The notes beneath the pieces are model-generated. The model was given only the letters and a program-made list of their open reading frames with translations, had not been told where the DNA came from and ran no database searches. The translations under genes were made by a program, and so were the position numbers. From a virus, in IMG/VR virus record IMGVR_UViG_3300032093_000068, positions 21,547-85,546 of that record: a stretch of DNA of 64,000 nucleotides. One strand, written 5' to 3'. This document shows, piece by piece, positions 1 through 64,000 of the stretch; within the stretch, counting starts at the first letter, position 1; every line of letters starts with the position of its first letter.

Positions 1-1146
1 AGTAAGGAAATATCAACAGCTGTTTCTGAGATATTGACCGCTTTTAAACAAGTAAGTCCAAATGCCAAGGTTAGAGTAACGGGTGGTAATGATAAATACC
101 ACCAAGGAATGAATAGCAAACATCCTAAAGGGTTGGCAATTGACTTAACTGTGGATCCTCAATCAGAAAGAAATAAATTTATTAAAGTGATGGATGAATA
201 CAAGAAAAAAAATTCAGAATTTACTTATATAGACGAATATTCAAGACCTTCAAAACACGCAACCGCACCACACTTCCATTTACAAATAGGTAAAGGAAGT
301 ACAGTTAGTTCAAGTCAAGGAATTCAATCAGACAAGTTACAAAAATTAATGGATCAAGCGGAAAGATCCAAATTTATGAATGAATTCAAAGACATTGCAA
401 ACTCAACAAAACAATTTAAATACGAAAAATTACAAGGAAAAAAAATCCCTTATCAACCTGAGGTTGAAAAATTACAGATAGCTTTACAATTTTTGGGGTA
501 TTCATTACCAAGATGGGGTGTTGACGGATTGTTCGGGCCAGAAACGCAAAGAGCGGTTAAAGCATTTCAAGAAGATAACAATATTTCGGCAACTGGCGTT
601 GCTGCACCTGATGACTTAAAAAAATTGTATGTCTTGTTACTTTTGAAAGGTTTTGAGCAAAGTGATCTATCTCAAATAGAATATGAAGAGGAAATTGATT
701 ATAGTGAAATCCCTCAAACAGGTCCTATAAATTCTAATCAAGTCATTTCCTTTTTCGTTAAAAAAGGATTAACTAAAGAACATTCTGCGGCAATTGCTGG
801 AAATTTGTTTCAGGAATCAAATCTAAATCCATCAGCGGTAAATAAAAGGTCGAAAGCTTTCGGACTCGCTCAATGGTATAAAACACGTTTTGATAGTTTG
901 AAACAATTTATGCAATCAAAAGGGTATGAATTATCAAATCCAATTGGTCAATTGGAATTTATTTGGGAGGAATTACAAACTACCGAAAAAAGAGCATATA
1001 ATGATTTTATAAATCAAGATAATCTTAAAGATATGGTTAAAACATTTGCGAGAAAATATGAACGTATGGGTATATTTGAAGCTAATATGCCAAAAAGAAT
1101 AAGGTATGCTAAACAATTTTTGGATCAATATAATAGTACTACGTAA
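1..1146 (+). CDS. Three-domain murein hydrolase (M15-like peptidase, PG-binding, tail lysozyme), 5' partial
   Basis: The frame is open to the first base, so the start lies outside the window. Three domains can be read in order. First is an M15-type zinc peptidase core with the pattern SKHxxGLAID followed by PHFHLQ, giving H, D and H zinc/catalytic ligands. Next, around positions 450-640, is a peptidoglycan-binding helical domain (VDGLFGPETQRAVKAFQ). Last, from about 740 onward, is a phage tail-lysozyme-like domain with AAIAGNLFQESNLNP, whose Glu is the probable catalytic residue. The protein probably cuts peptide and glycan bonds of peptidoglycan, either during entry as a virion enzyme or at lysis. 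No signal peptide can be judged because the N-terminus is missing. Domain calls come from motif recognition only. Confidence 0.75.
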   Translation, partial: SKEISTAVSEILTAFKQVSPNAKVRVTGGNDKYHQGMNSKHPKGLAIDLTVDPQSERNKFIKVMDEYKKKNSEFTYIDEYSRPSKHATAPHFHLQIGKGSTVSSSQGIQSDKLQKLMDQAERSKFMNEFKDIANSTKQFKYEKLQGKKIPYQPEVEKLQIALQFLGYSLPRWGVDGLFGPETQRAVKAFQEDNNISATGVAAPDDLKKLYVLLLLKGFEQSDLSQIEYEEEIDYSEIPQTGPINSNQVISFFVKKGLTKEHSAAIAGNLFQESNLNPSAVNKRSKAFGLAQWYKTRFDSLKQFMQSKGYELSNPIGQLEFIWEELQTTEKRAYNDFINQDNLKDMVKTFARKYERMGIFEANMPKRIRYAKQFLDQYNSTT

Positions 1147-1164
1147 CAATTGTCAATAACGATA

Positions 1165-1172
1165 TATTTATA
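1165..1172 (+). promoter_or_regulatory. Putative late-promoter motif TATTTATA
   Basis: TATTTATA lies in the 72-base gap before the gene starting at 1219, the first gap after the lysin gene. It matches the directional motif seen before most transcription-unit heads in this window. Promoter function is inferred from position only. Confidence 0.4.
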
Positions 1173-1218
1173 AAATAAAAATCTAAAAGATTATCAACTT
1201 TTTTTAAAAAAAAACAAA

Positions 1219-2622
1219 ATGGGAAAATTAAAACCAATAGGAAGTGAAAAATTAGAGGGTCAAGATAAAATCTCTCGTATTTTGGAAATCTCCAATTACA
1301 AATTTGTTGAACCAAATTCTGTAAATGAAAACACTTCAAATGAATATAATATTCAATTATCTGATGGTAACACATATCACATTGACAAAGAAAAAAATGG
1401 TTATGTTATCAAAAGAACTATAAGTGAAGGTGTTACAGAATATTTAGAACCTATGAAAAATAGGAAATTTTATTCGTCATATTCACAAGCATTTAAAAGA
1501 TTAAATCTTATAGCTAAAGAAATTAACACGGCAACAGGTAATGATGGTGGTATTTCATTATTTGGAGAGCAAAAAAAATTCGTTCTCAAAACACCAAAAC
1601 AAGAAATGCCGGTAGAACCACCTGCAGCTCCTGAACCAGTTCCCGCACCCGCCCCTTCACCTGAACCGGCACCTTCTGATATGGACACTGAAATGCCGCC
1701 AATGGATGATCAAATGGAGGAACCACCATCAGAAGAAATGCCATCGGATGATATGTCTATTGATGAACCTGAAATGGATTCTCAACCAGAAGATGACACT
1801 GATGGAGAAGGAACTGTTACCTTTAAAACAATTCAAAAATTAACAGGAAAATTAGCACAAAAATTAAGAAAATTAAATCAGGGTGAAGAGCCAATATCTG
1901 CAGATGATACAAAATATGTTATAAATTCTGTATTATCTGCAGTTGATCTATCTGTATTGTCTGATGAAGATATGGAAGAAATTATCGGTAGATTAGAAGA
2001 TTCTGAAATGCAATCTGATGAAGAGCCTGAAATGGAAGAACCATCAGATGATATGGAAATTGACCAACCTGAAGATGAATTGGAAGGGTCTGAGGAACAA
2101 TTACCTGAAATGGAAATGTATGAAGATGACACTGAAGAGCAATACGAAGGTTTAATTGGTGGTAAATATGATTTAGGATTTAGTGATAAACCAAAATCAG
2201 AAACAAAAGAGATGAATTTCAACAACTATGTTAAAAGAAGGTTTTCAAATGAAATCAAAAATAAGATGGGTGAAATGATGGAAGAAGATGAGATTGAAGG
2301 ATTAGGTGGTGTATTTGATGACATTTTTTCAGAATCAAAAGTTGATAGTATTATAAAATCTTATTTTGTTGAAACTGAATCGGAAAAAAAATATTTGCAA
2401 GAACAAAATAAAAGAAAATTTTTAACCGAAAAAGCAAAAAAAATTAAAACGATGAAAGAAGTTAAAAATCTTTCAGAAACCTATATTCAAGAATCAACAT
2501 CATCCAAATTTTTAGACAGATATTCAAAAGCTTCATTTGTCGGAAAAACAAATAAGAAAAATTTGGTTTTTGAAGTTAATGGAAAACAATATAAAATAAC
2601 ACCTGACGGAGCGATTCTATGA
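1219..2622 (+). CDS. Acidic Pro/Met-rich protein, probable virion or prohead-core component
   Basis: I do not recognise the family. The 467-residue protein has a basic/mixed N-terminal part (about 1-125), then a Pro-Ala-Glu stretch (about 133-160), then long acidic segments rich in D, E, M and P (about 160-310), and a basic C-terminal part ending in a short folded-looking segment (LVFEVNGKQYKI). Alternating acidic low-complexity and basic regions resemble prohead core or scaffold proteins of T4-like phages, and the gene lies upstream of the terminase/portal block. The N-terminus contains RILEIS, which fits the (L/I)xE rule of the prohead protease. ATG 1219 follows an A-rich leader without Shine-Dalgarno. 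It overlaps the next gene by 4 bases (ATGA), which suggests translational coupling. The role is inference. Confidence 0.7.
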   Translation: MGKLKPIGSEKLEGQDKISRILEISNYKFVEPNSVNENTSNEYNIQLSDGNTYHIDKEKNGYVIKRTISEGVTEYLEPMKNRKFYSSYSQAFKRLNLIAKEINTATGNDGGISLFGEQKKFVLKTPKQEMPVEPPAAPEPVPAPAPSPEPAPSDMDTEMPPMDDQMEEPPSEEMPSDDMSIDEPEMDSQPEDDTDGEGTVTFKTIQKLTGKLAQKLRKLNQGEEPISADDTKYVINSVLSAVDLSVLSDEDMEEIIGRLEDSEMQSDEEPEMEEPSDDMEIDQPEDELEGSEEQLPEMEMYEDDTEEQYEGLIGGKYDLGFSDKPKSETKEMNFNNYVKRRFSNEIKNKMGEMMEEDEIEGLGGVFDDIFSESKVDSIIKSYFVETESEKKYLQEQNKRKFLTEKAKKIKTMKEVKNLSETYIQESTSSKFLDRYSKASFVGKTNKKNLVFEVNGKQYKITPDGAIL

Positions 2623-3032
2623 GTTATCTAATTTATGTCAATGGTTTAGGTCCGAATTATAAAGGGGATAATATATACGAATTTATTTTTTCCGATGTAA
2701 AAAATGAAATTTGGGGAGAAGGGTGGGAATCAAAACCATCAAACGGAAATCCTTTACCTCCTGACATAGAACTTATTAGAAAGGTTGGAGTTTTAAAAAA
2801 TGATGAGATTAAATTAACCTTAATTCAAGAATCAGATTTTTTTTCTATGACCGACGCTTTGGATGACGTGATCGCATTGGCTTGGGAAAGTGAAGATTCC
2901 GATGTTAATTTTGACATTGAAAAAAGATTAGTATTCAGGTTTGGTGAGGATGAAAAAACAATAAAAAATAAACTATATGAAAGAGATATAGTATTAGAAT
3001 TTGATAAACAAGTTGTTTATGAAAAAGAATAA
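2619..3032 (+). CDS. Hypothetical protein, 137 aa
   Basis: This is a small acidic, mixed alpha/beta-looking protein of unknown function (starts MSYLIYVNGLGPNYKG). No motif was recognised and there is no signal peptide or membrane segment. Its ATG overlaps the stop of the upstream acidic protein by 4 bases, and its 3' end overlaps the ATG of the next gene, so the three genes at 1219-3807 form one translationally coupled unit. Position among head and packaging genes suggests a minor virion or assembly role, by context only. Confidence 0.7.
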   Translation: MSYLIYVNGLGPNYKGDNIYEFIFSDVKNEIWGEGWESKPSNGNPLPPDIELIRKVGVLKNDEIKLTLIQESDFFSMTDALDDVIALAWESEDSDVNFDIEKRLVFRFGEDEKTIKNKLYERDIVLEFDKQVVYEKE

Positions 3033-3807
3033 ATTAGCATTTAAATTAATTGACATGGGACTTAAAGCAGAAACATTAGCAAATTTAACTGAATCTCAAT
3101 TAAGATTGTTATATAATAAACTAAACGAGGGGAAAAAAGAACCTAAGGAGCAAGTGACTCAAATAACGGAGCCATCAAAACCTTCATATAAAGTCGGTCC
3201 AAAAGGAGGAAATCTACCACCATCACCTAAAGGGTATTCGATGACAAAAAATACTGATGGTACTATGTCGGCAACGCCAAATGAGGGGGAAATGAAAGAA
3301 GGGAAAAAAAAGTCAAAAAAATACAACCCTTGGGCGATTTGCACCGCATCTGTAGGTAGAGAGGATAAGAAAAAATATGAAAAATGCGTTATGGACGTAA
3401 AAAAATCCATTAAAGAAGGAAAAGATCCTGTGAATTTGTTTTTGGAAGAAAAAATTGTATCTTTGCTTGAAAAGCATATACAACCAAAAATATCCAAAAA
3501 AGAATTTTTACAAATGATATCCGAAACTGAAACCGCTCCTGCAAAACCAAAAGAAAAGGAAAAAGAAAAGGTTAAACCAAAAACACCTTTCAGTCCTAAA
3601 CCTGGTGTCAAACCAAATCCAAAGGCTAAGTCAAAAAGGGAAACAAACGAGCAGGAAACTGCAGATCCGATAGTAAAACCAAAAACACCAACTACTAAAC
3701 CTAAAACACCATTTAGTCCAAAACCAGGTGTGAACCCAAGACCTAAAGCGGGAAAAAAATCAGTACCGACATGGTTAAAGTGGGATAATCTTGGTCTTAA
3801 TTTTTAA
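3019..3807 (+). CDS. Basic Pro/Lys-rich hypothetical virion protein with duplicated C-terminal motif
   Basis: The family is not recognised. I chose ATG 3019 (MKKNKLAFKLIDMG) over a TTG 18 bases upstream. Visible parts are a helical N-terminus (QLRLLYNKLNEG, with an LNE site), a glycine/proline segment, a small Cys-containing module (NPWAICTASVGR, then KYEKCVMDVKK), a helical region (KIVSLLEKHIQPKISKKEFLQ), and a Lys/Pro-rich tail. The tail carries the peptide KPKTPFSPKPGV twice (near positions 3576 and 3699). The repeats are probably an internal duplication. The Cys module looks like one carried by several uncharacterised phage proteins. The basic, disordered tail could bind DNA or acidic scaffold, which is speculation. 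Confidence 0.7.
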   Translation: MKKNKLAFKLIDMGLKAETLANLTESQLRLLYNKLNEGKKEPKEQVTQITEPSKPSYKVGPKGGNLPPSPKGYSMTKNTDGTMSATPNEGEMKEGKKKSKKYNPWAICTASVGREDKKKYEKCVMDVKKSIKEGKDPVNLFLEEKIVSLLEKHIQPKISKKEFLQMISETETAPAKPKEKEKEKVKPKTPFSPKPGVKPNPKAKSKRETNEQETADPIVKPKTPTTKPKTPFSPKPGVNPRPKAGKKSVPTWLKWDNLGLNF

Positions 3808-3816
3808 TTAATAGTT

Positions 3817-5052
3817 ATGGCAAAATATAGAACAATCAAAGAAGCACCAATTGATTACGAAGGTCCAGAGAGAATGGATCCAAGTATAGAAAGAAAAATT
3901 ACATCTAAAACTACTCCTTACGCAGGTCACCCTGGACTTCCTAAATTAGACAGAGATGTTGTTGAGTTAATTTCCTCTCAGAGGTTTAAACAATCTGTAG
4001 AAAATGTAAGAAGATTTATGGGTGATACATCATCAATACAAGGACCTCCACAAAGAGTTCTCATGGGATTGATGCAATCTGCAATGAGATTATTTCCAAA
4101 AATATCTCAAATTGAATCCAATAATAAAGAATTTTTGGAAAATTTGGCGGTAGAACTTGTTAAAAAGGAATTAGCAATACCTGAAGGATCTTTACAATTT
4201 GACGCACAATTAGTTTCAGGGATGATGGGAGCATCTGAAGGTATGCAAGGGTCACCTGAAGAACCTTCACCTGAAGAAGTTAAGGACGCTTTTGCAAGTG
4301 CTAACGAAAACGCTGACGAATTAGAGGCCTTTATGGATGCTATGGAACAATTTGACCAACAAAAAGCAAAAAGAAGGTTTATTAACGCTTTAATTGGTGG
4401 AGCATCAAAAAAGGGTCACTATATGTATCAATTAGTAGCGGATGAATTAAATAGAATTCATCCTGAGCTAATTAGATTATACGGTATGTCTCAATCAATT
4501 TTAGACCACCTTTACTGGATTTATCCTGAAGATATGTCATCTATGATGGCCGCAGGTGGTTCAGGACAAGCGGGACAATCTGAAATAGACACAGAAACTG
4601 ATCCACCGACTGTTATAGCTAGAGGTATTTCTTTTCCAATTTTACTACATGAATTAGTTAAAGGTGTTTTTGAAGTGTTAGGAACTCACGGACTACCTGA
4701 TGATCCTCGTCAAGCTGAAATGGTAATTGCGTCACAAGATACATTACCTGCAGAAATTTGGGATTTAAGATTAGGTCCGATTTTTTGGGAAAAATTCACC
4801 GCCGCTTATCCTGACGAATTATTTGAAGAGGATAAAAAATACATTCAACATTATCTATTCCAAAGATTTTCAGCCTTGGATCCAAAAAAGTTTTTCAAAC
4901 TAACTCAATTTATTTTATCTGATAATCCTAAAGGTAAACAAGCTTTACAATTTATGGTTGATGAAATTGTTGAGGAGCTTAAAGAACAAAATAAGAAAGG
5001 AATGTTTGGTGACGAAGACTATGATGAGGATGAGGATGAACCGACAGTTTAA
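3817..5052 (+). CDS. Conserved-looking hypothetical phage protein directly upstream of terminase
   Basis: This is a 411-residue soluble protein, mostly helical, with Met-rich acidic stretches (MMGASEGMQ, then EEPSPEEVKDAF) and an acidic C-terminus (EDYDEDEDEP). I do not recognise it. Its stop is 3 bases from the ATG of the large terminase gene, so the two are co-translated. In T4 the gene before the large terminase encodes the small terminase, but that protein is much shorter and no DNA-binding motif is visible here, so I do not transfer that name. A packaging or portal-associated role is possible from context. ATG 3817 follows an AT-rich leader with no Shine-Dalgarno. Confidence 0.7.
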   Translation: MAKYRTIKEAPIDYEGPERMDPSIERKITSKTTPYAGHPGLPKLDRDVVELISSQRFKQSVENVRRFMGDTSSIQGPPQRVLMGLMQSAMRLFPKISQIESNNKEFLENLAVELVKKELAIPEGSLQFDAQLVSGMMGASEGMQGSPEEPSPEEVKDAFASANENADELEAFMDAMEQFDQQKAKRRFINALIGGASKKGHYMYQLVADELNRIHPELIRLYGMSQSILDHLYWIYPEDMSSMMAAGGSGQAGQSEIDTETDPPTVIARGISFPILLHELVKGVFEVLGTHGLPDDPRQAEMVIASQDTLPAEIWDLRLGPIFWEKFTAAYPDELFEEDKKYIQHYLFQRFSALDPKKFFKLTQFILSDNPKGKQALQFMVDEIVEELKEQNKKGMFGDEDYDEDEDEPTV

Positions 5053-5055
5053 TTA

Positions 5056-6831
5056 ATGTCATACACAAAAGAACAAGTATTAATTGAATATGTGAAGTGC
5101 GTAAAGGATACCCCTTACGCACTTCGCACATATTTACAAACCTACGATAATACTGTTTCAAAATATGTTCCGTTAGAATTATTTCCTGATCAAGTTTCCT
5201 TACTTGATGATTACGAAAACTACAACGAAAATATTGCATTAAAATATCGTCAAGCTGGAGTTTCAACAGTAACAGCAGCTTGGGCGTCCAAAAAATTGGC
5301 TTTTGCTAAAAAACAAAAACCCGAAAAAATATTGATTATTGCAAACAAACTTGACACTGCGCAAGAAATGGCAAATAAAATAAGGGCTTTTGTTGAACAA
5401 TGGCCTTCGTGGGTTGATATTGGATTTACAAAAGAAAAAAACTCACAAAGACATTATAAATTAACAAACGGGTGTGAGGTAAAAGCGGTCGCAACATCAA
5501 AGGATGCTTTACGTGGATATACACCAACAATATTAATTTTTGACGAAGCCGCTTATATTGAAGCGGATTCCGATTTTTGGTCGGCTTGTATGGCGTCTTT
5601 ATCTACAGGTGGTAAAGTTATCGTTATTTCAACACCTAACGGTCACGATCCGATTTATTATGAAATTTATGATCAGGCAAATCGTGGTATGAACGATTTT
5701 AAAATCTCTGAGATGTATTGGTATAAAGATCCAAGATACACCAAAGATTTATATTTTGTTAAAACTGAAGATATAATTGATTATTTTTTAAATAAACAAA
5801 ATTATAAGCCAAACCAAGTAATACAATTTGATGATTATGATGTTACAAATTTAGAACATCAGCAAAAAATCAAAGATTATATTCACGATGGATTCAAACC
5901 TAGCTCAACTTGGTTTGAATCTATGGTTAAAAAATTAAAATACGATAAAAGAAAAGTTAGCCAGGAATTAGAAACAAACTTTCTTGGTTCAGGTGACAAC
6001 GTATTTGATTCAAAAATACTTCAAAAAATAAAAGAAAATTTTATTGCTGAACCTGAAAATAGAATGATGTCCAACTCTTTATGGATATGGAAAGAACCTG
6101 TTATGGGACATAAATACGTGATGGGTGTTGATGTTAGTAGAGGGGATAGTGAAGATTATTCTACATTTGAAATAATAGATTTTGACGCAAGGGAACAAGT
6201 TGCGGAGTATGTTGGAAAAATACCTCCAGATGTTATGGCTGAAATTTGTTTTAAATGGGCAAATATGTATTCTGCGTTTGTTGTAATTGATATTACTGGA
6301 GGAATGGGTGTATCTACATCAAGAAAAATGCAAGAATTGGGTTATAAAAATTTATACGTTGATGGTGTTGATTATCAAAATAAATGGAAATACGATCCAA
6401 AACAAGCGGAAAAAATACCAGGTATTAATTTTAATTCAAAAAGAGTTCAAATTATTGCATCATTTGAAGAAGCTATTAGACATGAGTTTGTAATTAAAAG
6501 TACAAGATTGTGGGGTGAGATGAATAATTTTGTTTATGTAAATGGAAGACCTGACCATCAAAAGGGGGGTCATGACGACTTAATTATGTCAATTGCTATG
6601 GCGATGTATGTTGCTGAATCATCATTTAGTCAATTAACCAAAGTTACAGAACAGACCAAAGCTATGATTAATTCTTGGACAGTTCAAGTGGATGATACAC
6701 CATCAAAAACAATCGCATTTAATCCACAATCACCAAACATACCATCACGATATCAAGATCCAAATTTTAATTCAGGACCATCAAGAGAAGATTACGTCAA
6801 ATATGGTTGGCTTTTTGGTGGTATGAGGTGA
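5056..6831 (+). CDS. Terminase large subunit (T4 gp17-like)
   Basis: This is the ATP-driven DNA packaging motor and headful nuclease. In the 591 residues the ATPase domain shows a variant P-loop KYRQAGVST at about 63-71 and a Walker B ILIFDEAA at about 159-166, followed by the coupling motif VISTPNG near 195. The P-loop has Arg before the loop and no GK(S/T) lysine, a form seen in many phage terminases. The RNase-H-like nuclease half shows acidic clusters in MGVDVSRGDSEDYSTF, VVIDITGGMG and GGHDDLIMS, which supply the three metal-binding Asp positions. Length matches gp17. It is followed by the portal gene, as in T4-like genomes. The ATG lies only 3 bases after the previous stop. A shorter ORF inside it in another frame is a shadow. 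Confidence 0.95.
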   Translation: MSYTKEQVLIEYVKCVKDTPYALRTYLQTYDNTVSKYVPLELFPDQVSLLDDYENYNENIALKYRQAGVSTVTAAWASKKLAFAKKQKPEKILIIANKLDTAQEMANKIRAFVEQWPSWVDIGFTKEKNSQRHYKLTNGCEVKAVATSKDALRGYTPTILIFDEAAYIEADSDFWSACMASLSTGGKVIVISTPNGHDPIYYEIYDQANRGMNDFKISEMYWYKDPRYTKDLYFVKTEDIIDYFLNKQNYKPNQVIQFDDYDVTNLEHQQKIKDYIHDGFKPSSTWFESMVKKLKYDKRKVSQELETNFLGSGDNVFDSKILQKIKENFIAEPENRMMSNSLWIWKEPVMGHKYVMGVDVSRGDSEDYSTFEIIDFDAREQVAEYVGKIPPDVMAEICFKWANMYSAFVVIDITGGMGVSTSRKMQELGYKNLYVDGVDYQNKWKYDPKQAEKIPGINFNSKRVQIIASFEEAIRHEFVIKSTRLWGEMNNFVYVNGRPDHQKGGHDDLIMSIAMAMYVAESSFSQLTKVTEQTKAMINSWTVQVDDTPSKTIAFNPQSPNIPSRYQDPNFNSGPSREDYVKYGWLFGGMR

Positions 6832-6873
6832 TATTTATTTTTTAGCTACAAAATAGATGTTTATCTATTTATT
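6832..6873 (+). promoter_or_regulatory. Two copies of the late-promoter-like motif before the portal gene
   Basis: TATTTATT occurs at 6832-6839, right at the terminase stop, and again at 6866-6873, about 20 bases before the portal ATG. They fill most of the only sizeable gap between terminase and portal. They match the motif found before other unit heads. Which copy is used cannot be told from sequence. Confidence 0.4.
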
Positions 6874-6893
6874 GTTGTAGTTAATATTATATT

Positions 6894-8717
6894 ATGGAAA
6901 ATAATAAAAATCTTACAGTTTGGCAAAGATTAACCCAAACATTTGGTCCCTATTCTTTATTGGGTCAAGATTATCCAACATACCAATACGATAAAAAGGA
7001 ATTATTAAAAACAACTTCTAAAGATCAATTTGAAAAAGAGAAGTTGCAAGCTCAGCAAACTTATTATCTTGCCAATCAATGGACAAAAATTGAAAACAAT
7101 TTATATACCCAAGCAACATATTATGAACCAACAAGGTTGGCGTCATTTTATGATTTCGAATCTATGGAGTATACCCCCGAGATATCGGCAGCTCTTGACA
7201 TATACGGTGAAGAATCAACAACAGTAAATCAAGATGGGTTAATGGTTCAGGTTTATTCTGATTCGCAAAGAATTAAATCTATATTATCAGATTTATTTAA
7301 CAATGCCCTTGATGTTAATACCAACTTACCTATGTGGACTCGTAATACATGTAAGTATGGTGATAATTTCGTTTATTTGAAACTTGATCCCGAAAAGGGT
7401 GTTGTTGGATGTATGCAATTACCAAATATTGAAATTGAAAGGTTGGAAATGGGTATGGCTTCTAAAACTTACAACAAAGAAACTGATCCAAGAAACACGG
7501 GTTTGAAATTTACTTGGAAAGCTCGTGATATGGAATTTAATTCTTGGGAAATTGCACATTTCAGATTGTTAGGTGACGATAGAAAACTTCCTTATGGTAC
7601 GTCAATGTTGGAAAAAGCAAGACGTATTTGGAAACAATTAATTTTGGCCGAAGATGCGATGTTAATTTACCGTACATCAAGAGCACCCGAAAGAAGAATC
7701 TTTAAAGTCTTTGTGGGGAATATGGATGATCAAGATGTTGAAGCTTATGTTAATCGTGTTGCAAACAAATTCAAACGCCAACAAGTGGTTGATCACAAGA
7801 CAGGAAATGTTGATATGAGATTTAATCAAATGGCAGTTGATCAAGATTATTTTGTTCCTGTTAGAGATCCGGCTCAAGCGAGTCCAATAGAAACTTTACC
7901 CGGAGCTCAAAACTTAGCAGAAATTGCCGACATCGAGTATATTCAAAAGAAATTATTAACCGCGCTTCGGGTACCAAAAGCGTTTTTAGGTTTTGAGGAA
8001 CCAGTCGGTGATGGCAAAAATTTATCTTTAATGGATATTCGTTTCGCAAGAACAATAAATAGGATTCAAAAAAGTATGTTATCTGAAATGAATAAAATTG
8101 CAATTATTCATTTATTTTTATTGGGATTTGAAGATGAATTAAGTAATTTTACGTTGGGATTAAATAATCCTTCAAAACAAGCAGATTTATTAGGTATTGA
8201 TGTTTGGAAGGAAAAAATGTTGCTTTATAAAGATGCGGTTGCCGCTATTGAAGGAATTGCCCCTGTATCAGTTTCGTGGGCTAAAAAACATATTTTAGGA
8301 TTTTCGGATGAAGAAATCAAACTTGATCTACAACAGCAAAGAATTGAAAAAGCGGTTGGTGCTGAATTAACAAATACGGCAACAATTATAGTTCATACAG
8401 GAATATTTGACAATGTTGATAAATTATATGGTCAGCAGACAGGAACAACTGCCGCTGCCGGTACCGCTCCACCACCGCCGCCTGGTGGTATGGAAGATAT
8501 GGGAGGATTGGGATCTGAAGCTCCACCACCTCCACCACCATCACCTGAACCAGGTGGTGAAGCGGGTGTAACGCCAGAATCAAAAATAAGAGATAATATG
8601 AACATTTTGCTTGAACGAAATGATATGTTAAGTGACGATGATTTTATTGATTTGTCAAAGGCAAGAAATTCTTTGGGTGATATTGGCGATGAACTTGATA
8701 GATTATTAAATGATTGA
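6894..8717 (+). CDS. Portal protein (T4 gp20-like)
   Basis: This protein forms the dodecameric vertex through which DNA is packaged and to which the neck attaches. It has 607 residues and follows the terminase. Portal-like features include the N-terminal region ending in SFYDFESMEYTPEISAALDI, the stem region with WKQLILAEDAMLIYRTSRAP, and AEIADIEYIQKKLLTALRVP followed by FLGFEE. These fit the gp20 family as I know it. The C-terminal roughly 90 residues are unusual: a Pro/Gly-rich segment with two proline runs (APPPPPGG and APPPPPPSP) precedes an acidic helical tail. T4 gp20 is 524 residues, so this tail accounts for most of the extra length. The 3' end overlaps a possible TTG start of the next gene, but that gene probably starts at 8741. 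Confidence 0.93.
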   Translation: MENNKNLTVWQRLTQTFGPYSLLGQDYPTYQYDKKELLKTTSKDQFEKEKLQAQQTYYLANQWTKIENNLYTQATYYEPTRLASFYDFESMEYTPEISAALDIYGEESTTVNQDGLMVQVYSDSQRIKSILSDLFNNALDVNTNLPMWTRNTCKYGDNFVYLKLDPEKGVVGCMQLPNIEIERLEMGMASKTYNKETDPRNTGLKFTWKARDMEFNSWEIAHFRLLGDDRKLPYGTSMLEKARRIWKQLILAEDAMLIYRTSRAPERRIFKVFVGNMDDQDVEAYVNRVANKFKRQQVVDHKTGNVDMRFNQMAVDQDYFVPVRDPAQASPIETLPGAQNLAEIADIEYIQKKLLTALRVPKAFLGFEEPVGDGKNLSLMDIRFARTINRIQKSMLSEMNKIAIIHLFLLGFEDELSNFTLGLNNPSKQADLLGIDVWKEKMLLYKDAVAAIEGIAPVSVSWAKKHILGFSDEEIKLDLQQQRIEKAVGAELTNTATIIVHTGIFDNVDKLYGQQTGTTAAAGTAPPPPPGGMEDMGGLGSEAPPPPPPSPEPGGEAGVTPESKIRDNMNILLERNDMLSDDDFIDLSKARNSLGDIGDELDRLLND

Positions 8718-8725
8718 TATTTATA
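8718..8725 (+). promoter_or_regulatory. Late-promoter-like motif GATATTTATA
   Basis: The motif starts inside the portal stop region (G at 8716) and ends 15 bases before ATG 8741. The same motif at similar spacing precedes several other genes on both strands. Confidence 0.45.
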
Positions 8726-8740
8726 TTAAAACAGAAAAAA

Positions 8741-9466
8741 ATGAAAATAGGTGTATTAAAATCAAAAGTTGAAAAATTATTATCTGAAGCTTACACAAAA
8801 GGCACTTTTAAAGAAGAAATAAAAAATTTTAACAAGAATGTTTTATCAAATAAAAACATATCAAAACTATTTTATCTATATGATGAATTATCATCAAACA
8901 AAGGATATGATAAAAATGTTGCAGAAGATTTTGTTTTTGAATCAATAACTATGTTTGAAAACATATCAAACAAAATAGATAGAAGTGATTTGGATAGAAT
9001 AAGAAAATGGACAATTGGAATTAATTCGCATAATCAATATATCACAATTGATAATTTATTTTATAATTCATATGATGTTGCATTTTTGGAAAATAAAGTT
9101 AAAAGCAAACATGCTATAGTTGAGACATTAACGAAAAAAGAGATAATTGAGGAAAAAACTCCAATTTATCTTCCGATATCTTCTATGGTTAAGATCGCAA
9201 ATAAAACAATTGACGATTTTATTTCAACTTTGAATGAGTCAGAAAAAAAAGAACTTACATCGTTATTAAACGAAAGTGATCAGGTTTTAATGGAAAAATA
9301 TAATTCTTTTAAAGATGAGGCTGTTGTTAAACTTGTTGTTGCTATGGAAAATGAAGATGACCAAAATGTTAAAAATACAATTTCAGAAACAATAGACACC
9401 ATCAAAAGAAAAAAATATGATCGTTTAGAATATTTCCGATTGAAAAACTTGGTTAATAACATATAA
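8741..9466 (+). CDS. Hypothetical protein in prohead-core position (between portal and protease)
   Basis: The family is not recognised. I start it at ATG 8741 rather than the upstream TTG at 8714, because the promoter-like motif lies between them and the ATG has an A-rich leader. The protein is about 241 residues, highly helical, rich in Lys, Glu, Asn and Ser, with no membrane segment. Its N-terminus (MKIGVLKSKVEKLLSEAY) resembles capsid-targeting peptides of T4 internal proteins: a short basic helix ending in an (L/I)xE site, here LSE before Ala. T4 places small prohead-core genes 67 and 68 between portal and protease, so a core/internal-protein role is plausible by synteny. The function is inference. 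Confidence 0.7.
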   Translation: MKIGVLKSKVEKLLSEAYTKGTFKEEIKNFNKNVLSNKNISKLFYLYDELSSNKGYDKNVAEDFVFESITMFENISNKIDRSDLDRIRKWTIGINSHNQYITIDNLFYNSYDVAFLENKVKSKHAIVETLTKKEIIEEKTPIYLPISSMVKIANKTIDDFISTLNESEKKELTSLLNESDQVLMEKYNSFKDEAVVKLVVAMENEDDQNVKNTISETIDTIKRKKYDRLEYFRLKNLVNNI

Positions 9467-9532
9467 TTTTGACAATTTGATAATAATCATCTAATTTTTT
9501 TTCATAACAATAAACATGGAAAAAATGAGAGA

Positions 9533-9991
9533 ATGAAAAAAGGAAAAACCGCAAAAATAAGCGGGTTTAGATCATCAAAAGTTAATTATGGTACAGTAGA
9601 TTCAAAAAGTTTAAAATCAATTTACATAAACATTCAAACATGGGTAGAACCAAAAGACGATTTTAATAATTGGACGAGGGTTGTGTTAAATATGTCAAGA
9701 TCAGTGAAACATTCAGTTTATAACTGTATTGACAAAAGTTTATTTGACGAAAAATTTATTGTTGATTTAGATTTACGAACAAGTGGAATACAATACAAAA
9801 AAAGGTCATTTATGAATTTAGAGATTAATCTATATCTTTTAGAGGAAATGGATTTTAAATCAACAACTCTTAAAAAATCTGTTAAAAAAATAGTAAGCTG
9901 TATTCATCAAGAAATATTCAAAAATAACGATTATTTCAATTTTCATATTACCAAAAAAGATAAATCACAATTGGTTGAGGTAGAAATATAA
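9533..9991 (+). CDS. Hypothetical protein in prohead-core position, 152 aa
   Basis: This is a basic 152-residue protein without a recognised motif (starts MKKGKTAKISGFRSS). It looks like a compact alpha/beta fold with predicted strands around VKHSVYNCIDKSLFDEK and LEINLYLLEEMDF. It lies between the portal-side gene and the prohead protease, about where T4 has gene 68, a prohead-core protein of similar length. I see no sequence match to gp68, so the parallel is positional only. An ATG at 9517 opens a frame that stops after six codons, so ATG 9533 is taken. The 66-base gap upstream has no clear TATTTATA motif. Confidence 0.65.
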   Translation: MKKGKTAKISGFRSSKVNYGTVDSKSLKSIYINIQTWVEPKDDFNNWTRVVLNMSRSVKHSVYNCIDKSLFDEKFIVDLDLRTSGIQYKKRSFMNLEINLYLLEEMDFKSTTLKKSVKKIVSCIHQEIFKNNDYFNFHITKKDKSQLVEVEI

Positions 9992-10000
9992 AGTTCAAAG

Positions 10001-10008
10001 TATTTATA
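10001..10008 (+). promoter_or_regulatory. Late-promoter-like motif TATTTATA before the protease gene
   Basis: TATTTATA occupies the middle of the 30-base gap before ATG 10022 and ends 13 bases from the start codon. It belongs to the directional motif set of this window. Confidence 0.4.
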
Positions 10009-10021
10009 TAAAAATATAAAA

Positions 10022-10750
10022 ATGAAAGAACTTAAAATTTTAAAAGCCTACGAATCAGGTAAGGGTATTCTGATTGAGGAAGATGCAGGATATGTGTCTC
10101 CTAAAGAATTTGGAAATCAGAACTTTTTGATGGAATCAAAAAATTTTTTGGATTATAGTAAACCATTTGAGTTTTATGCTGTATTACAAAAATACAACAC
10201 TCCAAATAGAAACGGTAGAATTTATCCTGAAAAGATTTTAAAAAGAGAAGCTGAAAATTATAAGAAAATAATAAATAAAGGCGTTTCATTATCTGAGTTA
10301 AATCATCCAGAATCTTCATTAATTGATTTGGACAGAGTATCTCACATTATAACTGATGTATGGTGGGATGGAAAAATTTTAATGGGAAAACTTAGATTAT
10401 TAACTTCACCAGGATTTCACGAAAGAGGTGTGTGTACAACAAAGGGTGATTTAGCCGCAAATTATTTAAGACAAGGTGTAACTTTGGGAATTTCATCAAG
10501 GGGTGTCGGATCTTTAAAAAAAATTGGAGAACAAAATGAAGTTCAGGATGATTTTGAACTTATTTGTTTTGACTTAGTTTCTTCTCCATCAACACCTGGA
10601 GCTTATTTATTTTTAAATCCTGAAGATAAAAGTAACTTTGAAGAGAATTTGGAAGAAGAGAAACAAATTCAAAGGGAAAGGCAGGTTGGACCTGAAGCGA
10701 ACAAGTCATTAGATTTAATGAAACGTTTGAACACTTATTTAAATAAATAA
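10022..10750 (+). CDS. Prohead core protease (T4 gp21-like, peptidase family S80)
   Basis: This serine protease removes scaffold and trims capsid proteins during head maturation. The 242-residue protein carries the family pattern: an entry strand with NTPNRNGRIYP at about 60-69, the catalytic His in SELNHPE (H95), and the catalytic Ser in TLGISSRGVG (about S158 or S159), followed by FELICFDLVSSPSTPGA. Gene order, upstream of the scaffold and capsid genes, is that of T4. The N-terminus includes GILIEEDAG, with an LIE site that could allow self-processing. The C-terminus is basic and helical. It is preceded by the TATTTATA motif. Confidence 0.92.
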   Translation: MKELKILKAYESGKGILIEEDAGYVSPKEFGNQNFLMESKNFLDYSKPFEFYAVLQKYNTPNRNGRIYPEKILKREAENYKKIINKGVSLSELNHPESSLIDLDRVSHIITDVWWDGKILMGKLRLLTSPGFHERGVCTTKGDLAANYLRQGVTLGISSRGVGSLKKIGEQNEVQDDFELICFDLVSSPSTPGAYLFLNPEDKSNFEENLEEEKQIQRERQVGPEANKSLDLMKRLNTYLNK

Positions 10751-10799
10751 AACTTGATTTTTTAAAAAGAAAATATCATATTTTATTAAAACTTAATTT

Positions 10800-11015
10800 A
10801 TGGACGAAAAATATTTTATCGCAAAACTTTATTATGAATTTCCTGATCAAGAAACTGGAAAAATAAAAAAAGTAAAAGAAGAAAAGCTTGTCAAGGGTTA
10901 TAATCCTACCGATATTGAAGCGAAAATTACAAAAAGATATCAAGATTTAACATTTGATTGGAGAATTACTTCAATTGCTGAAAGTAAAATTGACGAAGTT
11001 ATAGAAGTCATTTAA
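10800..11015 (+). CDS. Small conserved-looking protein, 71 aa (resembles DUF4494-type proteins)
   Basis: This short protein (starts MDEKYFIAKLYYEF) has the layout of a small beta-beta-alpha fold: a first strand pair, a KIKKVKEEKLVKGYNPTDIE segment, a helix starting near KITKRY, and a final strand/helix SIAESKIDEVIE. This resembles small proteins of Bacteroidota and their phages that I recall as DUF4494, but the match is from memory and weak. Function is unknown. It lies between the prohead protease and the scaffold gene and is followed by a strong intrinsic terminator, so it closes the protease transcription unit. Confidence 0.6.
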   Translation: MDEKYFIAKLYYEFPDQETGKIKKVKEEKLVKGYNPTDIEAKITKRYQDLTFDWRITSIAESKIDEVIEVI

Positions 11016-11040
11016 TTATATTAATTAATTTTTTCTATGA

Positions 11041-11070
11041 AAAAGGGAACCCAAAAGGTTCCCTTTTTTT
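11041..11070 (+). terminator. Intrinsic terminator after the protease unit
   Basis: AAAAGGGAACC at 11041-11051 pairs with GGTTCCCTTTT starting at 11057, with a CAAAA loop, and is followed by a run of T to 11070. It is a textbook rho-independent hairpin 25 bases after the stop of the 71-residue gene. Confidence 0.9.
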
Positions 11071-11130
11071 ATTTATTTAAGTTTTTTTTAGCAAAAACGT
11101 ATTAAAAATGGTTTTTTTTCAAAATAGCAA

Positions 11131-11138
11131 TATTTATA
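11131..11138 (+). promoter_or_regulatory. Late-promoter-like motif before scaffold and capsid genes
   Basis: TATTTATA lies 23 bases before ATG 11162 and 60 bases after the terminator at 11041-11070, so a new transcription unit should begin here. This is one of the best supported copies of the motif, because the upstream unit is terminated. Confidence 0.55.
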
Positions 11139-11161
11139 TGAAAAAATAAAACATTTTTAAA

Positions 11162-12679
11162 ATGGCAAAAGAAAAAAATTTAGTCGAAGACGCTCTTATA
11201 CAAATGAGGAATTTGGAAGAAGCAGTAGCCGAAAACGCAAAAGGAATACTTGCATCAACAATGAAGCAAGAAATCAAAGATTTAGTAAAAGAATCGATCG
11301 TATCTGAACAAGATGACGAGGAGATTGAAACAGATGATGAAGTAGAAATTGACACTGATTCTGATGAAGAAGAAATAGATATGGATATTGATTCCAATGA
11401 GGATGAAATGGATATGGATGTTGATTCTGATGAAGAAGAAATGGATTTTGATATGGATTCTGATATTGAAGATACCACAATGTCTGATGATGAAGATGTA
11501 ATAGATTTATCAGGTTCTGAAATTTCTGATGAAGACCTATTAAAGGTTTTCTTAGCAATGGATGAGAATGATGGTGTTATAGTAAAAAAAGACAACAACA
11601 TGGTTAATTTAAAAGACGAAAACACTGATAAGGAATATATGATCCAAATGGAATCCGAAGAAGAAATGGATGAAATGTACGACGAGATGGAAGAATCCGA
11701 AGAAGAAATGGACGAAACATACGACGAAGTGGATGAATCCGAAGAAGAAATGGACGAAACATACGACGAGATGGAAGAATCCTATCAAGAAGAAGATGAA
11801 ACAATGACGATGGACGAAGAAGAAATGGATATCGACTCTATTGTTAATCAAGTTTTTGGTTCTGATTCCGAAAAAATGGAAGAATCATATGATGACGAGG
11901 TAGTTTATGAGATTGAAATTGATGAAGAAGAGGATGAAGAAGATGAAGGTTACCAAATGGAATCCACAAAACCAAAAATTGGAAAAGGAGCTAAAATCGG
12001 AAAACCTAAATTCTCATATAAAAAACCATCAGGTGGATTCAAAGAAAAAATGAAACAAGGAACAAAAGGTGTTGGTATTGGCAAAGGTCCGAAATTCGAA
12101 TTCAAAGAAGGTAAAAAAGATATTTCCAATGCAGTTAAAAAGGAAATGACACCTTTCAAGAAAAAAGAAGAAACTAAGGAAGCTGCTCGTACACTAGGTA
12201 TGGGAAGTAAATTTAGAAAAGGAGGTTTACCAAAACCAAGAGCTCACTCAAAATCCAATATTAACATTGACGAACAAAAATACGAACAACAAATTCAAGT
12301 TCTTAGAGAGAAAAATGAAGAATATCGCAAAGCTTTAAATGTTTTTAGAGATAAACTTAATGAAGTTGCAGTTTTCAATTCTAATCTAGCTTACGCTACA
12401 AGATTATTCACTGAACACTCAACATCAAAACAAGAAAAAATTAACATTTTAAGAAGATTTGACGATGTTGAAACTATCAAAGAATCTAAAAATTTGTATC
12501 GTACAATCAAAAATGAACTTTCACCTTCTCAAACAAAAGGTTCGATAAGTGAATCGATTGAAGGTAAAATTGACAGATCACCATCATCGGGATCTGCAAC
12601 CAATTTAATCGAGTCAAAAACTTATGAAAATCCTCAGTTTTTGAGAATGAAAGATATCATGTCAAAAATAACAAAATAA
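11162..12679 (+). CDS. Prohead core scaffold protein (T4 gp22-like), acidic with repeats
   Basis: This is the probable internal scaffold around which the capsid assembles and which the protease digests. The first roughly 250 of 505 residues are extremely acidic (runs of D, E, M) and include a 14-residue repeat, EESEEEMDETYDEM-like, in three copies. A basic Gly/Lys/Pro segment follows (about 260-360), then a helical, coiled-coil-like C-terminal domain (about 375-460: QQIQVLREKNEEYRKALNVF, NLAYATRLFTEHS, QEKINILRRFDDV). The C-terminal part and the position between protease and capsid gene match gp22. T4 gp22 is about 270 residues, so the acidic region is a large expansion. ATG 11162 has an A-rich leader. 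There are no membrane segments. Antisense ORFs over the acidic repeats are shadows. Confidence 0.8.
   Translation: MAKEKNLVEDALIQMRNLEEAVAENAKGILASTMKQEIKDLVKESIVSEQDDEEIETDDEVEIDTDSDEEEIDMDIDSNEDEMDMDVDSDEEEMDFDMDSDIEDTTMSDDEDVIDLSGSEISDEDLLKVFLAMDENDGVIVKKDNNMVNLKDENTDKEYMIQMESEEEMDEMYDEMEESEEEMDETYDEVDESEEEMDETYDEMEESYQEEDETMTMDEEEMDIDSIVNQVFGSDSEKMEESYDDEVVYEIEIDEEEDEEDEGYQMESTKPKIGKGAKIGKPKFSYKKPSGGFKEKMKQGTKGVGIGKGPKFEFKEGKKDISNAVKKEMTPFKKKEETKEAARTLGMGSKFRKGGLPKPRAHSKSNINIDEQKYEQQIQVLREKNEEYRKALNVFRDKLNEVAVFNSNLAYATRLFTEHSTSKQEKINILRRFDDVETIKESKNLYRTIKNELSPSQTKGSISESIEGKIDRSPSSGSATNLIESKTYENPQFLRMKDIMSKITK
11651..11776 (+). repeat. 42-bp in-frame tandem repeat (three copies) in the scaffold gene
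   Basis: Units start at 11651, 11693 and 11735 with GAATCCGAAGAAGAAATGGA, differ at a few bases, and encode a 14-residue Glu/Asp/Met unit. A fourth, diverged unit starts at 11777. The repeat is in frame and enlarges the acidic region of the scaffold. Confidence 0.9.
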
Positions 12680-12712
12680 AAAAATAAACTAAAAAATAAA
12701 ATCCAATAAAAA

Positions 12713-14593
12713 ATGGGAGCATTATTAGAATCAGGTCTTGTTGGTAACATCGGGTTGAAACACCTTAAAGTTATCAAAGAAGACACAATCAACAAATGGG
12801 ACAAATTAGGGTTCCTTGAAGGCCTAAAAGGTCACCTAAAAGAAAATGTGGCGCAGCTTTACGAAAACCAAGCGTCATTTTTAATAAACGAAGCAACTTC
12901 TGACTCATCTTCAGGTTCTTTTGAAACTGTTGTATTTCCTATCGTTAGACGTGTGTTCTCTAAATTGTTAGCGAACGAAATCGTATCAGTACAAGCAATG
13001 AACTTACCAATCGGTAAATTGTTCTACTTTGTACCTAAAATTCAGGGATACTCAGGTGGAACAGTAGTTAATGGTGTAAATATTACATCAGGAGATCACT
13101 ACGCACCTGTTGGTTCACCTGGAAATTATCCTGGAGATCCTAACGCAGGATACAAATCAGGTACTGGTTCTTATAATTCTACATATGCTAGAAATCTTTA
13201 CGATTTGTTCTATGAAGGTACTGAACCAGGTTTAAATCCTGGTGGTCTTTTTGATTATTCAAAAGGTCGTTTTGTAACAATTACTGCTAACACACAAACT
13301 GTACAATGGACAAACGGTGTGTTAGTAACAGCAGCATTATCGTCTGGAGAGTATAGAAAAATTATTGTGACTCTTTCAGGGTTTTCAAATGCTGGTGTAG
13401 GAAAATTAATTGGACCTGACGGTCAAGAAGTTGATACCGAATCATTTCTATCGAATTTAGTTCTTTATACCGCAGATGCTACAGTAGCAGGGCAATTGGG
13501 TATAAGTGGCGCAACATCAAATGGTACTTACACACCTCTTTTATTTAGAGTGGTGACTCAGAGATACGGTAAAGGAATCGTAGCACCTACATACACATCT
13601 ACCCCAGCTCCTTTTAATACTGATAGATCAGGTGGTAATGGTGGTTATTATGATAACGTATGTAACCAAGACGGTATTATTTATTTGGAAATTGATGCTC
13701 AAGTACCTGTTTGCGTTTCTTGTGGTCAATCAACTCCAGATGGTTATTCAGGAGCAACAATTACCGCATCAGCTTGGTCAGGTACTGCTGAAAATGCACC
13801 AATCAAAGCGGCTTTCAGACGTTATGAAGAACTTGAATTTGAAGATAAAATCGGTGAAGTATCATTTGATCTTGAATCAGTAACAGTTTCTGTGACTGAA
13901 AGAAAATTAAGAGCACAATGGTCACCTGAATTAGCACAAGACGTTGCGGCATTCCATAACATCGACGCTGAAGCTGAATTGACAGCATTGTTGTCAGAAC
14001 AAGTTGCGGCAGAAATCGACCGTGAAATCCTTCGTGACTTACGTAAAGGCGCGGCTTGGAACCTACGTTGGGATTACAACGGATGGAAGAGATTATCTTC
14101 AGGTACTACTCCATACACTCAAAAAGACTGGAATCAAACATTGATTACTGCGATTAACCAAATTTCAGCTCAAATCCACAAATCAACACTTCGTGGTGGT
14201 GCTAACTGGATTATCGTTTCATCTGAAATTTCAGCAATTTTTGATGACTTGGAATATTTCCACGTATCAAACGCATCACCTGAACAAGATCAGTACAACA
14301 TGGGTATTGAAAGAGTTGGAACGTTAGCTGGTCGTTACCAAGTATATCGTGATCCATACTTCCCAGCAAACACTGTGTTGATTGGTCACAAAGGTACTTC
14401 GTTACTTGATACAGGTTACATCTACGCACCGTATGTACCACTTCAATTAACTCCAACAATGTACAATCCGTTTAACTTCACACCAATTAAAGGGATTATG
14501 ACACGTTACGCGAAAAAAATGGTAAATAACAGGTTCTATGGCCGCATTACTGTTGATGGTGTTCGTACATTTGATTTGAACGAATTGAGATAA
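12713..14593 (+). CDS. Major capsid protein (T4 gp23-like)
   Basis: This is the main shell protein. It has 626 residues versus 521 in T4. The N-terminal propeptide region runs to FLINEATSD. The IxE pattern predicts protease cleavage after E60, giving a mature N-terminus at Ala61. Family features include FPIVRRVFSKLLANEIVSVQ, MNLPIGKLFYF, and the C-terminal half with LRAQWSPELAQDVAAFHNID, EAELTALLSEQVAAEIDREI and NPFNFTPIKGIMTRYAKK. Residues about 115-360 contain an insertion-type domain rich in Gly, Ser, Thr and Pro, including YAPVGSPGNYPGDPNAG, and a CVSCGQ motif, which explains the extra length. Codon usage is richer in GC-ending codons than in neighbours, consistent with high expression. 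A GAAA-loop terminator follows. Confidence 0.95.
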   Translation: MGALLESGLVGNIGLKHLKVIKEDTINKWDKLGFLEGLKGHLKENVAQLYENQASFLINEATSDSSSGSFETVVFPIVRRVFSKLLANEIVSVQAMNLPIGKLFYFVPKIQGYSGGTVVNGVNITSGDHYAPVGSPGNYPGDPNAGYKSGTGSYNSTYARNLYDLFYEGTEPGLNPGGLFDYSKGRFVTITANTQTVQWTNGVLVTAALSSGEYRKIIVTLSGFSNAGVGKLIGPDGQEVDTESFLSNLVLYTADATVAGQLGISGATSNGTYTPLLFRVVTQRYGKGIVAPTYTSTPAPFNTDRSGGNGGYYDNVCNQDGIIYLEIDAQVPVCVSCGQSTPDGYSGATITASAWSGTAENAPIKAAFRRYEELEFEDKIGEVSFDLESVTVSVTERKLRAQWSPELAQDVAAFHNIDAEAELTALLSEQVAAEIDREILRDLRKGAAWNLRWDYNGWKRLSSGTTPYTQKDWNQTLITAINQISAQIHKSTLRGGANWIIVSSEISAIFDDLEYFHVSNASPEQDQYNMGIERVGTLAGRYQVYRDPYFPANTVLIGHKGTSLLDTGYIYAPYVPLQLTPTMYNPFNFTPIKGIMTRYAKKMVNNRFYGRITVDGVRTFDLNELR

Positions 14594-14614
14594 TCAATTT
14601 AATTTTTAAATACG

Positions 14615-14645
14615 AAAAGGGACAAGAAATTGTCCCTTTTTTTTT
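14615..14645 (+). terminator. Intrinsic terminator after the major capsid gene
   Basis: AAAAGGGACAA at 14615-14625 pairs with TTGTCCCTTTT at 14630-14640 around a GAAA tetraloop, followed by T to 14645. It ends the scaffold-capsid unit. Confidence 0.92.
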
Positions 14646-14694
14646 GGTGTAAAATCAAATGTTGATGTTGCTTGTTTTTTTCCTCTTTTTAAGA

Positions 14695-14702
14695 TATTTA
14701 TT
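14695..14702 (+). promoter_or_regulatory. Late-promoter-like motif GATATTTATT
   Basis: The motif lies 15 bases before ATG 14718, after the capsid terminator, so it must serve a new unit of one small gene. Spacing equals that at 8718 and 18634. Confidence 0.5.
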
Positions 14703-14717
14703 GTAAAAGTAAATATT

Positions 14718-15098
14718 ATGGCACTAAGAGTAATGAGCGGAACCACATGTGGTTCAAATTCACCAATAACATTAGTAGCGGATGACGCAATAGCGTCTAC
14801 AGCTTCAAGGGCATATCAACTTGATTCGGGTTTATGTGTTAATATAACCTTTATTTCTACCGCAACTACTACAAGTGCTGCGACCGCTAACGTAGCTTAT
14901 GGCCCATATACATCATGTACTCAGTGTATAACTCCTGCTAACTCAGGAGGTGTTACTGCTAGAGATTGTAAAGATTGTGGGACAGGCTCATTCACCTCAA
15001 CCACTTTTAACCAAGCTATCTATACAAACGGTCAAAATAGGGCGATTAGACAAAATAATACAGTTGCTTTAGGTGGATTTAACGGTCTCAATAATTAA
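14718..15098 (+). CDS. Small Thr/Ala/Cys-rich protein, possible capsid decoration or fibre protein
   Basis: This is a 126-residue protein of unknown family, rich in Ala, Thr, Ser, Asn and Gly, low in charge, with two Cys pairs (SCTQC and CKDC). The composition and the terminal repeat of small polar residues look like an exposed beta-structured virion protein. It is expressed from its own motif right after the major capsid gene, a place where decoration proteins are often found. The Cys-x-x-Cys pattern recalls the Cys-rich modules of the giant fibre proteins at 46667-61522. No signal peptide. Its stop overlaps the stop of the convergent gene 15095-15307 by 4 bases. Confidence 0.65.
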   Translation: MALRVMSGTTCGSNSPITLVADDAIASTASRAYQLDSGLCVNITFISTATTTSAATANVAYGPYTSCTQCITPANSGGVTARDCKDCGTGSFTSTTFNQAIYTNGQNRAIRQNNTVALGGFNGLNN

Positions 15099-15307
15099 CT
15101 TTCTTTAGAAAGTAATCTTATACATTTAGACAACACTTCGGTTTCACCTATATTATAAACACCCCTCTCAAAAGCGTGTTTCACAGCATGAATCAAAAGT
15201 ACTGATGCAATACTTTTGTCCATAGTTTGCAAAATAGTTTCTAATTGTTCTTCAGAATTAATTTCTAATCTGTTAAATAGTACGGCTAGAGGTTGGTTGT
15301 TTTCCAT
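15095..15307 (-). CDS. Small hypothetical protein, 70 aa
   Basis: This short acidic helical protein (starts MENNQPLAVLFNRLEI) has no recognised motif. It is encoded leftward and converges on the 126-residue gene with a 4-base overlap of stops. Its ATG lies inside the 3' end of an even smaller upstream ORF (15273-15434) in another frame, which suggests coupled translation. It could be a regulatory or moron-type gene in the otherwise rightward head block, but nothing shows its role. Confidence 0.55.
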   Translation of the reverse strand: MENNQPLAVLFNRLEINSEEQLETILQTMDKSIASVLLIHAVKHAFERGVYNIGETEVLSKCIRLLSKES

Positions 15308-15434
15308 TTTGTTTTGATTTCAAAAATAAAATCATTTCTTGATTTAAATCTTTAACATATTGATAGTTATCTAAAACCACTTTACTGAATTGTTCAGACA
15401 AATTAGAAGGTGGATTTATATTTTTATTTTTCAT
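15273..15434 (-). CDS. Very small hypothetical protein, about 53 aa
   Basis: The reading frame runs from ATG at 15434 to TAA at 15273 and encodes a polar helical peptide (MKNKNINPPSNLSEQF at its start). It overlaps the 5' end of the downstream small gene by 35 bases in a different frame, which is typical of coupled phage genes. It lies in an otherwise empty 180-base gap and has an A/T-rich leader with no Shine-Dalgarno. Coding status is likely but not certain because of its length. Confidence 0.4.
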   Translation of the reverse strand: MKNKNINPPSNLSEQFSKVVLDNYQYVKDLNQEMILFLKSKQNGKQPTSSRTI

Positions 15435-15451
15435 TTTTATATGTTTTTAGA

Positions 15452-15459
15452 TATTTATA
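15452..15459 (+). promoter_or_regulatory. Late-promoter-like motif AGATATTTATA
   Basis: The motif lies 25 bases before ATG 15485 on the plus strand. It also lies upstream of the divergent small gene starting at 15434, where the opposite strand reads TATAAATA, the classical T4 late sequence, so its direction is less certain here than elsewhere. Confidence 0.4.
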
Positions 15460-15484
15460 TGCAAATATAAACAATTTTTTTTAA

Positions 15485-16192
15485 ATGACAAATAAAATTA
15501 ATGAAGCCACAGGCTCACTTTCTTCAGGAAAATATTCAAACGTTCCTTTAGTTCCAGGAGAAAGATTGTTTAATAAACAGCAAATGCAACCATTTTATAT
15601 ACCGACTTCAAAATATGATAGCGCTGAATTGGCATATGATAGTTACGATAAGAAAATGAGCACACCAAAAAAAGAAATTGAAAAGAAAGAGAAAATGGCA
15701 AGAAGAATATCAAAATACATAAAAAATCATCCAATACAAAGTGATGATGATGGTAATATTTTAACCGGTCCTATTCAGACAAATGAAGGTTGGATTGAGA
15801 TTGATCAAAACACTGATGTTGATTTATTAACTGAGGATTTGGCCGTTTGGTTTGGCACAAAGAAAAAACCAAAAGGGTCTAAACAACCAAAGGGGCCTTG
15901 GGTTAACATTTGTAGAAAAAAGGAAGGTGGTGGTCACCCCCCTTGTGGAAGACCTGACGCATCATCTAAAGGGTATCCTAAATGTAGAGCTGCTGGAGTT
16001 GCTGCTAAAATGACTGATTCTCAAAAAAGATCGGCGTGTCAACAAAAAAGAAAAGCGGAAAAATCAAAACCTAAAACAGGAACGGGTAACAAACCAACAA
16101 TGGTTTCGTATAAACCCAAAAAAAAGACCTCCAAAAATGAAGGTCTTAGGTTATTAATTAAAAATATTCTTAACGAAGTTAAATCTTCTTGA
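15485..16192 (+). CDS. Basic hypothetical protein with Cys/Gly-rich module
   Basis: This 235-residue protein of unknown function is the only rightward gene between 15098 and 46613. The N-terminus (MTNKINEATGSL) has an INE-Ala site like the one in the capsid protein. The middle contains LAVWFGTKKKPKG followed by a Cys-rich module (WVNICRKKEGGGHPPCGRP, then GYPKCRAAGVAAKMTD and a further Cys). I recall similar modules in uncharacterised viral proteins (DUF5872-like), with low certainty. The end is a Lys-rich linker and an amphipathic helix LRLLIKNILNEV, again with an LNE site. The protein may be an internal virion protein. Its 3' end overlaps the convergent gene by 14 bases and contains that gene's terminator. 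Confidence 0.7.
   Translation: MTNKINEATGSLSSGKYSNVPLVPGERLFNKQQMQPFYIPTSKYDSAELAYDSYDKKMSTPKKEIEKKEKMARRISKYIKNHPIQSDDDGNILTGPIQTNEGWIEIDQNTDVDLLTEDLAVWFGTKKKPKGSKQPKGPWVNICRKKEGGGHPPCGRPDASSKGYPKCRAAGVAAKMTDSQKRSACQQKRKAEKSKPKTGTGNKPTMVSYKPKKKTSKNEGLRLLIKNILNEVKSS
16118..16147 (-). terminator. Leftward intrinsic terminator embedded in the opposing gene
   Basis: On the minus strand AAGACCT (complement of 16147-16141) pairs with AGGTCTT (complement of 16130-16124) and is followed by about eight T (complement of 16125-16118). It lies 30-60 bases beyond the leftward gene ending at 16179, inside the coding end of the rightward gene 15485-16192. Confidence 0.7.
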
Positions 16193-16598
16193 GAATATCT
16201 GTTAAAGAGCAGGTAATTTGAGAATGTATTACCGTCTCATAAGATTTTCTGCGTTTTTCTATCTCATTATTAAATAGATAATTAACCCTACTCCAAGTTC
16301 TCGCCGTCATAAGTATTGAATAATGATATACGTGATTTGTCACAAAAGCTTGCTGGTGTTGCAAAGTTACATACATACCCAACCTATCATTAATTATAAT
16401 TTTCTTATCTGAGATGGGGGCGTAAATTAATTCCGAGTCGTTTTGTTTGAGTAGTTTTCTTGCGATATGAAAACAGGTCTTTTGATACCTATCCATATCG
16501 GGATCCATTTTTTGGTCAAGCGGTCTTCTATTTAACCAAATATTGTATTTGGTGATTAACCGACTAATTTTTCTTTTAAAGAATTGATAGATTGTCAT
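16179..16598 (-). CDS. Hypothetical basic protein, 139 aa
   Basis: This basic protein (starts MTIYQFFKRKISRLITKY) has mixed alpha/beta character and several aromatic residues. There is no recognised family, signal peptide or membrane segment, although the N-terminal helix is amphipathic and basic. It is the last gene of the long leftward series and overlaps the end of the convergent gene by 14 bases. The following hairpin at 16118-16147 should end its transcript. Context does not define a role. Confidence 0.6.
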   Translation of the reverse strand: MTIYQFFKRKISRLITKYNIWLNRRPLDQKMDPDMDRYQKTCFHIARKLLKQNDSELIYAPISDKKIIINDRLGMYVTLQHQQAFVTNHVYHYSILMTARTWSRVNYLFNNEIEKRRKSYETVIHSQITCSLTDILKKI

Positions 16599-16640
16599 AC
16601 CTTGAATTTTGGAAATACAAAGGTATGGAAAATTTTTTAT

Positions 16641-17129
16641 TTAACAATAAGGTGGGGAACATTTTTTATTTCCGCTAGCGTCTGGCATTTTTCCTTTACA
16701 AACTTGTACAGCATAACCATTTGCATAAGCTGAGGGGTAGACCTTAAATTTAGCTTTAGCCGCCGATTTACCTCTTGCACAAAGTTTTGTACCTGTTTTT
16801 TTCTTCCCTTCTTCCATCATACCCACAAAAGATTTGTCCTCAATTTCTTGAGTTCCATCGCCTTTTGTATGGTTCATAATAAAATCAAATACTTGATCCA
16901 TATTATTTTTTGCTTCGGCAATGTGGTCTTGAGCCCAATCGTGACCATCATCCAAAATTTGCTCAACCATATCTTGGTCTAATTCTAATAACATATCACA
17001 TTGTCTTCTCATTTGTTCTAAATTTGAAAAGAACATATATCTATCTGAACGATCTTCATGCGATTCTTGTAAAACTCTTTTTACAATACTTTGTATATCT
17101 TGTTCTGTTAATTTGATAATTTTTTTCAT
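16641..17129 (-). CDS. Hypothetical protein with capsid-targeting-like N-terminus and VYPSAYANG module
   Basis: The 162-residue protein starts with a basic amphipathic helix (MKKIIKLTEQDIQSIVKRVL followed by QES). This has the form of a T4-type capsid-targeting peptide and ends in an LQE site. The middle is acidic and helical. The C-terminus is a Cys/Lys module, LCARGKSAAKAKFKVYPSAY, continuing into a Val-Cys-Lys-Gly segment and a final CSPPYC. I have seen the YPSAYAN pattern in uncharacterised proteins of T4-like phages and large DNA viruses; its function is unknown. Together these suggest an internal head protein. The ATG overlaps the preceding gene's stop by 4 bases. The family recall is from memory. 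Confidence 0.7.
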   Translation of the reverse strand: MKKIIKLTEQDIQSIVKRVLQESHEDRSDRYMFFSNLEQMRRQCDMLLELDQDMVEQILDDGHDWAQDHIAEAKNNMDQVFDFIMNHTKGDGTQEIEDKSFVGMMEEGKKKTGTKLCARGKSAAKAKFKVYPSAYANGYAVQVCKGKMPDASGNKKCSPPYC

Positions 17130-18619
17130 TTTTTATTAACAATTTGAAATTTAATTTGTCTTTTATAAGTATTAACTTCACCATTTATTTCTAATTTTAT
17201 ATCAATGAAATATTCGTTTGGTATTTTATCTCTTGTGTCAAAAATAAAATAGTATTCGGTTGGCGTTTTATTAATTTGTGTCCAATCTTGAACTTGAACC
17301 TCTGTTTGACCCTCCCTAACATAAACTCTATAAAATGCCCTGATTTTATTTAAAGGTTGGTTTGATGTATATTCTTTTTTTATTATAACACCAACTTTTC
17401 TGATATCCGTGTTAAGAATTTTTTCATCTTGTTTAATACCATAATAATCAAAACCATAAACTGAAGGATCATTGGTTGATGTTCCAATTGAAATTGACGA
17501 CGAATAAGGTCTTATAATCAATTCATTTTCTACGTTTGGTAATGGGACGCCATTTAACGAGATTCCGCTCCATACATCATTAAACGTGCAAGGAGACTTA
17601 TACCCCAATATGGCGGGTATTATAACTTCATATACTCCTTTTGTTTTTCTGCAAGTTGTAAGTGAAGTTAATCCTGAAATCGGGTCACCCGAACTATCAA
17701 AAATTGTAACATAAGGATTTGAATCCAAATTAACCGGATTTCCATCATCATAAACATAAAGATATAACTTATTTGCTTTTCCTAATGCAAATAAATCTCT
17801 ATCATCTTGTATTAAATCATCATACGATGTTAGCAAATATGGTTCATAAAAAGTTTGAGTGTGGCGTGTAAAAAATTCAACCGAATAATAATTTGTGGTT
17901 GCGGTGAAATTCTCAATATTTGGGGTGTATGCAATTCCCCAACCTGTTACACCTGTAATTGTTCCATTTAAAATTCCGTTTATTTCATCTGTCATATCAA
18001 ATGAAATGTTCTCATTTCCGAATTCAAAGTGCTGATGATCAATGATTGTAAGGGCTGAATAATTTAAACCAGTTTGAGCGGTCAAAGAATTTGAATTATC
18101 ATAAATTCCCGGATTTGACCAACTATATGTTGTTTTTCTTGCAAACCAATTTGATGGATTTATAGAATAGTTAGATAAATCATTATCCAATAAATTCAAA
18201 TCAACTTGCGTTTCTAAGTTTATATTTTTTCCAATACCTTCGTCCCAAGTTTGGGGGTCTCCTGTATCTCCTGAAGATAGGGGTATTCTAAATAAAAACA
18301 AATCAAATGAGGTTGCTCTTGTTAGATAATCAAAAAACCTTTTTTGATTTATAAGGTCTTTTTCAAAAGTTGCGGTATTTGTTATTATCAATGTGTGTGT
18401 CATTGAACTTGTGCAACCTGTCTGAATTAGACCGTCATTTATTTTAGATTTTAACAAATCTAAATTAATATCAAAAATAAACCTTGAGTACGTATATCTC
18501 GGTTCATTTAAATTTTCTAACCCATATACAAGTTCTGCTATGGGTTCTTGACCTGCATTTACAAATGAATTAAGAAAAATTGTATTATTTTTACTGAAAT
18601 AAGAATTATTTATAGACAT
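17126..18619 (-). CDS. Probable virion (tail or baseplate) protein with beta-sandwich domains
   Basis: This 497-residue protein is rich in Asn, Thr, Ser, Tyr and beta-strand-like segments, with no enzyme motif. The central part (FDMTDEINGILNGTITGVTG, then an EFFTRHTQTFYEP segment) resembles carbohydrate-binding-like beta-sandwich modules of the DNRLRE type. The C-terminal part (AFYRVYVREGQTEVQVQDW and following) looks immunoglobulin-like. I infer a tail or baseplate structural role from composition and from the adjacent gp5-like gene. It heads its own unit: a GATATTTATA motif lies 15 bases upstream of its ATG. It overlaps the next leftward gene by 4 bases. Exact identity is unknown. Confidence 0.65.
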   Translation of the reverse strand: MSINNSYFSKNNTIFLNSFVNAGQEPIAELVYGLENLNEPRYTYSRFIFDINLDLLKSKINDGLIQTGCTSSMTHTLIITNTATFEKDLINQKRFFDYLTRATSFDLFLFRIPLSSGDTGDPQTWDEGIGKNINLETQVDLNLLDNDLSNYSINPSNWFARKTTYSWSNPGIYDNSNSLTAQTGLNYSALTIIDHQHFEFGNENISFDMTDEINGILNGTITGVTGWGIAYTPNIENFTATTNYYSVEFFTRHTQTFYEPYLLTSYDDLIQDDRDLFALGKANKLYLYVYDDGNPVNLDSNPYVTIFDSSGDPISGLTSLTTCRKTKGVYEVIIPAILGYKSPCTFNDVWSGISLNGVPLPNVENELIIRPYSSSISIGTSTNDPSVYGFDYYGIKQDEKILNTDIRKVGVIIKKEYTSNQPLNKIRAFYRVYVREGQTEVQVQDWTQINKTPTEYYFIFDTRDKIPNEYFIDIKLEINGEVNTYKRQIKFQIVNKK

Positions 18620-18633
18620 TTCAAAAGTTTATC

Positions 18634-18641
18634 TATAAATA
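18634..18641 (-). promoter_or_regulatory. Leftward late-promoter-like motif GATATTTATA
   Basis: Read leftward, the motif ends 14 bases before the ATG at 18619, almost the same spacing as rightward copies at 8718 and 14695. The intergenic gap is only 37 bases. The orientation switch with the gene supports a directional element. Confidence 0.5.
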
Positions 18642-18656
18642 TCATTTAAACACGAA

Positions 18657-20231
18657 TTAATTAATTCTTATTTGCTGATTTAAAATTGTGTTTGGAGCGT
18701 CCAAAAGTTTTTGTAAAATTTGAGCAGATTGGGTTCCATCTTGACCTACAGGAACTGCAGCCAATCCGTGATATGGATGAACGTGAGATAATAAAAACTT
18801 AACGATTAATTCTATCAAATCCATCATTTTTTCACCTCTAATTAAAGGTTCGGTTTTTGATTCAATATCTAAATAGACATCTGGCGATATTCCATAAATT
18901 GTATCTTTTAAATTTATTTTAAGATCACCAATTTGAGTATCGTGAGATAGTAGATAAAGTTTTTGGGCTCCTAATGACCCAATTGTTATATTTTGATTTG
19001 AATCTATAATGGGGGTTACTTTTTCTGTTTTAATTTTAAGTAAAGGTCCTAATGTATCTTTTGCAGAAACAATACCAAATCCAAAAGAATTTGATCCTTC
19101 AATTAATCCAACTTTTTGATAAATTGAGTATAGGTTATTTGACTCAACTGGTCCTCCTGCAGCATCCACCATTTTATTATAAAAATTTGGGTGGGGTCTA
19201 TATGCAAACGGAAACTGTTTTCCTGATTCTGGTCTGAAAGGAATTGTTGTAAATCCAGGGATATCAATTAACCCATTATTTAGTCCTCTAACATATTCGT
19301 TAATTAACTTAACTACCTCAACTGATGATTTAGCTTGGAAGAAAATACTGGCCGGTAATTTAACCCCTTTCCAATTTTCAACATCAGTATCAACTTTGAA
19401 ATCTTTTGAGTTAACAGTTTCAGGTAAACCTTTTTTATTTATGTTGTATAAGTATATATTTCCTGTAAAGGAGTCAGCTTGATTTTCAGGGTTTATGATA
19501 TCATACTCAATTAGTAATATGAGTTTTTGAACGTCAGTTATAATTCTTGTTTGAGATGTTTGTTCTCCTTTTGTTTTTGTTGTTGTAAATCTGGCCAAGT
19601 CCAAAAACGCTCTTTTTTCATTTGATGTTGGTAAAGTCGTGGTTGGTCCGACCAAATCATTTGTTTTACCCGCCCTTAGTAAAGATCTATCTTGTTGTAA
19701 AATTAAATCAGCAGTTCCTCTACCCAAAATAGCATTATCTTCAGGTTCAGGAAAAACCCCAAAAGTTTCTTTTGGTATTTGACCACCAACTTCTTTTAAG
19801 AATTTTTGAGTTTTATAATTTTCACCACCTGATGAATTTGTTTTAGTTTGGGTTTCCGATTCAAAAATTGTGGATAACGGAGTGGATGGCGACGCTGGTA
19901 AATAAAACCTATTTCTATCAGAAAGATATCTTGACTGAGATGAAGGGTCTTGAACGTAAGGATAAAATATATAAACTAACTCATCCTTTTTTGGTGTAAT
20001 ATTTGTGTAAAACGGTAATAAAGGTAAAATTACAAATGGATCATTTTCTTTCCATTGACAAATTTGTTTTACATTAGTTTCTACTTCTGTAATATCTTTA
20101 CAACCGCTAGGTACAGATTCTTTGATATCATCAAGTAATTCGATTTTTGGTAAAACTCTTAACCTACCTAATCTTAAAGGGTCATCACTATCTAATACCC
20201 TACCCTCAAATATTATTTTACCCTGCACCAT
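18657..20231 (-). CDS. Baseplate hub/spike-type protein with gp5-like OB fold
   Basis: The 524-residue protein begins with an oligonucleotide-binding-fold segment typical of gp5/gpV spike and hub proteins: GRVLDSDDPLRLGRLRVLP, then DPFVILPLLPFYTNITPKK and DELVYIFYPY. The C-terminal end (LIELIVKFLLSHVHPYHG, then an LDAPNTILNQQIRIN segment) resembles the region that precedes or replaces the spike stem. No lysozyme catalytic motif is visible, unlike T4 gp5. The separate tail-lysozyme domain of gene 1-1146 might supply that activity, which is inference. The ATG overlaps the end of the small coiled-coil gene by 14 bases. It probably sits at the centre of the baseplate. Confidence 0.75.
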   Translation of the reverse strand: MVQGKIIFEGRVLDSDDPLRLGRLRVLPKIELLDDIKESVPSGCKDITEVETNVKQICQWKENDPFVILPLLPFYTNITPKKDELVYIFYPYVQDPSSQSRYLSDRNRFYLPASPSTPLSTIFESETQTKTNSSGGENYKTQKFLKEVGGQIPKETFGVFPEPEDNAILGRGTADLILQQDRSLLRAGKTNDLVGPTTTLPTSNEKRAFLDLARFTTTKTKGEQTSQTRIITDVQKLILLIEYDIINPENQADSFTGNIYLYNINKKGLPETVNSKDFKVDTDVENWKGVKLPASIFFQAKSSVEVVKLINEYVRGLNNGLIDIPGFTTIPFRPESGKQFPFAYRPHPNFYNKMVDAAGGPVESNNLYSIYQKVGLIEGSNSFGFGIVSAKDTLGPLLKIKTEKVTPIIDSNQNITIGSLGAQKLYLLSHDTQIGDLKINLKDTIYGISPDVYLDIESKTEPLIRGEKMMDLIELIVKFLLSHVHPYHGLAAVPVGQDGTQSAQILQKLLDAPNTILNQQIRIN

Positions 20232-20418
20232 TTTGTCTTTTCTGATATTCCTTTAATATTTTATTATAGTTAGATTCTATATTATCTAAATGATGAGTTA
20301 AAGTTATTATACCATTTTTTGTTCTATCAAACTCTGAATTTAAATAATCCATAGCTTTAACCAAATCCTTATTTGATTTATTTTGATAATCTGATAGTAT
20401 TTCTTCTAAGTTTTCCAT
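20218..20418 (-). CDS. Small coiled-coil protein, 66 aa
   Basis: This highly charged helical protein (starts MENLEEILSDYQNKSNKD) has heptad-like spacing of Leu/Ile, suggesting a coiled coil. It lies between a large virion protein and the gp5-like gene, overlapping the latter by 14 bases and starting 3 bases after the former's stop. It may be a small baseplate component or chaperone. No family was recognised. Confidence 0.6.
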   Translation of the reverse strand: MENLEEILSDYQNKSNKDLVKAMDYLNSEFDRTKNGIITLTHHLDNIESNYNKILKEYQKRQNGAG

Positions 20419-20420
20419 TT

Positions 20421-22307
20421 TTAAACAAATTTACTAGCCCATTGTTTTGGAAGAGTTGGTCCTGCCGCATTAATAAGTGGAGGAATTACTATTTCATTCT
20501 TACCGTTTGCCCATAATTCATTAGCTTGCCCTTTTAATTCGGCGTAATTAGCGACAAGTCCTAAATTAGGGCTACCATCTGGTAATGGACCTGTTGGTAA
20601 TCCCAATTTTTGTAATTCAGAAATACTATTGACAAATGCTCTTTCTACTGAATAACCTGGCAATAACGGCGCCGCAAATAACAAAGGGGCCGGAATTAAA
20701 TTACCTCCAATACCGGGTAATTTAAGTAAAGCAAGTATTTGATCTAAAATATTTTTACACTGTCTCCAGTCTTGTATTATTTTAATTATCTGAATTAAAA
20801 TAGCCACCAAATTCAAAATCATCGCATATTTCTTTAAAGATTTTTCTCTTGATAAATCAGATGCAATACTTCTTATTAAAGTAACAATTTCTCTTTTGAC
20901 TATTTTGAATAATTCTCTTATAAATAAACCTCCAATTTTTGAAACAATACCAACAAAAAAACCTTTATATTTTTTGGTAAATTCTTCCATTGAATTAATA
21001 TCTACTTCTGCTTGTAATGATTTTAACATTATCATAAATCCTAAAAATATTTTAGGTCCAAATATTGAAGTTATTAATGATATTGGGAGTTTAAATATTG
21101 CAGAAAAATCGAAACTTAATTTGAAAGAAGCGTTAAGTTGTAATCCAAATCCTGAATTTTCTGTAAATGTGTTTGTTATATTATCAAACGCCGAAATTAA
21201 TTCATTATCATTATCCTCATCTATAAAATTTAATTGATCTATGGCTTCTACGATTTGTAATGAATTCACAGGAAATTTAACATTATCACAACCTTCAAAT
21301 TCAACCGCTCTATTTTGTATATTATATACTTCTTGATCAATCGCTAATAAATCAACCTCATTAAATTCAAAAAAATCATCATCTAAATTGTCTAATTCAC
21401 CTGTTTTGGCAACACCGCTAACATCAATTTCGTTTCTCGTGTCAAAACATAAACCAAGAACTCTAGCCATTATTCTTCCGAATTTAGAATTATCTTTTGT
21501 ACCATTAACACCTAAATTTAATTCTGCCGAAATACAACCCGTTATTGCGTTCATAAGTTCGGAAATTACCACATTAAATTCAACAAAAGACATTCTTTTG
21601 TAATAATCTCTTAAAAAAAAAACAATTTTATTTGGTGCGTTTTGTCTATTGAACAAAACTACTTTGAAAAAGTCGCCTGGTTGTCCTTGGTCGTCTTGCT
21701 GTTCGTAAGATATGTCAAATAAATCTTGACCTGAGGCTCCTTTAAATTTATAAGGAAGTCCTTGATCAAGTATTCTTTGACGTAATTGACGGTTCATTGG
21801 ATATTTAAAATCACCAGTGTTAAGGTTTTTTTGTCTTTCGTATTTTGTTTTTCCTACTTTTGATTCGGGATCTATTTTAAGGTTACCTTTAAAATCTACG
21901 TTTTTTACCTTAATGTATAGTGTTCGATTGCCGTCATATGTTTGTTGTTGTGAGCAACCAAGTAATTTAACTATTTCATCAACGACTATTTGTTCAATAT
22001 CTGGTTTTATTGTTTTGATTGATTTTAATAAAACTCCTTTTAAGTATTTTGTTGAAGATAAACCGCTACCCCTATTCGATAAAATAAGTTTTATTAATTG
22101 TTGGAATTGACCCTCAACTTCTTTTTGCAATCTGTTTTTTTGATCTTCAATACTTTTTAAACCGTTTGCGATGCCACTATTAGCAGGTTCCGTTGAGCTA
22201 TTCGCTTTTGCGGACAAGGATTTTATGTCTCCTTTTATTTGGCGAAATGTTTTTAAACTGGATATTTGTGTTTGCGCGTCGCCATAACCTTTTGCTAAAT
22301 CTGCCAT
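20421..22307 (-). CDS. Large virion-type protein with hydrophobic C-terminal half
   Basis: This 628-residue protein of unknown family has a helical, Gln/Lys-rich N-terminus (about 1-75). A mixed region follows (SYEQQDDQGQPGDFFKVVLF; DYYKRMSFVEFNVVISELM). Its C-terminal half carries several hydrophobic stretches (FSAIFKLPISLITSIFG; KIFLGFMIMLKSLQ; YAMILNLVAILIQIIKII; NLIPAPLLFAAPLLPGY). Several could be membrane-active or buried helices. In a tail/baseplate neighbourhood this could be a hub, tape-measure-like or ejection protein, but no specific evidence separates these. It starts 1 base after the stop of the 120-residue gene upstream. Confidence 0.65.
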   Translation of the reverse strand: MADLAKGYGDAQTQISSLKTFRQIKGDIKSLSAKANSSTEPANSGIANGLKSIEDQKNRLQKEVEGQFQQLIKLILSNRGSGLSSTKYLKGVLLKSIKTIKPDIEQIVVDEIVKLLGCSQQQTYDGNRTLYIKVKNVDFKGNLKIDPESKVGKTKYERQKNLNTGDFKYPMNRQLRQRILDQGLPYKFKGASGQDLFDISYEQQDDQGQPGDFFKVVLFNRQNAPNKIVFFLRDYYKRMSFVEFNVVISELMNAITGCISAELNLGVNGTKDNSKFGRIMARVLGLCFDTRNEIDVSGVAKTGELDNLDDDFFEFNEVDLLAIDQEVYNIQNRAVEFEGCDNVKFPVNSLQIVEAIDQLNFIDEDNDNELISAFDNITNTFTENSGFGLQLNASFKLSFDFSAIFKLPISLITSIFGPKIFLGFMIMLKSLQAEVDINSMEEFTKKYKGFFVGIVSKIGGLFIRELFKIVKREIVTLIRSIASDLSREKSLKKYAMILNLVAILIQIIKIIQDWRQCKNILDQILALLKLPGIGGNLIPAPLLFAAPLLPGYSVERAFVNSISELQKLGLPTGPLPDGSPNLGLVANYAELKGQANELWANGKNEIVIPPLINAAGPTLPKQWASKFV

Positions 22308-22308
22308 T

Positions 22309-22671
22309 TTACTTTAATTTAAATGTTTTGTTAGATTCAATATCCTTTTTTATCAAATTATCAATTAGGTCATCATCCATATCTGATATTGAGAAACTTT
22401 CTTCATTATTTGAAGATTTTTCCCAAATGGATGATTGCAACTTTGAAAGTTGAAGTTTTTTTTCTACACAGTCGTTGATGATTTTTTGTTGTTTTTCAAT
22501 TACAGGACCGATCAGAGTCATATCTTCAGGATCTTTCATCATTGACAACATCTTATTTTGAATTCTTAATGCTGTACTTCTTTGTTCAACAAGTTCGTTA
22601 TAGATTTCTTGCATTAACGAGAGCATTGACTCTTTAGTTAATTCTATTTTCTTTTTTTGAGGTCTAGACAT
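22309..22671 (-). CDS. Small helical protein, 120 aa, first gene of the tail unit
   Basis: This Lys/Glu/Met-rich protein is predicted to be almost wholly alpha-helical (KIELTKESMLSLMQEIYNEL near the N-terminus; coiled-coil-like middle). No family was recognised. A leftward TATTTATA motif ends only 3 bases before its ATG. If that motif is a promoter -10 element, the mRNA would start within or at the gene, so either the start is leaderless or the true start is internal; the next Met codons are near residues 15 and 18. It precedes the large hydrophobic virion protein and may be its assembly partner. Confidence 0.6.
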   Translation of the reverse strand: MSRPQKKKIELTKESMLSLMQEIYNELVEQRSTALRIQNKMLSMMKDPEDMTLIGPVIEKQQKIINDCVEKKLQLSKLQSSIWEKSSNNEESFSISDMDDDLIDNLIKKDIESNKTFKLK

Positions 22672-22674
22672 ATT

Positions 22675-22682
22675 TATAAATA
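22675..22682 (-). promoter_or_regulatory. Leftward late-promoter-like motif GGATATTTATA
   Basis: The motif fills the 13-base gap between the sigma-factor gene and the next gene. It ends 3 bases before ATG 22671, an unusually short distance, similar to that before ATG 52709. Confidence 0.4.
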
Positions 22683-22684
22683 TC

Positions 22685-23428
22685 CTATTTAACTATATTT
22701 TGCAACAAATCGTTGTAAGCCTTTTTATATTTTTTAAGACAAATTCTTATTTCTTTTGTTGATAAATTTGTCATTTCTCTAAGTGAGAGTAAAATAACAT
22801 TCTTATTAAATTTATTATTATCTGAACTAATAAAGATATTGTTGTAGTTTATGAATATTTCATATAATGATTCACCCAACTTTTTTTCGTTGTCTGTTAA
22901 ATTATTTTCTTGTAAGATTTCATATAACTTATCTAAAAAACCGTTTATAATATCCTCGATTTCTATGGTATCTGAATCAAGATAATAAATTAAATCCTCC
23001 CTTGCTTCATTTTCTAAATCACTTGAAATGTCTTCATATGATATTTTTCGGTTCATATCCTTTTGGTCTTTTATAATTTGACCCATAAGATAATTTTTAC
23101 ATATTGTTCCGAAATACGAATACGCCTTTTTTTCTTTTGATGGTTTAAATTTTTCAATTTTTGTCATCAAAAAAGAATGGGTATCCGCATGAATTTCATT
23201 AAAATCCATATCTTTTCTGTATAATTTATATCGTCTTATAATTGACGATATCATTTTGTCCAAAGGTTTTCTCAAAGATTGGTTATAAATTTTGTTTTTT
23301 TCTTCAAATGTTGAAGCTGACAAATATAACCTTACAGCGGATTCTTCTTTTTCGTCAAAATAGTTATCAGAATTTTTCTTTTTGGATTTTCTTTTTGTTT
23401 CATTGACCGTGTCTGCACTTAACGTCAT
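22685..23428 (-). CDS. Late-transcription RNA polymerase sigma factor (T4 gp55-like)
   Basis: This protein would direct host RNA polymerase to phage late promoters. It has 247 residues, slightly longer than T4 gp55 (185). The region-2-like part reads MISSIIRRYKLYRKDMDFNE, then HSFLMTKIEKFKPSKEKKAY and SYFGTICKNYLMGQIIKDQK, the pattern of sigma region 2 in this divergent family. The C-terminal part has a helix-turn-helix-like segment (LREMTNLSTKEIRICLKKYK). The N-terminal 30 residues are basic. Its ATG overlaps the stop of the upstream glycosyltransferase gene by one base. A recurrent TATTTATA motif ahead of many genes in this window is its candidate target. The family call is from motif pattern and T4-like context. 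Confidence 0.8.
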   Translation of the reverse strand: MTLSADTVNETKRKSKKKNSDNYFDEKEESAVRLYLSASTFEEKNKIYNQSLRKPLDKMISSIIRRYKLYRKDMDFNEIHADTHSFLMTKIEKFKPSKEKKAYSYFGTICKNYLMGQIIKDQKDMNRKISYEDISSDLENEAREDLIYYLDSDTIEIEDIINGFLDKLYEILQENNLTDNEKKLGESLYEIFINYNNIFISSDNNKFNKNVILLSLREMTNLSTKEIRICLKKYKKAYNDLLQNIVK

Positions 23429-24234
23429 TAAACAGTTTGTGGTTCATATTTTATTTGTCTATCAACAGTGAATAAATATTCTTTCTTTGCCGAATCAATC
23501 CAAAATTTGATTTCATCGGGAACCATTACTTCAGTTCCATTTTTATAATTCCAAAAAATTGATCCTTCTCTGAGATTAACATGTTTATATCCGATTTTCG
23601 GAATAGACATAATCTTTATTGAATTATGTGTCATTCTTAACATAAATTCATAAACAAATGTCAATTTGAATGATGGTTTAAATTTGCCATATCTTTCAAA
23701 TACAGATTTTTTAATTACCATACCTGATGATTGAAAGTTTTGATAATTCTGTAGAATTTCATTATTTAAAATTCCAATATCTGATGTAAAGTTTGTGGCA
23801 AATGTCGCTTCGTTTGTAAATCCGGCAAATACACCTTTGTTATCGATGTCAACAACAATTGGTAAAAATGCGTCAACATCTTTATATGCGTTAACATATA
23901 CTGCGACATTTTTGAACCATATACTTGAATACTCATCATCAAATTCAAAAAATGATACCCACTCTGAACTAGAATTCTCAACTCCAAAATTTATTTGAGC
24001 AGCATAATTTGGTTCATTAGTCCATACAAGTTTTTTAACATTAATTTCACCAAAATCATATCCTTCAATTGCGCTGACCAAAGTATCCTCGTCTGTATGA
24101 ACTATGATAAGTTCGTTAAATGGTAATTTTTGTGTTTTTAAAGATGTAATCGCTTTGTCAAAAAGTTCGGAAAAATCTTTAACTCTTGCAGATTTGATCG
24201 GCAATATAACCGATAAATTTAATTTTTGATCCAT
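23428..24234 (-). CDS. Family 2 glycosyltransferase
   Basis: This GT-A fold enzyme would transfer a sugar from a nucleotide sugar. The N-terminus LNLSVILPIKSARVKDFSEL is the first Rossmann-like strand. The FFEFDDEY segment supplies the acidic metal/nucleotide-binding motif. SSGMVIKKSVFERYGKF is typical of the acceptor-side region of GT2 enzymes. At 268 residues it is a single catalytic domain without a membrane anchor. It is the first of the long leftward glycan series and overlaps the sigma gene by one base. The sugar and the acceptor cannot be read from sequence. Confidence 0.8.
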   Translation of the reverse strand: MDQKLNLSVILPIKSARVKDFSELFDKAITSLKTQKLPFNELIIVHTDEDTLVSAIEGYDFGEINVKKLVWTNEPNYAAQINFGVENSSSEWVSFFEFDDEYSSIWFKNVAVYVNAYKDVDAFLPIVVDIDNKGVFAGFTNEATFATNFTSDIGILNNEILQNYQNFQSSGMVIKKSVFERYGKFKPSFKLTFVYEFMLRMTHNSIKIMSIPKIGYKHVNLREGSIFWNYKNGTEVMVPDEIKFWIDSAKKEYLFTVDRQIKYEPQTV

Positions 24235-24237
24235 ATT

Positions 24238-25296
24238 TTAAGTCGTTTCAATTTTAGTTAATTGTTCTTGGAATGGTTCCAATCTTGTTTGAATATATTT
24301 TGAGAATAATTCTATAATATCGTTTTCGTATTTTGCATAATCTGAATATTTGCTTGCAGTTTTTTCAATGTTCTGATAAAGCTCCTCACTTATATTATCT
24401 TCAAGCCAGTTATGCAAAAAGTCAGAAACAAAATCAACAATTTGATTATGGTCTCTGAGCCAAACTCCGTTATCTTCATTCATCCATTCAGGAAATAAGT
24501 TTGGTATTTTACCGATAACAGGAATTCCAACTTTCATAGATTCAAGTGGAAATGTTCCAAATCCACTTGTCGGGTCAATCCATACAGATAAAAAGCAGTC
24601 CTTCAAAGCACTTGCAAATTCTTTCTCAGATAGACCTCTCATATCTCGAAACGTTACCCAACGATATTGGGGGTATTTTAAATAAAAAGTTTTAATGAGG
24701 GTCATAGTATCACGCTGATCTCTTGTGTGAATTGCAATTATTGGTTTTGCCGGCAATTCTTGTTTTACGAAAACATCAGAAATAACAGGAGATAAAATAT
24801 CAAAAGATATTCCTTTCATAATTGATGAAACATATTGCTTTTGATCCTCGGATGTTGTAATACATTTTGTAAAACCAAATTGAGACCAAGTTTGACCTGG
24901 CTGCAAAGTTTCCAAAACGTGGTCATAAGCTTGACATAAAACAATTTTTGCGCAAGGCAAATTTGTTAACTGAGGCATCACAAAGCCATATAATTCAGGA
25001 ATTATAATAAAATCTTCGGGTGATACTTCCAAATTTTGACCTTCAATCGCTCGGTGGGGAAGTTCTTCCATAAATTCGTTACCTAACCAATTAGCCACGC
25101 CAGAATAATCAGGTTTCTCATGCAAAATAATAGGATTAAATCCGTTATTTTTTAATGTATAGGCTATTCTATAAATGTTTGCAATAGAAGCCCTCGCATT
25201 TCCTTTGGTGTCTTGCACCATAAAATAAATCCTTGCCGATTTATTTTTCAAGTTCTCAATGGATTTTTCTAATTTTTGAATTTGTTCTTGAGTCAT
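24238..25296 (-). CDS. GT-B fold glycosyltransferase
   Basis: The 352-residue protein has a GT-B layout. The N-terminal Rossmann half carries RIYFMVQDTKGNARASIANI and IIIPELYGFVMPQL. The C-terminal half carries PIIAIHTRDQRDTM and FGTFPLESMKVGIPVIGKIP, the typical glycosyltransferase 4-like segment with an acidic residue in the donor site (PLESM). It has no membrane segment. Four bases separate it from the next leftward gene. Donor and acceptor are unknown. It resembles glycosyltransferases found in other large phages. Confidence 0.75.
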   Translation of the reverse strand: MTQEQIQKLEKSIENLKNKSARIYFMVQDTKGNARASIANIYRIAYTLKNNGFNPIILHEKPDYSGVANWLGNEFMEELPHRAIEGQNLEVSPEDFIIIPELYGFVMPQLTNLPCAKIVLCQAYDHVLETLQPGQTWSQFGFTKCITTSEDQKQYVSSIMKGISFDILSPVISDVFVKQELPAKPIIAIHTRDQRDTMTLIKTFYLKYPQYRWVTFRDMRGLSEKEFASALKDCFLSVWIDPTSGFGTFPLESMKVGIPVIGKIPNLFPEWMNEDNGVWLRDHNQIVDFVSDFLHNWLEDNISEELYQNIEKTASKYSDYAKYENDIIELFSKYIQTRLEPFQEQLTKIETT

Positions 25297-25298
25297 GT

Positions 25299-25562
25299 TT
25301 AATATTTATTTATTAGTTTTTTATTCAATAGCGAATTAAACGCCAATTTAAAAGGTATTGTAAGACCATTTCCTCCTTTTAAACCCAATGATTCATCAAT
25401 TTCTTCATCTTCGGTCATCAAAACTTCCAACATCATTTTAACCGATTCATATTTTATAACATTGATATGAACATCGGAATCTCCACTTGATGAGGTTATA
25501 TTGATGTACTTTTCAACCTGATCAATGTCAATGTAATAATTTTCATTAAAAATTTTAAACAT
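25299..25562 (-). CDS. Small hypothetical protein, 87 aa
   Basis: This acidic 87-residue protein (starts MFKIFNENYYIDIDQVEKYI) has predicted strands at its start and a helical end. No motif was recognised. It is packed between a glycosyltransferase (2-base gap downstream) and the HAD-like gene (4-base gap upstream), so it belongs to the same transcript as PhoH. There is no clue to its function. Confidence 0.55.
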   Translation of the reverse strand: MFKIFNENYYIDIDQVEKYINITSSSGDSDVHINVIKYESVKMMLEVLMTEDEEIDESLGLKGGNGLTIPFKLAFNSLLNKKLINKY

Positions 25563-25566
25563 ATTA

Positions 25567-26229
25567 TTATTGTTTTAAAATTTCTTCCAATATAGGGTCA
25601 AACTCTTTTAAAGTACTTATTGTATATTGTGAAGAAATGTGTTTATTATAGTTTGTTTCGTACTTTATTACAATTTTATTTTTAGGATAATTTAATAATA
25701 AGTCAGGATTTGCTGTAAGTAAAATATCAATTTCATTCCACATAGAATTAAGTGTTGTTTGAGAATAAAATTTTATTTTTTCTATCTGACAACCAAATTT
25801 TGATATAAAAAAAAGTGATGCGGGTTTTGATTTTCCTATTTCATCTGAAACAATCATTATCTCATTATCTTTTCTATATTTAAAATATATGTCTTGCAAA
25901 TCGTGGAATGTTGAATATTCTGAAGATGATGCGTGTCCAAAAATTGACATCGCGTGCTCTTCATACATAAATTCATAAAGATTTTCGTTTGATGGAAAAG
26001 AGAAATGGTCAAGCAAATTAAGTGACGTTACATCACTTTTGATTTCATATTTGAAATCATTTGAAATAATATCATCTGTAATTTCATCAAAATTATCTCC
26101 ATCAGAGTTTGATTCATAAAGTTTTTGTGGTGTGAGTTCGGCCTGCTCAACCATAAGTTTTTCATAAACTTGTTTGAACTTTCCTACCGTATCTCTTAAA
26201 ACTCCGTTTAATTCAATTGCAATTCTCAT
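25567..26229 (-). CDS. HAD-like protein lacking the catalytic aspartate pair
   Basis: The fold resembles haloacid-dehalogenase-type phosphatases. The N-terminal motif I reads IAIELNGVLRDT where active enzymes have DxDGT. Motif II is IMIVSDEIG, a Lys-Pro follows in GKSKPASLF, and the acidic motif is in NEIDILLTANPDLL. Both Asp residues of motif I are replaced (Glu and Asn), so phosphatase activity is unlikely by known HAD chemistry and a binding or regulatory role is more probable. It has 220 residues and overlaps the PhoH gene by 4 bases, suggesting a functional link with it. The fold call is from motifs only. Confidence 0.6.
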   Translation of the reverse strand: MRIAIELNGVLRDTVGKFKQVYEKLMVEQAELTPQKLYESNSDGDNFDEITDDIISNDFKYEIKSDVTSLNLLDHFSFPSNENLYEFMYEEHAMSIFGHASSSEYSTFHDLQDIYFKYRKDNEIMIVSDEIGKSKPASLFFISKFGCQIEKIKFYSQTTLNSMWNEIDILLTANPDLLLNYPKNKIVIKYETNYNKHISSQYTISTLKEFDPILEEILKQ

Positions 26230-26954
26230 TCTTCGTATCTTTTTAGAAGTTTGCTAATTAATGGATTTCTAACAACATCTTTATCTGAAAATTCAAAAAC
26301 ACCAACATCATCAACATTTTTAAATCTTTGAAGTGCGTCCCACAGTCCTGATTGACGTTTGTCTTTATATCTATCGGTCTGCTCTAAATCTCCTGAAATG
26401 AAAAATTTTGAGTTATATCCAATACGTGTTAATAACAGTTTCATTTGGTTTGGAGTTGCGTTTTGCGCCTCCTCAAAAATCAAAATTGTATTATCTATGT
26501 TCATTCCTCGCATGTAGGCTAAAGCGAATACCTCAATAATTTCAGCTTCTTTTAATTTTTCTCTCGCTTCTTTACCTACTATTTTATTAAGTAAGTAATA
26601 GGAGGGAAAGATATATGGGTCAAGTTTCTCTTCGACATTGCCAGGAAGCGAGCCTAGTTTTTCTTCAGCTTCAACCGCCGGTCTTACAATTACAAGTTTT
26701 TCATATGAATTATTTGAATCTAAAAGTAGATCAACGGCAGCCTTCATAGAAATATAACTTTTTCCAACACCAGCTGGACCTGAACATAAAACAATTTGGT
26801 TATTAGTTAATAACTCATAATATTCTTTTTGACTTTCTGTCAAAAATTTATTTCTTATTTTTTTTGTTACTAAGGAATTTATATATTCCTTTTTTGATAG
26901 TTTTCTATCTACCTGTTCAGGTTTTGGCGAATTCTGCTTTTTTCTTTGAGTCAT
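26226..26954 (-). CDS. phoH: PhoH-like ATPase
   Basis: This P-loop ATPase of the PhoH family has 242 residues and is frequent in T4-like phages; its cellular role is debated (RNA/ribosome metabolism or phosphate stress). Walker A is SGPAGVGKSYIS, Walker B is ILIFEEAQNATP, and the family segments VIVRPAVEAEEKLGSLPGN and FFISGDLEQTDR are clear. The N-terminal roughly 30 residues are basic and polar. The start overlaps the upstream epimerase gene by 38 bases, so an ATG further in could be used instead. It ends with a 4-base overlap with the HAD-like gene. Confidence 0.93.
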   Translation of the reverse strand: MTQRKKQNSPKPEQVDRKLSKKEYINSLVTKKIRNKFLTESQKEYYELLTNNQIVLCSGPAGVGKSYISMKAAVDLLLDSNNSYEKLVIVRPAVEAEEKLGSLPGNVEEKLDPYIFPSYYLLNKIVGKEAREKLKEAEIIEVFALAYMRGMNIDNTILIFEEAQNATPNQMKLLLTRIGYNSKFFISGDLEQTDRYKDKRQSGLWDALQRFKNVDDVGVFEFSDKDVVRNPLISKLLKRYEE

Positions 26955-27984
26955 TTTTATTTACATTACTATTAATCCATTGATACGTTTTTTCCAATCC
27001 ATAGATCAATGGTTGTGAAACCGACCAACCTATTTTTTCTTTATATAATTTATTATCAGAATTTCTGCCTTTAACCCCAACAGGGCATTTAAATCCGTAT
27101 TTTTGTATAAATTCATCTCCTGATATATTACTTATTTTAATATTTTTTCCTGAAATATCAATAGCCATTTGAGCCAATTGATTTATAGTGACCATTTCTT
27201 CGGAACCTATGTTCACAGGACCTTTAAAATCACTATTCATTAACCTTAATACCGATTCAACACACTCGTCAATATATAAAAATGACCTTGTTTGTAACCC
27301 ATCACCCCAAACTTCTATTTCACCACCATCAGGTGTTTCAGAAACTTTTCTACACATAGCGGCTGGCGCTTTTTCTTTACCTCCGGTCCAAGTCCCATAA
27401 GGTCCAAAAATGTTATGAAATCTGGCCACTATTACATCTAACCCATAGTTTCTATTAAATGCGAAATACAGTCTTTCACTAAAAAGTTTTTCCCAACCAT
27501 ATTCAGAATCAGGGTTTGCAGGATAAGCGGATGATTCCTCACAATTTGGATTGTTGGGATCTAATTGATTATGTTCAGGATACATACAAGCGGATGATGA
27601 ATAGAATATTTTCTTAACATTCATCATAGTTGCATAATACGAAACATTTAAATTGATGAGTGCGGAATTGTGCATCACATCGGCGTCGTTTTCTCCTGTA
27701 AAAATATAACCAGCACCTCCCATATCTGCAGCTAATTGATATACTTCATCAAAACTATTTTTTTTATCATCTGGTGACTTTTGATTTGGACCGAACATTA
27801 TGTTACTAACAAAATTGGGGTCTTTCAAATCTCCTACTATGAATTGAGTGCAGAATTCATTCTCACTAAAATATTCATGTTTTTTTATATCAACAACTCT
27901 GACGAAGTTTCCCTCGATAAATAATTTTTTTGCTAAATGACCTCCAATGAATCCACCCCCACCAAGTATTAGTATGTTTTTCAT
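26917..27984 (-). CDS. NAD-dependent sugar epimerase, GDP-mannose 3,5-epimerase-like
   Basis: This is a short-chain dehydrogenase/reductase of the extended type, 355 residues. The N-terminal NAD-binding motif is ILGGGGFIGGHLA. The segment QLAADMGGAGYIFTG and the following strand, then YSSSACMYPEHN and EYGWEKLFSERL (catalytic Tyr-x3-Lys), closely follow GDP-mannose 3,5-epimerases, which make GDP-L-galactose or GDP-L-gulose from GDP-mannose. RFHNIFGPYGTW and the C-terminal substrate-binding part also fit. The product would feed the glycosyltransferases of the same strand. Other NDP-sugar epimerases remain possible. Its 3' end overlaps PhoH by 38 bases. Confidence 0.85.
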   Translation of the reverse strand: MKNILILGGGGFIGGHLAKKLFIEGNFVRVVDIKKHEYFSENEFCTQFIVGDLKDPNFVSNIMFGPNQKSPDDKKNSFDEVYQLAADMGGAGYIFTGENDADVMHNSALINLNVSYYATMMNVKKIFYSSSACMYPEHNQLDPNNPNCEESSAYPANPDSEYGWEKLFSERLYFAFNRNYGLDVIVARFHNIFGPYGTWTGGKEKAPAAMCRKVSETPDGGEIEVWGDGLQTRSFLYIDECVESVLRLMNSDFKGPVNIGSEEMVTINQLAQMAIDISGKNIKISNISGDEFIQKYGFKCPVGVKGRNSDNKLYKEKIGWSVSQPLIYGLEKTYQWINSNVNKNDSKKKAEFAKT

Positions 27985-27993
27985 AATCTTTAT

Positions 27994-28605
27994 TTAATTT
28001 TTATTTTTTGGGTAGATATAAATTAACCCAGAATCAACACAATCAATTTCAGACGTGTAGTGATATTCATATTCATTATTATATATAATATCTAATTTAT
28101 TTTTTATATAGTCAATATTCAGAATTACATCTCCATAAACATCATAACCAAATTTTGACCCTGACCCGTCATAAACTATTTTATACCCATTGTTAGACTT
28201 TATTTTATTACCGTAAGGTACAAAAAAGTCATGAATAATTATTAAAGGATTATTGGTAAATTTTGCAATAATTTCTAGTTCTTTTAATAGTGGAAGATCA
28301 TTCCAATGAGCATCCAAAAAAAACATAGAATTTTCTTCACCATCAGAAATGATTTCGGGTAACTTAATCCTGCTATCACCTAAATGTAGGTTTACATTTT
28401 CAAAATTTTTTAATTTATCTTTAGCAAGATTATAAAAATTTAAATTGATTTCTATAGTTTCAATTTGTAAACCCAATTCTATCAATTTTAGTGTTGACCA
28501 CCCTTTGTATGTTCCAGTCTCATAAATTTTAGTAACTCCGAATCTATTTACCAATCTTGATAATTCTTGGAATGCAAATTTATCATCTAACGCACCGTAT
28601 TCCAT
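27994..28605 (-). CDS. Class I SAM-dependent methyltransferase (paralogue 1)
   Basis: The 203-residue protein has a SAM-binding motif IYETGTYKGWSTLKL (motif I), an acidic strand end IETIEINLNFY, and NLHLGDSRIKLPEI, followed by FFLDAHWNDLPLL, which carries an Asp-Ala-His typical of metal-dependent sugar O-methyltransferases (TylF/macrocin type). It lies directly downstream of a second, diverged copy (28607-29155, 1-base gap) with the same motif order. The target is probably a sugar hydroxyl given the neighbourhood, but a small metabolite or protein cannot be excluded. Confidence 0.75.
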   Translation of the reverse strand: MEYGALDDKFAFQELSRLVNRFGVTKIYETGTYKGWSTLKLIELGLQIETIEINLNFYNLAKDKLKNFENVNLHLGDSRIKLPEIISDGEENSMFFLDAHWNDLPLLKELEIIAKFTNNPLIIIHDFFVPYGNKIKSNNGYKIVYDGSGSKFGYDVYGDVILNIDYIKNKLDIIYNNEYEYHYTSEIDCVDSGLIYIYPKNKN

Positions 28606-28606
28606 A

Positions 28607-29155
28607 CTAGAAAATTTTAGAACCTAGGTAGATTACTAATCTATCGTCTTTAATGACTTTTTGTATAACTCTATCCTTTAATGTTGATATTACTTTTTCC
28701 TCGGTTATATCAGTCCAATCCTCATTTAAATTAGTTCCAAATAATCTAAAATCATCAATAATAATTATTGATTCGTATAAGAAATAATCATAAATCGATT
28801 TCAGTTCCTCAATTAATGGGCAGTCTTTGTCTCCTTGAGCGGTATCTCCACTCGAATAATGACCGTCTAAAAAGAATATAGTTCGATTATGGATTTTTTT
28901 TATTATTTCAGGTAATACTTGACTACTATCTCCTAAATAAAGATTTATGTTTTTATCATTAATAAATTTGTTTTTTGCTCTGAGGTAAAATGATTCACTC
29001 AATTCGATTGTATGAATTTCATTAAATGATTTTGACATATTTATTACAGTGTTACCGTAATGGGTTCCGGTTTCTACGAATACCTTAAAAATTTTATCAT
29101 CAAAAGGTGATTGTTGTATAAAATATTCAACTTCAATGTATTTTATGCTGGGCAT
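28607..29155 (-). CDS. Class I SAM-dependent methyltransferase (paralogue 2)
   Basis: The 182-residue protein shows the same pattern as its downstream neighbour: VFVETGTHYGNTVINM (motif I), IHTIELSESFY, LYLGDSSQVLPEI, and FFLDGHYSSGDTA in place of the Asp-Ala-His segment, then IIIIDDFRLFG. The two genes probably arose by tandem duplication and have diverged strongly. It lacks the C-terminal extension of the first copy. Both probably modify the glycan built by adjacent enzymes, perhaps at different positions. Confidence 0.75.
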   Translation of the reverse strand: MPSIKYIEVEYFIQQSPFDDKIFKVFVETGTHYGNTVINMSKSFNEIHTIELSESFYLRAKNKFINDKNINLYLGDSSQVLPEIIKKIHNRTIFFLDGHYSSGDTAQGDKDCPLIEELKSIYDYFLYESIIIIDDFRLFGTNLNEDWTDITEEKVISTLKDRVIQKVIKDDRLVIYLGSKIF

Positions 29156-29166
29156 GTTTTAATTTT

Positions 29167-30381
29167 TTATTTTTTTATGTCTACCAACCAAGGGTTGATA
29201 ACTATTTTATTTTTTAAATCTTTTTCTTTAAAATCTTTAGTAATATGAGTTATGACAATAACATCAGAATGTTCGATAAATAATTCTAATTTATTAGAAT
29301 ATTTGGAGGTAATTAATTTATCATAAAAAATTACATCGTACTTTTCACTTAAAAGACGTTCGTAGAGTATATTACCTGGAGATTCTGTAGTAACATATGT
29401 ATCTGGTTTGAACGACAATCCATAAATACCTATTTTTTTATCTTTATATTGTTTTATTTTATCATATAATAATAGGTTTTGGTCTTCGTTTATTTTTTGA
29501 GTAGATTTGATATGTATTGCGTCTAATCCCACATTTTCTGACATTTTAATGAATGCCCAAGTATCTCTTGGGAAGCAAGTACCTCCAAAAGATAAACCAC
29601 TACTTAAATAAAATGGGGATATTCGTTTATCATAACCCAATGCTTTAGTTATGTTTTTAGGATTGCAATTAAATTTTTCAGATAGATTACCGATAAAATT
29701 AGCAAAACTAATTTTCATAGTTACATACGCATTTAAACTAACCTTTGTGATTTCGCTTTCAATTAACGACATCCTAACAATAGGTGAGTTATTTTTAATT
29801 ATTTTTCGGTACAAATTTTCTGCAATATCCCCATATTTTTTATTTGATTCGCCTAATATTTGTAAATCAGGATTCTCAAAATCACTAATTACAGTTCCAA
29901 TCGCAACCAAATCCGGAGCATAAACAAAACCAAAATCAACATTTATTTTTTTACCTGAAACATCCTCAACCCTTTTTATTAAATTGTCATGACTACCAGG
30001 CATCACTGTGGAACTTAAAATAATTAAAAAATCTTTTTTATCTGAATTTTTTAAATTTTTTGAAATATTATCTAAAACATCATGGATGAAGTTGTTTGAA
30101 AACTCGCCCGAGATGTTAGATGGTGTATTAACTAATACTATTGCGATATCAAAATCGCTTATTGAGTAATTATATGGTGTTTCAAAACTAATATTTTTAA
30201 AATATGATACTAAATACTCCTCCATTTTTGGTTCATAAAAAGGAGTTAATCCAGATTGTAATTTTTTTATTTTTTCCTCATCGGTATCTATACCAATAAC
30301 ATTAGTTTCTTTGGCTAAAACTAAACTCAGCGGTAATCCCAATTTACCCAAACCAAATAATGCAATTTTTTCTACATTCAT
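29167..30381 (-). CDS. UDP-glucose/UDP-ManNAc-type sugar dehydrogenase
   Basis: This is an NAD-dependent four-electron oxidase of nucleotide sugars. It has 404 residues, the usual length. N-terminal Rossmann motif: ALFGLGKLGLPLSLVLA. Middle domain: KVSLNAYVTMKISFANFIGN, with the conserved Lys and Asn. Catalytic Cys in SFGGTCFPRDTWAF. C-terminal domain: IGIYGLSFKPDTYVTTESPG. The product would be a uronic-acid nucleotide sugar for the glycan. The exact substrate (UDP-Glc, UDP-GlcNAc/ManNAc or GDP-Man) is undetermined. The ATG overlaps the upstream aminotransferase stop by 4 bases. Confidence 0.88.
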   Translation of the reverse strand: MNVEKIALFGLGKLGLPLSLVLAKETNVIGIDTDEEKIKKLQSGLTPFYEPKMEEYLVSYFKNISFETPYNYSISDFDIAIVLVNTPSNISGEFSNNFIHDVLDNISKNLKNSDKKDFLIILSSTVMPGSHDNLIKRVEDVSGKKINVDFGFVYAPDLVAIGTVISDFENPDLQILGESNKKYGDIAENLYRKIIKNNSPIVRMSLIESEITKVSLNAYVTMKISFANFIGNLSEKFNCNPKNITKALGYDKRISPFYLSSGLSFGGTCFPRDTWAFIKMSENVGLDAIHIKSTQKINEDQNLLLYDKIKQYKDKKIGIYGLSFKPDTYVTTESPGNILYERLLSEKYDVIFYDKLITSKYSNKLELFIEHSDVIVITHITKDFKEKDLKNKIVINPWLVDIKK

Positions 30382-31481
30382 AATTTTTCATCTATATGTT
30401 TTAATGAATTAAACACTGTGTTATTATCATCTTTATTGCCACATGCAATTCGTAAAAAAGTGTCATCTAAGTCTAGTTTATCATTTAATATCCTAGTGTA
30501 AATATTTTTTTCAAATAAAAGTTCTGAAAAAACTTTATTTATATTTTTTTTACAATCTAATATGAAGAAATTAGCGTGAGATTCATACACCTCAATATTT
30601 TTAAGTTTTTTCAAATCATTATAAAAATCTTTTCTATTATTTAGATATTTATTCCTTGCAACTTGATATTTTCTTTGGAATTCTTCGTCTGAAAATAACT
30701 CTAAAAAGAATTGGGCTAATCCGTTTATGTTCCAACAAAGGCCATATTTAGAAAATATTTTTTCATTTATCTTAGGGTCGCATACGGAATATCCCAATCT
30801 CAATCCCGCAATACCAAAATCCTTTGACAAACTCCTTATTACGATTAGGTTTTTGTTAGTATAAACATCTTTTTCAACACTATGATTTTTATCAAAAAAA
30901 TCAATAAAACTTTCATCTACAATAATTGATGTTTTATTTAATTGTTTAATAATATATTTTATATCTTCCTTTAATAAAATTGTTCCGGTTGGGTTGTTGG
31001 GGTTAACTATAATTAATACCTCAACATTATTTTTTTTACAGAATTCAACCAATTCTTTTTTATCAACATTAAAATTATTCTCCTTGTAGGTTTTAAAAAA
31101 AACTATATTTTCCATATCATACTCGTAATATGATGAAAATGTAGGGGTAATAACACATTTTTTTTTACCTTCGAATTCCCTCATTATTAATTCAATTAAT
31201 TGGATCGCCCCGTTACCTAGTAGTATGTATTCAGGATTTATATTCAAAGTTTTTGATAAAATTTCCGAAAGAATTTTATTCTGTGGTGGGTAGTATTTGA
31301 TATAATCTGTTATGTCGTGAGATTTAAAATTCTCCATAAATAATTCAAAAGCATATGGATTACATAAAAAACACGCATCAACTTCTATATTCAAGTTTAA
31401 AAATTTTTTTATTTCAAAAACTGATGGAGAATGTAAACCTGAATTGGATTTTAATTCTAAAAATTTTTCATAATTATTCAT
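30378..31481 (-). CDS. PLP-dependent aminotransferase/decarboxylase, HisC/CobD-like
   Basis: This is a fold-type I PLP enzyme of 367 residues. It shows ILLGNGAIQLIELIMREF (cofactor phosphate-binding region), VNPNNPTGTILL, SIIVDESFIDFF with the pyridine-nitrogen Asp, and the Schiff-base Lys in IRSLSKDFGIAGLRLGY. The pattern is that of histidinol-phosphate aminotransferases and threonine-phosphate decarboxylases. In surface-glycan clusters such enzymes can supply amino-alcohol phosphate decorations, which would fit the neighbouring CapK-like ligase and HAD phosphatase domain, but this is inference. It overlaps both neighbours by 4 bases, so it is part of one operon. Confidence 0.8.
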   Translation of the reverse strand: MNNYEKFLELKSNSGLHSPSVFEIKKFLNLNIEVDACFLCNPYAFELFMENFKSHDITDYIKYYPPQNKILSEILSKTLNINPEYILLGNGAIQLIELIMREFEGKKKCVITPTFSSYYEYDMENIVFFKTYKENNFNVDKKELVEFCKKNNVEVLIIVNPNNPTGTILLKEDIKYIIKQLNKTSIIVDESFIDFFDKNHSVEKDVYTNKNLIVIRSLSKDFGIAGLRLGYSVCDPKINEKIFSKYGLCWNINGLAQFFLELFSDEEFQRKYQVARNKYLNNRKDFYNDLKKLKNIEVYESHANFFILDCKKNINKVFSELLFEKNIYTRILNDKLDLDDTFLRIACGNKDDNNTVFNSLKHIDEKL

Positions 31482-32812
31482 ATTAACGATATGGTTTTTA
31501 ATTTGTTGGATTTGATATCACGTTCCAATTGTTTAACTTTGATTATTTCTATCTTAACTCCGCCCAATCTATTTATCATCTCTTGACGTAATTTATTTTC
31601 AGTATCTGTGTTGAACTTTTCGTTGGGGATGATATAGAACATTAATGATTTATCTTCTTTTCTTTGTATTATTTGGAACATGTCCACTTCATCAATCTTA
31701 GACATGAACGAATAGAAGTTAACCGCCGGAACAAACGAATTTGAATCAGTAACAAGCATATCTCCATTTCTCCCTTCAATGTCCAATATACTTTTTGGGT
31801 ATGGGTTATTTAACTCACAAGTATTATTAAACAATACTTTATCATTAGTTTTGTACCTTATTAACGGCATTACTTCATTATAAAATCCGGTTCCAATTAT
31901 TATTGAATTTTCATCATACTCATTTAATCCATATAATAAATTTTCTTTATAGAAATCATTTTCATAATCTTGATGTGCAAATGATACTTTTTCTACTTGA
32001 CCATAATGCATCTTAATTTCAATACCTAAATTATCTTTGATTTTTGTCCTCCAATATGGTAAACATACTTCAGAAGCCCCGTGTAGATGGGTGACATGTT
32101 TCAAACGTAAACCATATTTATTACATAAAACAGAAAAATAAAATAGTGTTGATGGGTATGAGACCAATATTTCAGTTTTAGATAAATTAATATGGTTAAC
32201 ATAGTCATGGATAGTATTATCATTTAAATTAAATGCGGACATGTAACTACGATTAAGTTCAGGTTCATTAATGAAAATAGGGTCTTTAGGTCCAGGTGAA
32301 TATCTTCTAATCCAAATTGAATGTTGGTCATATAGATTGGCACCGTGTTCATTGAATGCGTTGGTAATGAATGCAGCCTCAATTTTAAATAGGTCATCAG
32401 TTCCAAGTATCTCTAATCTTTTTCCTGTTGTACCAGATGAGTTCATTTTATATGTTTTACCATTAAAATTCTGGTTAATTAAAGAACTAAAGTTATCAAT
32501 TATGATTTCTTTAGTTAAAATAGGTAACAAATTTAAATCATCAAGTTTTTTTATTTTAAAATCGAATCCGTTTTCTTTGAAAAGATTTCTGTAGTATGGG
32601 ACATTATCATTTGCGAGTTTTAAAACTTCTCTTGTTTTTTGTAATTGGTAGTTCTTGGCTTGGTCATAAGACCAACTCTTTGATTTTTTAATCAGTGATA
32701 AAAATTCTAAGTATTTTTTACCGTATCTATATTTAAATGGGATTATCCCATACAATATATTACGTATTGGTTTTCTTTTATTTTTTATGTAATTTCCTAT
32801 TGATGACCCCAT
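31478..32812 (-). CDS. Adenylate-forming ligase, PaaK/CapK-like
   Basis: This ANL-superfamily enzyme activates a carboxylate as an acyl-adenylate; CapK-type members occur in capsule gene clusters. I start it at ATG 32812 (MGSSIGNYIKNKRKP), one base after the stop of the upstream gene, rather than 54 bases earlier. It has 444 residues. P-loop for AMP: YKMNSSGTTGKRLEI. The aromatic/adenine region is THLHGASEVCLPYWR and MHYGQVEKVSFAHQ. The conserved acidic hinge is ILDIEGRNGDMLVT, and a C-terminal small domain with late lysines follows. It probably activates an acyl or amino-acid group for attachment to a sugar made nearby. Substrate is unknown. Confidence 0.8.
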   Translation of the reverse strand: MGSSIGNYIKNKRKPIRNILYGIIPFKYRYGKKYLEFLSLIKKSKSWSYDQAKNYQLQKTREVLKLANDNVPYYRNLFKENGFDFKIKKLDDLNLLPILTKEIIIDNFSSLINQNFNGKTYKMNSSGTTGKRLEILGTDDLFKIEAAFITNAFNEHGANLYDQHSIWIRRYSPGPKDPIFINEPELNRSYMSAFNLNDNTIHDYVNHINLSKTEILVSYPSTLFYFSVLCNKYGLRLKHVTHLHGASEVCLPYWRTKIKDNLGIEIKMHYGQVEKVSFAHQDYENDFYKENLLYGLNEYDENSIIIGTGFYNEVMPLIRYKTNDKVLFNNTCELNNPYPKSILDIEGRNGDMLVTDSNSFVPAVNFYSFMSKIDEVDMFQIIQRKEDKSLMFYIIPNEKFNTDTENKLRQEMINRLGGVKIEIIKVKQLERDIKSNKLKTISLI

Positions 32813-32813
32813 T

Positions 32814-34634
32814 TTATTTTTTTTTAAAAATATAATTTTCTTTATCAAGAATACACACAATTCCATATCCTAATTCTGATAAAAAATTTACAATGTCTTT
32901 AAACGTATAGTTACGAGTCGCCAAAGCAATTTCAGATAGTTCAATACATATTGTTACATCATTGTTTTTTAGATAGGTTGACCCCCCAATTACAACTTCA
33001 TAATCAAATCCATCAACATCTATCTTTAAAATAGTCGGACTTATTCCTGTACTCTCAGTATAGTCGTCAATTGTTGTGAATTCGTACTCACCCTCAAAAG
33101 GGGACATACCCCAAATCTTGTATATCTTTTCTTTTATTTTTCCTGACACAGATCCAAACGCTAATTTATGTAAATTAACATTTTTTATTTTATTATTTTC
33201 AATATTTGGTTTGAGTAAGTCATCATAGGTTTGTGTTGGTTCAAATGAATAAACATTTTTTGTTTTTTCGGAGAATAATATTGTGTACAATCCAATATGA
33301 GACCCAATGTCAAAAACAATATCATCTTCTTGTAAATTTTCTAAAAACCATTTTCTAGTTTGAGGTTCTACATTAACACCATTATTTGCATAATAAGAAT
33401 CAAAAAAATCATAAAACTCAAAAGAAAAATTTTTATCATTAATATTAATAGTAGTTCTACCCATTTTTTCTAATTTTACTTTATTTAATTTACTTTCCCA
33501 TTCTTGTAATGGTTTTATTTTCCACATTTTTTCAGGTAAATTTTGTAAAAACTTAACATCCAATTCAATAACATCATTATTTAAAATCATCTTACCTGAT
33601 TTATTTATTAAAGATTCAGGCTTTCTACAAATATCATAATGAAATATTTTATATTTATCCGCCCAATTAAAAACTTCCTTATATTCTTGATTCATTATAT
33701 AAAACATGTAATTATCACAGGAAGGGGCGCTCCCGACAGGAATACCACACGGGAAAGAATTTTCAGTTAATTTCAACGGTGTCTTAAATACCCACGCATC
33801 GGCAAATTCACCTCTATCCCACGCTCCTTGGTCTATGAAAAAATAATTATCATTAATATACTCAGTTCTGGAAAGGGCTAAAGCACATTCATTACTTGTC
33901 GGGATAAAAAATTCTCTATCAACATTTTTCCATTCATCATTATCAGGAAAAAAAATATCGAGATTAGTTACCGCTACAATCTCATTTTCTGATATAAATT
34001 TTTTACACATCTCGACAAAATTGTTAAAAAGAAATCTTTTATTTACGGGGTCTAATACTAATGTAATTTTATCTGTTTTATATAATTTTTCAGTAAATAA
34101 ATTTTTAAAGTACTCTTCGTTATAAGTAAAAGTTTGTTCATAACAAACCAAATATATTTTTTTTATATTTTGATTATTTATATTTTTATTTATACAATAA
34201 ACGTACTCATTAAGTCTTTCATTATTTGCCTCAAAAAATATTTCACAAAATAAATTTATTTTTTTTTCATTCTCATATGGGTCGAATGATTTTAATAATA
34301 AGTTATTATTGAAAAATAACTCTGAATTTATTCCTTTATCATCTATAAAATGATCCGAATTAAATTTAATTCCCGTTCTTAGTTGGTGAAACTTCAGTCC
34401 GAATTCAATCAATTGGTTATATGTTTGTTCGTACCAATTTTTTTTGGATACGCACCCTCTTGCGGTTTCAACGATTATTTGATGACCATCATCAAATAAT
34501 TTATTTATATAATTTACTCTATTTTTAAATGGTTTCGCGGATAGATAATCCCAATTCCCATCTTCATTTTTTTTAGTATCACATATTGTATTATCCAAAT
34601 CAAACACATATGTCAATTTTTTTTTAACATCCAT
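32814..34634 (-). CDS. Three-domain fusion: HAD phosphatase, middle transferase-like region, FkbM methyltransferase
   Basis: The single 606-residue frame joins at least two recognisable domains. Residues 1-120 form a HAD phosphatase of the capsule-biosynthesis type (TYVFDLDNTICDTKKN, then IIVETARGC), with intact catalytic Asp residues. Residues about 145-370 form a region with VAVTNLDIFFPDNDEW and DAWVFKTPLKL, which looks like a GT-A-type transferase domain, but I cannot name a family. Residues about 395-600 are an FkbM-type methyltransferase: DDIVFDIGSHIGLYTILFSE for SAM binding, VYSFEPTQTYDDLLKPNI and ILKIDVDGFDYEVV. The fusion suggests sequential steps on one glycan intermediate. Its start overlaps the preceding stop by 11 bases. 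The reading frame is uninterrupted. Confidence 0.8.
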   Translation of the reverse strand: MDVKKKLTYVFDLDNTICDTKKNEDGNWDYLSAKPFKNRVNYINKLFDDGHQIIVETARGCVSKKNWYEQTYNQLIEFGLKFHQLRTGIKFNSDHFIDDKGINSELFFNNNLLLKSFDPYENEKKINLFCEIFFEANNERLNEYVYCINKNINNQNIKKIYLVCYEQTFTYNEEYFKNLFTEKLYKTDKITLVLDPVNKRFLFNNFVEMCKKFISENEIVAVTNLDIFFPDNDEWKNVDREFFIPTSNECALALSRTEYINDNYFFIDQGAWDRGEFADAWVFKTPLKLTENSFPCGIPVGSAPSCDNYMFYIMNQEYKEVFNWADKYKIFHYDICRKPESLINKSGKMILNNDVIELDVKFLQNLPEKMWKIKPLQEWESKLNKVKLEKMGRTTININDKNFSFEFYDFFDSYYANNGVNVEPQTRKWFLENLQEDDIVFDIGSHIGLYTILFSEKTKNVYSFEPTQTYDDLLKPNIENNKIKNVNLHKLAFGSVSGKIKEKIYKIWGMSPFEGEYEFTTIDDYTESTGISPTILKIDVDGFDYEVVIGGSTYLKNNDVTICIELSEIALATRNYTFKDIVNFLSELGYGIVCILDKENYIFKKK

Positions 34635-35508
34635 AAACCGTCTTTAATGTATCAAACACTTTGAAATCAACATTATTATTAATGAATAGTGTTCCTATAA
34701 AAATATTACTACTACCACCCATAATATAGTCACACTTGGATAGTAATAAAGAGTCTGTTAATATTAAAAAATACTCCTCTTTAAGGGTTAGTTTCTTATC
34801 GACCCAATCGCTATTTAACGACTCCACCCTTTTATAATCAGTAAACAATACTTTTTCCTCACCGAACTTAGTTACCATTAAATCAATAAAATATTTAACA
34901 TCGCACGCGACAAATATTTTATCATAATTATTTCTTTTAAACTCATCATCTATTTCATTTAAAATGATTTTGTAGTACTCATCAGGTGATATTCTATTTG
35001 AAATCGGTTCCCCTTCAGGTTTATTATACGTGTAATGTAATGGTATTCTAACCGTTACACCCAAATTTTTTTTTCCAAATTTACTTAGATATTTTGATAC
35101 GTTATCATTAATTGTTTGTTTTATTTGTATTTTTTGATACGCTTTATTATATTCATTTCTGATATTTTGAAAATATTCTTCTTTGAATATTTCAGGTTTA
35201 CTCCAAAAATGACCGTTGTAATTTTTATAGTATGGCATAATAGTATTAATATCACTATAGACATAGTTATTGTGATAAAATCTATAGTGAAATAATTTTT
35301 TAGTATCTTTATTATCCACAAATCCCATATTAGGTTGTTCAAAAAACAAATCCCATAGATTATGATCTAAGGTGTTCTTACAAGTCCAATCAACATAAAT
35401 ATTTTCTTCATTATATATTGAGTTATGTATCCAGTCTAAAATTATTAGAAATTTAGAAAAAAAACCTCCAGGTAAAGAACCAGCACAATCATTTTCAATT
35501 ATTATCAT
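34624..35508 (-). CDS. O-fucosyltransferase-like glycosyltransferase
   Basis: I start it at ATG 35508 (MIIIENDCAGSLPGG), which overlaps the upstream stop by 4 bases. The track of motifs resembles protein O-fucosyltransferase/nodulation fucosyltransferase enzymes (GT23/65-like). A Gly-rich N-terminal segment, LPGGFFSKFLIILDW, is followed by LGVTVRIPLHYTYN in the position of the GDP-fucose-binding HxRxGD/R region, then KIFVACDVKYFIDLMV and SLLLSKCDYIMGGSSNIF. The last segment is the usual donor-site strand-loop with Ser. The family match is moderate, but the position next to two clear fucosyltransferases supports a GDP-sugar donor. Confidence 0.6.
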   Translation of the reverse strand: MIIIENDCAGSLPGGFFSKFLIILDWIHNSIYNEENIYVDWTCKNTLDHNLWDLFFEQPNMGFVDNKDTKKLFHYRFYHNNYVYSDINTIMPYYKNYNGHFWSKPEIFKEEYFQNIRNEYNKAYQKIQIKQTINDNVSKYLSKFGKKNLGVTVRIPLHYTYNKPEGEPISNRISPDEYYKIILNEIDDEFKRNNYDKIFVACDVKYFIDLMVTKFGEEKVLFTDYKRVESLNSDWVDKKLTLKEEYFLILTDSLLLSKCDYIMGGSSNIFIGTLFINNNVDFKVFDTLKTVYGC

Positions 35509-36407
35509 AACACACAACTAATTAAATTATTTAAATTATTTTCATAAAAAAATTTATATAGATATTTTTTGTAAAAATATTCTTCAGAACCAATGCGATA
35601 TATTGAATCAGTAAACACCTCGTAGTTTTTTTTCACGGATTCTATTTTTGATATGTACAACTCCGGAGATAACTTATCGATTATTTGTAGTAATTCTTCA
35701 GTCGTGCTAAAAGTTATTATACCGTTCAAATCTAAGTTAAAAACTTTTTTTATTTGTTCATCATCATGGCTACCACCCCAATAAATTGGGATTGTTCCCG
35801 CCCAATAAGGCTCCATTATTTTTTCACTAAAATAATAGTCATAGTCATCATTTTCCACTATCAAAGTAAACATATAATCTTTATATGCTAGAACTCGTTC
35901 TAATTGAGGAAACGGACTGTTTGTTCCTGTTCCCATTTGATTGACTCTACCTCCTAAAATTTTACCTAATTCATGTCTGTAGTTGTGACCCTTTGTTGCT
36001 CTTTTGTTAGAGTACGCGAAACTTATTAATTTTTCTTTGTTTTCGTAAAAATTGACATGTTCATCCGGAAAGTGCCTTCTCCAACTCGCAGGAATTACAA
36101 AGAGATATTTTTTTGGATTTTTTATGATTAAATTTTTATCATGTGTAAATATATAATCATATTTTTTTTCAACTCCCTCCAAAAATGAAATGTCATAAGG
36201 GATTATCGATTTCGATTCACATAACCAAGCGATGTTTATTTTTGACCTAACATTATCTACCATGTTATTTTTTACAAAATTGTCAGTATAAATCGTAATA
36301 CCATCAAAATCCATTTGATTTTTGATATATCTGAAGTCAGTAGGTAAAAAATCGGATGATGATACCTGATGAGAAAAAACGTCATCAAATAAATTTATTG
36401 TGTTCAT
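35505..36407 (-). CDS. Alpha-1,3/4-fucosyltransferase-like (GT10)
   Basis: The 300-residue protein carries the GT10 signature FTLIVENDDYDYYFSEKIME continuing to PYWAGTIPIYWGG, matching the known pattern of Glu-Asn, Glu-Lys and the Gly-x-x-Pro-Ile-Tyr segment that binds GDP-fucose. Upstream, NIAWLCESKSIIP and LFVIPASWRRHFPD fit the acceptor half of such enzymes. It is soluble with no membrane anchor, like bacterial GT10. It would transfer fucose (or a related GDP-sugar such as L-galactose made from GDP-mannose) onto a glycan. It overlaps the next gene by 4 bases and follows the GT11 gene by 7 bases. Confidence 0.88.
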   Translation of the reverse strand: MNTINLFDDVFSHQVSSSDFLPTDFRYIKNQMDFDGITIYTDNFVKNNMVDNVRSKINIAWLCESKSIIPYDISFLEGVEKKYDYIFTHDKNLIIKNPKKYLFVIPASWRRHFPDEHVNFYENKEKLISFAYSNKRATKGHNYRHELGKILGGRVNQMGTGTNSPFPQLERVLAYKDYMFTLIVENDDYDYYFSEKIMEPYWAGTIPIYWGGSHDDEQIKKVFNLDLNGIITFSTTEELLQIIDKLSPELYISKIESVKKNYEVFTDSIYRIGSEEYFYKKYLYKFFYENNLNNLISCVL

Positions 36408-36414
36408 ATTAATT

Positions 36415-37227
36415 TTAATTTGTTATCAATTCACCATTGTGGTGATAAACTTTTATTAACTCCCAATCTTTTTCGAAAATATCTGCAAAGTAGTTTGGTC
36501 CACTTGGGCCAAACCAAATAGATGGGGCTACAACTCTTTTGTTTGCGTTTTTATTCAAAAAAGCACCCCACCAAGAGAATGTTGAATTTGAAATTATGTT
36601 ATGATTACAAAGACTCATAATCCATATCTCAATATAATCCTCCTCATTTACTACTGTTGAGTTAGGTAGAGTTAAATTACTATTAACCCAATCTTTATCA
36701 TCTGTAAAAATGAATATATGGGAAATATTCCCAAAAACAGAAAGAGACTTTTCAATATATGATTTTGAAACTGACGGGTGGACATCAGGAAAATTTTTGT
36801 AGTCTCCCCTTCTGACGTGTAAAGACAGTGTATTACCTAAATTAATTTGAGGGTATTTTTCAATTAAATAACTTTTAGTAATATCATCAACTTCAAATAA
36901 ATTTTTTATTTCATTACTGTAATTCAAAAAATTTTTAGAACTTTGGTAATATCCGTAAAACTCTATTGGTTTATCCCAAATAATGGTCTTTTCTTCATAA
37001 AACCAATTAGGTTCTATATATGTTTTGTATCCAGATAGTTCACTTTTAAAAACTAACTTTCTAAAAATATTTGATACATAATGAGATGTATTTTTACCTT
37101 GGAGGTGTGTTGAGGAAACGGGCTTGAAAAAACAATCTATGTTTTCTTTCAAAGATTGGGAATATGCGTTTGCGATTTGGAACATTTGGTTCCCTAACCC
37201 ACCCATTAAATGCGCTGTTGTATACAT
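36415..37227 (-). CDS. Alpha-1,2-fucosyltransferase-like (GT11)
   Basis: This 270-residue GT-B enzyme of family GT11 has the N-terminal MGGLGNQMFQIANAYS, the donor motif SLHVRRGDYKNF (the HxRRxD signature), and NHNIISNSTFSWWGAFLN near the C-terminus, all diagnostic of alpha-1,2-fucosyltransferases. The expected donor is GDP-fucose. No GDP-fucose synthesis genes are visible in this window, so the donor would come from the host or genes elsewhere. It belongs to the same leftward operon as the GT10 enzyme. Confidence 0.92.
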   Translation of the reverse strand: MYTTAHLMGGLGNQMFQIANAYSQSLKENIDCFFKPVSSTHLQGKNTSHYVSNIFRKLVFKSELSGYKTYIEPNWFYEEKTIIWDKPIEFYGYYQSSKNFLNYSNEIKNLFEVDDITKSYLIEKYPQINLGNTLSLHVRRGDYKNFPDVHPSVSKSYIEKSLSVFGNISHIFIFTDDKDWVNSNLTLPNSTVVNEEDYIEIWIMSLCNHNIISNSTFSWWGAFLNKNANKRVVAPSIWFGPSGPNYFADIFEKDWELIKVYHHNGELITN

Positions 37228-37233
37228 ATGTTA

Positions 37234-37857
37234 TTATTTTATTAACCAATTATAATCCATTATTGAATTTTGTATATCAGAATAAGTAACAATTTGAGAT
37301 GTCAAGTTTGGGACACTTGAGTATGCGTTATATTTTCTTTGTAAATTAGCCATCATAACATCATTTTCAGTTTCAAAATTTAATAGATTAAATATCAACT
37401 CTTCGAAAACATGTGACTTGAGTAAAACACAATGCGCTGAATAACTATTGTTTAGTTTTATACATTTCTCATTCACGGTTTTAGTTTTTTCGCCGATATG
37501 GTAATTATGATTGGCTCCAAAATACATCATATCCCAATCTTTTGGAACATTGATCACGTAATTATGTAATTTTTCATTAAAACTTTCAACAAAAACACAA
37601 TCATCCTCAATTATAATAATATCTTCCTTATTCTCATTTTTCCAATCTATATAAATGTTGATGTATGTATTAATCAATCCAAACATGCCATCAGTAAGTT
37701 TTGTTGTATTTTTTAATTTCTTCCCATTTATTGCCTCAATAAATGTATAATTGATACAATTAATTTTTTTTAATTCATTAACTATGTGTTTTTTTCTATC
37801 TGTTCTTTCTTTGAGGTTAATAACGTAAACTGAATCTGAAAGTTCGTTGAGTGTCAT
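37234..37857 (-). CDS. GT25-type glycosyltransferase (LPS galactosyltransferase-like)
   Basis: This single-domain enzyme of 207 residues has the typical family start SVYVINLKERTDRKKHI, then TFIEAINGKKL, and the metal-binding motif IIIIEDDCVFVESF. DWDMMYFGANHNYHIG and SAHCVLLKSHVFEEL match the acceptor-side motifs of GT25 enzymes, which add galactose or related sugars to lipooligosaccharide or collagen-like hydroxylysine. The acceptor here is unknown. The ATG overlaps the upstream stop by 4 bases. Confidence 0.88.
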   Translation of the reverse strand: MTLNELSDSVYVINLKERTDRKKHIVNELKKINCINYTFIEAINGKKLKNTTKLTDGMFGLINTYINIYIDWKNENKEDIIIIEDDCVFVESFNEKLHNYVINVPKDWDMMYFGANHNYHIGEKTKTVNEKCIKLNNSYSAHCVLLKSHVFEELIFNLLNFETENDVMMANLQRKYNAYSSVPNLTSQIVTYSDIQNSIMDYNWLIK

Positions 37858-38072
37858 GAATTAACATTTTTAAAATTTTTATCCATTATTTTTTTATACA
37901 ATTCCGATTGATTTTGATTGGCGGTTGTGGAAACGGTTCCATCTTTTTCATGGTGAAAATATGTAAAAAGTGGTTTTGGTATTCTAAATCCTTTATATCC
38001 ATTTTTACCCATCCTTATCCATAAATCATAATCCTCCCAACCGAAAAGTGAAGTTAAAAAAATATTTTCCAT
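37854..38072 (-). pseudogene. C-terminal fragment of a family 2 glycosyltransferase
   Basis: The 72-residue frame encodes only a GT2 C-terminal acceptor segment: FGWEDYDLWIRMGKNGYKG, then KPLFTYFHHEKDGTVS. In full-length GT2 enzymes of this type, a Trp-Glu-Asp-x-Asp segment follows a roughly 200-residue donor domain, absent here. It starts at the base after the stop of the intact GT2 gene at 38073-38852. It may be a remnant left by gene replacement. It could still be translated and might act as a separate chain, so 'pseudogene' is a judgement. Confidence 0.65.
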
Positions 38073-38852
38073 TTAAATTTTTTTATATTTTTTCTGATGA
38101 GACCGAATATAATTCCCATACTTTATCGCATTTGATAAATTTTTATTATGCTCATTGCTAGGTAATGTATTATTGTAATGATATAAAATTTCATCTAAAA
38201 AATATGATTTTTCATTTCCACACATTTCACAGAATGGAAATAAGTAAGCCGCATCACCACAATATGTAAAATAAGAATTCGGGACAAACGGGTCTAATAA
38301 ATCATTTGAATTTAATTTGTGAAATAGAAAAGATAAAGATGTTCTGAAATGTGAAACTGACCAATATTGTCTAGATTGGTAAATTATATTGTCATTTGGT
38401 AATTTTTTAGACTCACCTGGTTGACCATCATTTTTTTTATGTTGAGCCCAAACCATCCATAAGTCTTTTTCTTTATATATTTTTTCAATTTTAGATACCG
38501 CATCACTATCTATCAAATAATCATCACCATCTACAACTCCAATAATTGAGTCTAAATTATTCACATAATTTATTACACTATCATATATATTCCCTACAGG
38601 GTATAATTTATTTTTATTTTTTATAAAAATAACATCTTTGTTTTTGAATTTAAAATTCAATATATCTGAGTCTATACTAAAATAGTTTTTAATTATTTCA
38701 GTTGTTTCATCATTTGAAACATCATCCCTAATTATGACACCCAAATCACTATACGATTGATTAAAAATTGAATCCAAACATTCAATTATAAGATTTTTTA
38801 CATTATATAACGGAATTACTATTATAAATTTATTTGATAGTTTTTTCATCAA
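38073..38852 (-). CDS. Family 2 glycosyltransferase
   Basis: The 259-residue GT-A enzyme has the start KFIIVIPLYNVKNLIIECLD, the strand GVIIRDDVSNDETTEII, and the metal-binding motif IIGVVDGDDYLIDSD (Asp-x-Asp type). The C-terminal half (MVWAQHKKNDGQPGES, SYFTYCGDAAYLFPF) carries probable catalytic acidic residues. The short C-terminal fragment encoded immediately downstream belongs to another GT2 and is not its missing tail, because this protein already has an acceptor half. Its start overlaps the upstream gene by 4 bases. Confidence 0.85.
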   Translation of the reverse strand: MMKKLSNKFIIVIPLYNVKNLIIECLDSIFNQSYSDLGVIIRDDVSNDETTEIIKNYFSIDSDILNFKFKNKDVIFIKNKNKLYPVGNIYDSVINYVNNLDSIIGVVDGDDYLIDSDAVSKIEKIYKEKDLWMVWAQHKKNDGQPGESKKLPNDNIIYQSRQYWSVSHFRTSLSFLFHKLNSNDLLDPFVPNSYFTYCGDAAYLFPFCEMCGNEKSYFLDEILYHYNNTLPSNEHNKNLSNAIKYGNYIRSHQKKYKKI

Positions 38853-40483
38853 TTTAATATTTTTATATATTCATCATTTATTTTACTGACCACATTTGAT
38901 ACATAAAACTTATCAATGTCAAGTGGAGGTGAAAATAATTTTTTTCCTAATATTTGTCCTTTATCATTCACATTGTAGATCCAACTTGGCTTACCACACA
39001 TCCAACTTTCAATAGTCGTTCTTCCCAAAAGTATTCCGGCGGTTTCACTACATTCATGTATATATTTACTCACTTCTAACGTTGGTCCGAAATGTTTTAC
39101 ATGTTTGTTTAAAAGTATTTCATTTAAATAGTTCGATTTATTTTCACCGACTAACCACAGTTCCTTTTTTTCTTTTTCTGAAGTAATAATCAAATCTCTA
39201 ATTGTTTTCTCTCTAAGATAATCAATAGACCCTACAAATAAAATATAATTTTTAGATTTTATATTTTTATTATAAAACTTTGTTTCATCCACTGGATTGT
39301 AAATCACGTCAATTAGATTTTCATCTATTCCAAATTTACTAACGATTTGTTCTTTTATTTCAGGTCTAATCGCGACGTATTTTTTAATACTTGGGTGGAT
39401 AACTGGATTTTCTAAGTCTATAACTTCTGAGTGAATTGTACAAATTTTATCTACATTCGGATATAACATATTTAGCACATCAACAATTGGTTTGTGTTGA
39501 CAGTGGATAATATCAAAATTAACTTCCGACATTTTATAGTATTGGTTTGGTTTTGATAATTCTTGACCTCTTTCAGTTTTTAACGCCCATTTACCATCGC
39601 CCATTTTAAATCCTGGTGCATCTTTAATATTTTTAACTTTAACACCGTTTTTCTCGGCTAATCCAACCAAAGGTCCGTTAGTTTCCGCGGCGACAACTGT
39701 AACATCACAATTTAGTTTAACCAAATTTTTTGATAATTCATAAACATACATTTCTGAACCTGTAAATTTTTGGAAAAATAAACAACCTATTAAAACTTTT
39801 AATTTATCATTTTCAGTTATTTTAACTTTTATCGGCAATATATTTTTATATTTTTCCGCAAAAATTTGTCTATTATATTCCCACTTTTCATTTGTTATTC
39901 CAATCGATTTATGTGTAATTCTAATATTGAACATAACACCGATTTTAACATCTTCTAAGTGATTCTGAAAGGTAAATTCTACATCATAAAAATGGAATCC
40001 CTCAACTGTTTCGTCAAATCTTTTTTTGATTTTGTTTTTGTTAAACGAAATAAATAAACCATCAACAATTGCGGTTTGTTTTATATCATTTTCCTCGTTT
40101 TGTGAATATTTTGATACCCATTTTTTTCCTTCATGTTCGTGATTTACCACACCATACATTTTGGATCTATCTTCCCACCATTGTCCAGATGATGGCATAT
40201 AAGTTGATCCCGCCACACCAAGAATTCCGTATTCGTTATTTTTTTCAAAAGTTTTCAAAAGTTTCTTACCCCAATTTTTGGTATCAAAATATATATCATC
40301 ATGACATAATACAACAATATCATTTGATGATTGGTCAATTATCTCGTTATAAACTTTTGATAACGACTTTTCTCCATTATTTACCTTCTCAATAACCTCC
40401 ACGTTTTTCAATCCGCAAGATTGTTTGAGATATTCTTGAAATTTTGGATTTTCTTCTCTTGTGCTATATCCTATTGTAATCAT
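38849..40483 (-). CDS. Bifunctional glycosyltransferase: GT-A domain plus GT4-like GT-B domain
   Basis: The 544-residue protein has two catalytic-type domains. Residues 1-215 start MITIGYSTREENPKFQEYL and carry IVVLCHDDIYFDTKNWGKKL, a GT-A type domain resembling Glyco_tranf_2_5. Residues about 230-540 are a GT-B domain: VLIGCLFFQKFTGSEMYVYE, FDIIHCQHKPIVDV, LFVGSIDYLREKTIRDLI and ILLGRTTIESWMCGKP, with the Glu of the GT4 donor motif. Such fusions probably add two sugars in succession. The gene lies 3 bases from the dUTPase gene. Substrates are unknown. Confidence 0.82.
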   Translation of the reverse strand: MITIGYSTREENPKFQEYLKQSCGLKNVEVIEKVNNGEKSLSKVYNEIIDQSSNDIVVLCHDDIYFDTKNWGKKLLKTFEKNNEYGILGVAGSTYMPSSGQWWEDRSKMYGVVNHEHEGKKWVSKYSQNEENDIKQTAIVDGLFISFNKNKIKKRFDETVEGFHFYDVEFTFQNHLEDVKIGVMFNIRITHKSIGITNEKWEYNRQIFAEKYKNILPIKVKITENDKLKVLIGCLFFQKFTGSEMYVYELSKNLVKLNCDVTVVAAETNGPLVGLAEKNGVKVKNIKDAPGFKMGDGKWALKTERGQELSKPNQYYKMSEVNFDIIHCQHKPIVDVLNMLYPNVDKICTIHSEVIDLENPVIHPSIKKYVAIRPEIKEQIVSKFGIDENLIDVIYNPVDETKFYNKNIKSKNYILFVGSIDYLREKTIRDLIITSEKEKKELWLVGENKSNYLNEILLNKHVKHFGPTLEVSKYIHECSETAGILLGRTTIESWMCGKPSWIYNVNDKGQILGKKLFSPPLDIDKFYVSNVVSKINDEYIKILN

Positions 40484-40486
40484 CTT

Positions 40487-41110
40487 TTAAAAAAGTCCTG
40501 TTGATCCAAATCCGTTTAGATTTCTATCTTTTTCTTTAATATCTGAAACTTCCTCAAACTCTATCATTGTTCCATTTGCAACGTAAGAAAATACGCCTTG
40601 TGCAACTTTCATTCCTTTCTTAATTATAACAGTTTCGTTTGTCGTATTAAATAGTATAACTTGAACTTCATTTGTATATCCGTTATCAACTGTGCCAGGT
40701 GAATTTAAAACCATAAGACCTTGTTTTAACGCCAAACCGCTTTTGCTTCTAACTTGAAGTTCTATATTTGAAGGTAAGTCAAATCTTAAACCGGTCGGAA
40801 TAAGAGCTCTTCCAAACGGACCGATTTCAATTTCTTTTGTTGAATAAAAATCAAATCCTGAATCAGTTGCGTAGTTATATGATGGTAATACTGCATCCTC
40901 ATGTGTTTTATTTATCTTCACACTTATTGAAAATTTATCAGGTAACATTTCTTTTTCCATCTGCTCTAAATCTAAATCAAATGCATCTTTAACATATTGG
41001 TTCAACTCAGATTGATCTGAAAAATCTTCATCATCCTCAATTCCGAATGTTTTTTGAAGTTCTTTTAACGTTTCCTCAATTTTTTTTAAATCTTCCGGTT
41101 CGGTAATCAT
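40487..41110 (-). CDS. dut: dUTPase (deoxyuridine triphosphate nucleotidohydrolase)
   Basis: It hydrolyses dUTP to dUMP, keeping uracil out of phage DNA. All five trimeric-dUTPase motifs are visible: YATDSGFDFYS, VRSKSGLALKQG, GTVDNGYTNEV, KKGMKVAQGVF and the C-terminal P-loop-like RNLNGFGSTG. The length of 207 residues exceeds the usual 140-160 because of an acidic N-terminal extension of about 55 residues (ETLKELQKTFGIEDDEDFSD) with no known motif. It overlaps the exonuclease gene by 4 bases. It is embedded among glycosyltransferase genes but its function is nucleotide metabolism. Confidence 0.95.
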   Translation of the reverse strand: MITEPEDLKKIEETLKELQKTFGIEDDEDFSDQSELNQYVKDAFDLDLEQMEKEMLPDKFSISVKINKTHEDAVLPSYNYATDSGFDFYSTKEIEIGPFGRALIPTGLRFDLPSNIELQVRSKSGLALKQGLMVLNSPGTVDNGYTNEVQVILFNTTNETVIIKKGMKVAQGVFSYVANGTMIEFEEVSDIKEKDRNLNGFGSTGLF

Positions 41111-41808
41111 TTTAATTCTTTAAATTTTTTTATAACATCAATTAATACTTTGACATCTTTTTCGCAGTATTCTGATATTTCTTTAAGTTTATTTTCTTTC
41201 CAAAATGCATGATGAACTTTTTTTCCCGTTACCTCACCATCTTTTGGTGATTCAACTCCCATGCTTGCGCACATTAGATCAAGTGATCCGATTGCGGTAT
41301 AAGCGCCAAATTGCCATAATTCCTTTGTGTCAATTGCTTTTATTTCCCAAGGTTTTGTATCATAATTTGGTAGAATCGCCGGTGGCATGATTCCATTTAT
41401 AACCATTCGTTTTGATAACATCGGAATATCAAAGTTCTTTAAGTTATGACCACATAAATAAAAACCCAATTTTCCGCATCTATCCAATAATTTTTGCGTT
41501 TCCTTTAAAACAACAGATTCGTCATGAGATGAAAATGTTTGAGATTTTATTTCTCCTTTGTCCGTTACAAAAGATACGCTAACGCAAATAACTTTTGCAA
41601 ATTCGGGCACAAGCGCCGATCTTAACGAAAAGACATAATCAAATGATTGTCCTTGATCCTCAGGAAACCTTTTTTGAAACCAATCAAAATAGTTTGAGAA
41701 TTGTTCTGCCAATCTTGGATACATTTCCTGCAATTGACTGTAATCGTATGTTATTCCAACTGTTTCAATATCAAGAAACAGTATTTTGGATAAGGGAATA
41801 TTGATCAT
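41107..41808 (-). CDS. DEDD-type 3'-5' exonuclease
   Basis: This ribonuclease-H-fold exonuclease of the DnaQ superfamily carries motif I ILFLDIETVGITY (Asp and Glu), motif II YLCGHNLKNFDIPML (Asp), and motif III ISEYCEKDVKVLID with Tyr-x3-Asp, so the DEDDy type. I prefer ATG 41808 (MINIPLSK) with an A-rich leader to a TTG at 41826. Its start still overlaps the 3' end of the glycosyltransferase by 38 bases. The protein may proofread or process nucleic acid ends. It resembles uncharacterised exonucleases of large phages. The extra block between motifs I and II is longer than in DnaQ. Confidence 0.85.
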   Translation of the reverse strand: MINIPLSKILFLDIETVGITYDYSQLQEMYPRLAEQFSNYFDWFQKRFPEDQGQSFDYVFSLRSALVPEFAKVICVSVSFVTDKGEIKSQTFSSHDESVVLKETQKLLDRCGKLGFYLCGHNLKNFDIPMLSKRMVINGIMPPAILPNYDTKPWEIKAIDTKELWQFGAYTAIGSLDLMCASMGVESPKDGEVTGKKVHHAFWKENKLKEISEYCEKDVKVLIDVIKKFKELK

Positions 41809-42967
41809 TATGTTTTTTATTAACAATTTCTTTATACCACTGAGCTCTCTGTTCGGTTACTTTTCTAAGGTCGTATTTGTCTTTAACGGTCTCATATAAA
41901 CGATTTCCCATATCTTCAATCATCGCCGGATTATCAACAAGTTTTTTGATGTTTTTAACCCAATCACTATGATTTCTTGAATCTGAAACAAGAAGCGCAT
42001 TTCCATCAACAAACTGACCATTTTTAATCGCGTGTTTCAAATCAATTGTGTAAGGCCCAACCTCAGATGCGATTAATGCCTTTTTATAAAATCCTGCTTC
42101 AATAACTTTTAATTGAGACTTAACTTGATTAAATAAGTGATTTTTGATCGGAGCGATTGATATATCAAACTTGGAATAATTTCTCGCATATTGTGTGACA
42201 TGCTTTGTCCATACCCTTCTGTAATTTTCATTAATTTCATTTTCAAAAGGTTCTTCAACAAATTTTTCCAAAAATTCTTTATATTCGGGCGATATGATTT
42301 GATAATTATTTGTGAATATCTGTTCATATTTTACCCAAACCGTTTCATGTGGTTTGATTGGTCGCTGTTTTTGTTCTCCCGTTTGTTTATTAATTTCCGT
42401 GATTGTTCCTCTAATATCAAAACCACATAACACGTATTGCAACTTGTCTTGCAATTGTGATAATTTTGACACCATTCCATCTAGCAATGCTAAATCGTGA
42501 AGGTGTGATGATCCTCCGAGCCAACCAACCCTGATTTTATCAGATTTTTCTGTCGGTTCGGTAAATTGTGGTTCATTTGGATCAATTGCGTTTGGAAATA
42601 CAACCACATTTCTATTTATTCGTTTTATCTCGTCAGCAAATATTGATGTTGTGGTTGTAACAAAATCAGGGTGTCTTAAATTTTCCACAATTTTTTCGTT
42701 AATTTTATTTTGACGAATAATATCGTGGATTGGATGTTCTTTTCCTGGCATCCAATAATCATCAATATCAACTATGGTTACAATCCCTAATGATTTTAAC
42801 ATCCTAATTATATTAGGAGTGCTTTCATAATTGTTTGCTATCACTCTATGGATATGAACAATTTGGTATTGTTTCCAAAAATTGATGTCATTTATTTTTG
42901 GTTCATAATCAATATCCACATGAAAATCTTCAGGATATAAATTTTGTAACATTACATGGGGGTCCAC
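41771..42967 (-). CDS. GT-B glycosyltransferase body, N-terminus cut off by an in-frame TAA
   Basis: The 398-residue frame begins at a GTG at 42967 (VDPHVMLQNLYPEDF). Family motifs follow: VHIHRVIANNYEST, IVDIDDYWMPGKEHP, RVGWLGGSSHLHDLALLDG, and NDRA-like downstream elements (KALIASEVGPYTIDL). The frame continues upstream past an in-frame TAA at 42985-42983 to a natural-looking N-terminus from ATG 43069 with the expected first Rossmann strand. Without that segment the donor-domain fold would miss its first strand. So this gene is either interrupted, or expressed by readthrough or ribosome hopping, or restarted at GTG. It overlaps the exonuclease gene at its 3' end. A homing endonuclease gene is adjacent. 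Confidence 0.75.
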   Translation of the reverse strand: MDPHVMLQNLYPEDFHVDIDYEPKINDINFWKQYQIVHIHRVIANNYESTPNIIRMLKSLGIVTIVDIDDYWMPGKEHPIHDIIRQNKINEKIVENLRHPDFVTTTTSIFADEIKRINRNVVVFPNAIDPNEPQFTEPTEKSDKIRVGWLGGSSHLHDLALLDGMVSKLSQLQDKLQYVLCGFDIRGTITEINKQTGEQKQRPIKPHETVWVKYEQIFTNNYQIISPEYKEFLEKFVEEPFENEINENYRRVWTKHVTQYARNYSKFDISIAPIKNHLFNQVKSQLKVIEAGFYKKALIASEVGPYTIDLKHAIKNGQFVDGNALLVSDSRNHSDWVKNIKKLVDNPAMIEDMGNRLYETVKDKYDLRKVTEQRAQWYKEIVNKKHNDQYSLIQNTVS

Positions 42968-42982
42968 AGATCTAAATTTACC

Positions 42983-43069
42983 TTAACCTACCCCTGTCCG
43001 GTCAGATGCGAGAACTAATACCCGAATCTTTTCACGACCGTTCAGGGGCGAAATTGTTTTTTGAGTCAT
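42983..43069 (-). pseudogene. Detached N-terminal segment of the glycosyltransferase
   Basis: From ATG 43069 the frame reads MTQKTISPLNGREKIRVLVL continuing to ASDRTGVG, then TAA, then GKFRSVDPHVML in the same frame. The strand IRVLVLAS followed by TGVGKFRS looks like the start of a GT-B donor domain. The stop is flanked by GGT codons on both sides (GGT TAA GGT AAA), so removing six bases restores a smooth reading. I mark it as a fragment because normal decoding would release a 28-residue peptide. Confidence 0.6.
42991..43048 (-). other. Inverted repeat in the interrupted glycosyltransferase leader
   Basis: On the coding strand CCCCTG-AAC-GGTC (43048-43036) can pair with GACC-GGA-CAGGGG (43003-42991), giving six plus four base pairs around a symmetric 3x3 internal loop. 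The hairpin ends two bases before the GGT TAA GGT site. It is GC-rich relative to the surrounding AT-rich sequence. RNA function is inference. Confidence 0.55.
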
Positions 43070-43955
43070 ATTTATTTATAATTTTTTTAATTATGTTTGG
43101 ATCCGATTTCAATTCACTTTCCCAAACTATTTCCAAATTATAACCATAACTCCTGATTAATTCAAGTTTGTTATTATCATATTCCCAAATATCTTTAGCG
43201 TACTTGCCCTTTTTTTGATTATAGTAATTTTCATCATATTTAATTGGATTGCAATGCCAATAATCCCCATTATATTCTATTATTAAATTTAACAATGGTA
43301 TATAAATATCACATACTTTACTATCAACTCTGAATGAACTTATAACTTCAATATTTAACGATCTTAAAAAAAACACGATTTCTTCTTCTTTTTTTGAGAT
43401 TATTGTTGATTTTATTTTGCCGTTCCTACGAGTTTGTTTCATTTGTTCTGATATAACATTTTTATCTAAAATACCATTATCCCAATTGGATCTCATAATA
43501 TTTTTACTCATATCACGATATTCTTTTTTCTTCATATGGTTTTCATTTCCCATATATTTGCCGGATCTATTATCTGACATTTTCTTTAAACTTTCTTTAG
43601 TATGTTTTTTACCATAAAAAGGATTACCTTTACCTTCTTGTAACTTTAAAGAACATGGTTTGCATAAATAACCGCCATTTAATGCATTGATGTAATTTCT
43701 ACACGCAATTGTTCTTTCTTTTGATTTGGTTTCAATATCTTCTTTACATTTAGGGCATTTACGAGTTATATAATAATTTTCCCCATCAAATTTAATATCT
43801 AACTTTTGACATCTATCTCGTTTTCTAATTATCCCCTCCTCATTTAACACCTTTAGTATTGTAGGTTTGGATAGTCCAACAATTTTAACAATTTCTAAAC
43901 TACTTTTACCCTTCTTATATTCGCTAATAATCTTTTTTCTAATGTTTGCGTCCAT
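43032..43955 (-). CDS. Free-standing homing endonuclease (NUMOD3 plus Vsr/EDxHD-like nuclease)
   Basis: This is a selfish endonuclease of 307 residues. Domains in order: an N-terminal helix-turn-helix (SLEIVKIVGLSKPTILKVLN), a zinc ribbon (CPKCKED ... CRN ... CKPC), a NUMOD3 DNA-binding motif (GKGNPFYGKKHTKESLKKMS), and a C-terminal nuclease with VDSKVCDIYIPLLNLIIEYN and GDYWHCNP, then a late KLELIRSYGYNLEIVWESEL. The last region fits Vsr-like homing nucleases of the EDxHD type. It heads its own motif at 43961-43968. Its coding end overlaps the first 38 bases of the glycosyltransferase leader, so insertion happened at that gene's 5' edge. No intron is evident. Confidence 0.85.
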   Translation of the reverse strand: MDANIRKKIISEYKKGKSSLEIVKIVGLSKPTILKVLNEEGIIRKRDRCQKLDIKFDGENYYITRKCPKCKEDIETKSKERTIACRNYINALNGGYLCKPCSLKLQEGKGNPFYGKKHTKESLKKMSDNRSGKYMGNENHMKKKEYRDMSKNIMRSNWDNGILDKNVISEQMKQTRRNGKIKSTIISKKEEEIVFFLRSLNIEVISSFRVDSKVCDIYIPLLNLIIEYNGDYWHCNPIKYDENYYNQKKGKYAKDIWEYDNNKLELIRSYGYNLEIVWESELKSDPNIIKKIINKYDSKNNFAPERS

Positions 43956-43960
43956 ATCAA

Positions 43961-43968
43961 TATAAATA
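43961..43968 (-). promoter_or_regulatory. Leftward late-promoter-like motif before the homing endonuclease
   Basis: TATTTATA (leftward) ends 5 bases before ATG 43955, between the gene and the terminator at 44003-44034. Transcription from here would also read into the interrupted glycosyltransferase and the operon below. Confidence 0.4.
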
Positions 43969-44002
43969 TGTCCGTTCTATCAAAAGGTAACCAATATAAA
44001 AT

Positions 44003-44034
44003 AAAAAACCCCAACTAATTGTCGGGGTTTTTTT
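44003..44034 (-). terminator. Intrinsic terminator between 44052 gene and the homing endonuclease
   Basis: Leftward, AAACCCCGAC pairs with GTTGGGGTTT around a short AT loop and is followed by T. The plus strand also ends in T, so the hairpin could act in both directions. It lies 18 bases past the stop at 44052. Confidence 0.85.
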
Positions 44035-44051
44035 AAAAATAATACTAAAAC

Positions 44052-44636
44052 TTAACTAACCTTTTTTATCTTTGTTAACTTACCTTCAAAAATATGACTT
44101 CCGACTTTGAAAGTAAAGTTATCCTTAGTTCTTTGTGTTGATTCTATCAAAAGTCCATTCTCTCGTAATACTTCCTCAACTGTTTCTCTTACTATAGATG
44201 CAATTTCTGATTTATCAAATACAGGTTTTTCAACATGTTTTGGTAAAGATCCTCCTGATTTTTTTGTCTCAGCAACGTTTTGTTTTTCATTTCCCATTAA
44301 TCTTGACGCTTTTTTAACCAAGTCATCTGACAAGGTAGGTCCTGTAGGTTGCGGCTGATTAATTGGATGTTCAATCATTAGTCTTTTTATTTCATCAGGA
44401 AGTTTTGAATTTTTAATTTTTTCTTCTGTAATATGACTTGTACTTACAGGTTTTTGTATTTGCTGCTCACCAATAAATTCTGATGGTACATTATAAGAAC
44501 CTTGTACGGGTTCAAAACTTTGTAACTCAGGTGTTGATATTACATCTTGTGTGGTATTTCTTGGAATTTCTTTATGTTTATCCATTATTTTTTTGGATAT
44601 CATTAATTTTTGTATTAAATCATTTTCTGTTCTCAT
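44052..44636 (-). CDS. Hypothetical protein, 194 aa
   Basis: This hydrophilic protein has a disordered-looking Gln/Pro/Ser-rich middle (NQPQPTGPTLSDD) and a compact C-terminal domain: SEIASIVRETVEEVLRENGL is a helix, followed by a strand-rich NFTFKVGSHIFEGKLTKIKK. The C-terminal strand pair looks conserved-type, but I cannot name the family. It is the last gene of a small leftward operon of five genes starting at 46613 and is followed by a terminator. Its ATG overlaps the preceding stop by 4 bases. Confidence 0.65.
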   Translation of the reverse strand: MRTENDLIQKLMISKKIMDKHKEIPRNTTQDVISTPELQSFEPVQGSYNVPSEFIGEQQIQKPVSTSHITEEKIKNSKLPDEIKRLMIEHPINQPQPTGPTLSDDLVKKASRLMGNEKQNVAETKKSGGSLPKHVEKPVFDKSEIASIVRETVEEVLRENGLLIESTQRTKDNFTFKVGSHIFEGKLTKIKKVS

Positions 44637-45028
44637 ACTAGTTGGTTGTCAAATTTTGCATTTATTAATACTGATGTCATACTCTTATCTCCATTAAAAT
44701 TGTAATTCGGTCTTGGTTGATCAAACTTTTCATCTGATGGCCTAAACATAGTAATTTTATCTAATCTAAACAAGCGCCATCCGGGTAAAGGTTGTTCTCC
44801 TTTATATGCTGTATGAGAGGAACCTTCCTCGTCCCATGCTCTAAGAACCAAGTTTCCAGCTTTACTATATCCCAAACATACTGGTTCTATTTGTCTAAGA
44901 CCCTTTCCTCCCGGATCATCTCCAATATAATAAATTATGCACTTATTACGTTTGGATATTGCATCCCTTACCGCACCCAAAGATGCTATCTCTAAAATAA
45001 GACCTTTAAGTGAGTTGTAAAGTTTCAT
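44633..45028 (-). CDS. Small protein with WYL-like domain and capsid-targeting-like start
   Basis: The 131-residue protein begins MKLYNSLKGLILEIASLG, a short amphipathic leader ending in an ILE site like prohead targeting peptides. The body resembles a WYL-type SH3-like fold: KCIIYYIGDDPGGKGLRQIE, then CLGYSKAGNLVLRAWDEEG and GWRLFRLDKITMF, where Tyr/Arg pairs and FRLDKI match the pattern. WYL domains usually sense ligands in regulators. Here there is no DNA-binding part, so a virion or ligand-binding role is possible. It overlaps both neighbours by one to four bases. Confidence 0.6.
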   Translation of the reverse strand: MKLYNSLKGLILEIASLGAVRDAISKRNKCIIYYIGDDPGGKGLRQIEPVCLGYSKAGNLVLRAWDEEGSSHTAYKGEQPLPGWRLFRLDKITMFRPSDEKFDQPRPNYNFNGDKSMTSVLINAKFDNQLV

Positions 45029-45324
45029 TAAACTGATGGTGTCGTATAGGGTTTGTTTTTTTGATATTCATTAATTTTTATCTGCTCTTTTCTTTCTGAG
45101 ATATCTCTTGATGAACCTCCGTTTTCTGATGGATCTAAAAAAACACCAGTTCCTTTACCAAACAAATCGCCATCTGAAAGTGCATCTTTGTTAGTTGATG
45201 TGTATTCATTTGCAGATTGTTTGTAATCGTTAATTTTAATTGAATTTTTTCTTTGTGTCTCACCAACTTGTCCTAGTTCGTTAAGTGGTTGCTCAAGATT
45301 GTTGATTGGAATGTAAGTTGCCAT
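45028..45324 (-). CDS. Small hydrophilic hypothetical protein, 98 aa
   Basis: This polar, probably disordered protein is rich in Asn, Ser, Gly and Lys (IPINNLEQPLNELGQVGE near its start; GSSRDISERKEQIKINEYQK near its end). There is a weak internal repeat of a KIN(D/E)Y segment (SIKINDYKQ and QIKINEYQK). No family was recognised. It is tightly packed between genes of the same small leftward operon. Its role is unknown. Confidence 0.6.
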   Translation of the reverse strand: MATYIPINNLEQPLNELGQVGETQRKNSIKINDYKQSANEYTSTNKDALSDGDLFGKGTGVFLDPSENGGSSRDISERKEQIKINEYQKNKPYTTPSV

Positions 45325-45325
45325 G

Positions 45326-45796
45326 TTAAATTATTTTTTTCATTATTTCGTTTATCCTTTTCAGGGATTCTGTTATTTGTGCGTTGTATTGATCAACAGG
45401 TTTATTGTGAGATTTGCTTGGTCTATTCATAGAACTCATATCATTTTTTGTATGTTTTCTATTAAATTGATTTTCAAATCCCGCATTTTGTTTATTCTTC
45501 TTTATTGTATAAATATCATCTCGCATAAATCTTAGAGTTTCATTTACCCAATTTTTCATATAATCTCCGCCATTAAGTATGTAAGATTTCTCTTGAACGT
45601 CTCCTTTGTAGGTATCAAAAAAATTTTTAATCCTTTTTAACTGTTGATACGTCATTTCTTTGGCATTTTGCAATTCATTATTTCTTTTAAAACCCACATC
45701 ATTTGACTCAGCGCTAACGGAATTCAAAGAATTTTTCATATGTTCTCTGATTTCGTCCGGTATTTTAACTTTTTTGTTATAAAGGTCTTTATTCAC
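45326..45796 (-). CDS. Hypothetical helical protein, 156 aa
   Basis: This basic, Asn/Lys-rich, largely helical protein (starts MNKDLYNKKVKIPDEIREHM) has no recognised motif. The segment KIPDEIREHMKNSLNSVS recurs in style in another gene of the same operon (KLPDEIKRLMIEHP in the 44052 gene), which may mark a shared interaction motif. It starts 8 bases inside the preceding gene and ends 1 base before the next. A structural or assembly role is possible by context. Confidence 0.6.
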   Translation of the reverse strand: MNKDLYNKKVKIPDEIREHMKNSLNSVSAESNDVGFKRNNELQNAKEMTYQQLKRIKNFFDTYKGDVQEKSYILNGGDYMKNWVNETLRFMRDDIYTIKKNKQNAGFENQFNRKHTKNDMSSMNRPSKSHNKPVDQYNAQITESLKRINEIMKKII

Positions 45797-46613
45797 TTTT
45801 TAACATTTTAATAAGTTGGTTAATTGAAATGCCTTCTTTTTCAGCTATTTTTTTAATGGCGTCCAAATTATTTTTTAAAATTTTGGAAATAGGATGATCT
45901 TTTTTTATAACGTCAGCATCATCAGATGATGATTTTTTTGATAAAATGTCTTCAAGCATTTTTCTCATCGCCATTCTTTCCATTTCAGATAACGTTAGTT
46001 TCCCAACAAATCCTTTTTTGTTTTTGTATCTTGATTTTTTATCTCTTTTACCAGTTGGATCTTTTCCAAATTGTTTTGTTCTTTGTTTGGCTTCATCAGG
46101 TTCCATACCCATTTTTTTTACCAATGTGTGATAAGTTTCTTTTCCGTCTTTATCTTTTGTTTCTTCATAACCAAATGCGTCAGAATAATTAACTTCACTA
46201 ACAACTGGTTCCTCTTCTTTTGATTCACCATAATAAACACGATATCCTCTTGTTATGGGGTTATTTGTTTGTCTTGTTGCAACAATCTGCTGATCCATTG
46301 TTCTTTTAGGGTGCATAGACAAATTTAAAATTGGCGTACTTGAAGTTGATAAACTTCCATCAGGATCAATCAATTCATCAAGCTCCTTTTCAACTTCATC
46401 TGTTGATTTTGGTTTTTTCTTTTTTGATAAAATTTGAGATATTAATTTTTTTATTTTAGGACTATCTTTTTTATCAAAATCTTTTTTTCTGTCTTTTTTT
46501 CTCGACTCAGTTAAAGTTTGTTCAACAGAAAAATATAATGATATTTTATCCCCCCTATCTTTAAGGAAGAAATAATACGGCGTACTATAATATTCTTGAT
46601 TATAATTTATCAT
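45789..46613 (-). CDS. Hypothetical Lys/Asp-rich protein, 274 aa, first gene of leftward operon
   Basis: This highly charged, mostly disordered protein has basic stretches (SKKKKPKSTDEVEKELDEL; GKRDKKSRYKNKKGFVGK) and a helical C-terminus (KLTLSEMERMAMRKMLEDIL; KIAEKEGISINQLIKMLKS). The KLTLSEMERM segment is reminiscent of the KLTEQDIQ leader of the 16641 gene. No family was recognised. The gene diverges from the giant fibre gene at 46667 with a 53-base spacer holding a TATTTAT(A/T) motif for each direction. Function is unknown. Confidence 0.6.
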   Translation of the reverse strand: MINYNQEYYSTPYYFFLKDRGDKISLYFSVEQTLTESRKKDRKKDFDKKDSPKIKKLISQILSKKKKPKSTDEVEKELDELIDPDGSLSTSSTPILNLSMHPKRTMDQQIVATRQTNNPITRGYRVYYGESKEEEPVVSEVNYSDAFGYEETKDKDGKETYHTLVKKMGMEPDEAKQRTKQFGKDPTGKRDKKSRYKNKKGFVGKLTLSEMERMAMRKMLEDILSKKSSSDDADVIKKDHPISKILKNNLDAIKKIAEKEGISINQLIKMLKSE

Positions 46614-46623
46614 CGTTTTTTAC

Positions 46624-46652
46624 AATAAATACTATGATATTGTGTATTTATT
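46624..46652. promoter_or_regulatory. Divergent pair of late-promoter-like motifs
   Basis: Leftward TATTTATT (complement of 46624-46631) lies 10 bases from ATG 46613. Rightward TATTTATT (46645-46652) lies 14 bases from ATG 46667. Two opposite copies in a 53-base divergent spacer are strong positional support for a directional promoter element. Confidence 0.6.
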
Positions 46653-46666
46653 TATAAAAAAATAGA

Positions 46667-49600
46667 ATGGCTCAACAAAACATTAATCAATATACATATA
46701 AGAAATTTTATGTTAGCCCCAATTTTTTGAGTTTAACCGATATATCATTAGCGTCAGACGAAATTGATTATAATCAGGAGGTTGTATTTTCGCCGTATTT
46801 GATAGCTCAAACTTATGGAAATCGTTTGCCATTTTATTTTGATTTAGATTCAACAGGTACAACTCAGCAACTGATTTTAGATTATGGTAGTTATAACACC
46901 GATAATATAATTGTTTCTGAAAATTATTATAATCCTGATAATTTAGATTTAAGCTGTTTTTCATCACAAACTTCTTGTGATATCGGACTTACTGGTATTG
47001 ATAATGGTCTTGTTACAGGAATGACAGGTCAGTCAATAACATTTACAAACGGACTTTTAGGTGACCTACAAAAATTTGATAGATTAAGTTTTGATAGACG
47101 TTTAAAATTATTTCAAGTTACCGGTTATACAAACCAAAACATTCAGTTTTCAGGAATTTCAGGTCAAACTTTATATGAAATAGTTTCAAAAACAGGTGCA
47201 ACCGAAGGATATTATCAAGAATTATACGGAGGATTTTATCAAGGTTTTTATAAACTTTTTGGTTATGACTACGATATATTTCCAAGTAGAACAAACAAGG
47301 GTTGGGCAGTTGAAATGGTTTTAAAACCAAGGTTATTTAACGAATATTCCCCCTCTTCAGGTCAAACTACATTAAACCAAATTTATCCTCAAAATAAAAA
47401 TACATTTTTTTATTTTGGTACTAGGGCTGAAAATAAATTTGGTCATCATGCAGATGGTCACCCAAATTCAGATAGCGGTTATACAAGGGTAACAGAAGGA
47501 CTTCAAACTTGTTTAAAAACTTGTGCTTGTTCAGATACAGGCACAACAAATTCAAGATGCGTTGATGTGTATGAGCCGTCAGGAGAAACTATTGTGCATA
47601 ATGTTAATTGCGACTGCGGATGTAATAATGTAACAATTGAGGGGTCTCCTGATAAGGATCCGATATTTGATTCAATGTCAAATGCTATTTCTTTTAAATT
47701 GTGCGGAGATGACCCTACTAATCCAAAAATTGGTGTAAGAATTTTAAGATTTACCGGTGATTGCCAAACAACAGGTTCTTGTGAAACATCAGGGCTTACT
47801 TATGTAACAGGTTATACAATAGATGAACATTGCTCCGAAGATGGAATTTATGATTATTGTTTAACCAAAAATTCTGCATATACAACATCAGAACATTGGT
47901 TTTTGGTTGATATTGTTTGGGAACGTTACACTTATTTAGATAATTGCGATTTATATTACAGAGGCGGTTTAGGTGACATTACAAAATTAGTTTACATTGA
48001 TTCGTTAGCAAATAATTCTGTAAATTTAATTAAACCTCCGATTACTCATGAAAATATAACACCTGACCAAATTGAGATTGTTAGATTAAACGACAAATGG
48101 TTACAAGATAAACATTATCGTAATGGTAAATTAAAAATTTACGTTAATGGTAAGATATTTTATCAGGTTGAAAATGTTGAGGAGATTATACCACGAGGAC
48201 TTGACACTTATAAAGAAAGGCAAGTTGGGGTTCCTTTTAATATATCTTGGGGTGGGGGTACATTAGGACTACGTGAAAATCTAACTTTCTCGGCTTGCCC
48301 AACAGGAACAACAAATGTTTATATTCAAGATCCTGAATTATTTCCAAATAACGTATTAAGTGCAACTTCCTTATCATCACTTACAACAAACATACTAATT
48401 GAACCTAATTTTGCCGGAACTTTCGAGGGGGGTATTTCTCAATTTAGGATGTATGTTTCCCCTTTATCTGCTCCTGAAGTAAAACACAATTTTGATATTT
48501 TACAATCAAAATTTAATTTATTTAATCCTGATTGTCCAAACTGCGGATCGACTTGTTTAGAAAATGATTTTGTTTACAGTATTTTACCAACACCAACACC
48601 ATCAAATACTCCAACGGTTACGCCTACTACAACTATAACAAAAACTCCTACTGTAACCCCAAATCCTACAATTACTCCAACAACAACTCAAACTATTCCA
48701 TCAACACCAACTGCAACACCATCTGTTACTCCAAGTATAACAATAACAAGAACTCCTGCCAAAACTCCATTTGCGACACAAACTCCAACAAGAACTGTTA
48801 CACCTACAAATACAGAAACTCCAACTCAAACTGTAACGCCAACATCCACAATTACCCCTACTGTAACTACAACAAATACGAGAACTCAAACTCCTACTCC
48901 AACTATAACTCCGACTGAAACTGTTACACCAACACCAACTGTTACCTCAACTAAAACAAATACTCCAACAAGAACAGTTACACCAACAAATACTGTAACT
49001 CCGACAACTACAAAAACTGTTACTCCTACAAATACAATAACGCCTACTACAACAATTACTCAAACTCCAACAAGAACTCCCGCCAAAACTCCATTTGCGA
49101 CACAAACTCCTACTCGTACATCAACTCCTACAAATACAATAACTCCTACAAGTACAATAACTCCAACAAATACAAAAACTCCAACTGTTACACCAACAAA
49201 TACAAGAACGCAAACTCCTACTTCTACTGTTACACCAACAAATACAAGAACTCAAACTCCTACTATAACTGATACTCCAACAAATACCCCAACAAAAACT
49301 GTTACTCCTACAAATACTATAACTCCGACAACTACAAAAACTGTTACTCCTACAAATACTGTAACTCCAAATCCTGCAACACCAACCGTAACTCCTACAC
49401 CAACTAGAACTCCGGCAAAAACTCCATTTCCAACTCAAACTCCTACAAACACAACAACACCAACAAACACAACAACACCAACAAATACTATTACTACAAC
49501 TCCAACTAAAACTACTACTCAAACGCCAACAAATACAAGAACGCAAACTCCTACTTCTACGCAAACCCCTACCGTTACAATAACTCCAACTAATACGCAA

Positions 49601-52387
49601 ACAAGAACCCAAACTCCTACAATTACAAATACGCAAACGCCAACTAACACTACAACACCAACACCGACAAGAACTGTAACACCAACAAACACTATTACAC
49701 CTACAAATACTGTTACTATAACACCAACTAGAACTCCGGCAAAAGCTCCATTTCCAACTCAAACTCCTACTCGTACATCAACTCCTACAAATACAATAAC
49801 GCCTACCGTTACAATAACTCCAACAAATACAAAAACTCCAACTGTTACACCAACAAATACTAGAACGCAAACTCCAACGCAAACAACAACTGCTACTCAA
49901 ACAACAACTGTAACTCCAACTATAACTGATACTCCGACAAATACACCAACAAGAACTGTAACACCTACAAATACTATAACTCCGACAACTACAAAAACTG
50001 TTACTCCTACAAATACTGTAACTCCAAATCCTGCGACACCAACAGTAACTCCAACGCAAACAAGAACTCCTGCCAAAACTCCATTTCCAACTCAAACTCC
50101 AACAAGAACTGTCACTCCAACAATTACAGATACTCCAACAAATACACCAACAAGAACTGTAACGCCTACAAATACTGTAACTCCGACAACTACAAAAACT
50201 CCAACTGTTACACCAACAAATACAAGAACACAAACCCCAACAACAACTCAAACTCCAACAAACACACCAACAGTTACCTCAACAGTTACCACTTCAATAA
50301 CTCCAACTCAAACAAAAACACCAACAAAAACTCCGACCGTTACTCCTACAAATACAAGAACTCAAACCCCGACAAATACTGTAACATCTACAAGTAGCGT
50401 AACCCCAACATCAACAAAAACGCCAACTGTTACCCCTACAAATACAAGAACTCAAACTCCGACTTCTACCATAACTGCAACTCCAACAAGAACGCAAACC
50501 CCTACCGTTACAATAACTCCAACTAATACGCAAACAAGAACTGTAACACCTACAAATACTGTAACACCTACTACGACAATTACTCCAACACCAACAAATA
50601 CTGTAACACCTACTACGACAATTACTCCGACTCCAACAAGAACTCCGGCAAAAACTCCATTCCCTACTCAAACACCAACAAGAACTGTAACACCTACAAA
50701 TACTGTAACTCCGACATCAACAATCACATCTACTCCAACTAAAACAATTACTCAAACCCCGACAAACACAAGAACGCAAACGCCAACCTCAACTCAAACT
50801 CCAACCACAACATTAACATTAACAAATACATCAACACCAACAAGAACAGTTACTCAAACTCCATCAAACACAATAACTCAAACACCAACAAGAACAGTTA
50901 CTCCGACTAATACTGTAACGCCAACATCATCTATAACAGTAACTCCAACTAGAACTCCGGCAAAAACTCCATTTGCAACACAAACTCCTACAAAAACGCC
51001 AACCCCGACAAACAGTGTTACACCTACAAATACAGTTACACCTACTATCACAAGAACTGTTACTCCGACAAGAACTGTTACTCCGACAAATTCTATAACG
51101 CCAACAAATACCCCAACTAATACATTAACCCCGACAAACACTCCAACTACAACTTTAACCCCAACTGTAACCCCAAGTCAAAGGTCTTCAATATTGGCAG
51201 ATGTATTGTGTAACTGTAGTGGAAATACAGATAGAAATATTTATGTGTTCTATGACGGTTCAGGATCATATACAGATAGTTTATTACAAGATGTTTCATT
51301 AAGTGTGAGAATGTGGTATAGTGGATTGACCTCAACAAGTGGATGGACAGGTAATTTATATGAAATGATATTGTGGGATGAAAGGTGGGTATCTTGGCCG
51401 ATTTATCCGATTATTGGTACTTTATCAGGTGCAACGATCGGTGCTAACTACATAGATAACGGTTCGTTATTATATAGTGGTATAACAAACGATACAGCAG
51501 TTAAACAAGCAATTAACAACGGGTGGGACTTTAACAACCCTGGCAACCCAGATCCATATGGTTCATCAGGTGTTCCGTTTAATCACGTCGCATTAATTGA
51601 TTTTAGCACAGCGGCCAACTTTACACCTGAAACAGATAGTTTTGTTGCTATTTGTGTAATTAACGAATCTTCGCCTGTTTATACGCAAACCGGATCAACA
51701 TTAACTACCGGTAATACAACTCAATTACCATCTCAGTTTTATATTAATAATTCAGGAGTTCAAAAAGATTATAACAATTATTTAACTGCTTGGTCTTACT
51801 TTACAAATTCATTAGGTAAAAAAGTTAATAATTTATTATTTGTTAATCCTAATGGTAATTTAGTGGAAGGATTCCAAACTGTGGAAGCTCAATCATTCCA
51901 GTTTATTTTGGAAGCGTTAGCATTAATTGAAGGACAAACAAGGACTGCGTCATATTTTTCACAATACAACTTTAACGGTGGGGTATGGCCAAATATCAAT
52001 TCTGAATTAGGAACTGATTGGACTTTTGTAACATTACAAACTCAAAATCCATTTACCGGTTATACGTCATTAACGGGTTATACGTCTTTAAATTCATTGA
52101 ACAAAAATGGAGCTGGACTTAGAAACTTTGATTGGGCTGCCGACCCCACTGTAACTGATTTTAGTGCATCTACAATTCAGAATTCATTTAACAAGTTTTT
52201 CAGCGGAGATAGTAGAGATTGTTACTATACTGACTCCAACTTATCGGGACTTACAATCGGTCAGGTAGTCAAATTATCAGGAGAGACAGGATGCTGGCAG
52301 TATTTAGGTGTTCAAGAAACTGCGGTTACTAAAACACCACTCGCGTGGACAGGTTCCACATATACAAATTGCACGACTTGCACATAA
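46667..52387 (+). CDS. Giant virion adhesin/fibre protein 1 with mucin-like Thr/Pro region
   Basis: The protein has 1906 residues in three zones. Residues 1-640 are globular with a LamG-like sandwich ([53 protein letters not shown]) and a Cys cluster (KTCACSDTG ... CDCGCNN). Residues about 641-1505 consist almost only of Thr, Pro and variable residues in TPTxTPT units, with seven copies of a phrase RTPAKTPF(A/P)TQTPT. Residues about 1506-1906 are globular; [19 protein letters not shown] has a DxSxS pattern that could be a von Willebrand A metal site, and the end has CxxC. There is no signal peptide. It is likely a long flexible receptor-binding or surface fibre. Family is not named. Confidence 0.75.
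48588..51180 (+). repeat. Thr/Pro-coding low-complexity repeat with a higher-order period
   Basis: About 2.6 kb of TPT-type codons (ACA/ACT/ACC/ACG with CCA/CCT/CCG/CCC mixed freely). The phrase encoding RTPAKTPF recurs with its Lys codon at 48761, 49085, 49418, 49742, 50075, 50651 and 50963, that is at 324, 333, 324, 333, 576 and 312 base steps. Synonymous codons differ between copies. Confidence 0.9.
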
Positions 52388-52392
52388 TTCAA

Positions 52393-52611
52393 ATGGGACA
52401 AACAATAGTAATTTCAAGTAACAATTTTAGTGGGGATCAAGCGAATATTATTTTCACCCCTAGTAATTCATCAGAATCTTATGGATTAGGAATACAAACA
52501 TTACCTTATACATTTGATACCAGTATTATAGATAATAACTTAAATGCAACTGGAACTTATTCTATTAATTTAATTAATTCTAGTTGCTCTTATATTCTAG
52601 TAGTAAATTGA
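52393..52611 (+). CDS. Small hypothetical structural protein, 72 aa
   Basis: ATG 52393 lies 6 bases after the giant fibre stop and is better than an upstream in-frame TTG-type start inside that gene. The product (MGQTIVISSNNFSGDQANI at the start, ending in a Ser-Ser-Cys segment) is polar and beta-rich. It looks like a small accessory domain of the fibre, perhaps an assembly or cap protein. No family was recognised. The following 97-base gap holds a promoter-like motif. Confidence 0.6.
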   Translation: MGQTIVISSNNFSGDQANIIFTPSNSSESYGLGIQTLPYTFDTSIIDNNLNATGTYSINLINSSCSYILVVN

Positions 52612-52697
52612 TAATCAAAAAAAAAATCTAAGTAAATAGAAAAATTTTTTATTCGTATTTCTCAATATCTAATTATCTTTAAAACTACCTTTTTGTG

Positions 52698-52705
52698 TAT
52701 TTATC
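52698..52705 (+). promoter_or_regulatory. Late-promoter-like motif TGTATTTATC close to a start codon
   Basis: The motif ends 3 bases before ATG 52709. This matches the spacing at 22675 on the other strand and is much shorter than elsewhere, so a leaderless or near-leaderless start is implied if it is the -10 element. Confidence 0.35.
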
Positions 52706-52708
52706 GAT

Positions 52709-55700
52709 ATGTGTAAATTAATAGTTAATGGTCTATCTTATGATTGCGGGCCTTATACTATAATAATATGTGATAGCAATGGAAATAACTGTTTCATAGT
52801 TATTATTACTCCTAATCCAGGAGGAGGGGGGACTATAACCTATCCTGACGGAACCACTGATACTTATGATAACGATGATATCGTTATAGATCTACCGGAT
52901 TTATTTGATAACGAAGATGAGATAATCATTAAAATTATAAATGATGATGATGAAGAAGTTACTACCAATACTGGTTTAGGGCCTAATACAATAATAACTA
53001 AATTAACTCCAACCCCCACCCCTACTCCGACTGTAACTCCTACATTCACGCCCACAGTTACACAAACAGTTCCATTAACACCAACTCCAACGGTAACCAA
53101 AACGCCAACCACAACACCTACACCGACAGTTACAAATCCAATACCAAATTTGGCGTTCAGTTCATGTTGTACAAACGATGTTTTTTCATTAAAAGAAGAA
53201 ACACAATTTATTACAACATTAGATCCGTCAAAAACGTATTATATAGTAACAACAGAATTTACAGGTTGTGTAACAATAATAAGTCAAAGACCTAACACAT
53301 TTTACGAATTTATTTCCATAAGTTCAAGCTATAACGATTGTATTGATTGTTTAAATGCAACAACAGGTAATAATTTTTGTCCAACGCCAACACCAACGCC
53401 AACTATGACAATAACCCCTACAAGACCTATTAGGTCTTTTAAGGATTGTTGTGATAACATATATTTTGGTTTAACTGAGGAGTCAGAATTACTTTACTCC
53501 TTAGATCTTACAAAATCTTATTACATAGTAACTGACGGATATTCAGGTTGTACTACGGTGGTTTTACAAACAGCATCAACTGTTTATAATTTCATATCAA
53601 TCTCGTCTCCATATGTAGATTGTGATACTTGTAGGGTCGCAGAGTTTGGAATTGTTTGTCCTACACCCACTCCAACAGTAACTCCGACAAATACAGTTAC
53701 ACCGACAGTCACTCCGACAAATACTGTAACTCCAACAATTACGCCAACCGTAACACCAACTTTTGTTCCAAGTTTTTGTTATCAGTTAAGTTCATGTACA
53801 ACAAATGATGTATATAGTGGTTGTAGCACAACTGCGATTACAACAAATGTAGTTTATAATTTAAATATTAATGTCTCTGCAGGAACAAGAAACACAAAAG
53901 TTCAAACAGGATCGGGATTTAATAACACCACATTCGGAGTTGATTATCAATCTGATGGAAAAATTTTGGTATCAGGAAATTTTTCTCAATATAATAACCA
54001 ACCCACAACATATGAAATTATAAGGTTAAATTCTAATGGGCAAATAGATAATACATTTTCATATGGGGGAATTTCTTATATCTATATAAATGAAGTATTA
54101 GAGCAGCCCGATGGAAAGATATTAGTTGGTTTAGGTCAATTAAATGGTTCGTCAGGGAATTTGGTTCAGAGATTAAATACTGATGGAACAGTTGATGGTG
54201 GGTTTATTAACCCCACATTTACAACCGGAGGTGCTGTTACGAAATTAAAATTACAACCTGATAACAAAATTTTAGTTGCTGGAACATTTGAAAGTCCAAA
54301 CGGTTTAGGTTTTAACAAACTTGTCAGATTAGACACTGATGGTTCTATTGATCCAACTTTTGGAAACGGAGGATTTTTACCAAATTTAGGTTCAGAGGGA
54401 GTTTACGATATTGACATACAAAGTGACGGGTCAATTATCTGTGTGGGTTCATTTACAGAGTACGATGTAATTCCTTCAAATAGAATTGTTTCATTAGAAC
54501 CTGATGGCGATTATAATCCTTTGTTTAATTATGGAACGGGTTTTAACGGAAATGTTTTTTCTGTTACAGTTTTAAATGATGATTCAATTTTATTAGGTGG
54601 TGAATTTACAGAATATAGTGGTTTTCAGTCAAATAGAATTATAAAATTAACATCTACAGGTAATGTTGATACTTCATTTAACGTTGGGTCAGGTTTTAAT
54701 AGTGGGGTTGTATATGATATAGAAAAAGATGGATTTGGAAACTTTATAATTGTTGGAAGTTTTACGCAATATAAAAATACGGTAGTTAATGGAATTGTAA
54801 AAGTTGATATTAATGGAAATATTGTATCAGGTTTTCAGACTGGTATCGGTTTTAATAATGATGTTTATAAAATATCACTTAAAGATGATTTTTCTGAGTT
54901 TTCAGTTGTAGGTCCTTTTACTACATATAAAGGTTGTATTAATAACCGTTTTGTTTCTATAATAAATTCAGGTACAAATGTTACTGACTGTTTTAGAGTT
55001 ATAAGTAGCGGATCTTGCAATTGTTGCGACAATAAAATTACATCAATTAGTGTTCCTCATATAAATTGTAATGATTGTTTAGGTATTACTCCAACTCCTA
55101 CTGTAACTCCTACATTTACTCCAACAAACACGGTTACTCCGACAAACACTCCGTCATTTACTCCTACTAAAACTGTAACTAGAACTAATAACCCAACAAG
55201 GACACCGACTAAAACACCAACGGCCACACCAACACAAACAAAAAATGTGTTAGTTTTTAGTTCTTGCTGTGGAGAAAATATTTTTATATTTACCGATGCA
55301 AATATAACAATTGGATTAACTGTCGGTAAAACATACTACGTTGAAACGTTACAATCTAATGGTTATACAGGATGTACAACATTAACATACGGTCTACCAA
55401 AAAATAATTATACTTTTCCCCAACTTATAGATGAACAAATAGATTGTAATACATGTATAACAAATAATCAAGGTGGAGTATGTCCGACACCAAGTCCAAC
55501 ACCAACAAATACTGTAACACCTACAACAACTACGTTACCTTATGCTTTTTCATCGTGCTGCGGAAATGAAATTATACAATTAATTGACGAACCAGATTAT
55601 GCTGAATCGATATATGATGCATCAATTTTAAATGGATATACATACATTTTGGTTACAAATGTATTTTCAGGTTGTGTTTCTGTGGTAAGAGCGGTTCCTA

Positions 55701-58700
55701 CCTCATTTTATGACTTTGAAAGTATAACAACAATTAATGGTGATTGTCAAGTATGTTTAGGAGGTCCAATATGTCCTACACCAAGTCCAACTCCTACAAA
55801 TACAGTAACACCAACAAATACTGTAACTCCAACTATTACTCCTACAAATACGGTAACTCCAACTATAACTCCGACTAATACGGCAACACCTACCATTACA
55901 TCTACTAACACGCCAACCGAAACACCAACAAATACAGTTACTCCAACTAATACGCCTACAAATACTATAACACCAACCGTTACAAAAACTCCATTTGCGT
56001 CGCCAAATTCGACAAGAACTCCAACGACAACTCCAACTACAACTCCAACCAATACCGCAACACCTACCGTTACACCAACAGAAACGCCAACAAATACTGT
56101 TACTCCAACAAATACAATTTCATTAACACCAACCAATACAGTAACTCCGACCAATACATCATCAATACCTGCAACACCAACACCTACTACAACTAACACA
56201 CAGACAACCACAGTAACACCAACTGTTACTGTTACTAAGACTGTAACATCAACACCGTCAGAAACTCCAACAAACACTCCTACACCAACAAGGACATATA
56301 CACCAGCGGTTACACCTACTAATACAAGGACATCAACTCCAACTCAAACACCTACTAATACTGTAACACCGACAAATACCGTAACACAAACTGTCACACC
56401 AACTAATACCTTAACACCAACAAGTACATTAACTAATACTCCAACAAATACAGTAACACCAACAAATACTGTAACATCAACAGTTACTAAAACCATAACG
56501 CCTACTATCACTCCTACAGTTACTCCGACAAGAACAGTTACACCTACAAGAACTCCTGATGGAACGCCATTAGCGACAGAAACGCCAACTAAAACCCAAA
56601 CTCCAACAAATACTGAAACACCGACAAATACTCCAACTAACACATTAACCCCAACTAATACAGTTACACCAACTCCAACAAGAACAACAACTGAAACGCC
56701 AACAAACACACCGACTAATACATCAACAATTACATTAACACCAACAAGTTCATTAACGAGTACTCCTACAGTTACACCTACAAGAACAGTTACACCTACA
56801 AGAACTCCTGACGGGACGCCATTATCAACTGAAACTCCTACTAAAACACCTACAAACACCCCAACAAATACTGTAACGCCAACAAATACTAGAACCGAAA
56901 CTCCTACGAATACTGTAACACCAACCGTTACTGCAACTCTAACTCCTACAATTACTGAATCACCAACTAATACTCCAACAAATACTGTAACACCAACTAC
57001 GACTGTAAGTATTTCTTTAAGTCCGACTAATACTTCTACAAATACAGCAACTCCAACTCTAACACCTACTGTTACCCCAACAGTTACACCTACAAGAACA
57101 GTTACACCTACAAGAACTCCTGATGGAACGCCATTAGCGACAGAAACGCCAACTAAAACCCAAACTCCAACAAATACTGAAACGCCAACTAATACGCCTA
57201 CAAATACAGTAACACCAACAAATACTGTAACTCCTACAAATACAAGAACTCAAACACCTACCTCAACGCCAACAGTTACTCCGACAGTAACACCAACAGT
57301 TACTCAAACACCATCCTCAATTTCTAATTGTATTGATTGTGAAATGTCAGGAATAACTTACACTTCAGGATCAACACCTACAGCTACTACAACGCCAACA
57401 GTTACTCCGACAGTAACACCAACAAATACTGTAACACAAACTCCGACAAATACTCCAACGCCAACAGTTACTCCGACTAATACATCTAGTAATACTCAAA
57501 CACCTACCCCAACGCCAACAAATACTATAACGCCAACAAATACAAGCACAGTTACTTCAACAAATACTCCAACAAATACAGAAGGATTAACTCCTACTCC
57601 AACGCCAACAAATACTATAACGCCAACAAATACAAGCACAGTTACTTCAACAAATACTCCAACAAATACAGAAGGATTAACTCCTACTCCAACGCCAACA
57701 AATACTCCAACATCAGAAACTCCTACTCCAACGCCTACAAATACTGTTACTCCAACTGTAACACCTACCAATACTTCTACTGTAACACAAACACCTACCA
57801 ATACTCCAACATCAGAAACTCCTACTCCGACTAATACATCTAGTAATACTCAAACACCTACCCCAACGCCAACAGTTACTCCGACAGTAACACCAACAAA
57901 TACAAGTACTCCTACTAATACTGTAACTCAAACTCCAACAAATACTGTTACACCAACTTTAACACAAACTCCGACAAATACCCCAACATCAGCACTTGTA
58001 GTCCCTGAATGCGCTGTTTTACTACAATGGGAATCTAACGACATTTATTATTACGATGTTAATACAAACAATAAAATCTCACTTAATTTTTACACAGGCT
58101 CCACAGGTTTAGATATCGCTCATACTCAAAATAAGTTTTGGAATTACGATAGTTCATTTTTATATGAATACAATATTACGTTAAATCCTTGGAGTTACTC
58201 TTTCAATAGAAGTATTAGTACCTCTTTATCTTTGGGTAATGGTTTATGTTCTAAAGACAATACAGGTACAAGACTAATCTCTTCATTATACAGAATTTCA
58301 GGTAATGGTGAAAGAATAGTGGAATTAGAAATTACCGGATCATCCGCGAATATTATTTATCAATTTGATATGTTACCTGATCGTTTTGTTGCGGGTGATA
58401 TAGTTTATACAACAACAGGTAAATTGTTGGTAACCAATTTAGAATATACATTAAGTTTCCAAGGTAACTATATAACTCAATATGATTACGCGACAGGAAC
58501 AATGGAGATTGATGTTCTCATATCTCCAACCATAGATAATCCATATGGATTGTTTGAAGATAATGGTGTCATATACATCGGAGATTTTGACGGTGATATC
58601 TATTCTATAGACACCAACTATCCATACACACTTACTAGTATTAATAATAGTGGAGTTGCGATCGCTGGAGCTTCTCAAGTACCGAGTTGTATCAATACTC

Positions 58701-61522
58701 ATTTAAATCCTCAAACAACACTAACACCAACACCAACACCAACATTAACACCAACATTAACACCGACTCAAACTGTAACTCCAACTGTTACTACAACCGT
58801 AACTCCGACAAATACTATAACAGTAACTCAAACTGTAACACCAACATTAACCACAACTGTAACACCGACCAATACACAAACTCCAACAAATACAACAACT
58901 CCAACACCAAGTATTACAGAGTATCCACCAGTTGTTGCATATTTTAGCTCCTGTTGTTCTAATTTTGAATTCAGAGTATTTTCAATTCCATTTATTGAAG
59001 CACCGGTTGTCGGAAATGTTTATTATGTAGAAGCGTTAGGTTTTAGTGGATGTGCAACAGCTATAAACTCAAGTTTAACTTCTAATTCATACCAATATCA
59101 GACACTAACATTATCTACAGTTTGTGAAACCTGTACGACTACATATATTTGTCCAACACCAACACCAACTCCAACCGCCACATCAACACCAACGCCAACT
59201 GTAACACCTACTCAAACATTAACGCCAACTTTAACGGTAACATCAACACAAACTCAAACTCCTACAAATACTGTAACGCCAACACCTACTAAAACGTCTA
59301 TAGTGTGTAATTGTTTTACCTTTTTCAATACAGGAATAACAGGATCTATCAGTGTATCATATTACGATTGCGATCTTAATTTACAAAATATCTCAATTCC
59401 ATATGGAAGTTATTCGGCGGTATGTGTAAGTAATAGTGCATATACCGCATCAACATCTGTTGTTTATTTCAACGGAAATTGTTCTTCAGGGTGTCCAACA
59501 ATAAATAGAAATGAGTGTGACGTATTCGTATTAGATTGGAATAACAGGTTAATATATAATTTTGATCCATCTAATGATACGGCAATACCGTTACCTATTG
59601 ATCTTCAGTCAAGTCAAATAGGACATGATATAGCAACTTTTGGAAATTATCTTTGGATATTAGCTCGTTATTTAAGCGGTAGTACCACTATAACAAGAAT
59701 TAAAGAATATACATTTGTAAATAGTCCGTTTAGTGCAACCTTTTCTAGATTTATTGATCTACCTAGTCAGACGGTTTTTGTTAATAGTCAACATCAGGGG
59801 TTAGCGGCAATAAATAGCACGACTTTATTAACATCATCGGGATCAAGTCAAAATCTAATTGTGTCAGTTGATATAACAAACCCAATTGCGGTTTTAACTC
59901 CTTTATTTAATTTGCCACCGACAAGATCATTAAGGGGTGATTTAATCTATACTAATACCTCAAAAATAATCGCCCATATTTATGACGTACCAATACCACC
60001 TTTAAGTGCGTCATCATATTATATGCAATTTGATTTTTTTGGTAACTTAGAAGTAGAAATACCCGTCGGAAATGTGTTTCAAGGATGGTCTTTTTATTCT
60101 TATAATAATGAATTATACTCTGCAATATGTTCATTAACGTCACGGACACGAAGGAAATATAACTTAACATCACCATATTCTTTCACATCCGAACCAAATA
60201 TGCCGATTGTAAATGCAGGAATGGCTCAGCCGCCATCTTGTATTAATATAAATTTTATACCGGTAACACCAACACCGACACCTACTCAAACTGTTACTCC
60301 GACAATAACACCAACAAATACTGTAACGCCGACAAATATTATTGAAAAATCATTTAGCGGATGTCCATGTAGTAATGGAGTACCACCTGGTACATTCAAC
60401 TTCACAGGTTTCGGTATGACATTGAACACCATTTACAGTTTAGATCCAAATGGTGTATATTATTTTAATGCTTCAGGGGTTGATGGTTGTTTTGTAATAG
60501 TTAATCAACCGGCACAATACTATCCTATAAGTTTAAAGTCAGCAAGAATTGATTATGTTGATTGTCCAACGTGTTGCAACGACGTTCCAACACCTACTCC
60601 TACCGCGACACCTACGACAACACCAACCAATACTCAAACAACTACCGTTACAAGTTCCCTAACTCCTACAGTCACGGAAACTGTTACGCCAACTGTTACT
60701 GAAACACCAACATATACTCCATCACAAACAGTTACGATAACACCTACAAGCACGATTACACCTTCTCCAACAAACGAATGCTGTGGTTGTGATACAATAA
60801 ATGATGCGATATTACCTGGCGGTGAAAACATATACTTACAAGTTGGAAACGGATTGTATTTGAAATTTTTAGAACAATCACCTTTAATATCTCCATCACC
60901 AACACCTACAAACACACAAACACCATCTTTCACGCCTAGCCAAACAACAACTTATACGCCAAGTCAGACATTTACACCGACAAGAACAATAACACCAAGT
61001 CCTACATTAACAGTTAGTCCAACTACACCATTTAATGGAGAAGCAACTTTATTTTTAACGGGATGTACCACATATCAACAACTTGTGGTTAAATTAACAG
61101 GATTAACTATAAATCAATATAATCTATTATCATTACCATCAACAATTTACATTCCACAGTTGGATTGTTGTTTTGTGTTTGTTTCATTTGTAAACGCAAC
61201 CCCTGATTATGTTCTACCTTCAAGTGTCGTGTATAGTGGTTGTACGGAATGCATAACCGTTCAGTCACCAACCTGTATAATACCAAGTGGTTGTAGATGT
61301 ATAAACTTTGTTAATAATACTAATCAAACTTTTGGACTTGTTTATATTCCGTGCGATGATCCAAACTTCGCTACCTTTACCACAATACCGCCATTAATTA
61401 TAGGACAGCCTCTACCTGGATTCTGCTACTTACAAATACTATCAGTCACACTTCCAAATATACCTTATTTTATAGGAACAACAACTTGTTCAACGGATAC
61501 AGATTGTATAAGTGGTTTTTAA
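52709..61522 (+). CDS. Giant virion adhesin/fibre protein 2: alternating Cys-rich, propeller and mucin-like modules
   Basis: The protein has 2937 residues. A Cys-rich module of about 75-80 residues (SSCC or close, then GC, then DCxxC, then CP before a TPTPT linker) occurs at about 53150, 53428, 55248, 55540, 58933 and 60346, with weaker copies elsewhere. A seven-bladed-type propeller built of delta-60-like repeats ([45 protein letters not shown]) spans about 53880-54990. Two paralogous propeller-like domains lie at about 58003-58710 and 59510-60260. Thr/Pro-rich linkers fill the rest, the longest at about 55770-57990. There is no signal peptide. The modular layout suggests a multivalent host-surface or glycan binding fibre. 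Confidence 0.75.
57511..57690 (+). repeat. Perfect 90-bp tandem duplication
   Basis: Bases 57511-57600 and 57601-57690 are identical, beginning AACGCCAACAAATACTATAA, and encode the same 30 residues including an EGL phrase. Surrounding repeats vary at synonymous sites, so this copy is probably recent. Confidence 0.95.
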
Positions 61523-61539
61523 AAAACAAAAATAAATGA

Positions 61540-61547
61540 TATTTATA
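61540..61547 (+). promoter_or_regulatory. Late-promoter-like motif TGATATTTATA
   Basis: The motif lies in the 36-base gap and ends 11 bases before ATG 61559. It would start a new unit for the beta-helix-like gene and those after it. Confidence 0.5.
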
Positions 61548-61558
61548 CATAAATAAAA

Positions 61559-63169
61559 ATGAGTCAGTGTCTAACAGGTAAAACCATAGGTGAATTATCT
61601 ACATTAAGTGGATTATCAGGAAATACTTTGTTTATTGTTGAACAAGATGGTATAACTTATCACATACCATTTTCAGCTTTTGGTATTAATGCTAATAGTT
61701 GTATAACTGAAACATTAACCTATGCTCAGATGACAGGAAAAACATCTACAAATTCTTTAAAACCTGGATGTTTTTATATGATAACAGATGCTGATCCGAC
61801 ATTATATGGTGGAACCAATATAATAATTCAAGCGTTTTCAACGAATGAACTTGTATTACAGGGACATGGAATATTTTATACTCCACCTTATGATCAGAAT
61901 GTTTCGGGATTTGGTATATGGACAACAGTAGGAACATATAGTGCAGGAACAAAAGTAATATGGGGTGGATATGTGTGGGAAAATTTAACAGGAAGCGTTG
62001 GAACATCAACCGATATATATAATTTGGATAATACAAATTGGTCGGCTAAAACTTATAATCCAGTTGATTATAACGTGTCAGTTGATATTATTCATTATGA
62101 TTATGATAATAATACTATCATTTATAGGAAGGATAGATCAAATAATGAGGTTTCGGTTTCTAAAAATATCATAGATGATTTTGTAACAAATCTAGGTTTA
62201 CATCCTATAAAATCTTTTCAGTGGGGTAATCCATTAGACATAAATTCATTTGGTGTATCAAACAATCATATTATAGATTCTTTATTTGAATGTATAAATT
62301 TCAGAGGAACATTTTTATATCTTAATACATTAAAAAATGTATCAGTTATTAAAAATAATACTTGGGATAATAATAGTTCATTCCAACTCAACACCTTGGA
62401 TTATAGTGGTATATTTGACAACACCTTGGATAATAATAGTGGTATATTTTACAACATCTTGAATGATAGTAGCACAATCCAATTTAACAACTTGGATAAT
62501 GATAGCCAAATCTCTAACAACACCTTGGATAGTGGTAGCGGCATCTATTACAACACCTTGGATGATAGTGCAATTGTTAGAAACGCCTTGGATAGTGGTT
62601 TAATCTCTATCAACAACTTGGATAGTAGTACCATCACTGATAATATATTAACTAAAGGTGGAGCTATCGGATCGTTAGAAATAGGAAGTAATCAATTAAT
62701 TTTTTCTTATATTATTTTTAATGTTTTACAAAATGGTAGTTATATTGGTGATAACACATTATCAGGTAACAGTGGCTCTAATTGCGGATACCAATACAAC
62801 ACCTTGATGAATTTAAGTGGTTTCTTTAATAATCTTACTTTATCTGGTAGTTCATACGAATACAACACCTTGATGAATGAAAGTAGTTTCAGTGGTAATA
62901 TCATTAACAATAGTAGATTTGAATACAACACCTTATCTGATAGTAGTTTTCGTGCGACTCCTAATTTTGCCAATCAATTGGTTCTCAAAATTATATCACA
63001 AATAGATATCAAAAATTGCGATGTGTTTCCTAACACTGGACAAAGTTTAGAGCCTGATATATACAATCTTAATTGTTCAAAGACAATATTTAAAAACTTA
63101 GCAGGAACGCCAAAATTAAGTTATTATAACGCATCCGACACTCAAATAATAAAAAATGTAATTATATAA
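61559..63169 (+). CDS. Tail/fibre protein with beta-helix-like Asn/Asp repeats
   Basis: The protein has 536 residues. Residues 1-200 are a fibre-head-like region (LSTLSGLSGNTLFIVEQDG; YMITDADPTLYGG; GIWTTVGTYSAG). From about 255 to 470 there are imperfect short repeats with the core N(T/N)LD(N/D/S) (FDNTLDNNSGIFYNIL; SNNTLDSGSGIYYNTL), spaced about 10-14 residues, as expected for a right-handed beta-helix or solenoid. C-terminal part: KIISQIDIKNCDVFPNTGQS. Phage proteins with such repeats often bind or degrade surface glycans, but no catalytic residues can be assigned. It follows the giant fibre gene and has its own promoter-like motif. Confidence 0.75.
   Translation: MSQCLTGKTIGELSTLSGLSGNTLFIVEQDGITYHIPFSAFGINANSCITETLTYAQMTGKTSTNSLKPGCFYMITDADPTLYGGTNIIIQAFSTNELVLQGHGIFYTPPYDQNVSGFGIWTTVGTYSAGTKVIWGGYVWENLTGSVGTSTDIYNLDNTNWSAKTYNPVDYNVSVDIIHYDYDNNTIIYRKDRSNNEVSVSKNIIDDFVTNLGLHPIKSFQWGNPLDINSFGVSNNHIIDSLFECINFRGTFLYLNTLKNVSVIKNNTWDNNSSFQLNTLDYSGIFDNTLDNNSGIFYNILNDSSTIQFNNLDNDSQISNNTLDSGSGIYYNTLDDSAIVRNALDSGLISINNLDSSTITDNILTKGGAIGSLEIGSNQLIFSYIIFNVLQNGSYIGDNTLSGNSGSNCGYQYNTLMNLSGFFNNLTLSGSSYEYNTLMNESSFSGNIINNSRFEYNTLSDSSFRATPNFANQLVLKIISQIDIKNCDVFPNTGQSLEPDIYNLNCSKTIFKNLAGTPKLSYYNASDTQIIKNVII
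62385..62940 (+). repeat. Recurrent ACAACACCTTG-type repeats in the beta-helix coding region
   Basis: The string CAACACCTTGGAT and close variants recur about every 35-45 bases between roughly 62390 and 62640. A relative, TACAACACCTTGATGAAT, appears near 62797 and 62862, and TACAACACCTTATCTGAT near 62925. The repeats are in frame and keep an unusual TTG (Leu) codon, so the DNA string itself, not only the protein, is conserved between copies. Confidence 0.85.
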
Positions 63170-63180
63170 TACGTACCAAT

Positions 63181-63471
63181 ATGAGACCGATTTTACCTTT
63201 TAGAAACAGAGCAACCATACAAGATGGATTGAAAATTAATTTAGGACAAGAAAAAGTCTTAAAGACAATACCGGCAAGGAATATAACCGCAAATGAAATT
63301 GAAATTAAATATATTGTAGATTTTTATGATCAAAAAAAAGTTGTTGCATATACAAACTCAATATTAGGTGAAATTGTTTTATGGGAAGGTGATAATTATA
63401 CACAAATAGGACAATGGACAGATCAAGATGTTCAAAATAGAATATTTGAAATATTAAATATAAATAACTAA
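63181..63471 (+). CDS. Hypothetical protein, 96 aa
   Basis: This small mixed alpha/beta protein (starts MRPILPFRNRATIQDGLK) contains the strands VLKTIPARNITANEIEIKYI and VVAYTNSILGEIVLWEGDNY. It may be a small fibre-associated protein or tail chaperone given its position between two fibre-type genes. No family was recognised. It starts 11 bases after the previous stop and has no separate promoter motif. Confidence 0.6.
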   Translation: MRPILPFRNRATIQDGLKINLGQEKVLKTIPARNITANEIEIKYIVDFYDQKKVVAYTNSILGEIVLWEGDNYTQIGQWTDQDVQNRIFEILNINN

Positions 63472-63479
63472 AAATTGAA

Positions 63480-64000
63480 ATGAGCTCAAAATTAGTCTTA
63501 ACCTTTGATACTGGAACAACCGAAAATATATTAAATAATCAATATACAGGTGCAACATTTGGTTTCAAGCAAGGTGTTGGTTCTACAAATTTTATTTTAG
63601 AACAAATATCAGGAGGTACGGTTACAGGCGAAACTATATTTGATGCAGGATTAAGTGCCGTTACATTTACAGGTGACAGTATATTAGTTACAGGATTAAC
63701 TGCAAATACAATAACAACTGATCAGTTAAGTGCCGTTACATTTACAGGAGATAGTATTCTTGTAACAGGATTAACGGCAAATACAATTAATACTTATGAA
63801 TTGTCGGCAACATCATTTACTGGTGATAGTATTCTAATTACAGGAATAACTGCGAATACAATAACAACTGATCAGTTAAGTGCAGTTACATTCACTGGAG
63901 ATAGTATTCTTGTAACAGGAATAACCGCCAATACAATAACAACTGATCAGTTATCAGCAACAACATTTACAGGAGATAGTATTCTTGTAACAGGATTAAC
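63480..64000 (+). CDS. Repeat-containing fibre protein, 3' partial
   Basis: The frame opens at ATG 63480 (MSSKLVLTFDTGTTENILNN), 8 bases after the previous stop, and runs off the window end. After about 57 residues it becomes an exact-period 25-residue repeat with the consensus LSAVTFTGDSILVTGLTANT followed by ITTDQ. Five copies are visible, with a few substitutions. Such regular Thr/Ser/Gly repeats are typical of trimeric fibre shafts or collagen-like stalks, but no trimerisation motif is in view. It belongs to the rightward fibre operon. Confidence 0.75.
   Translation, partial: MSSKLVLTFDTGTTENILNNQYTGATFGFKQGVGSTNFILEQISGGTVTGETIFDAGLSAVTFTGDSILVTGLTANTITTDQLSAVTFTGDSILVTGLTANTINTYELSATSFTGDSILITGITANTITTDQLSAVTFTGDSILVTGITANTITTDQLSATTFTGDSILVTGL
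63651..64000 (+). repeat. 75-bp tandem repeat coding for 25 residues
   Basis: Copies start at 63651, 63726, 63801, 63876 and 63951, an exact 75-base step. Most differences between copies are synonymous or conservative. The repeat continues beyond the window. Confidence 0.95.

Follow-up and report, generated by a model that had tools for sequence, protein, structure and literature searches.

The window analysed here is a 64,000-nt stretch of a viral record (IMG/VR IMGVR_UViG_3300032093_000068, positions 21,547 to 85,546). On its minus strand lies a glycosyltransferase gene with an in-frame stop codon between two Gly codons, and a homing endonuclease gene overlaps its start. Positions are those of the window, and the Gly codons are named for their proposed roles.

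42983–43069, minus strand: leader ORF, ATG at 43069–43067, 28 codons (MTQKTISPLNGREKIRVLVLASDRTGVG), then TAA
43031–43069, minus strand: element-specific N-terminal extension of ~10–13 codons, supplying the 5′ arm of the hairpin
42990–43049, minus strand: leader RNA hairpin, its 3′ arm ending two bases before the take-off codon
42986–42988, minus strand: take-off Gly codon GGT
42983–42985, minus strand: in-frame stop TAA directly 3′ of take-off (TGA or TAG in other alleles)
42980–42982, minus strand: landing Gly codon GGT, followed by AAA (42979–42977) and then TTT
41774–42982, minus strand: glycosyltransferase body, GT-B fold, GT4-like, 403 aa, an intact ORF
43032–43955, minus strand: free-standing homing endonuclease, 307 aa, with NUMOD3 and a Vsr/EDxHD-like C-terminal catalytic domain (NLIIEYNGDYWHCNP)

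The first-pass annotation had read a split glycosyltransferase here, 28 codons from ATG 43069 to TAA at 42985–42983 and then GGT AAA in the same frame, and every coordinate checks. The hairpin it placed at 42991–43048, two bases from take-off, is present with 43048/42991 as its outermost Watson–Crick pair, to which a G–U pair (43049/42990) is added. The endonuclease gene was said to overlap the leader, and ORF 43955–43032 indeed shares 38 nt with it. In pairwise alignments, the landing Gly codon is the sole Gly codon of intact alleles. The body is without strand β1, which is encoded by the leader.

Long ORFs in the window end with TAA (31), TGA (19), or TAG (3), and all three are normal stops in this genome. 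There is no tRNA gene within the window; 14 are found to its left, in the first 19 kb of the record (L290:87-2110), including tRNA-Gly(UCC), and no suppressor tRNA is among them. An Rfam scan of the region for introns or riboswitches returned nothing at gathering level. Elsewhere in the window, positions 46667–61522 hold two very large ORFs of 1906 and 2937 aa.

Interrupted and intact alleles

A scan of viral contigs with the glycosyltransferase body found 59 loci, ~30 of them at 66–74% identity. Some have Gly-stop-Gly at the identical place with another stop (GGC TGA GGT, for GGT TAA GGT in the window), and all of these have an endonuclease directly upstream. Most of the remaining relatives read SDxxGVGKFRS uninterrupted. 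That relatives without the endonuclease should have GVGKFRS uninterrupted had been predicted for a bypass, and they do. When the Gly-stop-Gly pattern was searched in the glycosyltransferase motif, all 24 contigs matched within the glycosyltransferase gene; the 6-nt pattern has three matches in bacterial genomes, none of them within a gene related to this one. A search with the body motif GKFRS..DPH, combined with the earlier loci, brought the total to 137 distinct sites, of which 27 are interrupted and 110 intact. These 27 interrupted alleles are the main set, and they become 30 distinct alleles in IMG/VR after adding an endonuclease scan and gapped-pattern matches. All are from metagenomic contigs, and we found no isolated phage carrying the window element.

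The insert is always between the Gly and Lys codons of GVGKxRS, a motif in which G16, V17, G18, K19, R21, and S22 are invariant (34 aligned intact proteins) and whose length is constant across the 110 intact alleles. The gap from take-off to landing is 3 nt in 23 alleles, window included. It is 2 nt in L097 (GGT TA GGT), 8 nt in L281 (TAAATCAA) and L284 (TAACCAAA), 9 nt in L283 (TAACAAAAC), 10 nt in the L094 allele (TGAATTTAAA, seen in four contigs), 41 nt in L172, and 42 nt in L032. L097, L108, L172, L032, each gap-8/9 allele, and L132 (another gene, below) are known from single contigs. Across the gap, the frame changes in five alleles (L097, L281, L284, L094, and L172), and in all five a Gly-to-Gly hop would restore the GVGKxRS (GVGKF/YRS) of the intact protein.

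A stop directly follows the take-off codon in 28 of the 30 alleles, the exceptions being L032 (GCG) and L172 (GCT TAA). All 29 Gly take-off codons are GGY, compared with 70 of the 110 intact alleles. Take-off and landing codons are identical or Y-for-Y in most alleles, in which both are GGY and readable by one tRNA. Several alleles go from GGY to GGA, an imperfect match for tRNA-Gly(GCC), and such landings would need wobble-base tolerance or the phage tRNA-Gly(UCC). An outlier, L108 (L108:3450-3458), reads AGT (Ser) TAA GGC, where tRNA-Ser might land with a G–U first pair, or the allele may be degenerate.

Extension and hairpin accompany the gap in 27/27 interrupted and 0/110 intact alleles. 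The leader is 26–28 aa long in all 27 interrupted alleles; counted from the nearest ATG, it has 12–19 codons in intact alleles (Fisher p = 3e-29), none of which has the N-terminal extension (0/110). The 5′ arm of the hairpin consists of extension codons, and the 3′ arm of the gene’s own SDxxGV codons, ending at the take-off codon. For the 84 nt ending at take-off, the minimum free energy is −28.3 ± 2.2 kcal/mol in interrupted alleles (n = 27), compared with −11.7 ± 3.8 kcal/mol in intact alleles (n = 110; minimum −19.5).

Base pairs were counted in folds predicted allele by allele, and by distance from the take-off codon, because in the MAFFT leader alignment the 5′ arm is offset by one column from one stop class to another. 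Positions −3, −5, −6, and −15 are paired in 26/26 alleles. Two others covary: position −4 is CG in 21, TA in 3, UG in 1, and GC in 1, and position −7 is TA in 9, AT in 8, UG in 4, and GC in 3. The arms pair better with their own partners than with swapped ones (p < 5e-5). The window leader hairpin is more stable than all 300 synonymous-codon shuffles (z −5.3), as are 24 of the 26 leaders tested (median z −5.3). The gap-41/42 alleles, L172 and L032, have a second hairpin within the gap (CCCCCAC/GTGGGGG). Another small stem-loop (L094:3453-3474, CUGAAUUU...AAAUUUAG) is possible in the gap-10 allele, across the stop and landing region, recalling the take-off stem-loop of T4 gene 60.

The endonuclease and other phage genes

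The window endonuclease has a Pfam match to NUMOD3. The top PDB matches of its AlphaFold2 model are I-Bth0305I (3r3p; prob 1.00, TMt 0.75) and E. coli Vsr (1vsr), with E of 0.001–0.003 and prob 1.00 for the two; no sequence match to 3r3p was found. The model predicts a Vsr-like catalytic fold.

Upstream of 25/27 interrupted versus 13/110 intact alleles there is a homologue of the endonuclease or a remnant of its C-terminal part (p = 9e-16). On the endonuclease tree the bypass state takes 2 changes (7.9 when shuffled, 0/500 as low), and on the host-gene tree the interrupted versus intact state takes 21. Near-isogenic occupied and empty alleles (L093/L235, L067/L243, and L094/L179) differ by endonuclease, leader, and gap, and the divergent tract stops shortly beyond the landing codon. 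This co-conversion pattern is consistent with cleavage of the empty allele by the predicted endonuclease. In L032, L068, L078, L079, L083, and L172 the putative bypass is retained with the endonuclease mostly or wholly lost. Related endonucleases are also found upstream of the glycosyltransferase gene with no extension, hairpin, or gap (L096, L098-L107, and L109); in L096, GVG is altered to GCG.

Comparison of alleles shows a glycosyltransferase frame split at one fixed codon boundary, by an element that moves with the endonuclease. These observations are consistent with one mobile unit, whose gap and recoded leader would destroy the target site of a presumed cleavage.

The same design appears in two further genes. 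L118, L119, L300, and L376 have a bypass-type element before a 5′-3′ exonuclease gene (Pfam 5_3_exonuc_N), where the leader ends in VLIVDG and is followed by CTT TGA CTT (in L376 the landing codon is CTC), with a GCCGTCGAC/GTCGACGGC stem abutting the take-off codon. Intact exonuclease relatives, about 34 distinct alleles, read VLIIDGLN. A second glycosyltransferase, in L132, has LLLSDDL, CGA TAA CGA, and LTSGIATVS in succession, with a hairpin at z −7.1 (synonymous-codon shuffles); Microcystis phage Mel-JY01 and Flavobacterium phage immuto are uninterrupted at this site. The nearest endonuclease is one gene upstream in L132, inside a guaB gene apparently split by an intein.

That guaB (IMP dehydrogenase) is in two halves with a Vsr-like endonuclease between them (L132:2332-3893), a fractured-gene arrangement. 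Upstream of the exonuclease, L118:223-1942 contains an additional endonuclease-like ORF together with what looks like the C-terminal half of an intein (EVEDEHTYLANDRLNHN), and the L118 phage seems to carry several such elements. Other codon-stop-codon sites in the examined loci were mostly gene boundaries (AAA TAA AAA) or antisense readings lacking a strong hairpin next to the codon.

The proposed bypass and its alternatives

We propose that the ribosome translates the leader up to the take-off Gly codon, when the stop would enter the A site. The hairpin would re-form behind the ribosome and, alone or aided by the nascent peptide, cause the peptidyl-tRNA to let go. The mRNA would slide forward until the tRNA re-pairs with the Gly codon 2–42 nt downstream, and translation would therefore resume in the frame of that codon, yielding GVG-KFRS exactly. 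Two ORFs would give one protein across a non-coding gap, whatever the frame, and the predicted product matches that of intact relatives. In rewriting the endonuclease target, the element would confer immunity to self-cleavage while costing the host gene little; the logic is that proposed for T4 gene 60 and mobA.

It is highly probable, on comparative grounds, that the endonuclease gene, the hairpin-bearing leader extension, and the short non-coding gap are one mobile bypass element lodged in a conserved phage-gene motif. Most likely, they belong to a family of mobile elements for minimal programmed translational bypass, which would conceal an endonuclease insertion within a vital motif. A minimal bypass like that of T4 gene 60, linked to a mobile endonuclease, was what the first-pass annotation had suggested, and the relatives strongly support it.

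The gene could instead be split or dead, with internal initiation yielding leader and body as separate products, or with the locus in decay. Split genes have precedents beside homing endonucleases, namely nrdA of Aeh1 and gene 43 of phage 25 (PMC2988022). Here, however, both halves of the glycosyltransferase are under strong purifying selection, as judged from codon substitutions: dN/dS of the last 15 leader codons is 0.126 in interrupted alleles and 0.113 in intact alleles, compared with about 0.6 for the extension, and the bodies of interrupted alleles are full-length ORFs. The predicted fold of an intact relative, L231, is GT-B (pLDDT 90.7), with β1 at residues 5–10 and the junction between G18 and K19, so that β1 and the invariant loop’s first half would be leader-encoded. 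Nor does the body have a conserved start. The GTG at 42967 is not conserved among relatives, several of which have no ATG/GTG/TTG across at least 60 body codons; in L004, L063, and L075 the first appears only at body codon 89–166, and therefore internal initiation cannot make the enzyme. Matched codons and a hairpin would serve no purpose in a split gene, and the element outlasts loss of the endonuclease in the alleles named above. We regard a split or dead gene as very unlikely.

Programmed readthrough, in which a tRNA decodes TAA/TGA in frame and adds one residue plus an extra Gly, had also been raised at first pass. It would suit most alleles, which are in frame (gaps 3, 9, and 42), but the five relatives that are out of frame across the junction disfavour it; stop readthrough is therefore no general answer. 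It would also have to act on three different stop codons with no suppressor tRNA among those of the phage, its product would be two residues longer in a motif without length variation, and it has no need of synonymous codons around the stop. Its chance is slim indeed.

Removal of the insert, either at the DNA level ahead of expression or from RNA by micro-splicing or editing, would likewise restore the exact protein in any frame, as the proposed bypass would. However, nothing in the analysis points to it, the region has no Rfam intron, and removal leaves the identity of the edge codons and the adjacent stop unexplained, while a hop explains both. We know of no mechanism for removing 5–6 nt in bacteria, and hold insert removal to be scarcely credible. 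An assembly or sequencing error, or a chance 6-bp near-duplication as the first reading had allowed, has a negligible probability despite the short gap and the few variants known from single contigs, because the arrangement recurs in 29 other alleles at the identical codon boundary, and it is excluded as well by the many samples, identical alleles in several assemblies, the tie of extension and hairpin to the gap, covariation in the hairpin, purifying selection acting on leader and body alike, and the two further genes.

With the bypass as the preferred reading, a wider proposition appears likely. Beyond introns, inteins, and intergenic hiding, phage homing endonucleases would occupy conserved motifs through portable ribosome-hop elements, each with hairpin, take-off, stop, and landing (Gly, Leu, or Arg codons; gaps of 2–42 nt in any frame). 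The elements would travel with the endonuclease, persist as independent bypasses once it is lost, and include the first natural in-frame stop-hops.

Comparison with known systems

To our knowledge, T4 gene 60 was for decades nearly the sole well-studied bacterial bypass. In the present family, which spans at least three host genes, gap length, frame, stop, landing codon, and hairpin all vary naturally; with matched empty alleles at hand, rules of take-off and landing can therefore be read from evolution and are directly testable. It supports the idea that bypass elements originate as devices for homing endonuclease immunity or concealment. Gene callers and pseudogene filters overlook such proteins.

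Bypassing in T4 gene 60 involves matched GGA codons, a stop after take-off, 5′ and take-off stem-loops, and the nascent peptide (PMC11194080, PMC5009743), and it is associated with an endonuclease insertion, the insert possibly protecting against cleavage (PMC5009743, PMC11194080). The window element likewise has matched Gly codons, a stop right after take-off, a 5′ mRNA stem-loop, and an upstream free-standing homing endonuclease, and the gap-41/42 alleles share a second hairpin, inside the gap. On the other hand, the gap is 2–42 nt and mostly 3 nt instead of the 50 nt bypassed in gene 60, the hairpin abuts take-off, and the leader has 26–28 codons instead of 46. There are many alleles, in at least three genes, using Gly, Leu, and Arg codons. 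The KKYK nascent-peptide signal of gene 60 is in no leader listed. The element would work like the gene 60 bypass in its simplest form, with hops as short as five or six bases, but common descent with gene 60 or mobA is not indicated, because the host gene differs and the predicted endonuclease fold is that of I-Bth0305I/Vsr (Vsr/EDxHD-like), not HNH.

Closer in size are the synthetic ‘stop-hops’ of Weiss et al. (1987), +5 and +6 hops in which 9 nt encode one amino acid (PMC5009743). Matched codons flank the stop in both cases, but those were laboratory constructs, whereas the present elements are natural and recurrent and have a conserved hairpin. No natural occurrence of an in-frame stop-hop was known to a 2016 review (PMC5009743), and we found no later report of such elements in a literature search that left subscription papers and preprints mostly out of reach. 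The terminase gene of Streptomyces phage Hau3 has a likely short bypass, linked to UUA decoding (PMC5009743); it too is a phage gene with a short suspected bypass, but not endonuclease-linked.

The byp elements of Magnusiomyces capitatus mitochondria are short mobile inserts that are bypassed, with mismatched landing codons tolerated (PMC5009743). The present elements resemble them in being short mobile inserts within coding sequence with, in some alleles, mismatched landing codons, but byp elements are mitochondrial, occur in many genes, and are reported to be independent of mRNA context, whereas those described here interrupt genes of phages and come with a 5′ hairpin and an endonuclease next to them. 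Finally, as with endonuclease-bearing introns, inteins, and fractured genes, a homing endonuclease is accommodated in a conserved motif and the host protein would be rescued; the rescue here would take place during translation, the element having no RNA or protein splicing domain.

Follow-up and report, generated by a model that had tools for sequence, protein, structure and literature searches.

An 863-residue tract with threonine at every second position in a putative fibre protein of a T4-type phage

The locus described here, from an uncultured aquatic phage, encodes a very long putative surface protein of fibre type with an extensive Thr/Pro-rich tract, and it raises the question of what maintains this tract and what it may do for the virion. 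We analyzed a window of 64,000 nucleotides, which is the final 64 kb of an IMG/VR record of 85.5 kb. The major capsid protein of the window matched those of T4-type phages, with Flavobacterium phages among the closest, and by its capsid, portal, and terminase genes (Table 1) the record is assigned to a T4-type tailed phage. No tRNA genes were found in the 64-kb window. Between the genes for the protease and the major capsid protein lies one whose product has acidic E/D-rich tandem repeats (11162-12679, plus strand), and an HNH/homing endonuclease gene is located near the glycosyltransferase cluster (43032-43955, minus strand). From the proximity of Flavobacterium phages in the major capsid and the similarity to moraphages, we tentatively infer a host among the Bacteroidota. 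Moraphages are aquatic jumbo phages that are mostly predicted to infect Bacteroidota (PMC12619734). They measure 200-307 kb, as compared with 222-322 kb among the larger of the related records, and both groups are aquatic and possess several core glycosyltransferases (PMC12619734). Glutamine synthetase, which has been noted for moraphages (PMC12619734), was present in only 4 of the 24 related records.

The open reading frame of 1906 aa that contains the tract is placed among fibre-like genes and its architecture is modular, two features that agree with a putative tail fibre or adhesin, which may be a component of the virion. A Pfam search with this protein gave no match. Its match to PHROG 15511 was treated as compositional and rejected because the best stretch (residues 1421-1538) lies inside the low-complexity tract. 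The downstream neighbor of 2937 aa is of the same design; it contains several Cys-rich modules of ~70 aa (SSCC...YYIVT...GC) and a DUF5122 propeller with T-x tracts between them, the longest of which has 766 aa. The Cys-rich module had no match in isolated phages. Further downstream, a 536-aa protein (61559-63169, plus strand) carries NTLDxSGI-like repeats that possibly form a β-helix and is without a family match. The last reading frame (63480-64000, plus strand), cut by the end of the window and contig, contains 25-aa repeats (LSAVTFTGDSILVTGLTANTITTDQ) and resembles another fibre.

Table 1. Positions of the features of the locus, numbered from the first nucleotide of the window
Feature	Position	Strand	Basis or details
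Terminase, portal, protease, major capsid (T4-type head genes)	within window		capsid, portal, and terminase genes by phrog_138, phrog_213, phrog_2
Sugar genes: GT2, epimerase, UDP-glucose/GDP-mannose dehydrogenase family, aminotransferase, O- and FkbM methyltransferases	23428..34634	-	
Glycosyltransferase run: GT10, GT11, GT25, GT2, GT2_5+GT4, GT1-type	35505..42967	-	dUTPase and exonuclease genes inside
Individual glycosyltransferase genes	GT2 23428, GT10 35505, GT11 36415, GT25 37234, GT2 38073, GT2_5+GT4 38849, GT1-type 41771		
Modular protein, 1906 aa, putative tail fibre/adhesin	46667..52387	+	ORF
N-domain, residues 1-640, conserved, probable virion-anchoring part with β-rich core	46667..48586	+	relatives, AF2
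(T-x)n lattice tract, residues 641/642-1504, 863 aa	48587..51178	+	period-two Thr pattern
Punctuation motif TPAKTPF, first of seven	48752..48772	+	later starts 49076, 49409, 49733, 50066, 50642, 50954
219-aa higher-order repeat, first copy, residues 704-918	48776..49420	+	match to second copy
219-aa higher-order repeat, second copy, residues 923-1137	49433..50077	+	match to first copy
C-domain, residues 1505-1906, conserved, DxSxS (MIDAS-like) motif, candidate binding head	51179..52387	+	L084, L003/L004
Neighbor of same design, 2937 aa	52709..61522	+	Cys-rich modules, DUF5122 propeller, T-x tracts

An earlier note, made from the letters of the window, had placed a Thr/Pro-rich region of ~860 residues at 48588-51180, and this was confirmed with minor adjustment as a tract of 863 aa at 48587-51178 containing 49% Thr and 18% Pro, followed by N, V, Q, I, R, S, and K. 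Its description of the protein as nearly two-character was loose; Thr and Pro do dominate (67%), but the remainder is made up of 12 other residues and the actual regularity is the alternation. When the phase was assigned locally, Thr occupied 402 of the 430 lattice sites and Ser only 9, whereas the alternate position varied, with Pro at ~33%, mostly every 4-8 residues, and then V, N, Q, R, and I. In shuffles of the same composition TxT was expected 207 +/- 7 times (maximum 235) but was observed 375 times; for TT, 207 occurrences were expected and 41 observed. The phase of the lattice changes only twice over the 863 residues, and the distance of 219 residues between the two changes matches the internal 219-aa repeat. 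The tract is thus more than Thr/Pro-rich, and its real regularity is a Thr at every second residue.

The history of the tract is recorded in its repeats. The two copies of the 219-aa repeat are 81% identical in amino acids and 78% in nucleotides, with a dN/dS of 0.25. The punctuation motif TPAKTPF occurs at residues 696, 804, 915, 1023 (as TPAKAPF), 1134, 1326, and 1430, and the first five copies are spaced by 108 or 111 aa. Between the two copies of the repeat, 102 codon pairs in the Thr phase showed 46 synonymous and 0 amino-acid differences, whereas the 99 pairs at alternate positions showed 15 synonymous and 38 amino-acid differences (Fisher P = 2e-14). The same bias was obtained when duplicated segments were pooled from four tracts, namely those of the 1906-aa protein, its 2937-aa neighbor, and the related loci L084 and L003; the ratio of synonymous to amino-acid differences was 69:7 for Thr codons as compared with 27:100 for the alternate ones (P = 1e-23). 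Since the Thr codons vary synonymously with few or no amino-acid changes while the alternate residues vary, these codon comparisons indicate that Thr at every second position is preserved by selection and that the alternate residue drifts. The synonymous-site test also ruled out a reading of the tract as a DNA artefact. Identical 10-mers in the tract share the same codons at a frequency of 0.63, as compared with 0.41 when codons were shuffled, an excess that reflects growth of the tract by duplication. The claim of the earlier note that synonymous codons are mixed and that selection acts on the peptide was therefore right in substance, although the codons are incompletely randomized.

Relatives of the N-domain are encoded in 90 IMG/VR stretches, and the alignment of this domain comprised 37 rows. 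The AF2 model of the N-domain had a mean pLDDT of 45 with blocks of 70-92. The domain matched A0A6J5L643 in BFVD (E 6e-51), and it had no match in isolated phages. A fold search in PDB returned only non-significant matches to generic β folds, and we therefore claim no fold. The full ortholog is L084, found on a 261-kb contig; both flanks of its tract are ~80% identical to those in the window (dS 1.75, omega 0.08; omega of the N-domain 0.083). The ortholog keeps the lattice (T 49%) over 679 aa as compared with 863 aa in the window, has a filler richer in N, Q, and K and poorer in V and R, and shares the TPAKTPF motif with 108-aa spacings. In L002, the tract continues for at least 397-430 aa before the contig ends. 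In L003 and L004, the protein with a 76% identical N-domain ends at residue 640, and the next reading frame encodes an 850-aa T-x tract followed by a 39% identical C-domain.

Across the N-domain homologs the length of the tract ranges from 0 to 863 residues; other members of the family lack it, have only a brief run of T in its place, or carry 15-172 aa of it, in several separate branches. The domains that follow the N-domain also differ. A VWA domain was detected in L034 above the Pfam cut-off and in L069 just below it, and DUF285 was detected in L060. The VWA domains of these homologous fibre proteins suggest that metal-site adhesion heads have been used repeatedly. The C-terminal part of another fibre-type homolog (L029) matched the papain-like peptidase C1 family (E 1e-5). 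The pattern of matches among relatives indicates that domains are shuffled across the T-x joints, and the comparison of homologs shows a tract that changes in length by in-register duplication and loss, with domain swaps at the tracts.

The C-domain of the window is 80% identical to that of L084, and the D-x-S-x-S motif is kept in all three relatives. No VWA match to the C-domain was obtained in Pfam, and hhalign against the VWA domains of L034 and L069 gave an E value of 0.57 with the alignment at another site. The AF2 model of the C-domain had a pLDDT of 31 and was unusable. The C-domain had no match in isolated phages, and an alignment-based search with it returned only the already known L084 contig.

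As the earlier note had proposed, the same domain was sought in related phages, and (T-x)12 was present in 30 of 32 related records, as compared with 0 for a reversed-pattern control. The pattern extends further, because a scan of IMG/VR for 41 alternating Thr codons identified at least 120 stretches. The listed matches, together with the window, L002, and L084, gave a set of 123 tract-bearing viral sequences, among which the median length was 169 aa and the filler was mixed (entropy >2 bits) in 84. The T-x tract of L276 (IMGVR_UViG_3300021598_001798) has at least 4149 residues, is open at the end of the locus, and has well-mixed Thr codons. An apparent tract of 1855 aa in L321 was discarded, as its DNA is a simple repeat with 149 distinct 18-mers of 1849. 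A scan of the same kind in GTDB genomes returned many Chloroflexi among the matches listed, and the bacterial tracts among these matches had a median of 79 aa.

It is rather likely that the tract serves as a tether, extended and variable in length, within a putative fibre or adhesin of modular build. The N-domain would attach to the virion, the C-domain with its conserved, metal-site-like DxSxS motif would act as an exchangeable binding head, and the (T-x) lattice would keep this head distant from the particle. The β-branched Thr alternating with Pro, Val, Asn, or Gln would disfavor helix formation and globular folding and keep the chain soluble and stretched out. At an assumed 0.25-0.31 nm per residue, the contour of the tether would be ~215-270 nm. 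Cytoplasmic glycosyltransferases of the phage might in addition O-glycosylate the Thr row, although the tether would not depend on this. A plain flexible linker would not need Thr in preference to Ser or Gly at nearly every lattice site, and the constraint on Thr may therefore have a cause beyond tether function. An unselected low-complexity tract expanded by slippage and duplication would agree with the highly variable length, the absence of the tract in many homologs, and the clear duplication history, but such neutral growth is hardly credible when the Thr codons differ by 46 synonymous and 0 amino-acid changes and L084 keeps the lattice despite flanks whose synonymous sites are nearly saturated. 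Alternatively, the Thr row might form an ordered β structure, in which Thr on one face pairs or trimerizes into a rigid β fibre or binds ice or carbohydrate. A β-strand has a period of two residues, and Thr and Val/Ile favor strands. However, Pro at about one third of the alternate positions breaks regular sheets, and we regard this arrangement as improbable.

The earlier note proposed that the phage could carry a glycosylated, mucin-like coat or tether. In the fuller form of this reading, phage glycosyltransferases would O-glycosylate the Thr row in the host cell to give a stiff, protected, and possibly fucosylated stalk or coat. The long Thr/Pro tract under peptide selection, the fibre-like protein, and the claimed large set of glycosyltransferases all held up. 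Thr hydroxyls are strictly kept while their neighbors change, and at least seven glycosyltransferase genes were matched, including the fucosyltransferase-type GT10 and GT11, along with sugar-nucleotide enzymes. The GT1-type gene (41771) is below the Pfam cut-off and matched PHROG 7162 (E 2.5e-48). The sugar gene cluster also contains a PaaK/F390-synthetase-like adenylating enzyme (31478-32866, minus strand) with sub-cut-off matches. Tailed-phage virion proteins are assembled in the cytoplasm, and the tract would therefore be accessible only to transferases of that compartment, most plausibly those that the phage encodes. An unbroken row of conserved Thr hydroxyls is the kind of substrate that such enzymes would require. 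Mycobacteriophages with glycosylated virions are known (cited in PMC12619734). GT11 was found in 5 of 24 related records, including the three with the longest tracts in the fibre gene, but also the tract-poor G008 and G011; many records are fragments, and gene absences are for this reason weak evidence. GT2 was present in all 24 related records with or without a tract; G009 and G010, which lack a (T-x)12 tract, still carry 2 and 7 GT2 matches, and in records of at least 200 kb the GT2 count was uncorrelated with how much tract a record contains (rho = -0.19, P = 0.56). O-Glycosylation in Bacteroidota uses the motif D-[ST]-[AILMVT] and acts on non-cytoplasmic proteins (PMC12871550). This motif occurs 0 times in the tract and 5 times in the rest of the protein, the bacterial N-glycosylation motif [DE]-x-N-x-[ST] was likewise absent from the tract, and N-x-[ST] occurs there 4 times among 52 Asn. 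Many such systems use Ser as readily as Thr, but Ser is nearly missing from the lattice sites (9/430). Many N-domain homologs are without a tract, and therefore a mucin coat is not a core function of the protein. We consider the mucin interpretation rather unlikely, a live rival and not a conclusion.

Thr/Pro linkers occur in bacterial surface and polysaccharide-degrading proteins, and like the tract here they are Thr/Pro-rich and join folded domains. Thr/Ser enrichment in low-complexity regions of such proteins has been described (PMC6821194). The same alternating pattern is found in bacteria, often in Chloroflexi among the matches listed, but these tracts are far shorter (median 79 aa among the matches listed versus 863 here), and the present tract differs in belonging to a phage protein, in its mixed filler, and in being only a third Pro at alternate positions. 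Eukaryotic mucin PTS domains are likewise long, Thr/Pro-rich, grown by repeats, and variable in length. By its sequence, the tract is a long tandem-repeat tract of the Thr/Ser/Pro-rich kind that defines a PTS domain, made of Thr and Pro with almost no Ser; its strict two-residue lattice and the lack of identified mucin flanking domains set it apart. Glycosylated mycobacteriophages share phage-encoded glycosyltransferases with this phage, but their glycans are reported at the C-termini of capsid and tail-tube subunits and not on a long fibre tract (PMC12619734). The tandem repeats of Borgs create disordered protein regions (PMC9879509), and they and the present tract both exemplify rapidly evolving repeats that give disordered tracts, whereas the copies here have diverged synonymously with Thr preserved. 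The feature is best seen as a striking form of the Thr/Pro linker, notable above all for its Thr-specific constraint.

Very long low-complexity tracts have been thought rare in phages; among 102 phage proteomes surveyed in 2019, the longest low-complexity region had 115 aa (PMC6821194). The lattice described here is strongly selected at one residue and is common to most members of the clade and to many IMG/VR contigs. A tentative and rather unlikely proposal is that it defines a separate type of phage stalk with a wide distribution, whose Thr hydroxyls spaced by two residues accept phage-encoded cytoplasmic O-glycosylation. If this is true, virions would bear long glycan-covered tethers, of ~215-270 nm contour here and far longer in other phages. 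The finding raises the testable question of whether the constraint on Thr arises from chain stiffness or from the attachment of sugars by phage enzymes, and it suggests that aquatic phages may alter their reach and exchange binding heads by means of such tracts.
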